Shown: in pieces, positions 1 to 50,057 of the stretch
Numbering within the stretch: position 1 is the stretch's first letter
How the letters are laid out: each line of letters starts with the position of its first letter
Source: Planctomycetota bacterium
Lineage (GTDB): Bacteria; Planctomycetota; Planctomycetia; Pirellulales; Pirellulaceae
Length of the DNA stretch: 50,057 nucleotides
Assembly: GCA_014381825.1 (NCBI GenBank)
Contig: JACNKX010000236.1
Coordinates: forward strand, 1-50,057
Reading direction: 5' to 3'
The notes under the pieces: generated by a model
What the model was told of the DNA's origin: nothing
Seen by the model: only the letters and a program-made list of their open reading frames with translations
The model's database searches: none
Translations under genes and position numbers: made by a program

Positions 1-618
1 CTCACTCACGCGTCGATCGCGAAAGTGACCGCAAATGGAACAGTAACGACGCCAGTCAAGCGTGGCAATTTCGTCCTAACGAATCTGCTCGGTTTGCCGC
101 CAAATCCGCCAACGCCGGGCGCAGGCGCAATCGAGCCGGATACGCGAGGTGCGAAAACGATTCGCGAGACGTTGGAGAAGCACCAAAGCATCGAGGCTTG
201 TGCGGCGTGTCACCGGCGGATTGATCCGCCCGGATTTGCATTGGAGTGTTTTGACCCAGTCGGCAACTACCGCGTTCGCTACCGCAACAGCAAGGGCGTC
301 AAGCGAACTGCGTCCGTGGGTCTGAGATTCCTGCACAAGGATTACACACTGGGGCTGCCCGTTGACACATCTGGTGTGACGGAGGACGGGCTCAAGTTCG
401 CGGACATTCGAGAATTCAAGACGCATTTGCGATTGTCGCAAGAACAAATCGCTCGCAACGTCCTATCAAAACTCGTTGCGTATGCGACCGGCGCTGAGAT
501 TCAATTTGCTGACCGCGAAGAAGTCGAGAGAATCCTGCGGGCGACGCAAGACGATGGCTATCCTCTGCGGAGCCTCATTCATCACATCGTTGCAAGCCCG
601 CTATTCAGGAACCGCTGA
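1..618 (+). CDS. DUF1588/DUF1585 domain protein, C-terminal part (5' end outside window)
   Basis: The reading frame is open from the first base, so this is the 3' end of a longer gene; only about 205 residues are visible. The segment has the planctomycete DUF1588 pattern (RGNFVLTNLLGLPPNPP, then CAACHRRIDPPGFALECFD with a CxxCH heme-binding motif), followed by a DUF1585-like tail (KLVAYATGAEIQFADREEVERI, ending in IVASPLFRNR). Complete family members usually carry DUF1587/1592/1588/1595/1585 modules and are predicted periplasmic cytochrome-like proteins. The stop codon overlaps the start of the DUF1552 gene (TGATG), the usual partner in planctomycetes, so the two are probably translationally coupled. 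The substrate is unknown. The family call is confident; the biological role is not. Confidence 0.9.
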   Translation, partial: LTHASIAKVTANGTVTTPVKRGNFVLTNLLGLPPNPPTPGAGAIEPDTRGAKTIRETLEKHQSIEACAACHRRIDPPGFALECFDPVGNYRVRYRNSKGVKRTASVGLRFLHKDYTLGLPVDTSGVTEDGLKFADIREFKTHLRLSQEQIARNVLSKLVAYATGAEIQFADREEVERILRATQDDGYPLRSLIHHIVASPLFRNR

Positions 619-1877
619 TGCACACTCCCATTTCGCGTCGTACCGCACTGAAGGCGTCAGGAATCGCGATCACGCTTCCGCTACTAGAATCGATGAATCC
701 TGCGATTGGCCGCGAAGTGGCAACACCGCCTAAACGCATGGTCCTGATTTGCAACACGTTGGGACTCTATTCGCCATCGTTGTTTCCCAAAACCACCAGC
801 GACGAAAGCGACCGCACCGAGTACCTCGATCTGCTCAAAGAGCACCGCGACGACTTCACGCTGTTCTCTGGGTTGTCGCATCCCGACCAAAATGGCAAGG
901 AGCCTCACGATACCGAGATGACTTGGCTGTCCGCTGCGCGCAATCCGGGACTTGGAGGCTTCAAGAATTCCATTTCGCTAGACCAGTTTGCCGCCAGCAA
1001 GTTGGGGCATATCACTCGTTTTCCGTCCATTGCGTTAAGCAGCAAATCGCAAGAGAGTCAGTCTTACACGAGCAATGGCGTTATGTTGCCGGCTTATGAC
1101 AGGCCTTCGACCGTATTCGCGAAGTTATTCCTTGACGGTAGCCCGCAAGAGCTTCGTCGCCAGCGCCAGCGTTTGGCAGACGGACGCAGCATCCTCGATG
1201 CGGTCGCCGAGCAAACGCGATCACTCAACCGACAAACAAGTTCTCACGATCGACGTCAACTCGATGAGTACTTGGCCGCCATACGAGCGGCAGAGAAGGA
1301 AGTTGCCGAGACCGAGGCGTGGCTGGACCGGCCCAAGCCTCGTGTCGATGAGAAGCCTCCGCAAGATATCGCGGACTCCGCGGATTTGATCGGACGGATC
1401 CGTGCGCTGATGAACCTGATTCCCTTGATTTTGCAGACCGACTCCACGCGGATTGTCACGGTCGTGATTCCGAGCGATCACTCCGTTCCCAAGATTCAGG
1501 GCGTGACCGCGGAGCATCACAACCTCTCACATCACGGGCGAGACCCGCAGAAGATCGAGCAGCTCAAGACCATCGAAACGGAAATCTTGAAGTGCTTCGA
1601 TGGATTTCTAACTCGCATGGCGCAACCGCGCGAGGTAGGTGGTCGACTACTTGACCAAACGTCCGTTCTATTCGGAAGCAACCTTGGCAACGCGAATTCC
1701 CACGACCCAAGCAATCTACCTATCATTCTCGCAGGCGGCGGCTACAAACACGGACAATACATCGCTAACGACCGATCGAGCAATACTCCCCTTTGCAATC
1801 TGTTCGTCAACCTGCTGAACAACATGCGTATCGAAACAGAGTCGTTCGCCACCAGTACCGGAAAGTTAACCTGGTAA
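618..1877 (+). CDS. DUF1552 domain-containing secreted protein
   Basis: This 419-residue protein starts with SRRTALKASG followed by a hydrophobic stretch (IAITLPLLESM). That is the twin-arginine-like export signal typical of DUF1552 proteins, so it is probably exported. Family hallmarks are visible: RMVLICNTLGLYSPSLFP near the start, TLFSGLSHPD, the repeated search-like SLDQFAASKLG segment, DLIGRIRALMNLIPLILQTDSTRIVTVVIP, HHNLSHHGRD, and SVLFGSNLGNANSHDPSNLPIILAGGG near the C-terminus. The arrangement recalls DUF1501/sulfatase-like folds, but no activity is established. The ATG overlaps the upstream stop, fixing the start and indicating an operon with the DUF1588/1585 gene. Length is usual for the family (about 420-450). 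Confidence 0.92.
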   Translation: MHTPISRRTALKASGIAITLPLLESMNPAIGREVATPPKRMVLICNTLGLYSPSLFPKTTSDESDRTEYLDLLKEHRDDFTLFSGLSHPDQNGKEPHDTEMTWLSAARNPGLGGFKNSISLDQFAASKLGHITRFPSIALSSKSQESQSYTSNGVMLPAYDRPSTVFAKLFLDGSPQELRRQRQRLADGRSILDAVAEQTRSLNRQTSSHDRRQLDEYLAAIRAAEKEVAETEAWLDRPKPRVDEKPPQDIADSADLIGRIRALMNLIPLILQTDSTRIVTVVIPSDHSVPKIQGVTAEHHNLSHHGRDPQKIEQLKTIETEILKCFDGFLTRMAQPREVGGRLLDQTSVLFGSNLGNANSHDPSNLPIILAGGGYKHGQYIANDRSSNTPLCNLFVNLLNNMRIETESFATSTGKLTW

Positions 1878-2197
1878 GTACGGCTCAATCGCGCAATCCT
1901 TGAAGCTCGGCGGACTGCCCCATCGAGACCCAGCCGTGGTGCTTGGCGTCTTCAGCGCAGTCGCCGTCGGCCACGTCGAAAACAGCGTGTCACGAGTCTT
2001 TGGTCCTTCTCGGTTTAGCGCGGAGGTTGTCTACACCGAAGTCACGAACGCAAATTGCGAATCTGCTCAGGACACATCGACCGAAGTCTGTTCTACAGAT
2101 CGACGAGCATCGCCAGTGTCGTCAACATGACGACGTAAAATCGACCATCGCAGCACCAAATCTTCGGCTCCAGCAAAGTGCGTCGGTCTACGAAACG
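1878..2197. other. Gene-poor spacer flanking the group II intron (3' exon side)
   Basis: About 320 bases separate the DUF1552 stop from the intron 3' end. Several short frames are open on both strands, but none resembles a known protein. On the minus strand a frame of 34 codons (2197 down to the TAG at 2095-2093) joins in phase 0 with the frame on the other side of the intron. A plus-strand frame starting near 1943 also runs across the junction. No terminator or promoter could be defended. Confidence 0.5.
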
Positions 2198-2270
2198 ATC
2201 GCGGTAGGGACCGCCATTGCTGGCGGCCCCCCGCACAGATCCGTACGTGAAGAATTACCTCATACGGCTC
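2198..2270 (-). ncRNA. Group II intron domains V and VI (catalytic ribozyme core)
   Basis: On the minus strand GAGCCGTATGAGG (from 2270) pairs with the distal CACGTACGGATC (to 2238). This gives the 33-34 nt domain V hairpin with the catalytic AGC triad in GAGCC. It is followed by a G-rich/C-rich domain VI hairpin (GGGGGGCCGCCAGC ... GGCGGTCCC) ending in CTACCGCGAT at the splice site. One base pair near the foot of domain V (G opposite A) departs from the usual GAGCC/GGUUC pairing. The RT stop codon falls inside domain V. Confidence 0.82.
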
Positions 2271-3759
2271 CTACCTTGAGTCGGGCACCGAATCGTTGGT
2301 TGGGATAGGGGTGCATGATGTGAGGTTTGGGAAGATACGTCTGGGCCAAGCGTTTCATTCGCGCCCAGGTCCAACGCTGCTTTCCTTTTTGACTCCGTTC
2401 ACGAATTACGTGAAGCCAGAGTCGAATAACCTCATTGACGAAACGGTTGATACGCTGGGTGTTTCCAGGAACGGCATAATATTGTAGCCAGCCCTGCACG
2501 ACCGACCTCAACCACCGCGCCGTCTCGCCCAGCGGGCGATGCATGCGTTTGCGAAGCTGTGCCTTGATGGCTGCGAGCGTCGCACGCACACGTTTGGCGA
2601 TAGAATAACGTCGAATCGTGAATCTACCATGCGCTCTCGTCTTCGAGCAGAAATGTGTGAAGCCAAGAAAATCAAACGAGTCAGGGCGTCCATCGCCACG
2701 CCGCTTTCGATTATCGATCGCGTAACGACCGAACTCGATCAGACGCGTTTTACCTTCGTGTAGCTTCAAACCGAACTTGGCGAGACGAGTTCGGAGTGCC
2801 TCCAAACAAGCCTGTGCCTCAGAATGAGACTGGAAACCAATCACGAAATCGTCCGCGTAGCGGACGATCACGACGTCGCCCCGGCAGCGGTGAGTCCGCC
2901 ACCAATGCACCCAAAGGTCCAAGACATAATGCAGGAACACATTTGCAAGTAACGGTGAAGCCACCGCTCCTTGAGGTGTACCTATGGTTGTCTCTGACCA
3001 CACTCCTTCGTCGCTGACCCCGGCACGAAGCCATTTCAGGATCAGTCGAAGGAGACGTTGATCGCCGATGCGGTGTTCCAGAAACTTGATTAACCATTCA
3101 TGGTCAATCGCATCAAAGAAACCTTCGATGTCAGCGTCCAACACCCAGCTCACGCGTTTGCTAGTCAGGGCGACAGATAATGCGTCCAACGCTTGATGAC
3201 ATCCTCGACCAGGCCGAAAGCCATAGCTAAATCCGAGGAAGTCTTGCTCGTAGATGGATTGCAGTACCCACACCACCGCTTGCTGGACAACCTTGTCCTC
3301 CAAGGAGGCAACACCCAGTGGTCTCTGCCGTCCATCGGGTTTGGGAATCCAAACTCGACGTGACGGCTGAGCCCGATAGGCTCCACGGTGAACACGATCA
3401 TGGAGGTCCCGAATGTTCTCCTCCAAGTTTCGCTCGTAATCGTGCCAAGTCACTCCATCGACACCGATGGCTGCATTTCGCTTGAGCTCATAGAAGCTCT
3501 CGATTAGCAGTCGCTCGCTGACATGGTGCAACAAGGCTGTGAAACGGAGCGTGCTGTCCTTGCGGGCAGCTTGACGCACGCCGTTGAGACCGCGTGACCT
3601 GCATTGAACCCGACTCTGTGTTCGGCACAGGTTGGCCTGCTCAGCGTTCCTCTTGGTTGGATCCCTTTCCTCCACCGACTCCGCCGATGCTTCGGGAGCA
3701 ACGTTGTTCGTCGACTTCGCAGGTACTATGGATCCATCTGACTTCCCATCGGCGTTCAT
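2260..3759 (-). CDS. ltrA: Group II intron reverse transcriptase/maturase
   Basis: The 499-residue intron-encoded protein has the reverse transcriptase blocks in order: RQRPLGVASLEDKVVQQAV (about 144-162), FLGFSYGFRPGRG (about 174-186), LDADIEGFFDAIDH (about 207-220), GTPQGAVASPLLANVFLHYVLD (about 260-281), the catalytic RYADDFVIGF (YADD at 301-304) and LHEGKTRLIEFGR. A maturase (domain X) signature follows (VVQGWLQYYAVPGN, about 420-433). No HNH endonuclease domain follows; the protein ends soon after PYPNQRFG, so this is an endonuclease-less type. The start chosen is the ATG at 3759 (MNADGKSDGSIVP, a familiar N-terminus of this subgroup), preceded by AGGTGG. A frame upstream to 3921 is open but overlaps ribozyme sequence. 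The stop overlaps domain V, as is common. Confidence 0.93.
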   Translation of the reverse strand: MNADGKSDGSIVPAKSTNNVAPEASAESVEERDPTKRNAEQANLCRTQSRVQCRSRGLNGVRQAARKDSTLRFTALLHHVSERLLIESFYELKRNAAIGVDGVTWHDYERNLEENIRDLHDRVHRGAYRAQPSRRVWIPKPDGRQRPLGVASLEDKVVQQAVVWVLQSIYEQDFLGFSYGFRPGRGCHQALDALSVALTSKRVSWVLDADIEGFFDAIDHEWLIKFLEHRIGDQRLLRLILKWLRAGVSDEGVWSETTIGTPQGAVASPLLANVFLHYVLDLWVHWWRTHRCRGDVVIVRYADDFVIGFQSHSEAQACLEALRTRLAKFGLKLHEGKTRLIEFGRYAIDNRKRRGDGRPDSFDFLGFTHFCSKTRAHGRFTIRRYSIAKRVRATLAAIKAQLRKRMHRPLGETARWLRSVVQGWLQYYAVPGNTQRINRFVNEVIRLWLHVIRERSQKGKQRWTWARMKRLAQTYLPKPHIMHPYPNQRFGARLKVGAV

Positions 3760-4158
3760 GTCAGCATTACCACCTGAGATGTTTGCTGACCGTTCCTGCC
3801 TGCGATACAGACAGGAAACCAATGGGATCTCCCGGTTCTCGCGTTTGGAGTTTCCAGACATGCACAGGTTCTTCGACTCCGCCGCGTCACTTCCAGGCTC
3901 GCCACTAGCGCCCAGTTGCATATTGCCTTCCCATCGCCATTATGTGGTCGGCACGCGAAACGAAGATTTCGGAGTTCTATAGCTGGCCTGTCTGTTCCTC
4001 TTACCAATGCTACACCCAAGACGTCACCGTCAACGGCGTATGGTTCGAGGTCGGAGTGACGGGCTAGGTCTTCTCCGTAGGACTCTTTCATTCCTGACTC
4101 CAAACCGGTTTAGCCCGGCGCTTTCAATAGCACTTAGTTATCCGGAAGTTGTTCGCAC

Positions 4159-4845
4159 CACACGATTAAGCAACGCCATCAATTCACCGCTGTCAGTGGG
4201 CCGAATGACGAACAACCCGGCGTACGTTGCCACAACAGTTATGCAATTCACCACGCCGACGTCTGCATCGCGTCTAAGCTAAGTAATAGCACTGCAGCGA
4301 CAGCATGCCTAAGTCATCGCAACTCTGACGTTTGCGCAAATCTAAGTGCCATTCGTCTACGAAACCGACGTCGATGGGAGAGTTGCCCGAGCGACGTTCA
4401 ATGGCATGTCTGGTGCACGTAATTGACTAGAAGGCTACGAGCCAAGCCCGAAGTAGTAATCACGGGACGCTTAGCACACCTATTTCAGAGTCCTCTCCAG
4501 TCGCCAAAACTTAACGAGATTAGTCGCGGGCTCGGGGAATCTCAAATGACGTAGGTCGTTTGTGGAAAGGCCAGACGGGTTTTCGGTAGGGGCACGTTCT
4601 TGCCCCGTGGATACCAAGCAACGAAATCCCAAACTTCCAGCGCGCACTTCTCGACAAGCTCACGTCGTTCATCCTGTTTGCCGCCCATCGGAGCACAACG
4701 CCAAACTCCGTGAAAACCCTTGTATTCATGTCTTCCATCGACGGGTGATGCCAAAATCTGTGACAACAAGTTTGTGGATTCTGGCCAACAAGTTTGTTGA
4801 AAATGACAACAACTTTGTAGAACACCACGTTCTCAAAAATAGTGC
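4159..4845. other. Gene-poor spacer between intron and regulator promoter
   Basis: Nearly 700 bases with no gene I can support. Overlapping frames are open on both strands around 4520-4850: a minus frame of 110 codons, another of 75, and a plus frame of 95. Because three frames are open at once and none shows a recognisable motif, they are better explained by base composition or by decay of an older gene. Immediately next to the intron a 40-codon minus-strand frame (4278-4159) is in phase with the frame on the other side. Confidence 0.4.
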
Positions 4846-4874
4846 TTGACAATTGCGTCGCGACCGCCTACTGT
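4846..4874 (+). promoter_or_regulatory. Sigma-70-like promoter of the GntR/ABC operon
   Basis: A perfect TTGACA (4846-4851) is followed after 17 bases by TACTGT (4869-4874). The ATG of the regulator lies 31 bases further on, with GAGGA at 4892-4896 as ribosome binding site. Spacing and both boxes fit a housekeeping-type promoter. No mapped start supports it here. Confidence 0.6.
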
Positions 4875-4892
4875 ACTATCAAACTAGCACAG
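4871..4892 (+). promoter_or_regulatory. Inverted-repeat operator, probable autoregulatory site
   Basis: CTGTACTA (4871-4878) and TAGCACAG (4885-4892) form an inverted repeat with 7 of 8 matching positions around a 6-base spacer. It overlaps the -10 box and the likely transcription start of the regulator's own operon. This is where YtrA-type GntR repressors normally bind, so autorepression is the natural reading. Binding by this protein is inferred. Confidence 0.6.
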
Positions 4893-4904
4893 AGGACAGC
4901 AATT

Positions 4905-5294
4905 ATGTTCCTGAATATCAATCCTTCGAACGGCATCGCGATCTACGATCAGGTCGTACGGCAAGTCAAATTTGCGGTCGCCCAGGGTGCCGTCAAGCCT
5001 GGAAACCTCGTGCCATCAGTGCGCGAGATGGCTCGTGAGCTGGCGATTAACCCGAACACCGTCGCTCGTGCGTACCAGCAGCTTCAGGCAGATGGTGTCC
5101 TCGAACAAGTTCGAGGCATGGGGCTCGAGGTCGCTCCCGATGCCGTCAAACAATGCAAGGGCGAACGTCAGAAACTGATTCAGGACCGCATTCGCCAGGC
5201 CTTGGTCGAAGCGAAGCAAAGTGGTTTGGAAGGCGATGAATTGCGGCAAATCGTGGAGAAACAACTAACTTCCGTATTTCGGAATGGGAGCTAA
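4905..5294 (+). CDS. GntR-family transcriptional regulator, YtrA subfamily
   Basis: The 129-residue protein has an N-terminal winged helix-turn-helix. It shows IYDQVVRQVKFAVAQGAVKP, then LVPSVREMARELAINPNTVARAYQQLQADGVLE, the classic GntR helix-turn-helix with the PSVR and NPNTVARAY signatures, then a wing (VRGMGLEVA). Only about 50 helical residues follow instead of a large effector domain, which is diagnostic of the YtrA subfamily; such regulators are usually encoded with ABC transporters. The ATG at 4905 is preferred to upstream in-frame starts because it has GAGGA in front of it and lies after the promoter. The ABC ATPase gene starts two bases after the stop, so the genes form one operon, probably repressed by this protein through the overlapping inverted repeat. 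Confidence 0.93.
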   Translation: MFLNINPSNGIAIYDQVVRQVKFAVAQGAVKPGNLVPSVREMARELAINPNTVARAYQQLQADGVLEQVRGMGLEVAPDAVKQCKGERQKLIQDRIRQALVEAKQSGLEGDELRQIVEKQLTSVFRNGS

Positions 5295-5296
5295 TC

Positions 5297-6220
5297 ATGT
5301 CAACGGCGATTCGACTCGATCAAGTCACTAAACGCTTCGGTTCGCAACTCGCGTTAGACAATGTGTCACTCGAGGTTGCCCCAGGCAATGTGTTCGCGCT
5401 GCTCGGTGAGAATGGCGCTGGCAAGTCGACGACCATACGACTTTTACTCGGGCTCACAGAACCTGACTCGGGACACGCGTCGGTGTTCGGATTGGAAAGC
5501 GTCGCGCACTCGCTCGAGATCCGCCGCTGTGTCGGTTACGTTGCTGAGCGACCAACGCTATACGACTGGATGACGGTCGACGAAATCGGCTGGTTCACGG
5601 CGGGCTTTTATGGCGGCAACTTTAGAGCGACATACAACGAGTTAATTGAGCGATTCACGCTGCCCGCGCACAAAAAGCTTAAGACTCTCTCCAAGGGTAT
5701 GCGAGCCAAAGTCGCGTTGGCGCTGTCGATGGGGCACGATCCAGACTTGCTGATTCTGGATGAACCGACTTCCGGATTGGACACGATGATTCGTCGCGAG
5801 TTCCTGGAAAGCATGGTCGATCGCGCCGCATCGGGTAAGACTGTCTTTCTCTCCAGCCACCAGATTCACGAGGTCGAGCGAGTTGCCGACGTCGTCGGCA
5901 TTATGCGTCAAGGAAAGCTTATCGTCGTCGAACGCTTGGAGAAGCTGAAGGCTGAAGTGCAAGAGCTGACGATCACGTTATCTGATTCGTCGGCCGTGCC
6001 TCCATTGGTCGCTGGCGAGTTACTTCGTCAACGTCGCCGCTCTCGTCAGTGGCAGTTGCTTGTACGCAACGGCGAACGCGAATCCCTCCAGCAACTGAGC
6101 GAACACGATTCGGTCGTGCACGTCGAGGTGCGAACGCCCAGCCTGGAAGAGATTTTCGTCGCATACATGCGAAACGATGGTGGGAGTTCCAATACAGAAG
6201 CAGTTGAACAATTGGTTTAA
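5297..6220 (+). CDS. ABC transporter ATP-binding protein (ABC-2 type exporter)
   Basis: This is a 307-residue nucleotide-binding subunit. It has Walker A GENGAGKS (37-44), a Q-loop region around GYVAERPTLYDWMTV, a signature motif written LSKGMRAK (131-138, in place of LSGGQ), Walker B DLLILDEPTSGLD (150-162) and the switch histidine in SSHQIHEVERVADVVG. The C-terminal 90 residues match the accessory tail of drug/antibiotic and YtrB/CcmA-like ATPases. It starts two bases after the GntR stop, and the permease start is 67 bases downstream, so it should energise that permease. By analogy with YtrA-linked systems, a role in envelope or antibiotic stress is plausible but not shown. Confidence 0.95.
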   Translation: MSTAIRLDQVTKRFGSQLALDNVSLEVAPGNVFALLGENGAGKSTTIRLLLGLTEPDSGHASVFGLESVAHSLEIRRCVGYVAERPTLYDWMTVDEIGWFTAGFYGGNFRATYNELIERFTLPAHKKLKTLSKGMRAKVALALSMGHDPDLLILDEPTSGLDTMIRREFLESMVDRAASGKTVFLSSHQIHEVERVADVVGIMRQGKLIVVERLEKLKAEVQELTITLSDSSAVPPLVAGELLRQRRRSRQWQLLVRNGERESLQQLSEHDSVVHVEVRTPSLEEIFVAYMRNDGGSSNTEAVEQLV

Positions 6221-6287
6221 AAGTAGCCATCACGCTCGGTCACGTTCGCTACTGATACAAGTCACTATCCCAACCGGATACGGCAAC

Positions 6288-9194
6288 ATGAATTCAGCAA
6301 TTTTTTGGCGTTTGGTCTGGAAAGAATACCGCCAACAACAGTCGCTTTGGATCGCCATTGCTCTGGCAGGTTTGATCTTTCAAGTTGCAATGCTGGTCTA
6401 CTGCTCGCTGTACGGCATTACTGGGTTGCCAGAAAAACTGTTCACGATCGCCTTGAGTGTGCCCGTCCTCTATTCGCTTGGTTGCGGAGCAACGTTGTTC
6501 GCCGGAGAGCACGAATCTGAAACATTCTCCTTTCAGCAATCGCTGCCAGTCAGCTCGGGGCACGTCTTTCGTGCCAAGTTTGCCTTCGCTGTAATAAGCG
6601 GGCTGCTGTTATTTCCAATACTTTGGCTATTGGCATTTGCGATGACGAGCTGGACGCTTCCCGAGGCGAACTGGCATCTACAACTTTGGGGAGGAGGAAT
6701 TGTCGCAACGATCGAAGTCTTGATCTGGGCTGTCTTGGGCTCACTATTAATACGCCGAGTCTTGCCAGCGGCTATCGCTGGCGGTGTTGCGGCCGGATTA
6801 CTTGGCTATGGATCACTAGTGGTAACGATCGTGCTTGAACGTACGATCGGACAGCGTGCCAATGAATATATCGCGACGCTACCCCTCCGTATGTGCTTCG
6901 CGCTTCTCGCGTTTGTGATCTCCATAAAGCTTGGTCGTCAATGGTTCAGTGAACACCCGATGCGATGGCGATCAAGTGCGAGGCGACGGCTCCGACTAGG
7001 AGCCGCATCCGCTCAACGCACAACGCCTACGACAACATTCACCATCTTCGCGCGACTCGTGTGGCACCAATGGCGACAGTGTCGAGCGACAATGCTGTGG
7101 TGTATCGCGGGATACGTCGTACTTTGCACGTGGTTCACACTCACCCAAGACGGCGGCGACGCGTTCCTCGGCTTGTTGCCTGCGCTTGCCACGATCTTCG
7201 GAGCCAGCGTCTTCGCGGCAGACCAGCGTCAGGAGCGATATCAGTTCTTCACGGAGCACGGAGTTCGCCCTCGACTCATGTGGTGGTCGCGACAGGCCGT
7301 TTGGGGCGTTGCACTGGCGGTGATCGCAATTTTTGCATTCACGCTGCTAGTTTCTGAAGAATGGCGTGCGAGTTCCAGACACCAAACTCTGTTCGAATTC
7401 GTACTCTACTCCGTCTTGGCATTTTCCGCGGGGCAGATTTGCTCGATCCTCATTCGTAGCGCCATCGTCGCGATCTTTACAGCGGTCTTCAGTACGATAC
7501 TTCTTGGTCTTTGGGTGGCCTTCACACAACGCCTTGGAATAATCTGGATCTTTTCGGCGTTACCATTGATGCTCGTTATGTTTTGGGCCAGTTGGCTGTA
7601 CGCGCCGAAGTGGATTCAACAGCGTTACACGTGGCGCGTACGAATCACGACAGCCGCCACGATCATCGTGCCGCTGATCGGCATCGTTGCAGGAACAGCA
7701 GCGTATCGCGTGTACGAAATACCCGCGATTGAGCCGTCCTTCAATCCGACGCTTCCGGAATACGATCGTTCACCTGCGGCGCGCGAGACAGCTGCGATGT
7801 ACGAGAAGGCCAAAGGCTTGCTGCGAAATCGACTCGGTGTCAGCGAAAATGGCGCGACGAACGTCGCACCTCGCGACGACCAGTGGCAACAGGGACTCGA
7901 CACCTTCCTCGCCGCAACCAAACGCCAAACGTGCCGTTTCTACCATTGGGACGACGACGCAACGGGAAAACTATTCGACGGACAACAGCTCACGCAAAAC
8001 GTGATCGCGGAAGCAAAAGCTCGAATTGATGAAGGTGATGTCGACGGTGCTTGGGAACTCTACGTGGGCGTCCTGCAACTCGCGGCGCATTTCTATCAGC
8101 AACAATCGGAAGCCGCGTACCGAATTGCCGGCATGAATACGGAAGAGAAACTCTACGCCGCTCTGCCCGCCTGGGCCGACCATGAATCGCTAACGCCCGA
8201 ACGGCTCCGGGATGCGGTGATCGAGCTGCAAACTTGGTCCAACAACAACGCGATCGATTGGGAGCAGAGCGTTCTCGAACATCGCTACAACTCGCAACAA
8301 GTCCTCGCGCTCGATGAACGCGTCATGAAAGTCCACTACGAATTTGATGCTACGAATCGAGCTGCGATGAAGACGCTTGGTGTCTTGCTTCCTTGGGAGC
8401 GAGCAAGAATGGTGAGGCTTTTGGACATTTATACCGAAACTGAACTGCAAGGTATTCGGATGATACGCGAGCGCGGGCCGCGAATCCCGCCGCACTCGCA
8501 AGCCACTTTGCCGTGGGACGTCCAACTGACGTTGAAAAACGGCGAGCGAAAACTCATTCGAAGTACGGAATCCGAAATGTGGATGCTTACGTCGTTGTGG
8601 CTTTCGTCAACTTCGCCACAGTTTGCGGCGAACTACGTTGCTTGGGAGCAGGAATATCAAGTTCGTCGAAACGCCGTTCAACAGCAGCTCGCGCTAATCG
8701 CATGGCGGAAGCAGCATGAACGGCTTCCAGACACCCTGCGAGAGTTGAAGGGAAGTCCATTCGACAATCTGCCGCTCGACCCATATACGAATCAGCCCTT
8801 CGTCTATTTTCCAAACGGCGTTGATGAAGAAGTATGGGACGATGGCTATATTGGAATAGGTGGGATGATGATGGGTGGCTTCGGCGAAGGCATGGAATCC
8901 GCGGCGGGCACAGACGACGCCGAATGGAAACCACCGAAGCCAAAGCTCGTACGTTCCGAGCCATTTCTCTGGAGTCCCGGGAAAGGCCTGCGATACGCCC
9001 CCGCCAGCTCTCGTGTCCTGTCGGATTCGCCAATGGCAGGCGACTTTCGAGATCAATCAGGAAACACGCTAACGGACACGAATCTGTTGCACCAGGGACT
9101 GCGCTATCCGATTCCTACGCTGGAGCAACCCGAAACAAAACAGCAGCCGTCCGACTCTTCCGACAACGCCGACGCCTTGCCTGCTGGCGAGTGA
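6288..9194 (+). CDS. ABC-2 permease, internally duplicated and fused to a large C-terminal extension
   Basis: This 968-residue protein starts at MNSAIFWRLVWKEYRQQQ. An in-frame extension upstream to 6177 overlaps the ATPase gene and looks non-coding. The first roughly 500 residues hold about a dozen hydrophobic helices in two similar halves. The first opens with FWRLVWKEYRQQQSLWIAIA and continues to ATLFAGEHESETFSFQQ. The second opens with FARLVWHQWRQCRATMLWCIAGY and continues to ASVFAADQRQERYQFF. From about residue 520 onward lies a soluble helical extension of about 430 residues. It includes LIAWRKQHERLPDTLRELKG and LPLDPYTNQPFVYFPNG, a pattern often seen in planctomycete proteins. The tail is likely extracytoplasmic or cytoplasmic depending on helix count, which I cannot settle. 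It pairs with the upstream ATPase. Confidence 0.85.
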   Translation: MNSAIFWRLVWKEYRQQQSLWIAIALAGLIFQVAMLVYCSLYGITGLPEKLFTIALSVPVLYSLGCGATLFAGEHESETFSFQQSLPVSSGHVFRAKFAFAVISGLLLFPILWLLAFAMTSWTLPEANWHLQLWGGGIVATIEVLIWAVLGSLLIRRVLPAAIAGGVAAGLLGYGSLVVTIVLERTIGQRANEYIATLPLRMCFALLAFVISIKLGRQWFSEHPMRWRSSARRRLRLGAASAQRTTPTTTFTIFARLVWHQWRQCRATMLWCIAGYVVLCTWFTLTQDGGDAFLGLLPALATIFGASVFAADQRQERYQFFTEHGVRPRLMWWSRQAVWGVALAVIAIFAFTLLVSEEWRASSRHQTLFEFVLYSVLAFSAGQICSILIRSAIVAIFTAVFSTILLGLWVAFTQRLGIIWIFSALPLMLVMFWASWLYAPKWIQQRYTWRVRITTAATIIVPLIGIVAGTAAYRVYEIPAIEPSFNPTLPEYDRSPAARETAAMYEKAKGLLRNRLGVSENGATNVAPRDDQWQQGLDTFLAATKRQTCRFYHWDDDATGKLFDGQQLTQNVIAEAKARIDEGDVDGAWELYVGVLQLAAHFYQQQSEAAYRIAGMNTEEKLYAALPAWADHESLTPERLRDAVIELQTWSNNNAIDWEQSVLEHRYNSQQVLALDERVMKVHYEFDATNRAAMKTLGVLLPWERARMVRLLDIYTETELQGIRMIRERGPRIPPHSQATLPWDVQLTLKNGERKLIRSTESEMWMLTSLWLSSTSPQFAANYVAWEQEYQVRRNAVQQQLALIAWRKQHERLPDTLRELKGSPFDNLPLDPYTNQPFVYFPNGVDEEVWDDGYIGIGGMMMGGFGEGMESAAGTDDAEWKPPKPKLVRSEPFLWSPGKGLRYAPASSRVLSDSPMAGDFRDQSGNTLTDTNLLHQGLRYPIPTLEQPETKQQPSDSSDNADALPAGE

Positions 9195-9237
9195 AAACAC
9201 TCGCCACACGGCGAAGTTGGTTGAGTAAGGCGGCTGC

Positions 9238-10329
9238 CTAAATATCTAATTCGTCGAGACCATCGATCAAATCATCGAGTTCATCTCGCGGTTCTTCAGA
9301 AACACCTTCTTGTCGCTTGCGAATGCCTACGGCCATTCCGACTGCATCGCGGCCCACCATTACCAACTGCTCATCGCGTTCAAGTGCTGCCATCTCTTCG
9401 GCGGATTTTCCCTCGTCCGGTGCGCCGAACAGCTTGGATAGGTCAATCTTCAATCCAACGAGACCGACAGGAGCCCCCGCGATCGCAGGTGTCTTGTGCT
9501 GCGGGAACATGATCGCGTTTTCTGGACAGACGCGACTGCACGCAGGACATCCCTTGCGACAGTTGTCGGGCTGTTCGACCAGAATCGTTTCTACTCGATC
9601 GACTCCGTAGACACCAAACAGGCAGAAGTCGATGCATTCCATGCAGTTCGTGCAACGACTGTAATCGATCACTGGATACCATCTGCGGTCACCCGTCTCT
9701 TCGATGCGGATGATGTCCGTCGGTTGAAGCGGTACGTCGTCAGCTTCTTCGGGACGGCTCTTTCCGTTTCCGTTACCGCCGAGCGCTGTAGTGTTCGTTG
9801 GGTTAACAAATCGCTCTAACTGCTCGGGCTTTGCCACACCTTGAAGCCAATCGCCGAGTTGCACGAGCTTCTGCGTACTCTCATCCGCAATACGCTTGAT
9901 CTCGTCGATATATGGTTGCGCGGTATGGTGAACACGAAGGTCAACGCAGTAAATCCGGCGATTCGGAATATCTCGCTGATCGATCACCCGAGCTTTGGCA
10001 TCATCTGCCGCAGCATTCTCCTCGTCGTCTTTATCTTCGTCGTCTGCTTTGATGAGCGTTTGACCTTCTTGGCCGCAAATATTATTGCGATCGAGAATCC
10101 ACCGCGCGCCCCGTTCATAAAGCCAAGACAAGACGATCATGTTGCCTTTGATCCCGTCCAACGCCAGCATCCCTGTCCCATCGGGCTTTAGATCATACAA
10201 GTGCGGGATGACCGTAACATCGACGCCCGGCTCCATGATGAGAGCCGCAACGATATCTTCTTCGAGCCCGCGTTTCGCCGGGTTTTGGCTTTGTCCTTGA
10301 GATACGACGACTGCGATTCGTTTGGCCAT
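9238..10329 (-). CDS. Ferredoxin-family protein, 2[4Fe-4S], with a large N-terminal domain
   Basis: The 363-residue protein contains two cysteine clusters. These are CTNCMECIDFC (Cys 226, 229, 232, 236) and CRKGCPACSRVCP (Cys 257, 261, 264, 268), typical of a bacterial 2[4Fe-4S] ferredoxin fold with a longer linker between clusters. The first 90 residues (MAKRIAVVVSQGQSQNP, VTVIPHLYDL, MIVLSWLYERGARWIL) look like an alpha/beta domain of unknown function. An acidic linker follows (about 95-113). The C-terminus is also acidic. It is the last gene of a seven-gene minus-strand cluster, 4 bases downstream of the GcvH-like gene. It probably supplies or accepts electrons for an enzyme of the cluster, perhaps the radical SAM protein. 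The partner is inferred. Confidence 0.85.
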   Translation of the reverse strand: MAKRIAVVVSQGQSQNPAKRGLEEDIVAALIMEPGVDVTVIPHLYDLKPDGTGMLALDGIKGNMIVLSWLYERGARWILDRNNICGQEGQTLIKADDEDKDDEENAAADDAKARVIDQRDIPNRRIYCVDLRVHHTAQPYIDEIKRIADESTQKLVQLGDWLQGVAKPEQLERFVNPTNTTALGGNGNGKSRPEEADDVPLQPTDIIRIEETGDRRWYPVIDYSRCTNCMECIDFCLFGVYGVDRVETILVEQPDNCRKGCPACSRVCPENAIMFPQHKTPAIAGAPVGLVGLKIDLSKLFGAPDEGKSAEEMAALERDEQLVMVGRDAVGMAVGIRKRQEGVSEEPRDELDDLIDGLDELDI

Positions 10330-10333
10330 GACG

Positions 10334-10789
10334 TTAGTTCAATTGTCCCTTGATAGTTCGTTGAGTCACTTCCCACACCGCCTCTAAGTGCTTGATGTAA
10401 TCGGCGGCCGACAGTAACCCGTTGCTACTTCCTTCGATCTCGAATAACCAACCATCTCCATATTTGTCTACGTTGATCGTTGAAGGATCAGAAAGCAAAT
10501 CATCGTTGAATCTTGGTAAGTATCCGGAAATCGGCGAGTACAAAGCGCTTTCGGCCTTTTTACTCTCAATGGCTCCCATCTCTTGTTTTTCAGCCAACGT
10601 GACTCCCGCATCGACTGACCACTCCAAAAAGTAGACGTCCTGCAACAGCCTCACAGCATACGCAGTGAACCCAAAACGATAGCCGCCTTCGGGCGACGTC
10701 ATCGCCCACATGTGGTTCTTCGCGTACTGTCGGTCCGTCGGAATGATCGCCTCGAACTCTCCCATCATAAACACCAAGTCGTCGCTCAT
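10334..10789 (-). CDS. GcvH-like lipoyl carrier protein
   Basis: The 151-residue protein has the H-protein layout. YAKNHMWAM corresponds to the YTKEHEWV region, and YRFGFTAYAVRLLQDVYFLEW to the GITDYAQ..LGDIV..EL region. GAIESKKAESALYSPISGYL holds the lipoylation site, with Lys78 aligning to the modified lysine. Canonical H proteins of about 130 residues shuttle the methylamine group in glycine cleavage. None of the GcvP, GcvT or Lpd genes is nearby, and the protein is longer and divergent, so it may carry another thiol-bound group, as lipoate-binding proteins of sulfur-oxidation systems do. The start overlaps the radical SAM stop by 4 bases (ATGA) and AAGGGG precedes it, so the two are translationally coupled. 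The ferredoxin gene follows after 4 bases. Confidence 0.85.
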   Translation of the reverse strand: MSDDLVFMMGEFEAIIPTDRQYAKNHMWAMTSPEGGYRFGFTAYAVRLLQDVYFLEWSVDAGVTLAEKQEMGAIESKKAESALYSPISGYLPRFNDDLLSDPSTINVDKYGDGWLFEIEGSSNGLLSAADYIKHLEAVWEVTQRTIKGQLN

Positions 10790-12090
10790 GTATAGCGCAC
10801 CCCTTGATGCTCCTCCTCGAAGAACGGCGGCAACAGCGCATCTGCATGTAGCAAGCCCTTTCGAGTCAACTCGATCCGGTCACCATCGACCGTCAACATG
10901 CCGTCTTCCGCGTGCATCTCCCAAACGTCATTCCACTCAACCAACACTTCCGTTCCGAATTTATTTCGGAAGTAGTCGGCATCCAGATAGCCACGTTTCA
11001 GAAGCAGGATCACTTCACGGACGAGCAACTGATGCTTCGACGGTCGGAGGCCACGACCGAGAGGAAGCTTACCGTCGGCCAACGATCCAATGTAGTCCTT
11101 CCACTCCGGCAAGTTCTGGTAATGCACGCCCGAGATGTGTCCAAAACTGGCAATGCCTGTGGCAAGCAGATCAGAACCACCAAACAAGTTGTCTCGATAG
11201 CTGAAGTTCACCTTCTCGGGATCTTTCACCATCGTGTACGCACTCGACCCGTGATAGCCAGCACTCGACAGTTCGTCGAAGGCATAATCTACCCAAGCTC
11301 GCTTCGTCGGCCAATCCGCAACCGGCGTCTCAATGGCGTTACCGAGAATGTCCTTTGAGTAAACCGTGTTGTATGGCAACTCCATCTGGTAAATCGTGAC
11401 GCTCTCGGGCGACAGTTCGATCGTCTTGCGAATGTTCTCTTTCCAGTTATCCCACGTCTCGCCAACCATCCCGGAAATGAGATCGATGTTCACGTTAGGA
11501 AACTGTGCCGCCGTGATCCACTCCCAGCATTTATAGACTTCGCCGGAGAGATGAGCACGACCGTTCTCTTTCAGAATCTCATCGTTGAAATTCTCGATAC
11601 CGAGACTCAAGCGAGTCACTCCTAACTGGCGGATCGCGTGAACTTTGGGCTCGGTTAACGTGCCTGGCTCGCACTCGAAAGTCACTTCTTCCGCTTTGTC
11701 CCAGTTGATGTTCGCACGAAGCCGATCCACAAGTGAGGTGAGCTGTTTCGCGCTCAAAAACGATGGAGTACCGCCACCAAAATAGACGAAACGAAACGGA
11801 CGATCGCCCATGACCGGCTGTTTGCTGACGAGTTCGATCTCAGTCGATAGAGCCGAGACGTACTCTTCAATCTCGCTTGCCTTGTTTTCTGTGAAGACTT
11901 TGAAGTAACAGAATTTACACCGTTTGCGACAGAACGGGATGTGGAGATAAAGACCTAGCGGCACATCCGCTGGCGGCGCGGCCATCGCGGCTTGAACATC
12001 CGGCAAATTGTCTTTCGACCATTGCGAAAACGGCGGATAATTCGAGATGAAGTAACTGCCAACTTCAGTCTTGACTGAATCAGTTGCCAC
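10786..12090 (-). CDS. HemN/HemW-like radical SAM protein
   Basis: The 434-residue protein carries the radical SAM cluster motif CRKRCKFC (Cys 54, 58, 61) in the context LYLHIPFC, and the HemN-family signature VYFGGGTPSFLSAKQL. SLGIENFNDEILKENGRAH matches the conserved GVQSFNDEVL..GR.H segment. A C-terminal HemN-type winged-helix region follows (VREVILLLKRGYLDADYF). The family includes coproporphyrinogen dehydrogenase, the heme chaperone HemW and the anaerobic heme-degrading ChuW/HutW enzymes. The residue after the third cysteine is Tyr-Phe, so the fourth cysteine of true HemN (CxC) is absent. Linkage to a lipoyl carrier and ferredoxin rather than heme genes argues against plain heme synthesis. 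It begins with GTG and has only a weak ribosome binding site, so the start is uncertain. Confidence 0.87.
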   Translation of the reverse strand: MATDSVKTEVGSYFISNYPPFSQWSKDNLPDVQAAMAAPPADVPLGLYLHIPFCRKRCKFCYFKVFTENKASEIEEYVSALSTEIELVSKQPVMGDRPFRFVYFGGGTPSFLSAKQLTSLVDRLRANINWDKAEEVTFECEPGTLTEPKVHAIRQLGVTRLSLGIENFNDEILKENGRAHLSGEVYKCWEWITAAQFPNVNIDLISGMVGETWDNWKENIRKTIELSPESVTIYQMELPYNTVYSKDILGNAIETPVADWPTKRAWVDYAFDELSSAGYHGSSAYTMVKDPEKVNFSYRDNLFGGSDLLATGIASFGHISGVHYQNLPEWKDYIGSLADGKLPLGRGLRPSKHQLLVREVILLLKRGYLDADYFRNKFGTEVLVEWNDVWEMHAEDGMLTVDGDRIELTRKGLLHADALLPPFFEEEHQGVRYT

Positions 12091-12188
12091 GAGTCACCGC
12101 GCTTTCATTGAATACGCTAAATCAGTAAGAAGGCACGAAGCCAAACGACTCGCTCTCACTCGAATTAAGGATTTCCGTCGGTACCGCA

Positions 12189-13313
12189 TTAGGACGCCTT
12201 TTCCCCAAAGCAGTACACGACACCATCGTCGCTCGCAATTACAAGCTTACCGTCTACGACGGCTGGCGAACCAGTGAAGCCGCCGCCCGCTTCATACTCC
12301 CATTCCTTCTCGCCACTTTTTCGATTCAAACCGTAGATCCGTCCATCCGTTGAACCAATATAGACTCGATCACCAACGATGATCGGCGACGAATCAATCC
12401 GCTGCTTGGCCGCGAAAGTCCATAGCTCCTCGCCGCTCTTTGGGTTCAGCGAGTGAACGCGTTTGGCACGGCTGCCCACAACGATCTGCTCAGTCGATGC
12501 AGCGGCAGAGCTGCGATACGACGTGTTGCTCTTCCCTGAGAACGTCCAGGCGACGGATGCTTTCCTCCAGTTAACGCACAGGAACTCGCCGCCTTCAGTC
12601 CCAAAGTAAACGAAATCACCGACGACCGCCGGGGTAACTCCCGTCGGCCCCCCGATCTCAACCTGAGCAAGGTCCTTCCCGTCATTTAGGTCGAGAATGT
12701 GCAGCTTGCCATCGCAACCGGCGAGAAAGACACGATCTTCAACGATCGTTGGACTGCAACGAATCTGATCGTCAATCATGTGTTTCCAAACCAGATCGCC
12801 GGTCTTTGCTCCCAGGCAATACAGCGTCGCGTCCTGCGAACCGACGAGGACGTTGCCTTTGTAGAAGTTGGCGCACGAATCGATTTCGGCTTGCGTATCA
12901 AAACCCCACCGCAACTTGCCGCTGGCCGCGCCCAGGCAATAGAACCGACCATCATAGTCACCGATGTAGACCAATCCGTCGCGAACTGCCGGCGACGCGA
13001 TGAACCCAGCCTCCGTCTCGTACTCCCACTTCTTCTCGCCGGTATTCAGATTGAGCGCATAAACAGAACCGTCGAGATCACCGATGTACGCAACGTCACC
13101 TTCAATCGCCGCCGTTCCTTCAAACGCTCCGTCTTTGACTTCGAACTTCCAGAGTAACGAAAGCTTGGTTGGAAGCGTGGCGTTGGCGACTCCAGTTGCA
13201 TGAGAGTTTCCGCGGAACAGCGGCCATCCCTTTTCGACTGTCTCCGCAGCGACTGGGGCACACAGACAGACAACCAATGTCAGGCTAAGGCTGATTCGTG
13301 GAATTACTCGCAT
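12189..13313 (-). CDS. Secreted PQQ-type beta-propeller protein
   Basis: This 374-residue protein has a clear signal peptide (MRVIPRISLSLTLVVCLCAPVAAE, cleavage after about 23). Tandem blades of the PQQ-like repeat follow: KEGD/GD-VY-ALN-TGEKKWEYE, FIASPAVRDGLVYIGDYDGRFYCLGAASGKLRW, GSQDATLYCLGAKTGDLVWK and similar, about seven blades in all. No catalytic insert of quinoprotein dehydrogenases (such as a disulfide ring of adjacent cysteines) is visible, so it more likely binds or scaffolds than oxidises alcohols. It is preceded by GGAG. It lies between the alcohol dehydrogenase and radical SAM genes of the minus-strand cluster, suggesting a periplasmic partner of that pathway, which is inference only. 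Confidence 0.9.
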   Translation of the reverse strand: MRVIPRISLSLTLVVCLCAPVAAETVEKGWPLFRGNSHATGVANATLPTKLSLLWKFEVKDGAFEGTAAIEGDVAYIGDLDGSVYALNLNTGEKKWEYETEAGFIASPAVRDGLVYIGDYDGRFYCLGAASGKLRWGFDTQAEIDSCANFYKGNVLVGSQDATLYCLGAKTGDLVWKHMIDDQIRCSPTIVEDRVFLAGCDGKLHILDLNDGKDLAQVEIGGPTGVTPAVVGDFVYFGTEGGEFLCVNWRKASVAWTFSGKSNTSYRSSAAASTEQIVVGSRAKRVHSLNPKSGEELWTFAAKQRIDSSPIIVGDRVYIGSTDGRIYGLNRKSGEKEWEYEAGGGFTGSPAVVDGKLVIASDDGVVYCFGEKAS

Positions 13314-13392
13314 TTGTCATAACTCCGGAATTCGACTTCGTGGGAAGCAAGGCCGCATAAATGCGGAACTGCAAACATGACGACTTATTGTA

Positions 13393-14544
13393 TCAGAACG
13401 CTTGTCGATACAGGCCCAAAAGCTCGGGCTCGCCCACTTCGCGGGGGTTGAAAGTGCCGGTCCATTGAGTCGCCGCAGCTGCGGCCAGGTCGGACAGTTT
13501 GGCTTCCTCGACGTTTCGATCAGGCAAACACGTCGCAAGCCCGGCCTTCTCGACCAGCGATGCAACGAACTCCGCAAGACCCTCGGGACCGCTATTCGGT
13601 CGTGGCATTCCGTTGTCGTCGCAACTAGCTTCGAGCAGTTCACGATACCAACCATCGTGTTTCTCGCCGTTGAATCGAATGACGTGCGGCAACATCATGC
13701 CGATCGCTTCGCCATGCACAATGCCATAGGTCGCGGTCAGCGGATTGGCGAGCGCATGAGTCGCTCCAAGCATTGAGTTCTCGATCGCAACGCCCGCATA
13801 GGTCGAACCGAGTTGCATGGCCGCTCGCGCGTCCAAGTCAGATGGATCGTCTATCACGCGACCGAAGTTCGCAGCCAGCAAACGCCAAGCTTCGCGACTG
13901 TAAAGCAACGAGACAGGATTGCGCGGCTTCGTGACGTAAGTCTCCAGCGCGTGGGCGATCGCATCGATTCCGGTCAATGCCGTGACGCGAGGAGGCTGCG
14001 TCAGGGTGAGCTTTGGATCAAGGATCGCAATTCGGCACGAGGCTTTCTTGTCGCCGCAGGCCATCTTGGCGTGGGTCTTCGCGTCCGAGATCAACGCAAA
14101 AGATTGTGTCTCGCTGCCGGTGCCCGACGTTGTCGGCACGGCGATCATGGGAAGCATCGGCTTCAGCGCTTTGCCGACTCCCCAATAATCCTGCATCTGG
14201 CCGCCGTTGCTGTATAAGAAATTGATCCCCTTAGCGCAGTCCATCGAACTGCCGCCGCCAAGCCCTACTAAGACTTCCGGATCGTGTCGTTTGGCGAGCG
14301 CAACGCCTTTGTCGACGTCATCAGTGGATGGATTCTCGTGAACGCCCTCGAACAGGTGAGCTTCGATGCCAGCTCGTTTCAAGGCATCGAGCCCACGCTC
14401 CGTGTGTCCGGCCGCAATGACTCCCGAATCACTAACGACGAGCGCGCGTCTGGCTCCCAACTCCGATGCCAACTCTCCAAGCTTCTCGATCGTGTCAGGA
14501 CCGAAGACGATTCGCGTACGCAGCTGGAAATCGAATGGAGTCAT
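13393..14544 (-). CDS. Iron-containing alcohol dehydrogenase
   Basis: The 383-residue protein belongs to the group III (Fe-dependent) NAD(P)-linked alcohol dehydrogenases. It shows RIVFGPDTIEKLGEL at the start, the nucleotide-binding GLGGGSSMDCAKGI, MIAVPTTSGTGSETQSFALIS, and the metal-binding helix region TGIDAIAHALETYVT (Asp, His) continuing to GATHALANPL and GIVHGEAIGMMLPHVI (further His ligands). The reaction is interconversion of an alcohol and an aldehyde or ketone. The ATG at 14544 is preferred over a TTG at 14556 because AGGTG lies 9 bases before it. Next to an aldehyde dehydrogenase and an acyl-activating enzyme, it probably handles the aldehyde/alcohol step of the same route. Confidence 0.92.
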   Translation of the reverse strand: MTPFDFQLRTRIVFGPDTIEKLGELASELGARRALVVSDSGVIAAGHTERGLDALKRAGIEAHLFEGVHENPSTDDVDKGVALAKRHDPEVLVGLGGGSSMDCAKGINFLYSNGGQMQDYWGVGKALKPMLPMIAVPTTSGTGSETQSFALISDAKTHAKMACGDKKASCRIAILDPKLTLTQPPRVTALTGIDAIAHALETYVTKPRNPVSLLYSREAWRLLAANFGRVIDDPSDLDARAAMQLGSTYAGVAIENSMLGATHALANPLTATYGIVHGEAIGMMLPHVIRFNGEKHDGWYRELLEASCDDNGMPRPNSGPEGLAEFVASLVEKAGLATCLPDRNVEEAKLSDLAAAAATQWTGTFNPREVGEPELLGLYRQAF

Positions 14545-14619
14545 GACACGCAACACCTAAGGAGGCAAACGACTGACGACGGTCAATCATCTATTGTAAT
14601 AACGCCAATCGCGATTTCA

Positions 14620-16056
14620 TTACAAAGCCGCTTGTGCCTCTTCCGTTACTTGGTACGCACGCGAGCGGAAGAGGAAGTCGATGATGCTGCCTTCGTGAGG
14701 CTGCAACCAGTTTAGTCGGCTTGTCGGAATGGGTCCGATATTCAGTCGATCAATGTGAGTGGCGTTAGTCAGCTGGTCAATCAATTGCTCGTTGTTCGTA
14801 ATGGCGCTGCAGACCAAAGTCGGTCCGATCTTTGCCAGCATCTGACTTTCGGGACACTCCACAACAGTTGAAAATGGGAACATATATTCCTTCTTTGCGA
14901 TCTCGCGTTCCGACGAATCGCAGTGGACGACCATCGGTCGCAAGTACGAACAATGTTCTTGCTCGACGAGCCGTTCGCCGTATTGCTCGGTCATGTCCGT
15001 GACACCAGCTTCTTTGAGATCGGCCTCGATCATTCCCCAAACTGCTTTCCCCATACCTGGAATCGTGAAAGCAGCGAGTCCCGCTTCGGGGTCTGTCGGA
15101 GGTTTGGCTTCGATCGGTCCGATCTTCTCGGCGATCGCCTGAGCGATTTCCTTCGTATGACGCGATGCCCAAATCCCCGAACAGTTAATACATCCACGAC
15201 CGCTGTTGATGTAGATGCTCTCGACCATCAAGTCGAGATACTTCTCCCAATCGTCGACGCAATCGTCGGCCAGCAATATCTTCGAGAAGCCTGGACCATG
15301 CGCTTGAACATTCGGGTTCCCTTTGTATCGTTCGACGGTTGGAGTACCACCGAAAATCATGGCTCGCTCCGAGGCGTTCAGAACGGCGGCACCGGCTTCC
15401 GGCCCGCCTGGATACATGGCGAACACTTCCTTCGGGATACCGGCTTCAACAAACGCGGACATCATTCGGTATGGCGTCCACGGTTCCTGCGGACCAGGTT
15501 TCAGCACCAGGCCCATCTGTAGCGGAATCGCGGGGAGCCAAAGCGTGTGGACGCCAGGTGAGTTTGATGGAAGCACGGCGCTCAGCGCTGACGCTTGGGC
15601 TTGGTAGCTCAGGACGACCCCGCGATCTTCAATGCCGTAGCCGCGCGTCAGGATGTTCAAGTCCAAGCCGCGCGTGAGGCAGTCGAGAATCTGCTGCATA
15701 TTGCGAAGCACAAACGAGTTCTTCGACATGTTGTGTCGACACATGTGCTCCGGCAGACCGGTGCTGGCCGACTGTTGATGAGCGAACTCGGCCGGCGTCT
15801 GCGTGCCATCACCGATTGGAAGCGTCGCGCTCTCGTAGAGATCGGCGGCCTTCTTCAGAATCTCGATGATCTCACTGCACGGGATCTGGCGGAGCGTGTC
15901 GCGCGCCTTGCCGACTTGACGCATGTCTCGCGAGATAATGCCCGCGTTCGCTTGGCTAACTTTCGCGATTGGTTCGCCAGTCGCAAAATGCAATACGTCG
16001 TCGATCTCTAGCGAATCGTAAGGCTTGCCCCAACGGATCACGGGAATATTGAGCAC
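14620..16056 (-). CDS. Aldehyde dehydrogenase family protein, acylating-type features
   Basis: The 478-residue protein has the aldehyde dehydrogenase fold elements. These are SNSPGVHTLWLPAIPLQMGLVLKPGPQEPWTPYRM (cofactor and oxyanion region), MIFGGTPTVERY (Rossmann segment), and YINSGRGCINCSG with the presumed catalytic Cys289. The glutamate of the usual LELGGK motif is replaced; the matching segment reads AHGPGFSK (about 252-259). Loss of that general base is characteristic of CoA-acylating aldehyde dehydrogenases and acyl-CoA reductases such as LuxC-like enzymes. The natural reaction may therefore be acyl-thioester to aldehyde, or the reverse. The start is GTG, with GGAG 6 bases upstream. 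It lies between a PaaK-like enzyme and an alcohol dehydrogenase, which fits a three-step acid-aldehyde-alcohol route. Confidence 0.85.
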   Translation of the reverse strand: MLNIPVIRWGKPYDSLEIDDVLHFATGEPIAKVSQANAGIISRDMRQVGKARDTLRQIPCSEIIEILKKAADLYESATLPIGDGTQTPAEFAHQQSASTGLPEHMCRHNMSKNSFVLRNMQQILDCLTRGLDLNILTRGYGIEDRGVVLSYQAQASALSAVLPSNSPGVHTLWLPAIPLQMGLVLKPGPQEPWTPYRMMSAFVEAGIPKEVFAMYPGGPEAGAAVLNASERAMIFGGTPTVERYKGNPNVQAHGPGFSKILLADDCVDDWEKYLDLMVESIYINSGRGCINCSGIWASRHTKEIAQAIAEKIGPIEAKPPTDPEAGLAAFTIPGMGKAVWGMIEADLKEAGVTDMTEQYGERLVEQEHCSYLRPMVVHCDSSEREIAKKEYMFPFSTVVECPESQMLAKIGPTLVCSAITNNEQLIDQLTNATHIDRLNIGPIPTSRLNWLQPHEGSIIDFLFRSRAYQVTEEAQAAL

Positions 16057-16126
16057 AGGTTTCTCCGAGATTGTTAATAAGTTTCAGGGTCAGATGTGTG
16101 ACAGATTTGGCAGCAAGTGATCTGTT

Positions 16127-16208
16127 GTTTAACGGCAAGCCGAAGGCGACTGCGTCTTTGCAAAGCGCGTCCCTGTAAAACGCAGTCGCCTTCGGCTTGC
16201 CGTTAAAC
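16127..16208. repeat. Perfect 29-bp inverted repeat with 24-base loop (long hairpin)
   Basis: The left arm (16127-16155, beginning GTTTAACGGCAAGCCG) is exactly the reverse complement of the right arm (16180-16208). The loop contains a further 10-base palindrome, CTTTGCAAAG (16156-16165). The hairpin begins 14 bases past the stop of the acyl-activating gene and lies 70 bases before the aldehyde dehydrogenase start. It could therefore end transcription, protect the upstream mRNA, or be a small palindromic repeat element. No run of T follows, so a classical terminator is not favoured. Confidence 0.9.
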
Positions 16209-16222
16209 GAAATTTCAACTTT

Positions 16223-17353
16223 CTAATAGACGCCGACAGTCGTGCCGGACGCCGTCTCGTGGAACGGACGCACGCCGCTCACTCCATCCCACGGGTACGT
16301 GGCAAACGGCTTCTCACGTTCACCCTCGTCTCGCTCAAGGAAACCAGGCACAAAGAGTTCTTTGGTCAGCGTTGTCAACTTAACGCGGCCTGTTTCTCCG
16401 TAGCCCACCAGTTCTTTCGGGTCGTCGAAGCTAACAACTTCCGTGACGGCTCGAGGCTGCGGAGCGTAGTAAGAAATCTTGTATCCCTCTTCGGCGGTGA
16501 CGGGCTTGCTACAAGCCAATCCCATCAGAGTATTACCGTAAGTCGGTGTCATGTAGATACCGCTCTCTGCCGGCGGACCACCGAAGAACTCTTCGACACA
16601 GAATCGTGTCCACTGAGGCGTGAACTCCGTGCCGCCCGAGAAGATACCGGTGATCCCGGTATCCTTGAACGTCTTGCCCTGCTCTTCCAATGCGTTGCAA
16701 AGTCCCTCGAGCAACTTGGGCGTGGCGAACATACACTTGATGTCGTGATTGGCAGACAGAAGCGTCAGCACTTGATCGATACAATGCTTCTTGTACTCTT
16801 CGAGATGTTCCATCCATCCCTTTTTGATCAACTTCACGACCCAACGCGGATCGAGGTCGATGCAGAAGCAGATGCCGCCGCGATGCTGACACAAATGCTC
16901 GACTGCCAATCGCAGCCGCCGCGGACCGGAAGGCCCGAGCATCAACCAGTTCGCTCCCTTCGGAAAATACTCGTCCGGCAACGTATCGCTAAAGAGTTCG
17001 TAATCCGTCCAATGATCTTCAATGACCATGCGACTCTTCGGAATACCAGTCGTGCCACCTGTCTCAAAGACGTAAACCGGCTTCCCTGCCAGCCCCTTGG
17101 GCACCCAGCGATTGATCGGTCCGCCACGTAGCCACTCGTCTTCAAAGAGCGGAAACTTCTTGATGTCGTCGAAGTTCTTGACGTCGGTCATCGGATCAAA
17201 GTTCAGACCGGCTTTCTTTTCGAGCCAGAACGGCGATCCGGTCGACTCGTGAAAGTGCCACTGGATGGTCTCGTAAGCGTGTGCGTCGAGTCTGTCTTTC
17301 GCTTCTTTTTGGAGTGACTCGATATCAGCGGTTGAAGATTCCGCAGTACTCAT
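16223..17353 (-). CDS. PaaK-like acyl-activating (adenylate-forming) enzyme
   Basis: The 376-residue protein belongs to the phenylacetate-CoA ligase/LuxE-type adenylating group. It shows VFETGGTTGIPKSRMV (ATP-binding loop, 95-110), FPKGANWLMLGPSGPRRLR, GITGIFSGGTEFTPQW, the PTYGNTLMG segment corresponding to the YG.TE motif, and the GETGRVKLTTLTKELFVPGFLERDEGE tail. It is about 60 residues shorter than typical PaaK, and the C-terminal rotating domain is reduced. Acyl-AMP formation with transfer to a protein or small thiol is as likely as standard CoA ligation. ATG is preceded by AGGA. It is the first gene of the seven-gene minus-strand cluster and should feed an activated acyl group to the downstream aldehyde dehydrogenase. 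Confidence 0.82.
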   Translation of the reverse strand: MSTAESSTADIESLQKEAKDRLDAHAYETIQWHFHESTGSPFWLEKKAGLNFDPMTDVKNFDDIKKFPLFEDEWLRGGPINRWVPKGLAGKPVYVFETGGTTGIPKSRMVIEDHWTDYELFSDTLPDEYFPKGANWLMLGPSGPRRLRLAVEHLCQHRGGICFCIDLDPRWVVKLIKKGWMEHLEEYKKHCIDQVLTLLSANHDIKCMFATPKLLEGLCNALEEQGKTFKDTGITGIFSGGTEFTPQWTRFCVEEFFGGPPAESGIYMTPTYGNTLMGLACSKPVTAEEGYKISYYAPQPRAVTEVVSFDDPKELVGYGETGRVKLTTLTKELFVPGFLERDEGEREKPFATYPWDGVSGVRPFHETASGTTVGVY

Positions 17354-17586
17354 GCTGCATTCCTATGTATGGACGGGGCTTGTGAAAGGCGGGGAGGGTT
17401 AATTTGGGCAGGACATTTGAGGCGGGCTATAAGCCTTAAAAATATCCGAGTATTGGGTCCGACACAACCATCGGCAGCCCAAGACTTCGCTGGCTTGATC
17501 ACTCCAATACGCACGTAGCCGCCCCAGGTTGGGTGGCTCGACAGAAAGTCGAGGCGTAAGACCGAGATGTGGACGTCCTAACTGAT

Positions 17587-19158
17587 TTAGTAGCAGTAAT
17601 TGATACCGGCGAAGGCTCCGTGCAGGATCAGGCTGCCGTTTGCGTCCACCGTACGAATGCTGTCGAGTGCGCCGATGAAGTCGACGGGGACTTGATTGGT
17701 ACTCAACGCAACGCCACTCACGCCAACCGCTCGATACCCGGCGTTGATCGTCCAGCAGGAATTGATGCACCAGTTCGCTCCGATCGACAAGTCGCCAATC
17801 ATGGCAAAATCGTCTTTGTCGGAGGTGATATCGACGTCCTGGCCAAAATACGGACTTGCCGCATCGCCAACAAAGGCTTGGCCGTTTGCTCCGTAAATCC
17901 GCGAACGATGCCCGATGTGGTTTCCGTAAATACCGACCTTCGTGTTCGCGAACAAACTCAAACGAGAACCGACGCAATAATCCGCTCGGCCACCAACTTG
18001 AAAGCCGATCAAGTTGTTCTCGACATCGATGTCATAGTGAACTTCGCGTGCGTCGCCTGTGAATGTGGTGTCGATACCATCGGACGAGTAGAGAAAGTCG
18101 TCATCAAAGCGAAGATAGCGAACACCCGCTGTCCAGCCTAACTGCAAAGCTCCACAGCCAGATGCAAAATCATGGCCCAATAGATTCAGTTCGATGTTGT
18201 AGACGTTATAGTCCCGTTGCACCCGGTGTCGCTCTGCGTCAAAGAAGAATGTGCCGCTTAGATCTTGGGCGCCTCCGCCAAGACCAGCGTCGTATTGCAA
18301 TCCATCGAAGTGCAGAATCGTGTCGATACCAACCGCCGTATCCGCTCCGAACGAATTCGCCTCACCTGTGTTGGGGTAGATTCCCCAATAAACGAACTCA
18401 GCCGAATTTCGACCGCAGTTGAAATAGTGCCCGATCGTTGCTGCTGCACCGCCCGCGTAAGAGAAGTCTGCGTCGTTGCTATTGAGTGTCCGGTCACGAA
18501 TGTCGGTTTGATCGACGCTTAACCACAGATTGTTTTCGCGGTCGCGGTTCATAATCACTCCGCCCACGCCGCCGTACCAACCGGATCGGACTCCAAGGGC
18601 GACCGGCGTCGAGCATTCACCCGCTTTCGGATCACAACCGTACCCGAACTGTGCCGAATAGCTCTGTGCCGTCTGATCATAGAGAGAATGCTGTGGTGGG
18701 AGTGGCGTTAGCTGCCGCGTTGGAGCTGCATCGGGAACGCCGCCAACCGGGTATGGCTCCTCACCTGCAGAAACAGGGTATGCGTTGTACTGCGGCGCAG
18801 TTTGCTGATACTGCGCGTGGGGTTGATACTGCGCGTTGCCGTAAGTCGCGGTTACTTGCTGTTGGCGACTGCGGACGTTTGCAAACGGATTGACACTTGG
18901 CATCTCGCTGGGGCTATACGCGTGAGGCGCGGGAATTGGTTGGCTCGACGAGAGATGTTGTGTTCGTCCCTGAGATATCGGCGGCAACACGGGATTCCAT
19001 TGCGGCAGTTCGGCGCGTTGCGACAACGCGGCACCATAGGAAGGTGCAAAATAGCCTCGGTATTGGCCAAAGGAGGTTGCCGTCATCGAGGTGGCAATCG
19101 CAATTGTAAAAGCCGCACTCCACATCAACTTACTGCTCATGATCCTATTCGTCATCAT
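17587..19158 (-). CDS. Outer-membrane beta-barrel protein, BBP7-like
   Basis: The roughly 523-residue protein has an N-terminal signal peptide (MSSKLMWSAAFTIAIATSMTATSFGQ, cut near residue 27). A Pro/Gln/Tyr-rich low-complexity segment follows (about 60-160). A C-terminal barrel region shows alternating strands and aromatic girdles: GVRSGWYGGVGGVIMNRDRENN, GGAAATIGHYFN, YNVYNIELNLLGHDF, LGWTAGVRYLRFDDDFLYSSD, NLIGFQVGGRADY, LSLFANTKVGIYGNHIG and a final aromatic strand (ILHGAFAGINYCY). The last residues end in Tyr, as barrels often do. The GVRYLRFDDDF and NNLIGFQVGG strings resemble planctomycete BBP7 porins. The ATG at 19158 is followed by a second ATG at 19155; GAGGCGGA lies just upstream. 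Cargo or pore function is unknown. Confidence 0.82.
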   Translation of the reverse strand: MMTNRIMSSKLMWSAAFTIAIATSMTATSFGQYRGYFAPSYGAALSQRAELPQWNPVLPPISQGRTQHLSSSQPIPAPHAYSPSEMPSVNPFANVRSRQQQVTATYGNAQYQPHAQYQQTAPQYNAYPVSAGEEPYPVGGVPDAAPTRQLTPLPPQHSLYDQTAQSYSAQFGYGCDPKAGECSTPVALGVRSGWYGGVGGVIMNRDRENNLWLSVDQTDIRDRTLNSNDADFSYAGGAAATIGHYFNCGRNSAEFVYWGIYPNTGEANSFGADTAVGIDTILHFDGLQYDAGLGGGAQDLSGTFFFDAERHRVQRDYNVYNIELNLLGHDFASGCGALQLGWTAGVRYLRFDDDFLYSSDGIDTTFTGDAREVHYDIDVENNLIGFQVGGRADYCVGSRLSLFANTKVGIYGNHIGHRSRIYGANGQAFVGDAASPYFGQDVDITSDKDDFAMIGDLSIGANWCINSCWTINAGYRAVGVSGVALSTNQVPVDFIGALDSIRTVDANGSLILHGAFAGINYCY

Positions 19159-19472
19159 TCCGCCTCGCCTGAATTCATCCTGGCACAAACCGCTCAAGCC
19201 TCAGAGTTTCGCAAAAACCAATCGTCGATTGGATCACTTGTTCGTCATCGTCCTCGCGCGGTTCGACACTTCGCGCATTCGCTGCTCACATTCAGAATTC
19301 ATCAAGCCGCTGGTCATGCGAGCGCAACGCTAGTCACAGTCGACATCGTCGGGAGACCGTTGCAGCCGCGAAACTTTCACCGAATGCGTCTGTCGGAACA
19401 GGCCGTCTGATCGCGCAACTCGACGACCGTCCGGACTAGGCAAAGATTGAGGGGAACAGCTCGTGATCGCAC
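19159..19472. other. Non-coding spacer upstream of the barrel gene
   Basis: About 310 bases between the barrel protein start and the alpha/beta hydrolase stop. The promoter of the barrel gene should be here on the minus strand, but I could not pick out convincing -35/-10 boxes. No hairpin with a T-run and no RNA gene was seen. Confidence 0.4.
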
Positions 19473-20351
19473 TCACTCTTCAAGCAAACGGCTCACAACC
19501 ACTTCGGCGAGTTCATCGAACTTGCCAGAATAGAAGTGGTCCGCGCCAGCAATCGTGGCAACTTTGATGCCAGCCCGCTGAATTTCAGGTGCATCGGATG
19601 TCGCCTGATGAATCGCCTCTGGAAGTCCGGCGAACGCGATGCCTCCTTGCTCCAATTCTATGGAACCGTAAGTAAACAGCGTCGGACATCCAACTTGCGA
19701 AACGAACTTTAGGATGTTGTAGCGCTCGTCGCCGTACTTATCGACGTAACTCGCTGCGCTGATCAAAAGTGGAAACGGAAACTTGGCTGTGATCAGCTGT
19801 TCGGGGCGACCTTCCTTCACCAGTTGCTTGGCAGTTGATAACGACTCGAAGAAGTCGTGACTGCGCGGACCATGCTGAAAAGCGCTGTATGACAAACGTG
19901 GAGGAGATGCCGCGATTACAGACGCGACGTCCGCATGGGGTGCATGTGCCGCCGAATAAACCGCTTTGATCGCGCCCAGGCTGTGACCAATAAGTCCGAT
20001 ACGTGACAACCCACGCACGACCAAGAAATCGCACCAAGCATTGATGTCGTAGCGACATTGATCAACGACCTCAAACGCAGCCCCGCCGCGAGTCGCGCCG
20101 CCATCGGTCGCGATCATGTTGACTGATCCATATCCACGTGTGTTGACTCGCAACACGGCAATGCCTGCGTCGAGCAAACGAATCGCCAGTGGGTCGAACA
20201 TCGCCCCGCTAAAATAATTTCCGCCGACGCCATGCAACAAAATGACGCCGTCCACGCTCGGCAAGGCCATCCGCCTCTCTTGCGGAAAGGCCAACGCACC
20301 ATCCAATCGCAAACCGTCCGACGTCTTCGTACGCACCAACTCGACTAACAT
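19473..20351 (-). CDS. Alpha/beta hydrolase, cytoplasmic
   Basis: The 292-residue protein has VILLHGVGGNYFSG (oxyanion region), the nucleophile elbow GLIGHSLGAIKAV with catalytic Ser, and a terminal His in IAGADHFYSGKFDELA. The acid residue should lie near CPTLFTYGSIEL (Glu) or just after, which I cannot fix by eye. Between elbow and His sits a cap-like insert (SAFQHGPRSHDFFESLSTAKQLVKEG). The fold resembles planctomycete peptidases and esterases of the DUF1749/FrsA-like sort. No signal peptide is visible. The ATG at 20351 is preferred to an upstream in-frame start because AAGGG precedes it. The substrate is unknown. The neighbouring genes give no functional clue. Confidence 0.85.
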   Translation of the reverse strand: MLVELVRTKTSDGLRLDGALAFPQERRMALPSVDGVILLHGVGGNYFSGAMFDPLAIRLLDAGIAVLRVNTRGYGSVNMIATDGGATRGGAAFEVVDQCRYDINAWCDFLVVRGLSRIGLIGHSLGAIKAVYSAAHAPHADVASVIAASPPRLSYSAFQHGPRSHDFFESLSTAKQLVKEGRPEQLITAKFPFPLLISAASYVDKYGDERYNILKFVSQVGCPTLFTYGSIELEQGGIAFAGLPEAIHQATSDAPEIQRAGIKVATIAGADHFYSGKFDELAEVVVSRLLEE

Positions 20352-20465
20352 TGTTGTTCCCTTCGGCGCAAACAATAAGGACGAACCAAAGGCCCGTCCC
20401 GTTGTGAATGTCGCTTTTCGCTCGGCGAAAAGATGTGCGTTCGCAGAGCGAACAACGACCTTGAT

Positions 20466-20933
20466 TTACGTCTGATTTGCCGGAGTGTTAATCGTACTCA
20501 GTTGCGAAAGCACCTGGAGCACACCGTTCAGATGGGCAAGTCGGGGGCCAAATCGATCGACAAACTCGTTCAACATAAACTCGCCATCCAGCAAGCATTC
20601 CTCATTATCGAGGACTTCGTCGGTCAGATTACGAAGAAACTGAGTCTGAACACGGCTCAACGTCTCTGAAGCCGTACGACAGCAGCGAGCCAAATCTGGA
20701 TTCGCGTCTTTCCACTGCCCAAGTTCGTTCTGGCGTTGGCGTTGTGTTGCGTTTTGTTGTTGGATGAAATCCTCCAACAGTTTGCTTTGCTTTGCCTGCC
20801 CAGCCACCAATTGCCGCATAAGAGCCACAACAACGGTATTGGGGTCGTAACTATCCGCTGGTGTCGCGGAACCGGTGTCAGCCGAGACATCGATACGAAA
20901 CAGGGGAGGAAACTCGTTCGACTCACTAGACAT
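20466..20933 (-). CDS. Conserved hypothetical protein with coiled-coil region
   Basis: This 155-residue acidic protein is not recognised as a named family. It is rich in long helices. After a disordered start (SSESNEFPPLFRIDVSADTGS) comes DPNTVVVALMRQLVAGQAKQSKLLEDFIQQQNATQRQRQNELGQW, a heptad-like stretch. A second helical segment follows (RTASETLSRVQTQFLRNLTDEVLDNEECLLDGEFMLNEFVDRFGPRLAHLNGVLQVLSQL). It runs away from the 191-residue gene at 21254 across a 320-base divergent promoter region. A structural or adaptor role is possible. The frame is well supported by length and amino-acid composition, but the function is open. Confidence 0.7.
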   Translation of the reverse strand: MSSESNEFPPLFRIDVSADTGSATPADSYDPNTVVVALMRQLVAGQAKQSKLLEDFIQQQNATQRQRQNELGQWKDANPDLARCCRTASETLSRVQTQFLRNLTDEVLDNEECLLDGEFMLNEFVDRFGPRLAHLNGVLQVLSQLSTINTPANQT

Positions 20934-21253
20934 AATGCAATTTACTCCTCAACTCGATAAGAATCCTCAGTATAGACGATTGTGTTTCGAAGTCGAGCCT
21001 TTGAGCGCGAACGGTTTCAATGCGGTGATAATTGTGCGCTCAATCGCTGAGCGAATCTTCGTTTCTACAAACTCGGTGCTTGACTTCTGCGGCTGGCTCG
21101 CGCAGCCGATTCTCCCATCGGAACGTCACAATCCGAAAAGCCGTTAAAGTCCGTCTCGCCCGGTACCCGATTCAAACCGAAGGCGAGAGCCTTTCATTGA
21201 TTTCACTACGTTGATACACAACTCGCCGAATGGTTGCAGAGGGATAGTAATCT
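20934..21253. other. Divergent intergenic region
   Basis: About 320 bases between the divergent 155- and 191-residue genes. It should hold both promoters. GAGGGA lies 9 bases before the ATG at 21254. A 6-bp hairpin, CGGCTG ... CAGCCG, is present near 21090-21110 with no T-tract. No operator could be assigned. Confidence 0.4.
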
Positions 21254-21829
21254 ATGTCCGCTAGCGGCTCTAAATCTGTGCCGTCAATTGGTTTCTTAAC
21301 GGTTCAAGAGTTCACCGATATCGGTTTGATCGGTGGATACCTGATCTTGAATGCCGTGGGACGCCCACTCGAGTTTCATTGCACCGCTCCCGTCCACCCA
21401 AATCGTGCGCAGGAGATTCTATACGGCCCGACGCTAGCTCCGTTCCTGTACGGCGAGCAGATTGGGCAAACGCTCGTAGCAAAAGGCAAAAGCCGTCCCA
21501 TGTTCGTCTGCACGGACGTCGAGCCTGTACTGAGCGCCCGCGAGTTCGTCTCGGTTCCGATCGTTCTCATCAACGAGTCCGCTGCCGAACCGAACGATAG
21601 TCTTCGACTTCATTCCGCGCACTCTACGCCACCAACTCCAAAGAGCAAACAGCTTGTAACGTTCCAGCTAGCCAGCCAACAAGCCGCGATCAACGAAGCT
21701 CATGCCCATGATCGTGACAAAGTCGTCGAACAATGGCAGCCGCACACCGAGGCGATGGACTTGCTTGAACCCTTCAGTCGTCTTCGTGAAGCGATCGACG
21801 AAGCACAACGCGGAGCCGCTCGCACATAA
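21254..21829 (+). CDS. Conserved hypothetical protein upstream of SNF2 helicase
   Basis: The 191-residue protein is not recognised as a named family. It has an ordered N-terminal half (SIGFLTVQEFTDIGLIGGYLILNAVGRPLEFHCTAP, then RAQEILYGPTLAPFLYGEQIGQTLVAKGKSRPMFVCTD). That half looks like a small alpha/beta domain, followed by a Pro/Ser linker and a helical tail (MDLLEPFSRLREAIDEAQRG). It is preceded by a good ribosome binding site (GAGGGA). The helicase gene begins 29 bases after its stop, so they probably share a transcript. The pair may form a small nucleic-acid-linked module with the divergent 155-residue gene. The function is unknown. Confidence 0.78.
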   Translation: MSASGSKSVPSIGFLTVQEFTDIGLIGGYLILNAVGRPLEFHCTAPVHPNRAQEILYGPTLAPFLYGEQIGQTLVAKGKSRPMFVCTDVEPVLSAREFVSVPIVLINESAAEPNDSLRLHSAHSTPPTPKSKQLVTFQLASQQAAINEAHAHDRDKVVEQWQPHTEAMDLLEPFSRLREAIDEAQRGAART

Positions 21830-21858
21830 CGAAGTGGTTCACCTATTCGGATCAATCC

Positions 21859-23625
21859 GTGACACAATCGGGCTTCACAAACCAACGCGACTCTTCAACG
21901 ATCGAAACGGCAGCGTTCGACCTGTCGATTCCCGTAAGCATTTTCGCAACGGGATGGGGAGCCGCGATCAATCGAATTCAGAGGTTCGATGTCGTCACAA
22001 CGGACTTGAGCGCCGAGTCGCCGAAAACCATTTCTCTCCAGCTTCGTCGTCCGGCTGTCAAAACTTTCAGCTACACGTTTCCTGAACTCCCCGAGTGGCA
22101 AACAGAACGGTCTGGCAAAGGAGGCCTAGCGACCAAGAAGCCTCGCCCTAAGATTAATAAAGACGAACGCCGCACGCGGCTCAAACCACCAACCGACATC
22201 GTCAAGCTCGAAGACCGACTCTACTACATGCTGCAACCGCCGTTGGAGACAATCCTCTCCTCCGATTCGATGCGAATGCCCTTCGAGCCGTTTCCATATC
22301 AGTATCAGGGCATCGCCTTTCTCTATCCGCGATTCGCCGCGATCCTGGCCGACGAGATGGGGCTCGGCAAGACGATGCAGGCCATCACGTCCATGCGACT
22401 GTTGCTGCGAGCGGGAGAACTTCGCAACATTTTGTTGATCTGCCCCAAGCCGCTGGTATCGAACTGGAAGAACGAGTTCACGATGTGGGCACCGGAGATC
22501 CCGTTGTGCATTATCGAAGGCGATCAGACGCGGCGACAGTGGCAATGGCATCATCAAGCCGCACCGTTGAAAATCGCTAACTACGAGCTATTGATGCGTG
22601 ACCGAGACATCGTACTCGACTCCGGTCTTAACTTTGATCTGGTCGTGCTGGACGAGGCCCAGCGAATTAAGAATCGGTCCAGCACGACCAGCCAGATCAC
22701 TCGCGCCATTTCGCGTTCGCGCAGTTGGGCGCTGACCGGAACACCAGTCGAAAACAGCTCGGAAGATCTCGTCGGAATCTTTGAGTTCCTCTCGCCCGGC
22801 TATTTGCAATCGGGTATGACCGCACGTCGGATGGCAAAGGCCGCCGGCGATTACATCTTGCGGCGCACCAAAGACAAGGTGCTGACAGATTTACCGCCAA
22901 AGTTGTATCGCGACGCTGAACTCGACCTGACGCCCGATCAATGGTGTTCGTACAAAAGCGCGGAAGAGGATGGAGTCATTAAGCTCGAAGGCCTGGGCGA
23001 AGAGCTGACGATTCAACACGTCTTCGAGTTGGTGTTGCGTCTGAAACAGATCTGCAATTTCGATCCAGCGACGGGTGCCAGCAGCAAGCTTGAGCGACTG
23101 GAAGCCGATCTCGAAGAGGTTGTCGCGAGCGGTCGCAAGGCAATCGTCTTTAGCCAATGGGTCGGCGTCCTCGACAAAATTCGCGATCGACTAAGCCGGT
23201 TCGGCATCCTCGAATACCACGGTAAGATCCCGCACAAAAAACGAGAAGGTGTTATTAAGCAGTTCAAGGAAGATCCCTCGAAACACGTGATCTTGATGAG
23301 CTACGGAGCGGGCAGCGTGGGCCTGAATCTTCAGTTCTGTCGCTACGTGTTCCTGTTCGATCGCTGGTGGAACCCGGCAGTCGAAGACCAAGCCATCAAC
23401 CGCGCGCACCGCATCGGAGCCGCAGGCTCGGTCACCGTCAACCGCATGCTCACGCTCGGCACAATCGAAGAACGCATCAACCAAGTTCTCGAAGAAAAGC
23501 GTGCGCTCTTCGACGCGATCCTTTCACAAACGGACACGCCCCGTAGCCTCGGTTTGACACAGGACGAAGTCTTCGGCCTCTTCGATCTAAAATCTCGCCG
23601 CGTCGACCAACGGCGCGCCGCGTAG
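21859..23625 (+). CDS. SNF2-family DEAD/DEAH-box helicase
   Basis: The 588-residue protein has SNF2 helicase motifs in order: I ILADEMGLGKTMQ (165-172 core), Ia ILLICPKPLVSNWKNE, II VVLDEAQRIKN (DEAQ instead of DEAH, about 265-268), III WALTGTPVENS, IV KAIVFSQWVGVLDKI, V LMSYGAGSVGLNLQF and VI DQAINRAHRIGAAGSV. The 150-residue N-terminus has no recognisable accessory domain such as SWIM or bromodomain, and the size is small for SNF2 proteins. Such ATPases translocate on double-stranded DNA in repair or remodelling. The start is GTG at 21859. It sits 29 bases after the 191-residue hypothetical. Planctomycetes carry several members, so this need not be a defence gene. Confidence 0.92.
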   Translation: MTQSGFTNQRDSSTIETAAFDLSIPVSIFATGWGAAINRIQRFDVVTTDLSAESPKTISLQLRRPAVKTFSYTFPELPEWQTERSGKGGLATKKPRPKINKDERRTRLKPPTDIVKLEDRLYYMLQPPLETILSSDSMRMPFEPFPYQYQGIAFLYPRFAAILADEMGLGKTMQAITSMRLLLRAGELRNILLICPKPLVSNWKNEFTMWAPEIPLCIIEGDQTRRQWQWHHQAAPLKIANYELLMRDRDIVLDSGLNFDLVVLDEAQRIKNRSSTTSQITRAISRSRSWALTGTPVENSSEDLVGIFEFLSPGYLQSGMTARRMAKAAGDYILRRTKDKVLTDLPPKLYRDAELDLTPDQWCSYKSAEEDGVIKLEGLGEELTIQHVFELVLRLKQICNFDPATGASSKLERLEADLEEVVASGRKAIVFSQWVGVLDKIRDRLSRFGILEYHGKIPHKKREGVIKQFKEDPSKHVILMSYGAGSVGLNLQFCRYVFLFDRWWNPAVEDQAINRAHRIGAAGSVTVNRMLTLGTIEERINQVLEEKRALFDAILSQTDTPRSLGLTQDEVFGLFDLKSRRVDQRRAA

Positions 23626-23716
23626 ATACTCGCGGAACATTTAAGAACTGTGTCTTCACGAGAACCTCTTTTATAGGCTACGAATGTTCGTCGGCACCGG
23701 GTTCATGAATTCGAAC

Positions 23717-24703
23717 CTACTCGCTTGACCGAACGAACTTTCGTATCGACGGGAGCATACTCGTATCGTCTCCAACAAACTTGGCAGCGGCAGCTTTGAC
23801 TTCGGCGGTGTAAATACTGCCCACTGAATCGAGGAACACATCGTGCGGCGCGTAGAAATCTTCGGACGTCGTCGGAAAGCCGTTGCCTCCCCAACGAGTC
23901 AGTAGATTTCCATCGCGATCAAAGATGCTCATTCGACCGCTTGGCTTGGACGTATCAGGCGAGTTCCAGGGGAAGACGCCTGTGTGGAATCCTAATTCGA
24001 AGATGTAAACGAGGCCGTCTGGAGCGACGTGTACTTGGGCCGGTCGTGGGAGGTTGTCCCAGACGTCGAGTAACTCGCCTTCGGGCGAGAATATCTGAAC
24101 GCGACTGTTCTCGCGATCCGCCACATAGAGTCGCTGGCCGTCGGTGCCAATTCCATGTGGCACATTGAACTGACCTGGCTGTGCTCCCGGTGAGCCCCAT
24201 GAAGCGAGCAACTCGCCCTCGACCGAGAAACGATGAACGCGAGCATTGCCATAGCCGTCCGTAATAAAAAGGTCCCCACCGGGACCCACGATCAAGTTCG
24301 TTGGCAAATTGAACGGCGGTCCGGCTTCCGGGCGGATCGTCCGGTAATCGAAGCCATCTGCGCCGGTATCCGATGGCGTGCCTGATGGTCCAATTGTGCG
24401 AAGCAACTCGCCATCGCCAGTAAACTGGCGCACTGAATGGCCCATATCGTCGACAAGATAAAGCGTATCGCCCGCGCCGATCGAGATGCCGTGCGGGCGA
24501 ACGAACAGTCCTTCGCCCCATCCTCGCAGGAATGTGCCATCCGCATCGAAGACAAGCACAGGAATGTCTGCGCGTGCGAATACATACACGTGATCGTGCG
24601 CGTCGACCGCGACACCAATCGCCTCGATGAGTCCGGCTTGCGCTGGCACATCTGGCCAACCGGGAACTGCTTCGAATGTAAGTGAACCCGTACCAACGGT
24701 CAT
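23717..24703 (-). CDS. NHL-repeat beta-propeller protein
   Basis: The 328-residue protein contains about six NHL-type blades: GVAVDAHDHVYVFARADIPVLVFDADGTFLRGWG, HGISIGAGDTLYLVDDMGHSVRQFTGDGELLRTIG, LIVGPGGDLFITDGYGNARVHRFSVEGELLASWG, HGIGTDGQRLYVADRENSRVQIFSPEGELL and others, with the typical DxxNxRVxxF core. No signal peptide is visible, so it may be cytoplasmic. NHL propellers bind proteins, ligands or act as lactonase/amidating scaffolds; none of those catalytic residues is recognisable. GAGGAA lies 7 bases upstream of the ATG. It starts 28 bases after the Ldh-type dehydrogenase stop, probably an operon, so a role in handling a dehydrogenase substrate such as a sugar acid or lactone is possible. 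Confidence 0.85.
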   Translation of the reverse strand: MTVGTGSLTFEAVPGWPDVPAQAGLIEAIGVAVDAHDHVYVFARADIPVLVFDADGTFLRGWGEGLFVRPHGISIGAGDTLYLVDDMGHSVRQFTGDGELLRTIGPSGTPSDTGADGFDYRTIRPEAGPPFNLPTNLIVGPGGDLFITDGYGNARVHRFSVEGELLASWGSPGAQPGQFNVPHGIGTDGQRLYVADRENSRVQIFSPEGELLDVWDNLPRPAQVHVAPDGLVYIFELGFHTGVFPWNSPDTSKPSGRMSIFDRDGNLLTRWGGNGFPTTSEDFYAPHDVFLDSVGSIYTAEVKAAAAKFVGDDTSMLPSIRKFVRSSE

Positions 24704-24731
24704 GGCATTTCCTCGTCACACCTCATGAAAG

Positions 24732-25802
24732 TCAATTGATAACAGAGGCCTCGATCAGCGTCTGTTCCACGCCAACCGACGCTGCCGCTTCAACGATCTG
24801 GCCCCACGTCGCGTCGTCCATTTCGAGACCTGCGCGACGTTCCGCGCGGTTTCGATTTTCAATTTCACCAGGAAGAATGACTTCACCGCCGGGCGTCGTC
24901 GGGCGCGAACTCTTTACAAAGTCGACATAGCGCCGAATCTCCTCAAATAACGGGCCCGGCGATGCCAATTTTTCAGGATCGAGGTAAACCGAAAGCATTC
25001 CCTGCTCAAGCAGCGTCTTACCAGGCTCACTACAACCGCCGCCTGTGAAAGCACCGGCAAGGATCTCGGCGACCAACCCAAGTCCGTAACCTTTGTGACC
25101 GCCAAACGGCAATATCGCGCCAACGGGGCGTCCTCCCGGCGGTCCATAAAAATCGTTCGCGTCGTTTGTTGGATTGCCTTCGGCGTCGACGATCGTGTTG
25201 TCTGGGACAGGTACTCCCTTGTTCTTCGCCACTTTTAGTTTACCCTCCGCCGTTGCTGCGGCCGCCATATCAAGGATGATCGGCTCGCGGCCCTCAATGG
25301 GAATTCCAACGCAGACGGGATTCACCGAAAGCCGCGCATCGCGACCGCCGCTCGGTACAACAAACATTCCGAGTCCGGTCGTATTTACAAAGTGAAGTGA
25401 CACGAGCCCCTCAGCTGCCGCGAGTTCCGCCCATGTTCCAATGCGTCCCAAATGAGCACTGTTTCGCAACGCGACAACCGAGACACCGTTCTGCCGACAC
25501 CGTTCAACGCCAATCGCTACCGCCTGTCGTCCGGTCCACTGGCCGAACCCCAGTCCGGCATCTGCAACGACCAACGGGCCGGAATCAACAACGATCTCCA
25601 ACGACTTTCCGGCGACGGCCTTCTGTTCATTCATCCATTGCAGATAGATCGGTGCCCGGATGACTCCATGCGAATCGTGTCCAGCTAGATTCGCCTCGAC
25701 AAGATGATCTCCAATCACCGCAGCTTCTTCATCGCCGCATCCGGCACGGACGAATATGTTGCTAATGAATGCCTTTAATGCTTCAGGTTGGAGCGTTTTC
25801 AC
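24732..25802 (-). CDS. Ldh/MDH-type NAD(P)-dependent oxidoreductase
   Basis: The 356-residue protein belongs to the malate/L-lactate dehydrogenase type-2 family (YlbC, ComC, AllD). It has LVEANLAGHDSHGVIRAPIYLQWM with the catalytic His of DSHG, GFGQWTGRQAVAIGVERC, VVALRNSAHLGRIGTWAELAAAEG, MFVVPSGGRDARLSVNPVCVGIP and FGGHKGYGLGLVAEILAGAFTGGG. These enzymes oxidise small 2-hydroxy acids or related compounds. The start chosen is the GTG at 25802 (VKTLQPEALKAF), because AAGGAG lies 6 bases upstream; the longer frame to 25913 has a non-homologous N-terminus. It probably shares a transcript with the downstream NHL protein. Confidence 0.9.
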   Translation of the reverse strand: MKTLQPEALKAFISNIFVRAGCGDEEAAVIGDHLVEANLAGHDSHGVIRAPIYLQWMNEQKAVAGKSLEIVVDSGPLVVADAGLGFGQWTGRQAVAIGVERCRQNGVSVVALRNSAHLGRIGTWAELAAAEGLVSLHFVNTTGLGMFVVPSGGRDARLSVNPVCVGIPIEGREPIILDMAAAATAEGKLKVAKNKGVPVPDNTIVDAEGNPTNDANDFYGPPGGRPVGAILPFGGHKGYGLGLVAEILAGAFTGGGCSEPGKTLLEQGMLSVYLDPEKLASPGPLFEEIRRYVDFVKSSRPTTPGGEVILPGEIENRNRAERRAGLEMDDATWGQIVEAAASVGVEQTLIEASVIN

Positions 25803-26028
25803 GCAGAACTCCTTATCGATTTCAATGGTGCGGCAGGCTGGGTGATGGCCGGGAACGAATCGTCCTTGCAAGAAGGACTGGACAACGTACCACGCGCCGA
25901 GCCGTCGTACCACAAGGAGGCAGTTGTGCAGATCGTGCCTCGTTGTGGTATCCGCACCCAGATTACGCCGCGATCGCCACGTGGTAGAATGTCGGCTCGT
26001 CGAGTCTGATCACACCCAGGAGATTCCA

Positions 26029-26739
26029 ATGCGACATTACTTCCGATTCGCCGCCGTTGCCCTTGCCGCAATGCTCGTTGCCTCTTCAGTTAACGCCAGC
26101 GACAACGAACTGTCCGACAAAGAAAAAGCAGAAGGCTGGGAGCTACTGTTCAACGGCACGGATCTGACTGGTTGGAAGTGCAACAACGGCAAGCCAATCG
26201 CGACGAAAGTTGACAGCGGGTCGCTGGTTCCTTACAAGTCGGGCGGGTACATCATTATTCACGAACAACAGTTCGACAATTTCGTACTGAAATGCGATGT
26301 ACGCTGGGAAGATCCGCGGTGCAACTCAGGCATCTTTTTCCGCGTCGAGGATCCCAAAAACCCCGTGCATACGGGCTTCGAGATTCAGGTCATGAGCGGC
26401 ACGGAAGTCGGCAAGCACCAGTTTGGCGCGATCTACGATCTCGCATCCTCGACCGAGAACGCAGGCAAAAAACTAGGAGAATGGAATTCTCTCGAAATCA
26501 GATGCTACGGTCCCTACATCAACGTCAAAGTAAACGGCACGGCGGTCGCCGCACTGAACTGCGACAAATTCGATCGGCCAGGTATCTGCCCCGATGGCCA
26601 AAAGCATAAGTTCCAGCTGAACGGCGAGCCGCGCGCGGTAAAAGACTTTGCTCGCAGCGGTTACCTCGGATTCCAGGACCACGGCCACAAGGTCTGGTAC
26701 AAGAACGTCAAGTTGTTGAAGTTAGAATTGAAGAAGTAA
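26029..26739 (+). CDS. DUF1080 secreted protein (3-keto-disaccharide hydrolase domain)
   Basis: The 236-residue protein has a signal peptide (MRHYFRFAAVALAAMLVASSVNAS, cut after Ala23). A single DUF1080 domain follows: GWELLFNGTDLTGWKCNNGKP, GYIIIHEQQFDNFVLKCDVRWE, CNSGIFFRVEDPKNPVHTGFEIQVM, GEWNSLEIRCYGPYINVKVNGTAVAA and SGYLGFQDHGHKVWYKNVKL. The fold is concanavalin-like. Members are abundant in planctomycetes and some cleave 3-keto glycosides, but this gene has no neighbour that proves a substrate. CAGGAG precedes the ATG by 6 bases. It converges with the next gene, leaving 33 bases between the stop codons. Confidence 0.92.
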   Translation: MRHYFRFAAVALAAMLVASSVNASDNELSDKEKAEGWELLFNGTDLTGWKCNNGKPIATKVDSGSLVPYKSGGYIIIHEQQFDNFVLKCDVRWEDPRCNSGIFFRVEDPKNPVHTGFEIQVMSGTEVGKHQFGAIYDLASSTENAGKKLGEWNSLEIRCYGPYINVKVNGTAVAALNCDKFDRPGICPDGQKHKFQLNGEPRAVKDFARSGYLGFQDHGHKVWYKNVKLLKLELKK

Positions 26740-26772
26740 TCGACGTTTTACCAGCCAAGTTTGTCGCGAGGC

Positions 26773-28149
26773 TCATCGAATCGCAATCCGGTAATTTCGG
26801 GCGAAGTCTCTAATTCGCATCGCGTCCTCGTTTGCTCCGGCATTGGCGATGATGCTCTCGCGGAAACGACCAAGTTGCAGATAAGCCTGGTAATCGCGGG
26901 GAATACTGAAATTGAAATCGGTGATCTCTTTCGAGCCATCTGCCAGCGCCGTCCACATGCTCGCCTGTGTCGCTGTGTCGAATGAAGACAGTTGATTCCA
27001 AAACCATCCCGGATTCGAGATTGTAGTTCCGCTGATCAGCTTCAATAGTTCGCGTTGACGTCCCGTGACCAGTTCGATTCGACCGATCATCACCCGCTCG
27101 ATCTTGGCTTCGCGCGACACCTCCATCGGCAATATGTGGTCGGTCCACTCGCGAGGCATCGTGAAAAAGAGCCTTGTGCCGGAACTCTTGAAGTAAGAAA
27201 GCTCCCATGTCTGGAGCATCGCTTCCGCTTCGTCTTCGTACAGCCCATCCGAGATAAGTGAAGACTTCATCTCGGCCTTCAATCGAGTCAGATTTCCTTC
27301 GCCGTATTGCTCTTCAGAGAACTTTGACGGAACAGTCGCAACGATGCCGTCCGCCGACTGCTGGGACGATGTCTCGACTTTGCGGTAAGCCACGACGCCT
27401 GGTTTCGGAATGTCCACGAGCCACATCGTCATGAACCGAAGCGAACTCTCCCACGATCCAACCGAGCTATTGCGAACGATGTCGTAGTGTTGCGTTTCGG
27501 CGTTTTGCTTGATCCGCAATGGTGCCTCGATATTGGCAACACCTCGATAGAAAAGATACTTCTCCGCTTCCCCATTTGACGTGTGCAGCGTTGGCGCGTG
27601 AACATTACGCGGCGCAAGCCAAACATGTTGATTCGTTTCCGGAATCGCCTTCTCGCTGTTAACGGTTACATTGTTCCACGAAATACTGCCTTGCGATTCT
27701 CGTGTCAGCTTTCCTAAGTCGTTTCGTCGCGAGTTGAATCCCGGCGCGACGACGTCGGCGCTGGGGAACCATTCGCTGATCCAACCACCTTGAAAACGCG
27801 CTTGCACGTCGATGTCAGCGGGTTCATTGTTGGGAGGATAAATGTAAATGATCGGCGTTTCCATTCGCATCGTGGCTCCCGAGAAACTGGAAGGAAGTCC
27901 TTTCGAGCGCTGGCGCTGGAGCGGCGCGTGCGACCCGCCTATTCGGACAAGATCCGGATACAATCGATGGGCAAACGCCGGAAGAGGCTCCTCGTTAATG
28001 TTGACGCCTCGGAACACAGTTCCCTGCTCGTCTTGCAAAACCGTGAACGTGCCCCACTCGTGAATTACAAACGGCTTCAGCTCTTCAGCCGTCGCCCAAC
28101 CAGTGAGAGAGGCTACGAAACAGAGGGTCGCGATCACTCTTTGGCACAT
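26773..28149 (-). CDS. Secreted hypothetical protein with HEWGTF motif
   Basis: The 458-residue protein has a signal peptide (MCQRVIATLCFVASLTGWATAE). The mature start is FVIHEWGTFTVLQDEQGTVFRGVNINEEPLPAF. A beta-rich region follows (MRMETPIIYIYPPN, VQARFQGGWISEWFPSADVV, QHVWLAPRNVHAP, YLFYRGVANIEAP) and then a helical C-terminus (YEDEAEAMLQTWELSYFK, RIELVTGRQRELLKLI, AYLQLGRFRESIIAN). I recognise the HEWGTF/MRMETPV pattern from conserved hypothetical proteins of planctomycetes and acidobacteria but not a function. It diverges from the LysR gene, with 109 bases between the starts, so LysR control is possible. Its stop faces the DUF1080 gene. Confidence 0.8.
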   Translation of the reverse strand: MCQRVIATLCFVASLTGWATAEELKPFVIHEWGTFTVLQDEQGTVFRGVNINEEPLPAFAHRLYPDLVRIGGSHAPLQRQRSKGLPSSFSGATMRMETPIIYIYPPNNEPADIDVQARFQGGWISEWFPSADVVAPGFNSRRNDLGKLTRESQGSISWNNVTVNSEKAIPETNQHVWLAPRNVHAPTLHTSNGEAEKYLFYRGVANIEAPLRIKQNAETQHYDIVRNSSVGSWESSLRFMTMWLVDIPKPGVVAYRKVETSSQQSADGIVATVPSKFSEEQYGEGNLTRLKAEMKSSLISDGLYEDEAEAMLQTWELSYFKSSGTRLFFTMPREWTDHILPMEVSREAKIERVMIGRIELVTGRQRELLKLISGTTISNPGWFWNQLSSFDTATQASMWTALADGSKEITDFNFSIPRDYQAYLQLGRFRESIIANAGANEDAMRIRDFARNYRIAIR

Positions 28150-28258
28150 AACGATTCTCCTGGAAGGGGAAAGTGGGAATATTCAAACTTCTCGGATTGA
28201 GTTCTGGTGGATTCTAAGGCAGAATCGACGTTGCGATTACTTGTAAACACTTGAATCT

Positions 28259-29191
28259 ATGTTGGTTATTGTTGTGCATCAGATTCCCCAGCTGTCAACC
28301 GATCAAGTGGCCGCCTTTGTCGAGTTGGCTCGAGAGGGGACAATCCGTGCTGCAGCGACGAATCTTTACGTCACCGAACAAGGTTTGCGAAATCGATTGA
28401 TCGCGTTAGAGCGGCAGCTCGACGTCGAGCTGTACCGCAAGGTTCGAGGGATTCGAAATGCAACGCCGCTGACCACACAGGGCCAGCAGTTCTTACCGCA
28501 CGCAATTGCTTTCCTCGACCAAGCGGCTGAATTGAGCAGCGTGTTCTCGGCAGACGGTCGCTCGCAGGAAGTTTCCATTGTCGCAAGCCAATACCTTGCG
28601 ACGTATGTACTCATTCGCGGCATGGGTCAATTTCACCGAGCCCATCCGGACGTTCGCGTTCGTATAAGCGTGAGGACCGAGCACGAAGTCGAAACGATGA
28701 TGATTGAGCAACCTGAGATACAAATCGGCTTCGCGGCTCCCTACGAGAGTTCGCCTGCGTTGAACTACGAACATCTCTTCTCGATGAGTTGGAGCGTCGT
28801 CACTCCGAACAAACACCGCCTGGCCAAGAAGAAGCAAGTGCGTCTGCAAGATCTGGTCGACGAACCGCTGATTGTCTACGAATCAGGATCAACAGGACGG
28901 CAACACGTCATCGAAGCATTCGCCCGCCAGAGCATTCGGCCACGAATTGAAATGGAAGCAACAACAACTGACTTACTTGTTCGGATGGTAGAAGCGAATC
29001 TAGGTATTGCAGTCGTCCCGTTGCTGCCAGATGGCTCGGTCACACGTGGTCGAAAGGTAGCCGTCAAACCGCTCGGCAAGCAGATCCGAGCGATCGATTC
29101 GGACATCCTCACGCGTAAGAACGAGAATCTGTCTCCCGGTGCGACAGCGTTCATCCGGTTCATTCGAGAAAACAACTTTGCTTCAAACTAA
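28259..29191 (+). CDS. LysR-type transcriptional regulator
   Basis: The 310-residue protein has the N-terminal LysR helix-turn-helix: STDQVAAFVELAREGTIRAAATNLYVTEQGLRNRLIALERQLDVELYRKVR, residues about 12-62. The usual serine-rich SxSAVSxxIKxLE core is replaced by VTEQGLRNRLIALE. A linker helix (GQQFLPHAIAFLDQAAEL) and a substrate-binding domain follow (VSIVASQYLATYVLIRGMGQFHRAHPDVRVRI, IQIGFAA, GSTGRQHVIEAFARQ, LVRMVEANLGIAVVPLLPDGS). The small-ligand pocket cannot be specified. It is divergent from the secreted HEWGTF protein gene, a common regulator-target layout. The exact start among the first few in-frame codons is uncertain. Confidence 0.9.
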   Translation: MLVIVVHQIPQLSTDQVAAFVELAREGTIRAAATNLYVTEQGLRNRLIALERQLDVELYRKVRGIRNATPLTTQGQQFLPHAIAFLDQAAELSSVFSADGRSQEVSIVASQYLATYVLIRGMGQFHRAHPDVRVRISVRTEHEVETMMIEQPEIQIGFAAPYESSPALNYEHLFSMSWSVVTPNKHRLAKKKQVRLQDLVDEPLIVYESGSTGRQHVIEAFARQSIRPRIEMEATTTDLLVRMVEANLGIAVVPLLPDGSVTRGRKVAVKPLGKQIRAIDSDILTRKNENLSPGATAFIRFIRENNFASN

Positions 29192-29261
29192 ACCGCACGG
29201 AGCAAGCGTACGCACGCAACCAACTGTCACGTCCAACGCCATCAGGCGATCGTTGCTATTC

Positions 29262-29678
29262 ATGCAATCGCAAAACGAACCACCACTACGTCCACATTGG
29301 GCGGTCATCTTTACAATCGTGTCATGTCCGATCGGCCTAGTGCTTGCGATAACGGCCCACTACCTGCTGTACATTCCTTGGCCAAAGTCCCTTGGATGGT
29401 GGGCCGTGATGGCCTATCTCGGTACGGCTTTCCCCTGGTCCTCATTGGAGTGGCCGACGAAAAATGCGGCGATTCGAGGACACAATGCATTCGTCATCAT
29501 CGCGATTTGCGTCTTCGTCATCGCGACCATCACCGGCGAGTCATATTCGGAATTCCCGAAATGGGGAACTTACACGCTAATCATCACTGCTGCGATTGGC
29601 TACTCGGTGATGGGCGTCTGCGGTGCGCGTAACTTCATGAAGTGGCTGCGTGGAGAGATTAACGACGACGATCAATAA
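29262..29678 (+). CDS. Small integral membrane protein, unknown function
   Basis: The 138-residue protein contains four predicted membrane helices: AVIFTIVSCPIGLVLAITAHY, GWWAVMAYLGTAFPWSSL, FVIIAICVFVIATITG and LIITAAIGYSVMGVCGA. It has a short acidic C-terminus (GEINDDDQ). The ATG at 29262 is preferred; the frame extends upstream into the LysR gene but that part looks non-coding. No family is recognised. It lies in a run of small planctomycete-type hypothetical genes on the same strand (29262-31504) of which this is the first. Confidence 0.65.
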   Translation: MQSQNEPPLRPHWAVIFTIVSCPIGLVLAITAHYLLYIPWPKSLGWWAVMAYLGTAFPWSSLEWPTKNAAIRGHNAFVIIAICVFVIATITGESYSEFPKWGTYTLIITAAIGYSVMGVCGARNFMKWLRGEINDDDQ

Positions 29679-29781
29679 TTATCTCGTCGGATCGAAAACG
29701 ACCGCTTCCTGTGGCTTGCCGGGCTGAAGTTGTCCGACTCTAATCCAAAAGACTAAATCCGCGAAGAGATTGGAGCCCGTC

Positions 29782-30702
29782 ATGCGTTGTTTGCTTGTCG
29801 CAGTGTTGATGTTGGCCACTATCATCGGCGGAATGCGATCGCTTGCTACTGGTACGGGTGGCTAGGACTCGTTGGTGGCATTTTTGGTGGCTGGATTTTA
29901 CTTTGGTTGCTCGCAAAGTTCGTTCCGGGAGAATCCGCGAAGGCCTTCAAAGAGATGTACCGACACGCTGCGGGAGCAATGTGCGACGCTTCCATCGAAG
30001 TTCACGGCATCTGGTTGGCTGACGGAGCAAACTCACTCTCAGAGATCTTACGCGAGAGGCTTGACGGTTGGATCGACGACTCGAATGAAGAATCCGACGC
30101 ACAGGGATTTCAAATCGAACTGGACGAAATTCTCAGTCACTCCGACGAAAATCTTGATCTTGTTCGCTACTTCATTGACTTTACCGTAACGCCACCAGAA
30201 ACCGAACCGGATGCGAGTTGGGCGCCTCATGCGATTGGTCTACGCGCGGTCGATTCGGATGAGGGGGGGAGCGTGCGAGGTGCACAGCGCCGACGAATTC
30301 GACAACGAGGCAAACGAGTTTCGCCCGTTCTTGGACTTCGCGTACGAAGAGATCTGCGGAGCACGTCGAATCCGGCTATATGTCGGTCTCGACCCATCAA
30401 TGGAAACCTATCGCTTCGAATACGCCTTTGTGAATCCGTTGAAGGCCACAATTGACATCCCCAATCGATCGCCAGATGGCGCGTCACGGAAGCAAGTGAT
30501 AAAATCGTTATTCCAACACGCAATCAAACGACGCCCATTGCAGTACCTGTCACTGAGCTATCTTCCCGTCGATGATGCGGATATCGTTTCCGTCTTCGAT
30601 ATTGCCGAGCTACGAACGATTGACCTGAAGGGAACTTACGTCACCGAGAAAGCGATCGAACGACTTCGCGAGGCAATTCCCGACATTGAAGTGAACAAGT
30701 GA
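29782..30702 (+). pseudogene. Hypothetical membrane-anchored protein broken by frameshifts
   Basis: Three overlapping pieces look like parts of one gene. The first is an ATG at 29782 giving a signal-like MRCLLVAVLMLATIIGG, which stops at 29863-29865. The second is an overlapping frame giving a membrane helix and soluble domain (WLGLVGGIFGGWILLWLLAKFV, then KAFKEMYRHAAGAMCDAS ... LDLVRYFIDFTVTPPE). Its sense fails just after a seven-G run (30263-30269). The third frame continues sensibly (HSADEFDNEANEFRPFLDFAYEEI, ending with a leucine-rich-like IVSVFDIAELRTIDLKGTYVTEKAIERLREAIPDIEVNK) to 30702. The frame changes (+1/-1) cancel out. Either the gene is decaying or the G-run and an upstream base are sequencing errors. 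The last part resembles leucine-rich repeat tails. The function is unknown. Confidence 0.6.
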
Positions 30703-30736
30703 CAATTCACTCCCAATGGATCAAGGAGAAAGCTTC

Positions 30737-31057
30737 ATGGCTCTTGACGTCTACATCGTGAACCCCGAGACAGACGAAGCTGTCTACCAGTTCGGAATCG
30801 AAGACGAAGCGCACGCCGTCGTTTTCACCGACGAATACATGATGACTCGCGCCTGCCCGCAACTTCTTAAGGCTCAAGAATACTTTGACGACGCAAAGTT
30901 TTCTGGCTTCGAACTGGAGTGCATCGTGCGAGGGATCGATAAGGCTCTCCCACGATTCACCGGTCGTGCTGACGCGATGGCGATGTTACGTCAATTGCGC
31001 GCCGCGTGCGCGGAAGCCGATCGTAGCGACCGATACATTCAAATGCGTGGTGACTAG
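30737..31057 (+). CDS. Conserved hypothetical protein, 106 residues
   Basis: This small soluble acidic protein (ALDVYIVNPETDEAVYQFGIEDEAHAVVF and ECIVRGIDKALPRFTGRADAMAMLRQLRAACAEADRS) is not recognised as a named family. AAGGAG lies 8 bases before the ATG at 30737, which decides this start over the longer frame. The stop is 9 bases before the next gene, so the two are likely co-transcribed. Its composition and length look like small SMI1/immunity-type neighbours, but nothing specific supports that. Confidence 0.7.
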   Translation: MALDVYIVNPETDEAVYQFGIEDEAHAVVFTDEYMMTRACPQLLKAQEYFDDAKFSGFELECIVRGIDKALPRFTGRADAMAMLRQLRAACAEADRSDRYIQMRGD

Positions 31058-31066
31058 CGGGGACTT

Positions 31067-31504
31067 ATGATACGGACATGGTTTAAGCGAGCTTCGTGGA
31101 CGAACCGGCTGCAGTTCCTGTTCCTTTCGATAATCGCTTTCCCGGTCGGCCTCTTCGGCTTCATCGAGTTCGCCGCCGGGATTAACGCGTCGACATGGCC
31201 AATACGAGCGGGCGATGTCGTTGCTCGTACGGAGACGAATCGGTGGATCGTCTTTCCGTCGTCGCGATTATCGATCTTGCTTGAGAACGACGGCCCGACC
31301 GTCCACGCCGTTGTCGCAGGCTCCGAAGGAGAACGCATTCCCAATCAAGTTCGAGTTCACTACTCGGGCAACCCCGACCGGGAAGTCCGGATTGATGGTG
31401 AAGAGAGTCCTTGGTGGGGCTTGTTGGGAGCTGTCCTACTTTGGTTGTGTCCCTTGGTCGTTCTATGGCTTGCGGGTACATGGCCCGACTTCGCCGTTGG
31501 ATAG
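31067..31504 (+). CDS. Membrane protein, DUF3592-like
   Basis: The 145-residue protein has two membrane helices: FLFLSIIAFPVGLFGFIEFAAG near residues 17-38 and LLGAVLLWLCPLVVLWLAGTW near the end. A beta-rich extracytoplasmic loop lies between them (DVVARTETNRWIVFPSSRLSILLENDGPTVHAV ... IPNQVRVHYSGNPDREVRID). That two-helix-plus-loop shape matches DUF3592-like proteins, although the family call is tentative. It starts 9 bases after the preceding small gene. No partner suggests a role. Confidence 0.62.
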   Translation: MIRTWFKRASWTNRLQFLFLSIIAFPVGLFGFIEFAAGINASTWPIRAGDVVARTETNRWIVFPSSRLSILLENDGPTVHAVVAGSEGERIPNQVRVHYSGNPDREVRIDGEESPWWGLLGAVLLWLCPLVVLWLAGTWPDFAVG

Positions 31505-31658
31505 CACGCATTCGCGACGGAAGTAATTGCAGCGATGAGCGATTCGGTTAGACTGGCACACTCGTTATCTTCTTAGCTTCGTTCCCGCGACAATCGCACG
31601 CGGGAACACGAAAGTCGACACGATAACCAAGTCTCGATGCCTGTCTAGGAAACCCATC

Positions 31659-32873
31659 ATGGAAGCTCTCATTCGGCAGCATCTACGTAATGTCGAACGC
31701 AAGGCAGGCGAATCGCCGGCGGATAGTTCGAAGTGCCTGGTCATCGACAAGGTAGCGCCGGCATCAGTAGCCGCAAGCGCGGGGATCGAACCTGGCCAAC
31801 TCTTGACTGCAGTTGATGGCGCGGATGCGACGTCTCTCGACTTCGATAGTTTCATCGATCCTGCGAAGACTCATCGCTACAGATTCTTCTGTCCAACATC
31901 GGGAATGCAAACGGAACTCGACGTCTCTGGCGTTCCAATCGGCGTAACAACGGAGAAGACAACTGCCGAGCTGGAGCGCCAAACCAAGGGAAGGGCGATG
32001 CACGATTGGCCGCTGTTGGATCCGATCTGGAAACGTGGCGAATGGGAAGTCTTGCGGCGTTGCGCGCACAAGTCTCAGAAAGGCAGTCTAGTTGCTCGGC
32101 TGTTAGGGCAAGCGCGGAACACGCCCGCTACTGTGATGCATGGCGCGGCTCTGTATGAATTGGGAAATGAATCGGAGGGACTCCAAGAGATTCGCGAGTA
32201 CATGAGCAAGTACGAGGATAACTGGACGACGCAATATCAAGCCATCGGACGGTACTACGTCGCCCTTACGATGCTCGAAAACGGCGAAAGAAAATCGGCT
32301 TTTGATCTATTGCTTGAAGCCTTTAATTTCTCGCCTCTCGATCGAATTGCCGACATGCTTCAGTCGTTGGCCGGAAAGCGACCCCAAGAAGACAAGCGAT
32401 GGATCAGCAAGTCGTTCCCGGTTGACTACACATTGCCCACGCTTGATCGCCGTAAGTCGGTCTCGTTTCGCGACACGGTCGCCAATTTGCAACGGGGCCA
32501 GATTCTGATGCTCTGCCTGTTGGCGAACTACCGTGCAAATGGTCCGTACAACGACTTCATGAAGCGATATCGACACCTCGCCACGCAATTCCGAGGGACG
32601 ATCGCCGGGCTTCACGTCATTACGATGGAGTCCGAAACGAACGCCTTTGCGGGCCAATGGATCGGCGCGGAAAAGACAGTCCTCGGCGACCAACTGCCCT
32701 GCGAACTTTTGCACGATGCCAGCGGCGAGGCGACTTGGCCGCTTGAGCCTACGCATAGCCCGACGATCCTCGTACTCGGGCCGTCCGGCACCATCGTCCA
32801 ACGTGCTCACATCCTCGACGACGTTGCACTATGGCAGGCGATTGAGCGATCTTTCTCTGCGGCAATCTGTTAG
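31659..32873 (+). CDS. PDZ-like, TPR-like and thioredoxin-like multi-domain protein
   Basis: The 404-residue protein opens with a PDZ-like module (CLVIDKVAPASVAASAGIEPGQLLTAVDGADATSLDFDSF, about 26-68). A helical repeat region follows that reads like TPR segments (LVARLLGQARNTPATVMHGAALYELGNESEGLQEIREYM, YQAIGRYYVALTMLENGERKSAFDLLLEAFNF). A thioredoxin/peroxiredoxin-like end completes it (VSFRDTVANLQRGQILMLCLLANYRANGPYNDFMKRY ... TVLGDQLPCELLHDASGEATWPLEPTHSPTILVLGPSGTIVQRAHIL). The usual CxxC of thioredoxins is not present, so redox activity is unlikely. No signal peptide is visible. The combination is unusual; partner recruitment by the PDZ module is inferred. Confidence 0.72.
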   Translation: MEALIRQHLRNVERKAGESPADSSKCLVIDKVAPASVAASAGIEPGQLLTAVDGADATSLDFDSFIDPAKTHRYRFFCPTSGMQTELDVSGVPIGVTTEKTTAELERQTKGRAMHDWPLLDPIWKRGEWEVLRRCAHKSQKGSLVARLLGQARNTPATVMHGAALYELGNESEGLQEIREYMSKYEDNWTTQYQAIGRYYVALTMLENGERKSAFDLLLEAFNFSPLDRIADMLQSLAGKRPQEDKRWISKSFPVDYTLPTLDRRKSVSFRDTVANLQRGQILMLCLLANYRANGPYNDFMKRYRHLATQFRGTIAGLHVITMESETNAFAGQWIGAEKTVLGDQLPCELLHDASGEATWPLEPTHSPTILVLGPSGTIVQRAHILDDVALWQAIERSFSAAIC

Positions 32874-33062
32874 CGATTAAGGAGTTGAGATCACCATGTT
32901 GCCACGACTGTCGTGTCCCAGAAATCGCGTTCGACGAGAGCATCGCGAAAATCCGACCGCGGGTGAAGCTGGAGGACGTTTTTCTGCCTGGTCTTGACGA
33001 ATGTGACCGCCGCTGGGAACTGGTGATGTCAGGGCGGAAGGAAGCCTTCAAGAGGACTCGCC

Positions 33063-33096
33063 AGATGCTGCTCCAACGATCGTTGGAGCAGCATCT
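33063..33096. repeat. Perfect 34-bp palindrome with no loop
   Basis: The sequence starting AGATGCTGCTCCAACGA (33063-33079) is followed directly by its exact reverse complement (33080-33096). There is no spacer. It lies about 190 bases after the PDZ/TPR gene stop, and a short frame (32885-33115, 76 codons) reads through it. As RNA it would form a 17-bp hairpin without a proper loop, so protein binding to duplex DNA, termination, or a footprint of a mobile element are all possible. Confidence 0.92.
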
Positions 33097-33495
33097 ACGA
33101 CTTCTGATCGGGTAGATACTGTAACTACGTTGTGAAGCTAATTGAGACTCCGAAAATACCAGCTCACCCTGCTTTTAGGTGAGAAATGTCGTACAGGTTG
33201 CAACCAGCTTTAAAATACAGATAATGCGACCTGATTGTGAATTGTCTCACGTCGCTCGTCGCTCACAGGTTTGCGATGCAAACACTCACCCTTCTTCTTT
33301 GGTGTGTGCGAAATGCGCTGACTTCGCGCTCCCACATCCCAACTAGCTCTTGTAGCGTCGATTTCGCTATGAGCGGAATTTTTAGGTGCTGGTGTACACC
33401 GGAATCACTTCATATCACCATTTAAATGTAGCGGCCTAAGATCGTAAGTCGCTGGATTCTTCTCATGCCGATCATCCATCTCTGGAGCCTGATCT
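33097..33495. other. Intergenic region upstream of large surface protein
   Basis: About 400 bases without a supported gene. It contains a small hairpin: CTCACC at 33163-33168 pairs with GGTGAG at 33178-33183, around a 9-base loop. A short AT-rich stretch follows, and the promoter of the surface protein should be near its end, but no boxes stand out. The 76-codon frame ending at 33115 is considered doubtful. Confidence 0.4.
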
Positions 33496-36066
33496 ATGTC
33501 GCAACATCACTCGCCGCTGAAGTCTATATCAGGAACGCAACGGAAGAAGAAAGCGTCAAGACGCGAACGTTTCCTGCGATTCGAGTCGCTCGAGAATCGT
33601 CGAGTGTTAGCGACGACAATCCTCGATTTCCAGGAGTTCACCAGCTCTGCCGATCAAGAATTTCCCGGTGACTACGAGAAAGACGGTTACCGACTGACGA
33701 CGGGTGTTTCGCAGAACGACAAATTCCGTTCCTTCGGGTCGAGTTCTTCGCGTTACGCCGGATCTGCCGCGCTATCTAGTAAGTGGGCTCCGACCACAAT
33801 TACGTTGGACCGCCCCGATGGTGAAGCATTTTCGATTTCGACGATTGATATAGGCGGATACTTAGGAGGTTACCTTCCATTTCTCAATTTCACAGGCACG
33901 ACAGGCTCTGGCGGCACGGTCACTCAGAGCGTGCAGGCGACCCAGTACGACTTCGTTCCCTACGAGCTCGTGGGGATGACAGATCTCGTGTCACTGAGCT
34001 GGGCGTTCACAGGTTTCAATGACTATCACCAATTCGACAATATATCGCTCTCAACAGGCGAATCCGGCGGTGACGACCCGACCGCCAACGTCGACTCATA
34101 TTCGATACTTGAAGGCGGAACATTGGACGCAACTTGGGCCGCGCCAACGAGCTCGCTGCTGGAGATGGAAAGCGATGCAGGTGACTGGGTTGGCCAAGGT
34201 GATACGTACTTCTACAACGATGCATCGGGCGACTTCCGCATGTATCAAACGTACCCACAGTACAACAACATCACCGTTGACTATAACGACCCCGAACACT
34301 GGTGGAGTGTTGACTTAGATGCTCCCGATACGGATCAACTTGAAGTTGGTGTTTACACAAACGCTACTCGTTATCCGTTTCAAGCTGCCGGAACACCCGG
34401 CCTGGATGTTTCGGGGGACGGCCGCGGCTGCAGTCAGCTAAAGGGTGAATTCGAGGTCCATGCTGTCCAGTATGATTCCTCAGGCGAGCCCGTAGCGATC
34501 GATGCCAGTTTTGCGCAAAGCTGCGACAACAAGACCGAGCAGTTGCGAGGACGCGTGCGGTACGTCGAACCTGGCATTGAAAGCGGCGTGCTTGTCAATG
34601 ATACGGACCCTCAAGACGATCCGCTCTCGGCGCAATTGTTGTCTTCAACTAGTAACGGAACTCTCGACTTCCAAATTGATGGAACCTTCACCTATACTCC
34701 CGACGCGGGCTTTGCTGGTGTCGACACATTCACTTACACCGCGTCGGATGGGACAACAACGAGTCCCGTCGCGGAAGTGACGATCAACGTCCAGTCAACT
34801 AACGTGGCACCTGTCGCCGTGGACGACTCTCTGATAACGAACGAAGACGCGTTCAAGGCGATTGATGTTCGCACAAACGACACAGACGCGGACAACGACA
34901 CTCTGACCGTAACTTCCGTCAGCAATCCTCCGAACGGGACGGCATTTGTCGGCCAGAGCGGCAACGTGACTTACGTTCCTGACGCAGATTTTAACGGCGC
35001 CGACAGCTTCACCTATACGATCGTTGACGGACAAGGCGGTTCTGACACCGCACTCGTTAACGTAACGGTACGGCCGGTCAACGACATCCCCGTCTCCAAC
35101 AACGAGTCCTATTCACTCTCCGAGGACGAAACGTTAAGCATCATCGCGACGAGCGGTGTACTAGCGAACGACTCAGATCTCGATGGAGACGCATTAACCG
35201 CTATTATCGAGACGCCGCCAGCGAATGGGCAGGTCACGCTAAGTCTCAATGGATCTTTCGTCTACACGCCCAACGCAGACTTTTTTGGTACCGATTCATT
35301 TAGCTATCGTGCTAACGACGGCACTGCCAGCGGCAACGTCGCAGTGGTCTCGCTTGACGTAGTTGGTGTGAACGACGACCCAAATGCCGTCGATGCCGTG
35401 TTCGCTTTGGCTGAGAACTCCGAAAACGGAACGGAGGTAGGGACTATCGCGGCGTCCGACGCAGAAGGTGATGCATTGGCTTACGCCCTCAGCGGCGCAC
35501 AAGCGGCGGCTTTCCAGATCAATGAGAGTACCGGCGTGATCTCGGTTGCCGATGCAAGTTTGCTCGATTTCGAGACAACCGCTGACTTCGATTTCCTGGT
35601 TGAAGTCTCTGACGGCAACGGCGGTCAAGCAACTGCAAACGTCCACGTCGACCTGACCAATGTCCTGGAAGTCGAAATCGACATCCTGCCCGACAACTCG
35701 AGTAACGAACTCTCCCTTCGTTCCAAGGAAATCGAAGTCGCCATTCTTGCTAACACTGAACTCGTCCCTCTTGCAATGCTCGACCTTGCCACTGTACGCC
35801 TGCAGGTACCCGGATCGGCGACCAGTGCCGGCGTCAAATCACATCGCAAACGCGGGTTTAGCTATGAGCAGCGCGACGTAAATGGAGACGGTGTATTGGA
35901 TCTGGTCTTGAAGTTCAAAACGTCGGACACAGGCCTTGCAACTGGCGACACATCTCTTCAGCTTGAAGGTACTCTGCTGTCTGAATACGGCGGCGATTCG
36001 TTCGTCGTCGAACAAGCCGTTACGGTTGTGAATGGCGGGGGAGGCGGCAAGGGCAAGAAGAAGTAG
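33496..36066 (+). CDS. Large cell-surface protein with Ig/cadherin-like repeats
   Basis: The 856-residue protein starts with a basic segment and the planctomycete N-terminal motif RFLRFESLENRRVLA (about 25-39), likely linked to export. A beta-sandwich domain with DFQEFTSSADQEFPGDYEKDGY follows. Next is a Big_9-like repeat that is split: TANVDSYSILEGGTL on one side, ESGVLVNDTDPQDDPLSAQLL ... DGTFTYTPDAGFAGVDTFTYTASDG on the other. About 150 residues lie between (MESDAGDWVGQGDTYFY ... SGDGRGCSQLKGEFEV ... LRGRVRYVEP). Two more Big_9 repeats (VAPVAVDDSLITNEDAFKAI and IPVSNNESYSLSEDETLS), a cadherin-like repeat (FALAENSENGTEVGTIAASDAEGDAL) and a C-terminal IDILPDNSSNELSLRSK module follow. The end is GGGGGKGKKK. 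It is secreted, and an adhesion or matrix role is inferred. Confidence 0.88.
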   Translation: MSQHHSPLKSISGTQRKKKASRRERFLRFESLENRRVLATTILDFQEFTSSADQEFPGDYEKDGYRLTTGVSQNDKFRSFGSSSSRYAGSAALSSKWAPTTITLDRPDGEAFSISTIDIGGYLGGYLPFLNFTGTTGSGGTVTQSVQATQYDFVPYELVGMTDLVSLSWAFTGFNDYHQFDNISLSTGESGGDDPTANVDSYSILEGGTLDATWAAPTSSLLEMESDAGDWVGQGDTYFYNDASGDFRMYQTYPQYNNITVDYNDPEHWWSVDLDAPDTDQLEVGVYTNATRYPFQAAGTPGLDVSGDGRGCSQLKGEFEVHAVQYDSSGEPVAIDASFAQSCDNKTEQLRGRVRYVEPGIESGVLVNDTDPQDDPLSAQLLSSTSNGTLDFQIDGTFTYTPDAGFAGVDTFTYTASDGTTTSPVAEVTINVQSTNVAPVAVDDSLITNEDAFKAIDVRTNDTDADNDTLTVTSVSNPPNGTAFVGQSGNVTYVPDADFNGADSFTYTIVDGQGGSDTALVNVTVRPVNDIPVSNNESYSLSEDETLSIIATSGVLANDSDLDGDALTAIIETPPANGQVTLSLNGSFVYTPNADFFGTDSFSYRANDGTASGNVAVVSLDVVGVNDDPNAVDAVFALAENSENGTEVGTIAASDAEGDALAYALSGAQAAAFQINESTGVISVADASLLDFETTADFDFLVEVSDGNGGQATANVHVDLTNVLEVEIDILPDNSSNELSLRSKEIEVAILANTELVPLAMLDLATVRLQVPGSATSAGVKSHRKRGFSYEQRDVNGDGVLDLVLKFKTSDTGLATGDTSLQLEGTLLSEYGGDSFVVEQAVTVVNGGGGGKGKKK

Positions 36067-36206
36067 GTTTTGTTGAAAGTCACAAGATATCGGCCACGAT
36101 CGGGGCGAATGATGCTCATGCGGATCATGATCGCCGCTGTATCGCTCTCGGAAGAACGAGTGAAACAACAAAGCTTAAATGTCATCTCAGTACCAAGTCG
36201 CTGCGG

Positions 36207-37253
36207 TCAACGCCGGGCACCCGATACGCCAACCCATGTCTCCCATTGCTCAGCGATCCATTTTTCGTCTGGGGCCGTATCCATGACCAGATAGCGATAG
36301 TGACCTTCGAATGGATGATCGCGATCGATCTGGAAAGATCCGTCGACACACGGCGCGAAACAAAAATATGGCTTCGACGGATGCAGCCGCGAGGCTTGGG
36401 GTGCCCGAAAATTCTCTTCGTGGCTCAAGACGGCGATACTGACTGGTTTACCATCCACTTTTCCTGACAGGGCCACCCACTTCGCGTGTTGGTGATTCCC
36501 TTTCACTCGGTCGGAGCCAAGATCGTTCAAGAAGCCGCTCGGTTCGCGAACGAGATCGGGATGCTTGCGAGCACCGCTGTCCTTCGCTGTCAGCCATCGC
36601 GTCGGACCTCGCAGAACGATGCCGCCGTAGTGGTATTCACTCAGCTTTAGCGGCTTATCGGTAATGGCAGCTTGCGTGGTTTCCAGATCGAAGCAGTGAT
36701 ACGTTCCGTTGGTCGGGTAAACGGTTATCTTCCATCGCTCGCGCAAGACATCAACGGGCGGCTCCGTTACCACGCGGTGGATCAGGTCGACCTCAAAGCC
36801 AGCTGCGTCACCCTCTTGGAACTTGGAAACAACGCGCTCATGCAGAACTCGCCCCGTACGTCCGGCGAGATTCCAGAAATCGATAGGCTGGCCATCATAG
36901 GTCGTCTTTACCCAGGCTGAAAAAATCCCATGTTGATGAGGGTGATCGAACGGAAACATTTCCGTAACAACTTTTCCCTGTGGAGAAACCACGGGATGCA
37001 AGCATCCGCTGCGCTCGTAGATTTTGTCAATTCCGGAGGGGGCTGGCGGTGACACTTTGTTATACGTCACCACGATATTGTCGCCGCGCGTTACCGTGAT
37101 TAAGTCGTCGGTCTCAACGACTTCAAACGACTCTGCGACAACCACGCTGGCGGGGCACGCGATTGCGAGCAAACCAATCCACAACAACTTGACACTCCCG
37201 GATCGCGACTGATGCGACAGCGGACCTGAGGCTGACTTCGACAACAATTGCAT
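36207..37253 (-). CDS. Secreted DUF6807 (PmoA-like) family protein
   Basis: The 348-residue protein has a signal anchor (VKLLWIGLLAIACPASVVVAES, about 21-42). The family signatures follow: YERSGCLHPVVSPQGKVVTEMFPFDHPHQHGIFSAWVKTTYDGQPIDFWN, LKLSEYHYGGIVLRGPTRWLTAKDS, GNHQHAKWVALSGKVDGKPVSIAVLSHEENFRAPQASRLHPSKPYFCFAP and FEGHYRYLVMD. The conserved His-rich HPHQHG and HQHAKW segments suggest a metal or ligand site. The family is abundant in planctomycetes; the PmoA label in databases is historical, and no methane-oxidising subunit is implied. No nearby gene points to a substrate, though it probably belongs to carbohydrate-related secreted functions. Confidence 0.88.
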   Translation of the reverse strand: MQLLSKSASGPLSHQSRSGSVKLLWIGLLAIACPASVVVAESFEVVETDDLITVTRGDNIVVTYNKVSPPAPSGIDKIYERSGCLHPVVSPQGKVVTEMFPFDHPHQHGIFSAWVKTTYDGQPIDFWNLAGRTGRVLHERVVSKFQEGDAAGFEVDLIHRVVTEPPVDVLRERWKITVYPTNGTYHCFDLETTQAAITDKPLKLSEYHYGGIVLRGPTRWLTAKDSGARKHPDLVREPSGFLNDLGSDRVKGNHQHAKWVALSGKVDGKPVSIAVLSHEENFRAPQASRLHPSKPYFCFAPCVDGSFQIDRDHPFEGHYRYLVMDTAPDEKWIAEQWETWVGVSGARR

Positions 37254-37503
37254 AGATTGGCTCCAGTCTTAATCGTTGGGAATCGAAGGCTTACGGCGCT
37301 GCATTAAACCAGTTCGCAGCATCATAACTAGGTTTCAACCGCCTGTCTGAAATTCGCGAGCTATTCTCGCAGGCCACGAACCGCAATGCTAGCAACAGCC
37401 AATCCTAAAGATCTGTCGCGCCAACAACCGATTGAGACGATGCCCCTCTGCCTGCGCAAAGTCACGCGATCAATCTTTCTCTTCTCGTCTCCAGGTGGCC
37501 GCC

Positions 37504-39024
37504 ATGTCGTTGCTATTTCGAGTTGTCTTTGCCAACGAGTGTACAAGCACGCATCACAAGCTCGCGCTCGATGCACTGCGACACCTGGAAGACGAAGACG
37601 CGCAAAGGTGGCAAAATCTGTTCCTGTATTACTTTGATTCGTATCTCGATGGCTCAAAGGCTCCCGACAAGAAGTTCAAGGACTTCAGAAACCACGTACT
37701 ACACGTCAATCAAAACTACTGGGGCGGAGCAATTAAGAAGGCAGAGGAGTGGTACAAGACGACGGTTCGCGAGTTTCGACAGGGAGCGTGGAGCAAGGCG
37801 ATCTATTCCGCGGGCGTGCTGAGCCACTACTTCACCGATCCGTTCATGCCCTTTCATACGGCTCAGTCGGAGGAAGAAACGCAGATTCATCGTGCCGTCG
37901 AATGGAGCATCGCCAAGTCGTACGACGAACTGCAAAACATCCTGGAGAGCGGGCAAGGTTATCCCCAAGTGGACGCTCTCGAAGGAGCTGATTGGCTAGG
38001 AGAGATGATTCGTGGCGGGGCTGAAATCGGCAACATGCATTACCAAACGATCATCGATCACTACGATCTCGCGGCAGGCGTAAAAGATCCGCCAAGCGGG
38101 CTCGACCAGACCATCAAGGATGCGATCGCCGAGCAACTCGGCCTCGCATCGGTTGGCTTCGCACGTGTGCTGGAACGAGTCTTTGACGAAGCCGATGTTG
38201 AACCGCCAAGGACTGGTGTGACCATCGCAGGCTATCTCGCCTCGCTCACGATTCCCATTAGCTGGGTGACCAACAAGATTGGTGACTCGAAAGATCGGAA
38301 GATCGTCAAAACGATGTACAACGAGTTCCAAAGGGACGGTCGCATCGACAAAACAATACCGGCGGACGATCGCGAAGTTCGGCGTCTGTACGCGGAAGAG
38401 GTATTGAAGACACCTGTCGCGCAACTTAATCAACAGCCACTTGGTCCGATTGGTCAGAAGCATGGCGAAGGAGAGGCGCCTCGCGAAACGTCGTGTAAGC
38501 CAGTCGCAAGCGTCTCGCGCAATTCCGTTGAAACAACCAGGGGCGCGTCGGAGAAGAGAGTTGCAAAGAAGACGCCAGAGCGAGTTCGCTACTATCTAAA
38601 ACCGAGTGATGATCTTGTCGACGCTCCATCGATCGAAAAAAAGACCGCCAAGCGACTGGCGAAGATCGGGCTCACGACGGTCCAAGACCTGCTTGATTGC
38701 AATCCCGAAGATGCAGCTCAGAAGTTGCGAGTGCGTTACATCGACGCAGATCTAGTCGAAGATTGGCAAGACCAGGCAGCACTCGTTTGCAGTGTGCCCA
38801 ATTTGCGAGGTCATGATGCACAGATCCTCGTCACGTGTGGATTTACAACCCGAGAAGATCTTCGTTCCGCCTCGGTCGGAGAAGTTCTGGCAGCCGCAAT
38901 CAACTTCGCGAACAGCCGTGACGGAAAAGCAATACTGCGAGGCAATTCGCCGCCAGATAAGGACGAGATCGAAGACTGGATCGAATGGGCAACAATCGCT
39001 GGCGTCAAACGTCACGCAGCGTAG
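37504..39024 (+). CDS. Zinc phospholipase C-like domain fused to DUF4332 helix-hairpin-helix
   Basis: The 506-residue protein starts at MSLLFRVVFANECTSTHHKLALDALRHL; a longer frame upstream has no homologous residues and no better ribosome site. Residues 1-200 look like the zinc phospholipase C/P1 nuclease fold, with THHKLALDAL, the AGVLSHYFTDPFMPFHTAQSEEETQIHRAVEW block (His, Asp and Glu metal ligands) and further helices. A low-complexity linker (KPVASVSRNSVETTRGASEKR) leads to tandem helix-hairpin-helix DUF4332 repeats: DAPSIEKKTAKRLAKIGLTTVQDLLDCNPEDAA and DAQILVTCGFTTREDLRSASVGEVL. There is no visible signal peptide, so a cytoplasmic role is likely. The natural substrate could be nucleic acid or lipid. 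It converges closely with the FabZ-like gene. Confidence 0.8.
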   Translation: MSLLFRVVFANECTSTHHKLALDALRHLEDEDAQRWQNLFLYYFDSYLDGSKAPDKKFKDFRNHVLHVNQNYWGGAIKKAEEWYKTTVREFRQGAWSKAIYSAGVLSHYFTDPFMPFHTAQSEEETQIHRAVEWSIAKSYDELQNILESGQGYPQVDALEGADWLGEMIRGGAEIGNMHYQTIIDHYDLAAGVKDPPSGLDQTIKDAIAEQLGLASVGFARVLERVFDEADVEPPRTGVTIAGYLASLTIPISWVTNKIGDSKDRKIVKTMYNEFQRDGRIDKTIPADDREVRRLYAEEVLKTPVAQLNQQPLGPIGQKHGEGEAPRETSCKPVASVSRNSVETTRGASEKRVAKKTPERVRYYLKPSDDLVDAPSIEKKTAKRLAKIGLTTVQDLLDCNPEDAAQKLRVRYIDADLVEDWQDQAALVCSVPNLRGHDAQILVTCGFTTREDLRSASVGEVLAAAINFANSRDGKAILRGNSPPDKDEIEDWIEWATIAGVKRHAA

Positions 39025-39035
39025 CAATCAACAGA

Positions 39036-39560
39036 CTACGAGCCAGCTTTCTCTTGCATCTGCTGCAACGCTTCGACCGGGATCGGAATGCCTTTGATGA
39101 TGCCCTCGACCGCGATCGATTCGCCGACCACGCCTTGAAAACGGCTGACGAGCATTCGACCCCGGCGCAACTTGGTTAGCTCGCACATCAAGATTAGACG
39201 GCTGCCGAGTAACACAGGGTCGCGAAACCGCACGTCTTCCAAGCCGCCAAACCCGACCATTGGCGAGCCAAGCATGTCGTGCTTCTGCACATAATAGCTA
39301 CAGAGTTGGGCCGCCGCCTCAAGCATGACGACGCCGGGCATCAACGGCATCCCCGGCATATGGCCCCGCACCCAGAACTCGTCTTTGGTGATATCTTTGT
39401 AACCTACGCAGATATTCTTCTCTTGGTCTTCGTAAACGACCGCCGTCAGCTGTTCCATCTCGTGGCGCTGCGGGTTCATCGCTCGAATGGCTTCGATGTC
39501 CGCGACCGGATTCTCAAAATCCAGCTTCGACGGATCGACGATCAGCTCTTTGCCAGCCAA
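39036..39560 (-). CDS. FabZ-like 3-hydroxyacyl-[ACP] dehydratase
   Basis: The 174-residue protein has the FabA/FabZ hotdog signature FWVRGHMPGMPLMPGVVMLEAAAQL. In it the His of GHMPGMPLMPGV and the Glu of LEAAAQL are the catalytic pair; strands follow (VGFGGLEDVRFRDPVLLGSRLILMCELTKLRRG). FabZ dehydrates 3-hydroxyacyl-ACP in fatty-acid elongation. At 174 residues it is longer than FabZ (about 150), mainly from an N-terminal extension (ELIVDPSKLDFENPVADIEAIRAMNPQRHEMEQLT). Planctomycetes often keep several such paralogues, so this may serve a special lipid. It starts at ATG, and the 32-residue basic protein gene lies 40 bases upstream on the same strand. Confidence 0.88.
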   Translation of the reverse strand: MAGKELIVDPSKLDFENPVADIEAIRAMNPQRHEMEQLTAVVYEDQEKNICVGYKDITKDEFWVRGHMPGMPLMPGVVMLEAAAQLCSYYVQKHDMLGSPMVGFGGLEDVRFRDPVLLGSRLILMCELTKLRRGRMLVSRFQGVVGESIAVEGIIKGIPIPVEALQQMQEKAGS

Positions 39561-39600
39561 TGCCGCTTCCTTTCGTCTCGTCGTCGTCTAATCGGGCGGC

Positions 39601-39699
39601 TTAGGTCTTCACTTTTTGGCGACGAGCCTTGCGGGTCTTGCTGTTCGCAGGTCGAGCACCGTGATTCGCTTTCTTGATCTTACGTTGTGGCTTGGCCAT
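39601..39699 (-). CDS. Very small basic protein (32 residues), possible ribosome-associated peptide
   Basis: The minus-strand frame encodes MAKPQRKIKKANHGARPANS, continuing KTRKARRQKVKT. GGGAG lies 7 bases before the ATG. It is extremely basic (about 12 Lys/Arg in 32), like the small ribosomal THX-type or similar nucleic-acid-binding peptides. The conserved-looking KKANHG and RPANSK strings suggest it is real, not chance. It shares a strand with the FabZ-like gene 40 bases downstream and the MMPL gene upstream. Its function is inferred from composition only. Confidence 0.6.
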   Translation of the reverse strand: MAKPQRKIKKANHGARPANSKTRKARRQKVKT

Positions 39700-39763
39700 A
39701 TCGATACTCCCTACTACTGAGGTAATTCACTGTTTGGATAGGCCTTTAAGAGTAGCAACAATC

Positions 39764-42283
39764 TCAGTCGCTGGAAAGGCGGCGAAATCCAAGGAAAACA
39801 GGCAAAACAAGGACTGACGACACGAGACAGCAGAAGACACCCAGCGTCAACACTTGTCCAAGGCTTCGCAGTCCCTGATGCGAAGCAATCATCATACTGC
39901 CAAATCCGATCATCGTCGTCGCCGATGTCAGAAAGACCGCGGAAGCAGTGGCATTAGAGATTTCATATCGCACACCTTGCCGCAACGCGTCGTGGACGAC
40001 ATGAACTCCGTCGTCGATCCCGATCCCAAGAATCAACGGCAAGACAATCATGTTCGCCGGATTCAGTGGGATGCCAAGCCAACCGAGCAATCCAAGCAAC
40101 TGCAAGAAACCAAGTCCCATCGGAAGCATCGCCAAGAGAGAGTGCTTGATCGTCCGAAAGTCGAGCACCAATACGATCGCGACGGCGAGCAATGAGTAGA
40201 TGGCGGCGTGAATGTAACTTTGCTGCATTTGACTCGATGCATAAAACGTCTGAATCGGGTGCCCCGTAATGTGTGGATCAACCGACTCGACATCGTGAAC
40301 AAACTGCTCAAGCGATTCCATATTCCAGATGTCGCTGTGCCCATAAACCTTGAGCAAGTGTTGTCCGGTGCGCCCGATGTAGCGTCCGACGAGCGGCTCG
40401 GGCAAGTCGCCGACAAACGGCGGCGCGGGGCTGGACATCGATCGAATCTGCTTCAATGATTCGAGCAATTGTCCAGCGTTATCCTGCTGCGACCGAGAGA
40501 TCCGCGCGAAATACTCCGATGCCGGAAGCTGCCTCAACTCAGCGACCAATTGTCGCACTTTCAGCGATACCGGCGAAGAGCCCCCCTGCCCCGCTTGCAA
40601 TAAACTCTGAATTAACACTTCTTGTTCGACGACCGGCAGCAGCGGCGGCTGTTCCGGAAGCGATGACAGCTGATTTGCGATTCGGACAATCGCTGCTCGC
40701 TGGTCGGCACTCGTCTCAGGAGTGAGCGACGCGATCTCTTCCGTCGCCACGACGCTACTCATCAAGTCCAGCTTTGCCTTGCGATCCATCAGTTCGGCAC
40801 GACTCTCACACAACGACACAGCATACCACACACTTCGTTCTGAGGTCGTCGCCAACTGCCGCTCGAGTTCGACACTCTCCTGATTCTTCGCCTGAAGGTG
40901 CAGGAGATTGTGATCGTAACGAAGCCGAGTCAAACCAGTGCCGAGTGCAATCGTCATCAGGACTAGAGCCGTAAGAACAAACCGCGGATAGCGAGCCGTC
41001 CATCGACACATCGAACCAAACGGCAACAAGGGCGACTGCGGCGTGACATCCGTTTTGCGTTCGCCTAGATGGAGCATCGCAGGCAACATTGTTAAAGCAG
41101 CGATCACACATAGCACGACGCCACCGCCCGCGACGATCCCCAACTCGGCAATGCCAGTGAAGTCCGTCAGCCCGGCAGTAAAGAAGGCCAACGCCGTAGT
41201 AAGCCCTCCGATCACGATTCCAGGCCCGACACGCTGCGCGGTTTCGACTAGCGCGTCATCCGTTCCGAGCGATTCCTCACGACGGTCTTGGAGGTAACGG
41301 GACAAGTAATGAATCCCAAAGTCGATCCCCAATCCAATCAGAATCACGCCAAAAGCAACACTCAAAATGTTCAGGTGTCCGACAACCAGCGTGATGTAAC
41401 CCATCGACCAAGCAATGCCAATCAACAACGTAGCAACTGCCAACAACGGTCGCCTCAACCCACCGAATCCTGCGACGAACACACACGATACGCCAAGTAA
41501 ACTAAGAACACTGGCCCGCGCCGTGTCACGCTGACTCGAACTCATCTCGTCGTGTTCGAGTACCGGCATTCCGGTCAGCCCCATCGTTACATTTGGGTGC
41601 CGCAGACGAACAACCTCGATCTGATCGCGCAAATCGGGAATCGCTTGTTCTAGAGGAACTGGCGACTCCGCGTTCGAGAGTCGCAATAGCACAACGCCAG
41701 TCCGCCCGCCATTCAAGAGAAGATGCCGCGAAGCGAGACGATCCTCCAGCTGGGGCAGGCCCGCAAAACCGGGGCGTTCGGCAGTTTGGTTGATCGCATT
41801 TTCAAAACTCAGCTGGTGCCAGCTACCATCCAGAACTGGCTGGAAATTCGCAAGAAACTGTTCGATCTGCTGTAACTCGTCCAACGAGAGATAATGAAGC
41901 CCTTTCGACTTCAATGATGACAAATCCACCTGATTCATGACGGATCGAAACTCGGGCTGCTGCAACAGTTCGGTCAGATCGTCAGATGCAGCGACAATTG
42001 CTTGCTGAGACTCACCATTGATGACGACGACAATGTCGTCGACATCACCGAACTCATCGAGATACGCTAGCCAGCGGCGATTGAATGCACTGTCTGGATT
42101 CAACAAGTCCAACCGGCTAGTGCGAAACTCCAATAAGAAGACCGCCAGCCCAACACCGACGACTGCCAGAACCAAACCTACGGCTAATACCAAGACCGGA
42201 GCTTTCGTCACGCTGCGCGTCACCACAGCCAGCGGTCTCGCTAGCAACGAAGCATGCTGTCGTGCAGTCTCGTCCGTCGACAT
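39764..42283 (-). CDS. RND/MMPL-family exporter
   Basis: The 839-residue protein has the 12-helix RND layout. TM1 (APVLVLAVGLVLAVVGVGLAVFLLEF) is followed by a large periplasmic loop (about 55-250). TM2-6 come next (VLSLLGVSCVFVAGFGG, IGIAWSMGYITLVVGHLNILSVAFGVILIGLGIDFGIHYLSRYLQDRREE, VIGGLTTALAFFTAGLTDFTG), then TM7 (FVLTALVLMTIALGTGL), a second loop and TM8-12 (LLAVAIVLVLDFRTIKHSLLAMLPMGLGFLQLL, MIVLPLILGIGIDDGVHVVHDALRQG). The GIDFGIHYLSRY and GIGIDDGVHVVHD strings are the MMPL/HpnN-type intramembrane motifs. Related proteins move hopanoids or other lipids. An envelope-lipid cargo is plausible given the neighbourhood but not shown. Confidence 0.92.
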   Translation of the reverse strand: MSTDETARQHASLLARPLAVVTRSVTKAPVLVLAVGLVLAVVGVGLAVFLLEFRTSRLDLLNPDSAFNRRWLAYLDEFGDVDDIVVVINGESQQAIVAASDDLTELLQQPEFRSVMNQVDLSSLKSKGLHYLSLDELQQIEQFLANFQPVLDGSWHQLSFENAINQTAERPGFAGLPQLEDRLASRHLLLNGGRTGVVLLRLSNAESPVPLEQAIPDLRDQIEVVRLRHPNVTMGLTGMPVLEHDEMSSSQRDTARASVLSLLGVSCVFVAGFGGLRRPLLAVATLLIGIAWSMGYITLVVGHLNILSVAFGVILIGLGIDFGIHYLSRYLQDRREESLGTDDALVETAQRVGPGIVIGGLTTALAFFTAGLTDFTGIAELGIVAGGGVVLCVIAALTMLPAMLHLGERKTDVTPQSPLLPFGSMCRWTARYPRFVLTALVLMTIALGTGLTRLRYDHNLLHLQAKNQESVELERQLATTSERSVWYAVSLCESRAELMDRKAKLDLMSSVVATEEIASLTPETSADQRAAIVRIANQLSSLPEQPPLLPVVEQEVLIQSLLQAGQGGSSPVSLKVRQLVAELRQLPASEYFARISRSQQDNAGQLLESLKQIRSMSSPAPPFVGDLPEPLVGRYIGRTGQHLLKVYGHSDIWNMESLEQFVHDVESVDPHITGHPIQTFYASSQMQQSYIHAAIYSLLAVAIVLVLDFRTIKHSLLAMLPMGLGFLQLLGLLGWLGIPLNPANMIVLPLILGIGIDDGVHVVHDALRQGVRYEISNATASAVFLTSATTMIGFGSMMIASHQGLRSLGQVLTLGVFCCLVSSVLVLPVFLGFRRLSSD

Positions 42284-42362
42284 TTATAGTTGGCTCTTAG
42301 TGGCAAAGGTCGCAAGGTTCTATCGTCGTGATCGAGATCGACCAAGACAAGGCGAGAGATTA

Positions 42363-43589
42363 TCATTTCGATGAGGCAACAGCGTCGGATGATGGATTAA
42401 GCATGCACAGCACAGTGCATATTAAGCAGCCCAGACCTGCCACACCCGCCAGCGTCCCGTAAACGAACCCGTCACTTTGAAACTCGCCGGCGAAGAGGGC
42501 ACCGAAGCTTCCTAAACCAAGTCCCATGGCGAAGCTGAATCCGTAACATAAGCTGCGGCGATGACGTGGCGTGTACTTGGCGATGAGGCTGTTGTAGATC
42601 GGTTGGTGCATGAAGTGGACGAGGGCCAAGAGACCTGCTGCGGGTACTCGATCCCAAGTTCCGGCGAATGCCATCCACGCAAGAAACGGAATGTTTCCGA
42701 AAGTGATCCATGCCAGTTGTCGTTCAAGAATCGACGACTTCGCGAATCGACCAGCGACCGCTTGGCCAGCGCATCCAGCGAACAACACGCCGGCTGCGAG
42801 AAAATTACCGTCCCCCTTCGCTGAACCGAACGACTCGGCGGCATCGCTAAGATATCGCGGCAGAAAACTCATCAATGCCGAGTAGATAAACCCCTGCACC
42901 GCCGCCATCGCAGTCAGTGTGAAGAACGAAGTCCAGTCAACGTGATCTTGTTCATCTTTATGGGAAGTGGGAGCATCTGACTCACCGGAGGATTTTCGAC
43001 GAGACTCGACAATTGGTTGCCGAACAGCCTGCCAGACGAATACAAGTCCCAGGATCGCGCCTGGCACCACCAGGACCCAATATATTTGTCGCCAGGTAAA
43101 GCTTGCGGCCAATAGCACTCCGGCCAACAGCGGCGCAGAACTGATTCCTGCCGAACCGAAAATGCCGTGCAACCCGAGCGCCTGCGGACGATTGTCGGCG
43201 GTTGTTTCGTGAGAAATCAGCGACAGTCCAGCGGGATGGTAGATCGAAGCGAATGCTCCCATCGCGATCATGGCGATGAACAAGGAGTTTTGAGTCGAGG
43301 AAGTCGCCGCCAAGGCGCAAGCAGCCGCACATCCCAACAAGTAGATGGCGAGCAATCGTCTCGCACCGAATCGATCCACGAGCAGTCCCGCGACAATCGC
43401 GCCGAAGCCCCACATCAGTCGCCATACATTCGACAAGCGACCAGTCATCGCTTTGCCGCTCACTTCATCAGCGCCAAAATACTCGGAGGCAATTTGCTGC
43501 TCGACACTTGGCAGCGACAATTCAAAGACATGTACGAGCGAGTGCGCCAAGGAAATCAGCAGCACTAAATACAACGTCGCGCGAACCAT
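42363..43589 (-). CDS. MFS transporter
   Basis: The 408-residue protein shows twelve hydrophobic segments typical of the major facilitator superfamily. It has RLSNVWRLMWGFGAIVAGLLVDRFGARRLLAIYLLG (the GxLaDrxGrr motif between TM2 and TM3), FGSAGISSAPLLAGVLLAASFTWRQIYWVLVVPGAILGLVFVW, and a second half starting with FFTLTAMAAVQGFIYSALMSFLPRYL. A cytoplasmic loop with charged residues (ESRRKSSGESDAPTSHKDEQDHVD) separates the halves. Its start codon overlaps the trpD stop (TGATG), so it is translated together with trpD. The substrate is unknown; an aromatic or sugar-like compound is a guess from the neighbour only. Confidence 0.9.
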   Translation of the reverse strand: MVRATLYLVLLISLAHSLVHVFELSLPSVEQQIASEYFGADEVSGKAMTGRLSNVWRLMWGFGAIVAGLLVDRFGARRLLAIYLLGCAAACALAATSSTQNSLFIAMIAMGAFASIYHPAGLSLISHETTADNRPQALGLHGIFGSAGISSAPLLAGVLLAASFTWRQIYWVLVVPGAILGLVFVWQAVRQPIVESRRKSSGESDAPTSHKDEQDHVDWTSFFTLTAMAAVQGFIYSALMSFLPRYLSDAAESFGSAKGDGNFLAAGVLFAGCAGQAVAGRFAKSSILERQLAWITFGNIPFLAWMAFAGTWDRVPAAGLLALVHFMHQPIYNSLIAKYTPRHRRSLCYGFSFAMGLGLGSFGALFAGEFQSDGFVYGTLAGVAGLGCLICTVLCMLNPSSDAVASSK

Positions 43590-44602
43590 CAGGCGTGGCT
43601 CGCTTCGGCAAGCTTCGTCAATAAGCTTTCCGCCGCCCCACTGTCAATCGCTTCGGCCGTCTTGGCGGCGCAAACGGCGAAAGATTCGTCGATGCCTGCT
43701 GTCCAAAGGGCAGCTGCGGCATTCATCACAACTATGTCGCGCGCCGCTCCTGGCTGGCCGCTCAGGACGTCTCGAATCATCTCGGCACTTGCTTGCGGAC
43801 CGTCAACCAACATCGACTCGTTACTCGATTCCGGCATATCAAAATCCGCCGGCTGCCAAGTGGTTTCCTTGAGCGACTGCCCGGTGACGACGGTCACGTT
43901 TGTTACGCCACCGAGCGTTACTTCGTCGATCCCATCTTCACCACACACTACAACAGCTCGTTTCGCGTCGAGCAATGACAAGGCTTGACCAAGCAATCGG
44001 CGGAGGTGAGGTTTACCAACTCCCAACAACTGAAAGGGGGCGGAGGCCGGATTACAAAGCGGTCCGAGCATGTTGAAGATCGTCGGCACACCAAGCTTCT
44101 TCCGCGCCGCGGATACGTGCCGCATTGAGGCATGCAGCTGAGGAGCGAAGCAGAAACAGATGCCAACTTCATCGAGACACCGCTCGACCGTTGCCACGGA
44201 GGCTTCGATGTTGACTCCCAACTCGGCCAGCACATCCGCTGAACCCGTCTTACTTGTGATGCTCCGATTTCCGTGCTTTGCCACGGGAACACCGGCAGCC
44301 GCGGTGACGACAGCCGCTGCGGTGCTGATATTAAATGTTCCCGATCCATCGCCGCCCGTGCCGCAGGTGTCAATGAAATCCGTACGAGTCGTGCGGATCG
44401 GAGTCATGTGCTGGCGCATTGCCTGGGCCGCTCCCGCGATCTCCGAGACGGTCTCTCCCTTCCATCGCAGGGCGTTTAGAAACAGGCCGATCTCGTCGTC
44501 GCTCCAGCTGCCGTCCATCATCGAGCCGATCACGCCTGCCATCTCGTCCATGGCGAGATCTTCGCCTCCGGAGATACGACCGATCGTCGATTGAATGTTC
44601 AC
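43589..44602 (-). CDS. trpD: Anthranilate phosphoribosyltransferase
   Basis: The 337-residue enzyme has DTCGTGGDGSGTFNISTAAA (PRPP-binding loop), KHGNRSITSKTGSADVLAELGVNIE, FCFAPQLHASMRHVSAARKKLGVPTIFNMLGPLCNPA and VCGEDGIDEVTLGG. It transfers phosphoribose from PRPP to anthranilate in tryptophan synthesis. The length equals the usual 330-350. No other trp gene is in the window, as is common when the pathway is scattered. Its stop overlaps the MFS start. The TrpD call is firm, including all catalytic motifs. Confidence 0.96.
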   Translation of the reverse strand: MNIQSTIGRISGGEDLAMDEMAGVIGSMMDGSWSDDEIGLFLNALRWKGETVSEIAGAAQAMRQHMTPIRTTRTDFIDTCGTGGDGSGTFNISTAAAVVTAAAGVPVAKHGNRSITSKTGSADVLAELGVNIEASVATVERCLDEVGICFCFAPQLHASMRHVSAARKKLGVPTIFNMLGPLCNPASAPFQLLGVGKPHLRRLLGQALSLLDAKRAVVVCGEDGIDEVTLGGVTNVTVVTGQSLKETTWQPADFDMPESSNESMLVDGPQASAEMIRDVLSGQPGAARDIVVMNAAAALWTAGIDESFAVCAAKTAEAIDSGAAESLLTKLAEASHA

Positions 44603-44715
44603 GGTAATTGCCTTTGTTACTTTTAGTGAGGGGTTAAGCGATAAAACAGAATGCCTGGTGGCACCGGAACTATCTGGCTTGTCGATTCTCAGGTTGAATC
44701 TTACAATCGCTGGCT

Positions 44716-45657
44716 ATGGCAAGGAAGGTGATCATTGACTGCGACCCGGGGATCGACGACGCGATCGTACTTTGCATGGCTTTGTTCGATCCGAGGCTTG
44801 AGATCGTCGCGGTAACCGCTGCCGAAGGAAATGTTTCCGCACATCAAGCGAGTCGCAACGTCCAAACGATCATCGAGCAACTCGATCCACCACGGCTACC
44901 TCGGGTCGGTGTAGCGGGTGAGATCGAAGACGCACCGGCCACGGACAGTTCGTCTCTTCATGGCGAAGACGGCCTCGGGAACGCAGGTTTCCGGACTTCC
45001 GAGCTGCATCATCAACATCCCTCCGACAAGATCATCTGCGACGAAGTTCGTGCTGCGGAGGATGAGGTTACCATCCTTTGCCTAGGCCCGTTAACGAATG
45101 TGGCTCGGGCACTCAAACGCGATCCCGAACTGTGCACGATGATCAGTCAAGTGGTCATCGCCGGCGGCAGTATTGGAGTTGGTGGGAATGTCACGCCAGC
45201 CGCCGAATTCAACATGTATTTCGATCCCGTTAGTGCACGAACTGTTTTTCGCTCCGCGATGACAAAGACTCTGGTGCCGTTGGACGTGGCACGCGAAGTG
45301 GCGTTGACATTCGACGTCATGGAAGAACTGCCGGCCGAAGCGACGCGCGTAGGCAGCTTTCTCCGTAAGCTTATGCCGTTCGCCTTTAGAGCGCACCATC
45401 AAGTCTTAGGACAAGAAGGGTTTCGTTTGCCCGCAGTCGTCGCGCTGTTGTCGATTGTTCAACCTGAACTATTCCACACCGAAGAGATGGCTGGCGATGT
45501 CGAGACTCGCGGTATTCTAACCAAGGGAGCGACCGTCTTCGATCGACGCATCAAAACCCTGTGGCGGCCGAATATGGAAGTTGTCACCGAACTCGACGCA
45601 GTCGCTGCGACGGACTGCGTCGTCCGCGGCCTTTCCACAGCCGGGACGAAAGCGTAA
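44716..45657 (+). CDS. Inosine/uridine-preferring nucleoside hydrolase
   Basis: The 313-residue protein has the family signature IDCDPGIDDAIVLCMALFDP near the start (DxDxxxDD calcium site), AEGNVSAHQASRNVQTIIEQL, EVTILCLGPLTNVARALKRDP, GGSIGVGGNVTPAAEFNMYFDP and further calcium and sugar-contacting residues (LVPLDVAREV). It hydrolyses the N-glycosidic bond of ribonucleosides for salvage. The start is ATG, divergent from trpD with 113 bases between. It converges with the glycosyltransferase gene, leaving 47 bases between stop codons. Confidence 0.93.
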   Translation: MARKVIIDCDPGIDDAIVLCMALFDPRLEIVAVTAAEGNVSAHQASRNVQTIIEQLDPPRLPRVGVAGEIEDAPATDSSSLHGEDGLGNAGFRTSELHHQHPSDKIICDEVRAAEDEVTILCLGPLTNVARALKRDPELCTMISQVVIAGGSIGVGGNVTPAAEFNMYFDPVSARTVFRSAMTKTLVPLDVAREVALTFDVMEELPAEATRVGSFLRKLMPFAFRAHHQVLGQEGFRLPAVVALLSIVQPELFHTEEMAGDVETRGILTKGATVFDRRIKTLWRPNMEVVTELDAVAATDCVVRGLSTAGTKA

Positions 45658-45704
45658 TTGCCGACGCAGTCTGGGGACTGTGACGAGGATCAGTCTTAGC
45701 CACT

Positions 45705-47321
45705 TCACCGCTCAAGACGGTGCAGATCTGGTCGCAACGCCACGTTGGCAAAGCGTTCGCGTCCGTGCGTACCGAATCCGATCTGTTCGTCGACCATCGC
45801 CTGATCCAGAGCGACGCCTCGCCAAAGATGCACTGTCAGGTGCCGTGACGAGCTGATCGCGACGGTGACTTCGCGAATCGGATCGACTTGGCCAAAACAA
45901 GCCGCTAACTCTGGCGGAACGGTCGGCCCGCCAGTAACGATCATCGCCGTCCTACTCTCGGACTCACGAGGTCCACCCCAGACATCGTACTGCGTACTGA
46001 CGACGCCGGAAGGATTCCAGACGAACGCTTCGGGGTGCTGCGGCATGTAAAAGGCAAGTTCGCTGGCGTAAGCGCGACCATTCGTCACGACAAGCAGAGA
46101 ACGATTCGGTTCAGGTAACTCGGCAAACGCATCACCGACCTTAACACCAAGCTCGGCCCAGCCGCGCAGTCGCACTGCGGGATCGAGCTTCGTTCCCTCG
46201 AGACCTAGCCCGAATCCCAGCAAGTACGTTAACACGGTCGCCACGATGCCCGTGCCGAGCGCAATGGAAAGACGCCGGTCAGACCCTTTGGCTTCTAAAA
46301 CACGAGCATGGCTCTGGAACACGGCACCGACGGCCAAGACAACGCCTGCGATGTAAGCGGGCGCAGCCCAGTTTGGTTCAACTCGCTGCTTAAAGGCTAA
46401 TGCAAACGCTCCAAGTAGTGGAAGTACACTGAACGTCAATAAAAACTTCGTACAGCGATCGCAACGTTTGAACGAATACACGCCAACGAAACCAGCCGAT
46501 AGGAACAGCCAGCATGTCACCGGCGAGACGACTCCAAACTGCGATCCAATGAACTCAAGGAATCGCGTGAGCCGCTTCAGCATCGTGACCTGTTCGGCAG
46601 AAAAGTGACCACTTGTATGTGCGAGAGTCACCCATCCGTTCTGTACGTTCCACCATAAGACTGGTGTTAGAAAACAAAGTGCCAAGATCGCACAGATCCA
46701 AAGCGCAGGCCGCCGCAACTCAATGCGATCCTCTCGACTGATCAACAGGAACGATCCGGCAAGAAGCAAAAACGCCAGCATCGTTTGCTTAGACAGGATG
46801 CCTAGGCCGATGGCCACGGTCACACCGACCAGCCATCGAAAGCGAGTGCGATCTCGTTTTAGTAACTGCCAAAAAGCATAGAGTGCAACCGACCAACAAA
46901 AGAGAAGAGGCGCGTCGATCGTCATGACTAAGCCCAGTGCCGCGCTGCCGGGAGACGCCAGCGATAACAACGTGGCCCAGAACCCGGCTTTCGAGCCAAA
47001 CATGTCTCGGGCGAGAAGAAACACGAAGATCGTTCCCCCAGTGCCTAACACGATCGCGGGCAATCGGACTGCAACCGCCGTGTCGCCAAAGATCGACGTC
47101 GAGGCGGCAATGAGCCAAGCGACCATCGGAGGTTTGCTGTAATAACACACGTCCAACCGACGCGCCCACTCCCAGTAATACGCTTCGTCATGAACTAGAT
47201 CTAAGGGCACGACGGCAGCAAACAGCAACCGCAGCAAGAAACATCCTCCGATGACGTACAGCGTACGACGAAGCCAGACATCCCCCGACAACTCGGCGGT
47301 TTCGATTGGCGTCGTTTCCAT
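45705..47321 (-). CDS. ArnT/PMT-like dolichyl-phosphate-type glycosyltransferase
   Basis: The 538-residue multi-pass membrane protein has the glycosyltransferase 39/ArnT signature. The first helix is followed by VHDEAYYWEWARRLDVCYYSKPPMVAWLIAAST, with the catalytic Asp in HDEAYYW, then TAVAVRLPAIVLGTGGTIFVFLLARDMFG. About ten more membrane helices follow, with a C-terminal periplasmic domain (YASELAFYMPQHPEAFVWNPSG). ArnT-like enzymes transfer sugars from polyprenyl phosphate to lipid A or proteins in the periplasm. The ATG at 47321 is preferred over 47339, because CAGGAG lies 8 bases before it. It lies 43 bases after the LptF/LptG permease stop. Confidence 0.87.
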   Translation of the reverse strand: METTPIETAELSGDVWLRRTLYVIGGCFLLRLLFAAVVPLDLVHDEAYYWEWARRLDVCYYSKPPMVAWLIAASTSIFGDTAVAVRLPAIVLGTGGTIFVFLLARDMFGSKAGFWATLLSLASPGSAALGLVMTIDAPLLFCWSVALYAFWQLLKRDRTRFRWLVGVTVAIGLGILSKQTMLAFLLLAGSFLLISREDRIELRRPALWICAILALCFLTPVLWWNVQNGWVTLAHTSGHFSAEQVTMLKRLTRFLEFIGSQFGVVSPVTCWLFLSAGFVGVYSFKRCDRCTKFLLTFSVLPLLGAFALAFKQRVEPNWAAPAYIAGVVLAVGAVFQSHARVLEAKGSDRRLSIALGTGIVATVLTYLLGFGLGLEGTKLDPAVRLRGWAELGVKVGDAFAELPEPNRSLLVVTNGRAYASELAFYMPQHPEAFVWNPSGVVSTQYDVWGGPRESESRTAMIVTGGPTVPPELAACFGQVDPIREVTVAISSSRHLTVHLWRGVALDQAMVDEQIGFGTHGRERFANVALRPDLHRLER

Positions 47322-47364
47322 GCTGAAGGTCTCCTGCATTTTCGGGTCGCATCTGGCTCGGGAA

Positions 47365-48516
47365 TTATGATCTGACTTGCCAGCGCATGAGCAACAGCCC
47401 TGCGACTAACAACACACCGTCGGCCAGCCAAACGGTAAGACTCGGAAATATTCCGCCACGGGCGAGGTTTTCTCCCACGACAAGCAATGGATAGTAAATC
47501 AACAGAATCGGCCCAAAACAGAGAAAGAAGACACCGACGTTGTCTGACGACTTTTGCCATATAGCCACGGGGATTCCCACCATCGCAAAGCAAAGACAGG
47601 CGAAACCATTCGAGAACCGCCGTGGTGTCTCCGCCTGCAAACGATAGAGTCGCTGTTGATGATGCTGGAAGTCGATGGCAAATTGTTCTGGGTCTTCCAT
47701 CACCTGCTTTTGTCGTCGATTTGCGTCTCGAAGCCACGCTTGTTCACGACGGACTTGCGATCCTACTTCCGACACTCGCAAGGCCGCCGGCGAAGCGACG
47801 TCGACGTCGCCGCGAGCGCTGGAAGGAAGATCAATCTCGCTGGTCCAAATCCCGTTGAAACTAATGCTCGTTTCGTCCCCAACTTCTACCCAGCCGTGAT
47901 AGCAGTCAAATCGGAGTGTGTCTTCAAGGTCGGAACATGTGATGCTGGCTCGTTCGGCCGAGAACGTTACTGGCTGGTTCTCGGTGCCTCCTTCAAACAC
48001 CTGAATGACGGGCTGGACCAGATCACCGTCTTCGACGCCTCTAACGGAGATCGATAGTTGGTGATTGGTGAACGACTTGTTCGAGCTTAAGTAACCATAG
48101 ATGATTTCGTCCGTCGCATTGATCATTGTCCGCTTGAGTCCTGGACGGGCCCAGATCGCGCACACGTCATAGATTTGGAACGTGATCAGGCTTAACAGAC
48201 AAGCGACTCCGAGAATCGGCCACACAAGTCGTGACGGATTCACTCCCGAGGCTTTAACGGCCAAGATCTCGTTCGTCGCGGACATTCTCCCAAAGACACT
48301 ACAAACGGCGAAGAGCAGACAGCCCGGCAGCGCAAAGCGAAGCATCTCCGGAACAAGAAATGGGAGTACCTGCGCGATGACTCGTGGTGGCAAACCGTGG
48401 CGAATACCCTGCTGGGCTCCACCAACCATCAAAAGACAGGCGAGTATGGCAAACGCCGCGACGAAGAACGTCTTGAGCGTCTCAATCAGAACGTAGCGAG
48501 GAACAGTAGTCATCAA
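47365..48516 (-). CDS. LptF/LptG-type lipopolysaccharide export permease
   Basis: The 383-residue protein starts with VPRYVLIETLKTFFVAAFAILACLLMVGG, then LPFLVPEMLRFALPGCLLFAVCSVFGRMSATNEILAVKASGVNPSRLVWPILG, the LptF/LptG family signature. A large periplasmic beta-rich domain follows (about 130-260), then three C-terminal helices (GFACLCFAMVGIPVAIWQ, VGVFFLCFGPILLIYYPLLVVGENLARGG). LptF and LptG with LptB extract LPS or related lipids from the inner membrane. Only one such gene is in the window; the partner is presumably elsewhere. Neighbouring GT39 and PAP2 genes support an envelope-lipid role. Confidence 0.93.
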   Translation of the reverse strand: MMTTVPRYVLIETLKTFFVAAFAILACLLMVGGAQQGIRHGLPPRVIAQVLPFLVPEMLRFALPGCLLFAVCSVFGRMSATNEILAVKASGVNPSRLVWPILGVACLLSLITFQIYDVCAIWARPGLKRTMINATDEIIYGYLSSNKSFTNHQLSISVRGVEDGDLVQPVIQVFEGGTENQPVTFSAERASITCSDLEDTLRFDCYHGWVEVGDETSISFNGIWTSEIDLPSSARGDVDVASPAALRVSEVGSQVRREQAWLRDANRRQKQVMEDPEQFAIDFQHHQQRLYRLQAETPRRFSNGFACLCFAMVGIPVAIWQKSSDNVGVFFLCFGPILLIYYPLLVVGENLARGGIFPSLTVWLADGVLLVAGLLLMRWQVRS

Positions 48517-48531
48517 ACTGCGAACTTTGCA

Positions 48532-49470
48532 TCATGCGGCTCGTCGTTTCGGGGCATCTCGTATACGCGTTTCCGGCGTGTTGTTCTCGCGATCAACCGA
48601 CTCGCGATACTCATCCAAGCGAAAAACCGATGGCTCTGCTGCCAGGTCCCGATCGTTCGACGCTTCCGTCGATATCTCCTGACTCGCCGGAGGCAATACG
48701 TAGGCCAGTACGAGGCCGGTAAAGTAAACAATCGCGCCGGACCAAAGAACATCGCTTGCAAAATGACTCCCCTGTGCAACTCGACCGACTCCCATCGCGA
48801 TCCCCAGCGATAGCCCGATCACGAGAAACGTGAGCGACCATCGCCGACTGCTTCGCGTGCGAATGAAGATCGGAGCGAGCAAATAGAATCCCATAGAAGC
48901 GTGTCCAGAAGGGAAGGATTTTGATCTGTGTTCGCTAGCTTCACGCAGATTCAGAACGGGAACGAAGTCTTCGCTGCCTCCAAACTCGGTCAGTTCGCAA
49001 GGCCGAGGACGATCCCATGATGGCTTAAGGAGTCCGTTCACGAGCAGCCCTGGACCTAACGCTAGCAGCAGGGCCACCAACGCGCATGGTTCGCGAAACG
49101 CTCGAAGGCGGTGCCAAGCGAAACTAGCAACGAACATCGCAGTTGCACTGATCCCCATTATCAGGCCCGGAATCGGACCGTAACGGTACAGCACCAACCA
49201 CTGGCGGGCGTCGAGTTCTGGGAAACGCGATGCTTCCGCGTTGAAAAACAATCGACTGATACGAAGATCGAGATCAAAGCAGCGCACACAAGTAGTGAGA
49301 AACACAAGTGCTATAACGGGCAGCACAATATAAAGAAGCAGATGTGTTCGATTGACGACAGTCCAATGCAGTCGCAACGCGATTTCATCCACCGGGTCTA
49401 AGGACTCGGCGTCCTCGTTTGGATCTCCCGAAAACACTCTCAGATTTGAAGCGCAGGTAGAGGCTGACAT
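48532..49470 (-). CDS. PAP2-family lipid phosphatase
   Basis: The approximately 312-residue protein has five to six membrane helices and the three phosphatase motifs: KPSWDRPRP (C1, KxxxxxxRP), KSFPSGHASMGF (C2, PSGH) and GVGRVAQGSHFASDVLW (C3, SRxxxxxHxxxD type). Together they mark an integral membrane phosphatidic acid phosphatase or undecaprenyl-pyrophosphate phosphatase. The last 60 residues are an unusual charged cytoplasmic tail (STEASNDRDLAAEPSVFRLDEYRESVD). The start at 49470 (MSASTCASNL) is chosen because the longer frame to 49584 lacks family residues; the ribosome site is weak. It is co-oriented with the LptF/LptG and GT39 genes. Confidence 0.9.
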   Translation of the reverse strand: MSASTCASNLRVFSGDPNEDAESLDPVDEIALRLHWTVVNRTHLLLYIVLPVIALVFLTTCVRCFDLDLRISRLFFNAEASRFPELDARQWLVLYRYGPIPGLIMGISATAMFVASFAWHRLRAFREPCALVALLLALGPGLLVNGLLKPSWDRPRPCELTEFGGSEDFVPVLNLREASEHRSKSFPSGHASMGFYLLAPIFIRTRSSRRWSLTFLVIGLSLGIAMGVGRVAQGSHFASDVLWSGAIVYFTGLVLAYVLPPASQEISTEASNDRDLAAEPSVFRLDEYRESVDRENNTPETRIRDAPKRRAA

Positions 49471-49640
49471 TGGGACGCTAGCAGATATAGGGGCTCCGCA
49501 GAACGCGGAAGGACACGAGAAGAGACCACTAATTGGTGGTATCGGCGAGAATCCTCGACCGACTTTAAGTCTGCCCAGAGGCACTTCTCATTTCGCCCAA
49601 ACTACTGCCCTAATTTTCCGCAATAAGTTCACTGGAGCGA

Positions 49641-50057
49641 TCAATCGCTAGTGAATCCCACGTCTGCGTCGCGTCTGTCATTTTGCTCGTTCACGATGCT
49701 GGCCAGCCCTTCGATGTAGCTCGGATAGCGATACGCAAAGCGAACTCTTGCACGAAGCTCCGAGTTGTCGATCCGCTTGTTCGTCGTTGTCGCGCTCCGT
49801 GCCGTCGATGAGTCAACACAAGGATCCTCGAAACGTGGCTCTGGCGAATTCGTCAATCTAGCAAGTTCGCTATAGAATGCGCCTCGCGAAACAGGCTGGC
49901 CATCCGAAACGAGCAACAACGCTGGCGTGGTCGCTTGCTGTTCGACCGCCAAGACGATCGTCACCGCGTCTTCAACGTGGATCAAATTCAGATAACCGTT
50001 CGGCGTGGCCGACAGCGATCTGCCCTCCATCACATCTCGAAGTTTCGGCAATCGGTC
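49641..50057 (-). CDS. NAD-dependent epimerase/dehydratase, C-terminal end (gene continues outside window)
   Basis: The minus-strand frame is open to the last base of the window, so only about 138 residues of the C-terminus are visible. The segment contains GYLNLIHVEDAVTIVLAVEQQ (the substrate-domain NLIHVEDAV string typical of extended SDR epimerases), LLVSDGQPVSRGAFYSELARL and a tail with RVRFAYRYPSYIEGLASIV. The catalytic YxxxK and Rossmann fold are beyond the edge. NAD-dependent epimerase/dehydratase is the best call, but the sugar or other substrate cannot be told. The last residues (RRDADVGFTSD) form a charged tail. Confidence 0.8.
   Translation of the reverse strand, partial: DRLPKLRDVMEGRSLSATPNGYLNLIHVEDAVTIVLAVEQQATTPALLLVSDGQPVSRGAFYSELARLTNSPEPRFEDPCVDSSTARSATTTNKRIDNSELRARVRFAYRYPSYIEGLASIVNEQNDRRDADVGFTSD

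Follow-up and report, generated by a model that had tools for sequence, protein, structure and literature searches.

The window analysed here is a stretch of 50,057 nucleotides from the genome of a planctomycete of the family Pirellulaceae. Seven genes lie on its minus strand between positions 9,238 and 17,353, and the strand, order, gaps and overlap given for them in a preliminary description were all confirmed from the coordinates of the open reading frames. They are listed here with the co-inherited module, A or B, to which each belongs.

16223..17353, minus strand: EhpF-like adenylating enzyme ("PaaK-like"; PaaK/ANL superfamily), module A
14620..16056, minus strand: aldehyde dehydrogenase (ALDH) of predicted acylating type, with Cys289 kept and His253 replacing the general-base Glu, module A
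13393..14556, minus strand: Fe-dependent alcohol dehydrogenase (Fe-ADH), module A
12189..13313, minus strand: PQQ/BamB-like beta-propeller, secreted-looking, module A
10786..12090, minus strand: HemN/HutW-like radical SAM protein with CxxxCxxC and without the fourth HemN cysteine, module A
10334..10789, minus strand: GcvH-like protein that keeps the lipoyl lysine and is not the best GcvH of the genome, module B
9238..10329, minus strand: two-cluster ferredoxin with an N-terminal alpha/beta domain, module B

From the PaaK-like gene to the radical SAM gene the intergenic gaps are 166, 63, 79 and 98 bases; the radical SAM and GcvH-like genes overlap by 4 bases, and 4 bases separate the GcvH-like gene from the ferredoxin gene. 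Curated Pfam cut-offs were exceeded for the ALDH, the Fe-ADH, the propeller, Radical_SAM, GCV_H and the [4Fe-4S] ferredoxin region. The two modules meet at these seven genes, which form part of a larger set of some fifteen families; the set is apparently undescribed, and the families tested are co-inherited in the phylum. The coordinates 9238-17353 cut this larger set: chorismate-lyase-like and flavoprotein members lie beyond them.

Gene families of the locus

The first protein, labelled "PaaK-like", only grazed the Pfam AMP-binding model (24.5 bits; cut-off, 29.9), no C-terminal domain was detected in it, and among solved structures EhpF is nearest (E 4e-40). Two EhpF-type traits are present: an ANL enzyme without the C-terminal domain, and a linked ALDH lacking the hydrolytic Glu, which lies within 3 kb of the adenylating enzyme in 37 of 45 genomes. 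Hydrolytic ALDHs carry a Glu (Glu268) at the position of the His here. The catalytic Cys was present in all 22 aligned ALDH rows and His replaced Glu in all 22, as expected of an acylating, reductive enzyme (two short rows, L065 and L135, were dropped on length; rows were ORFs chosen by a script, so some loci supply none). The ALDH profile had no match to solved structures at E 1e-20, and a search with the single sequence found KauB (E 3.5e-13). No NCBIfam equivalog exceeded its cut-off for the Fe-ADH. A fatty-acid reductase of the LuxE/LuxC type was set aside in view of the EhpF match of the adenylating enzyme and the absence of LuxC and LuxE models from the matches listed.

The best named NCBIfam model for the radical SAM protein was HutW (189 bits), followed by the STM4012 family and HemN (180 bits each). 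These scores are far below the curated cut-offs for HutW (400 bits) and HemN (325 bits), and the protein falls under every curated NCBIfam cut-off listed for its matches. Its nearest structure is 1olt, HemN; the fourth HemN cysteine, which has a role in HemN, has no counterpart in the radical SAM alignment. Haem biosynthesis was set aside on these two grounds. No other match above the HemN cut-off was found in the window's genome, so no better candidate excludes a HemN role for this protein.

The GcvH-like family has the lipoyl lysine in 19 of 19 aligned rows. Canonical glycine cleavage was set aside, as the window protein scored 82.4 bits against TIGR00527 (curated cut-off, 115.85) and the same genome has a better GcvH match on contig C119. 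According to PMC6067878, most LbpA proteins, some archaeal ones excepted, have two strictly conserved cysteines; the window protein contains no cysteine, and sHdr sulfur oxidation was set aside on the absence of this pair. Nor did any shdr genes stand out among the recurring neighbour genes. The structure model of the ferredoxin has a mean pLDDT of 52, with its first 90 residues in blocks of 70 to 89. A Foldseek search for the N-terminal domain gave Pden_5119 as best match (E 0.026), and other flavin reductases ranked below it; this is only a hint of relationship to flavin reductases.

Further members in the same genome

Besides the window genes, module A includes a chorismate-lyase-fold protein and a halogenase-like flavoprotein, both encoded outside the window, and module B comprises the GcvH-like protein, the ferredoxin, a DUF116/polyprenyl synthase, a class II cyclase-like protein, a CobW GTPase and a second radical SAM protein. 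In the window's genome (G000), the cyclase, synthase, chorismate-lyase-like, flavoprotein, thioesterase, SSF and toroid genes lie together on contig C227, as does the second radical SAM gene; CobW is on C226.

A relative of the chorismate-lyase-like protein in L204 gave a structure model with a pLDDT of 95, whose best PDB match was 2nwi (DUF98, E 2e-8), with UbiC (1jd3, 1g81 and 1fw9) among the next. The family profile matched 2nwi at E 2e-5 and the nucleoporin Nup50 at E 0.0065, which marks its noise level. Across 24 rows Arg76 and Glu174 are invariant and Gly92 is at least 90% conserved, residues that we take to be equivalent to the active-site residues of UbiC. The modelled fold of the relative and the Arg/Gly/Glu conservation are thus those of a putative chorismate lyase. 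GntR regulators bind their ligands through a domain of this same fold, and they make up a large part of the matches. The flavoprotein on C227 has the WxWxI(P) motif in 44 of 46 rows and is a putative halogenase; hydroxylases and reductases related to flavin-dependent halogenases exist.

The DxDD motif was found in all 20 rows of the class II cyclase-like family, the window genome's own included, and DDxxD in all 23 rows of the polyprenyl synthase family. In the cyclase alignment the L203 row stands apart and may belong to an ordinary cyclase. Hopanoid synthesis was set aside, the scores of the relatives' cyclase-like and second radical SAM proteins being far below the curated cut-offs. No UbiA-type aromatic prenyltransferase was recognised among the recurring neighbour genes.

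Co-occurrence and gene order

Five of the seven window families were followed in 199 Planctomycetota genomes from 80 families; the genome-wide counts leave out CobW, the second radical SAM protein, the cyclase and the Fe-ADH. Only strong matches were counted, at E<1e-100 for the adenylating enzyme (45 genomes) and over 60 bits for the ferredoxin (49 genomes). Below its threshold the adenylating enzyme shows a broad empty interval, and the ferredoxin matches step down to generic ferredoxins; at the loosest cut (E 0.001), the two had matches in 62 and 81 of 199 genomes, respectively. The ALDH was found in the same 45 genomes as the adenylating enzyme, the pair being present in 22 of the 80 sampled families. 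The radical SAM protein (E<=1e-60) was found in 44 of 199 genomes, all within those 45, and the chorismate-lyase-like protein in 31, none beyond the 45, of which 14 are without it. Within module B, the ferredoxin (49 genomes) and the polyprenyl synthase (50) have 48 in common. Second copies were seen of the adenylating enzyme (G117, G133 and G148) and of the radical SAM protein (G056, G064, G158 and G188).

Between the modules, the adenylating enzyme and the ferredoxin share 36 genomes (11.1 expected) and 19 families (7.7 expected); genome counts are not phylogenetically independent, and the family-level counts only lessen this dependence. A complete failure of the upstream and downstream genes to co-occur, which would have told against the preliminary description, was therefore not seen. 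Its proposal of a dedicated carrier-ferredoxin system for acid-aldehyde-alcohol conversion is not supported in that form: their steady partners are the polyprenyl synthase, the cyclase-like protein, CobW and the second radical SAM protein, 9 of the 45 genomes with module A are without the ferredoxin, and 13 of the 49 with the ferredoxin are without module A. Most likely, the GcvH-like protein would serve module B, as a carrier of an acyl group or of electrons, and not the acid-to-alcohol steps.

The order PaaK-ALDH-FeADH-propeller-radical SAM recurs in distant families (L081, L082 and L139), and one contig (L219) has, in order, the ALDH, FeADH, propeller, radical SAM, GcvH, ferredoxin, cyclase and synthase genes. 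Because co-occurrence is far above expectation and the five-gene order recurs in distant families, the seven-gene arrangement is not a matter of chance. The junction between the radical SAM and GcvH-like genes is not general: the radical SAM gene is within 10 kb of the ferredoxin gene in just 4 of 35 genomes with both (G000, G061, G121 and G186). The PaaK-like gene is within 20 kb of the ferredoxin gene in 6 of 36 (G000, G035, G044, G158, G179 and G188). Scatter among close relatives, which had been named as a possible refutation, does occur, although these genomes still keep the genes. In G121, of the same family, some 0.8 Mb separates PaaK-ALDH-FeADH from PQQ-RSAM-GcvH-Fdx; among nine other genomes of the same class with both, the PaaK-like and radical SAM genes are within 10 kb in none, and the PaaK-like and ALDH genes within 3 kb in four. 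The chorismate-lyase-like, thioesterase and SSF genes are inside the B locus in the window's genome and G121, and the flavoprotein gene in the window's genome; elsewhere all four stand with module A.

Relatives of the radical SAM protein occur in Verrucomicrobiota, Acidobacteriota and other phyla, many with module A genes adjoining. Of at least 577 relatives, ranked by similarity to a planctomycete sequence, the best 80 had their flanks scanned, so phylum shares are no census. Among these 80 loci, the propeller gene flanks 49 and the Fe-ADH gene 24; there were 13 PaaK matches, one of them weak (L155, 60 bits), and 10 GcvH matches, two of which (L143 and L144) resemble ordinary GcvH. In these loci, cyclase-like and synthase genes turned up in planctomycete records only.

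Discussion

It is quite possible, if a little short of probable, that the two modules form one scattered pathway, running from chorismate through hydroxybenzoate to an alcohol (A) and joined to terpenoid chemistry (B). The co-occurrence and active-site residues of module A were observed directly; its substrate we infer. The chorismate-lyase-fold protein on C227 would make hydroxybenzoate from chorismate, and the EhpF-like enzyme would activate it as an acyl-adenylate. The acyl group would then pass to the cysteine of the acylating ALDH and be reduced to the aldehyde, which the Fe-ADH would reduce to a benzylic alcohol. With a ferredoxin feeding it, the HemN-like radical SAM protein may carry out a carbon-centred step, e.g., C-methylation or C-C coupling, and the halogenase-like flavoprotein may oxidise or halogenate the ring. 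Module B would make and modify a cyclised polyprenyl part, and in genomes with both modules, the window's included, the end product would probably be an aryl-terpenoid lipid. As 14 of 45 module A genomes are without the chorismate-lyase-like protein, hydroxybenzoate is not necessarily the substrate in every genome.

The genomes that have one module without the other indicate that A and B may be separate pathways, A leading to a small reduced aromatic compound and B, with its GcvH-like protein and ferredoxin, to a terpenoid; they would then have lineages and now and then a locus in common, but not a product. We regard this as possible yet doubtful. Co-occurrence is near perfect within the modules (45 of 45 and 44 of 45 in A; 48 common to 49 and 50 in B) and lower between them (36 of 45 and 49), and module A genes occur in phyla in which no cyclase or synthase was seen in the flanks of the best 80 of at least 577 loci. 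Against it, the sharing is far above chance at genome and family level, the usual companions of module A are found inside the B locus, and parts of A and B sometimes lie close together, at the distances given above.

Fe-ADH and acylating ALDH reactions are reversible, and the set could run in the other direction, an alcohol or aldehyde imported by the SSF symporter being oxidised to an acyl thioester for catabolism. SSF symporter genes (8 loci) and secreted propellers (18 loci) do adjoin module A among the best 80 of at least 577 relatives. We consider this improbable, since the same clusters hold genes that speak for synthesis, namely those for a chorismate-lyase-like protein, a halogenase-like flavoprotein, a glycosyltransferase and MacB/FtsX-like ABC transporters, as does the relation to EhpF, which belongs to an antibiotic pathway (PMC3175449). 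If the radical SAM protein were instead HemN or HutW, a porphyrin enzyme with neighbours unrelated to it, this would agree with its best models, its nearest structure and the lack of another HemN match in the genome; low scores and the missing cysteine make this reading most improbable, as does the protein's presence in 44 of 199 genomes only alongside the EhpF-like enzyme, unlike a housekeeping haem gene.

The single scattered pathway that we favour apparently matches no described pathway that we found; a literature search, with most subscription papers outside its reach, found no paper describing this gene set. The acid-aldehyde-alcohol set proposed at the outset is upheld by the EhpF-like enzyme and the ALDH residues. 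That the set is kept in 22 of 80 planctomycete families, though often split into several loci, suggests that it matters to the cell. To our knowledge, the lipids and cofactors of these phyla are poorly known, and the gene list gives a product class to look for: hydroxybenzoate-derived and possibly terpenoid. The set would also be a case of a lipoyl protein with partners of a new kind, and it counsels caution, as coproporphyrinogen oxidase-like or GcvH-like genes in these phyla may be something else. More far-reaching, and in our judgement unlikely, is that Planctomycetota have a new type of membrane or redox lipid, an aryl-terpenoid derived from chorismate. Its aromatic core pathway would be common to Verrucomicrobiota, Acidobacteriota and their relatives, and its synthesis would combine a carboxylate reduction that needs no carrier, two radical SAM enzymes and a lipoyl protein that acts apart from the metabolism of 2-oxoacids, glycine and sulfur.

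Four known systems invite comparison. LbpA of sHdr sulfur oxidation is likewise a GcvH-like lipoyl protein outside glycine cleavage, with two cysteines in most members (PMC6067878) against none here. HemN and the class C radical SAM methylases (NocN) share the fold family and CxxxCxxC with the window protein, which differs in its scores below the curated NCBIfam cut-offs, its missing fourth HemN cysteine and its gene company. The hopanoid (hpn) pathway also has a class II cyclase-like protein with DxDD and a radical SAM protein, and an HpnN-like transporter is encoded elsewhere in the window; however, the cyclase-like protein of L095 scored 115 bits (squalene-hopene cyclase cut-off, 431) and the second radical SAM protein of L101 scored 35 bits (HpnH cut-off, 225). 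EhpF pairs with EhpG, and their chemistry is the reduction of an aromatic acid. Phenazine genes were not recognised among the recurring neighbours of the window set, which occurs in different phyla and adds an Fe-ADH, a radical SAM protein and terpenoid genes; alike in both are the adenylating enzyme without a detected C-terminal domain, the adjoining ALDH-family gene and, for the EhpF/EhpG step of D-alanylgriseoluteic acid (phenazine) synthesis as for the substrate proposed here, an aromatic acid.

RESULTS

The seven-gene run and its flanks. Seven genes (EhpF-like enzyme, aldehyde dehydrogenase [ALDH], Fe-alcohol dehydrogenase [Fe-ADH], propeller, HemN-like radical SAM protein, GcvH-like protein and ferredoxin) occupy positions 17353 to 9238 of the minus strand, as in the preliminary description. 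The first four gaps measure 166, 63, 79 and 98 bases; the radical SAM and GcvH-like genes then overlap by 4 bases, and 4 bases separate the GcvH-like gene from ferredoxin. Domain scans agree with its gene names, with a change of emphasis for the "PaaK-like" protein, which is better seen as EhpF-like: its AMP-binding match is sub-threshold, no C-terminal domain was detected in the scan and, among solved structures, it is closest to EhpF (3hgu/3l2k; E 4e-40), described as an atypical adenylating enzyme from a phenazine pathway (PMC3175449).

Around the run, an ABC transporter ATPase and a 1005-aa permease-like protein (5297-9194, plus strand) converge on its 3' end and are absent from the recurring partners. 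A 155-aa protein with no Pfam match (20466-20933, minus) has a homologue (48% identity) in a same-family genome (L063:16196-16648), where the PaaK-like gene likewise follows downstream, at a distance of about 5 kb. A reverse transcriptase domain protein (2260-3921, minus; RVT_1, 136 bits) possibly belongs to a retroelement such as a group II intron.

Two gene sets in the phylum. Genome-wide counts were made in 199 Planctomycetota genomes of varying completeness, drawn evenly from 80 families, for the EhpF-like enzyme, ALDH, HemN-like radical SAM protein, GcvH-like protein, ferredoxin, a chorismate-lyase-like protein and a polyprenyl synthase. The EhpF-like enzyme was found in 45 genomes (E below 1e-100; next best genome, 5.5e-42), the ALDH (E<=1e-60) in exactly these 45, the radical SAM protein (E<=1e-60) in 44 of them and no other, and the chorismate-lyase-like protein in 31, all within the 45. 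Co-inheritance of this set, which together with the Fe-ADH, propeller and a halogenase-like flavoprotein we call module A, persists despite its genes often lying far apart: adenylating enzyme and ALDH genes are within 3 kb in 37/45 genomes, adenylating enzyme and radical SAM genes within 10 kb in 20/44. Second copies occur of the adenylating enzyme (G117, G133 and G148) and of the radical SAM protein (G056, G064, G158 and G188).

The ferredoxin (over 60 bits) was found in 49 genomes and the synthase, a DUF116/polyprenyl synthase protein (above 130 bits; some matches partial), in 50, of which 48 are shared. We refer to these, with the GcvH-like protein, a class II cyclase-like protein, a CobW GTPase and a second radical SAM protein, as module B. 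The EhpF-like enzyme and ferredoxin occur together in 36 genomes, where 11.1 would be expected (Fisher p 2e-20); at family level (22 and 28 families) they share 19, where 7.7 would be expected (p 6e-9). The 9 genomes with module A and no ferredoxin, and the 13 with ferredoxin and no module A, are evidence against a single pathway. In a strict search (E<=1e-22) the window's GcvH-like protein was detected in 17 genomes, all having module A and ferredoxin; more divergent GcvH-like proteins adjoin ferredoxin in other loci.

Neighborhoods. The order PaaK-ALDH-FeADH-propeller-radical SAM is complete in three fetched loci (L081, L082 and L139) and partial in many others. The GcvH-like gene instead accompanies CobW and ferredoxin in L077, L091-L099, L101, L102 and L141, most of which also carry the second radical SAM protein, a squalene-hopene-cyclase-like protein, DUF116/polyprenyl synthase and a toroid protein. 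Ferredoxin has the PaaK-like gene within 20 kb in 6/36 genomes (the window's own, G035, G044, G158, G179 and G188) and the radical SAM gene within 10 kb in 4/35 (the window's own, G061, G121 and G186). In G121, of the same family, PaaK-ALDH-FeADH and PQQ-RSAM-GcvH-Fdx are split, about 0.8 Mb apart. Further partners in the window's genome are as follows.

Contig C227: toroid, thioesterase, SSF symporter, cyclase-like, synthase, chorismate-lyase-like and halogenase-like flavoprotein genes
C227:184021: second radical SAM
C226:262: CobW

Outside the phylum, a radical SAM alignment scanned against 84,980 species genomes gave at least 577 relatives. The best 80 include many from Verrucomicrobiota, Planctomycetota and Acidobacteriota and one each from Lentisphaerales, Sumerlaeota and Poribacteria. 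Flanks of up to 10 kb in these 80 held the chorismate-lyase-like protein in 55, propeller in 49, flavoprotein in 39, Fe-ADH in 24, thioesterase in 21, glycosyltransferase in 18, PaaK-like protein in 13 (12 over 90 bits), ALDH in 13 and ferredoxin in 6. Radical SAM, GcvH-like and ferredoxin genes are mutually close in L177, L204, L208, L216, L218 and L219; the last has, on one strand and in order, ALDH, FeADH, propeller, radical SAM, GcvH-like, ferredoxin (2.7 kb from the GcvH-like gene), cyclase-like and synthase genes, its contig ending just before the ALDH. A second AMP-binding family recurs in 12/80 flanks (L148:15884-17176 and 11 other loci, including verrucomicrobial, acidobacterial, planctomycete and poribacterial ones). 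Its single scanned member, from L148, ends in a PaaK-type domain, AMP-binding_C_2.

Conserved residues. EhpF acts together with EhpG, an ALDH, in converting an aromatic acid to an aldehyde, and an acylating, non-hydrolytic ALDH is expected to keep its cysteine and to have the general-base glutamate replaced. An alignment of 22 ALDH sequences from the fetched loci, after exclusion of two short sequences, fits this picture: all have the catalytic Cys, and all have His (HGPG or HGTG) at the general-base position. CxxxCxxC is kept in 22/22 radical SAM proteins, the lipoyl lysine in 19/19 GcvH-like proteins and eight cysteines in 23/23 ferredoxins. A better-matching GcvH of the window's genome is located at contig C119. 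In some families a short separate gene with CHC and CHRRA motifs directly precedes ferredoxin (L099:10653-11051, minus) and appears to be related to the ferredoxin N-terminal domain, as if split off from it.

Adjoining the radical SAM gene is a protein of ~180 residues with no Pfam match, whose model (mean pLDDT, 95.2) has a chorismate-lyase fold, best matching 2nwi (DUF98) and then UbiC (chorismate lyase) and GntR ligand domains; a profile search also gives 2nwi (E 2e-5). All 24 aligned sequences have Arg76 and Glu174, and nearly all have Gly92, residues that we take to be the UbiC active-site set. This evidence for a predicted chorismate lyase is strong but not proof. The flavoprotein has the halogenase-type WxWxI motif in 44/46 sequences; the one scanned with NCBIfam (L081) best matches halogenase CmlS (202 bits; cut-off, 900).

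In module B, DxDD is present in 20/20 cyclase-like proteins and DDxxD in 23/23 polyprenyl synthases. The DUF116 fusion to the synthase (L123:9748-11622 and relatives), which marks module B in 50/199 genomes, has CxxCGxC in 21/23 rows. An HpnN-like RND/MMPL transporter in the window (39764-42283, minus; TIGR03480, 511 bits; cut-off, 752) is related to hopanoid and sterol transporters; it could serve the terpenoid module or be unconnected with it.

DISCUSSION

The GcvH-like carrier and ferredoxin had been proposed as a thiol/electron system dedicated to acid-aldehyde-alcohol conversion. This role is unsupported, because both go with module B. For module A, the chorismate-lyase-like evidence suggests that the acid substrate is a hydroxybenzoate. 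Chorismate may be converted to hydroxybenzoate, which the EhpF-like enzyme would adenylate; the acyl group would then pass to the ALDH cysteine and be reduced to an aldehyde, from which Fe-ADH could form the alcohol. The radical SAM protein and flavoprotein may tailor the product, which, where module B is present, would be joined to a cyclized polyprenyl part. The absence of a recognizable aromatic prenyltransferase among the recurring neighbors is a real gap.

A published description of this gene set was not found in the literature searched; subscription papers could still hold one. The kinds of enzyme are already known, and it is their combination, spread and gene company that appear to be new.
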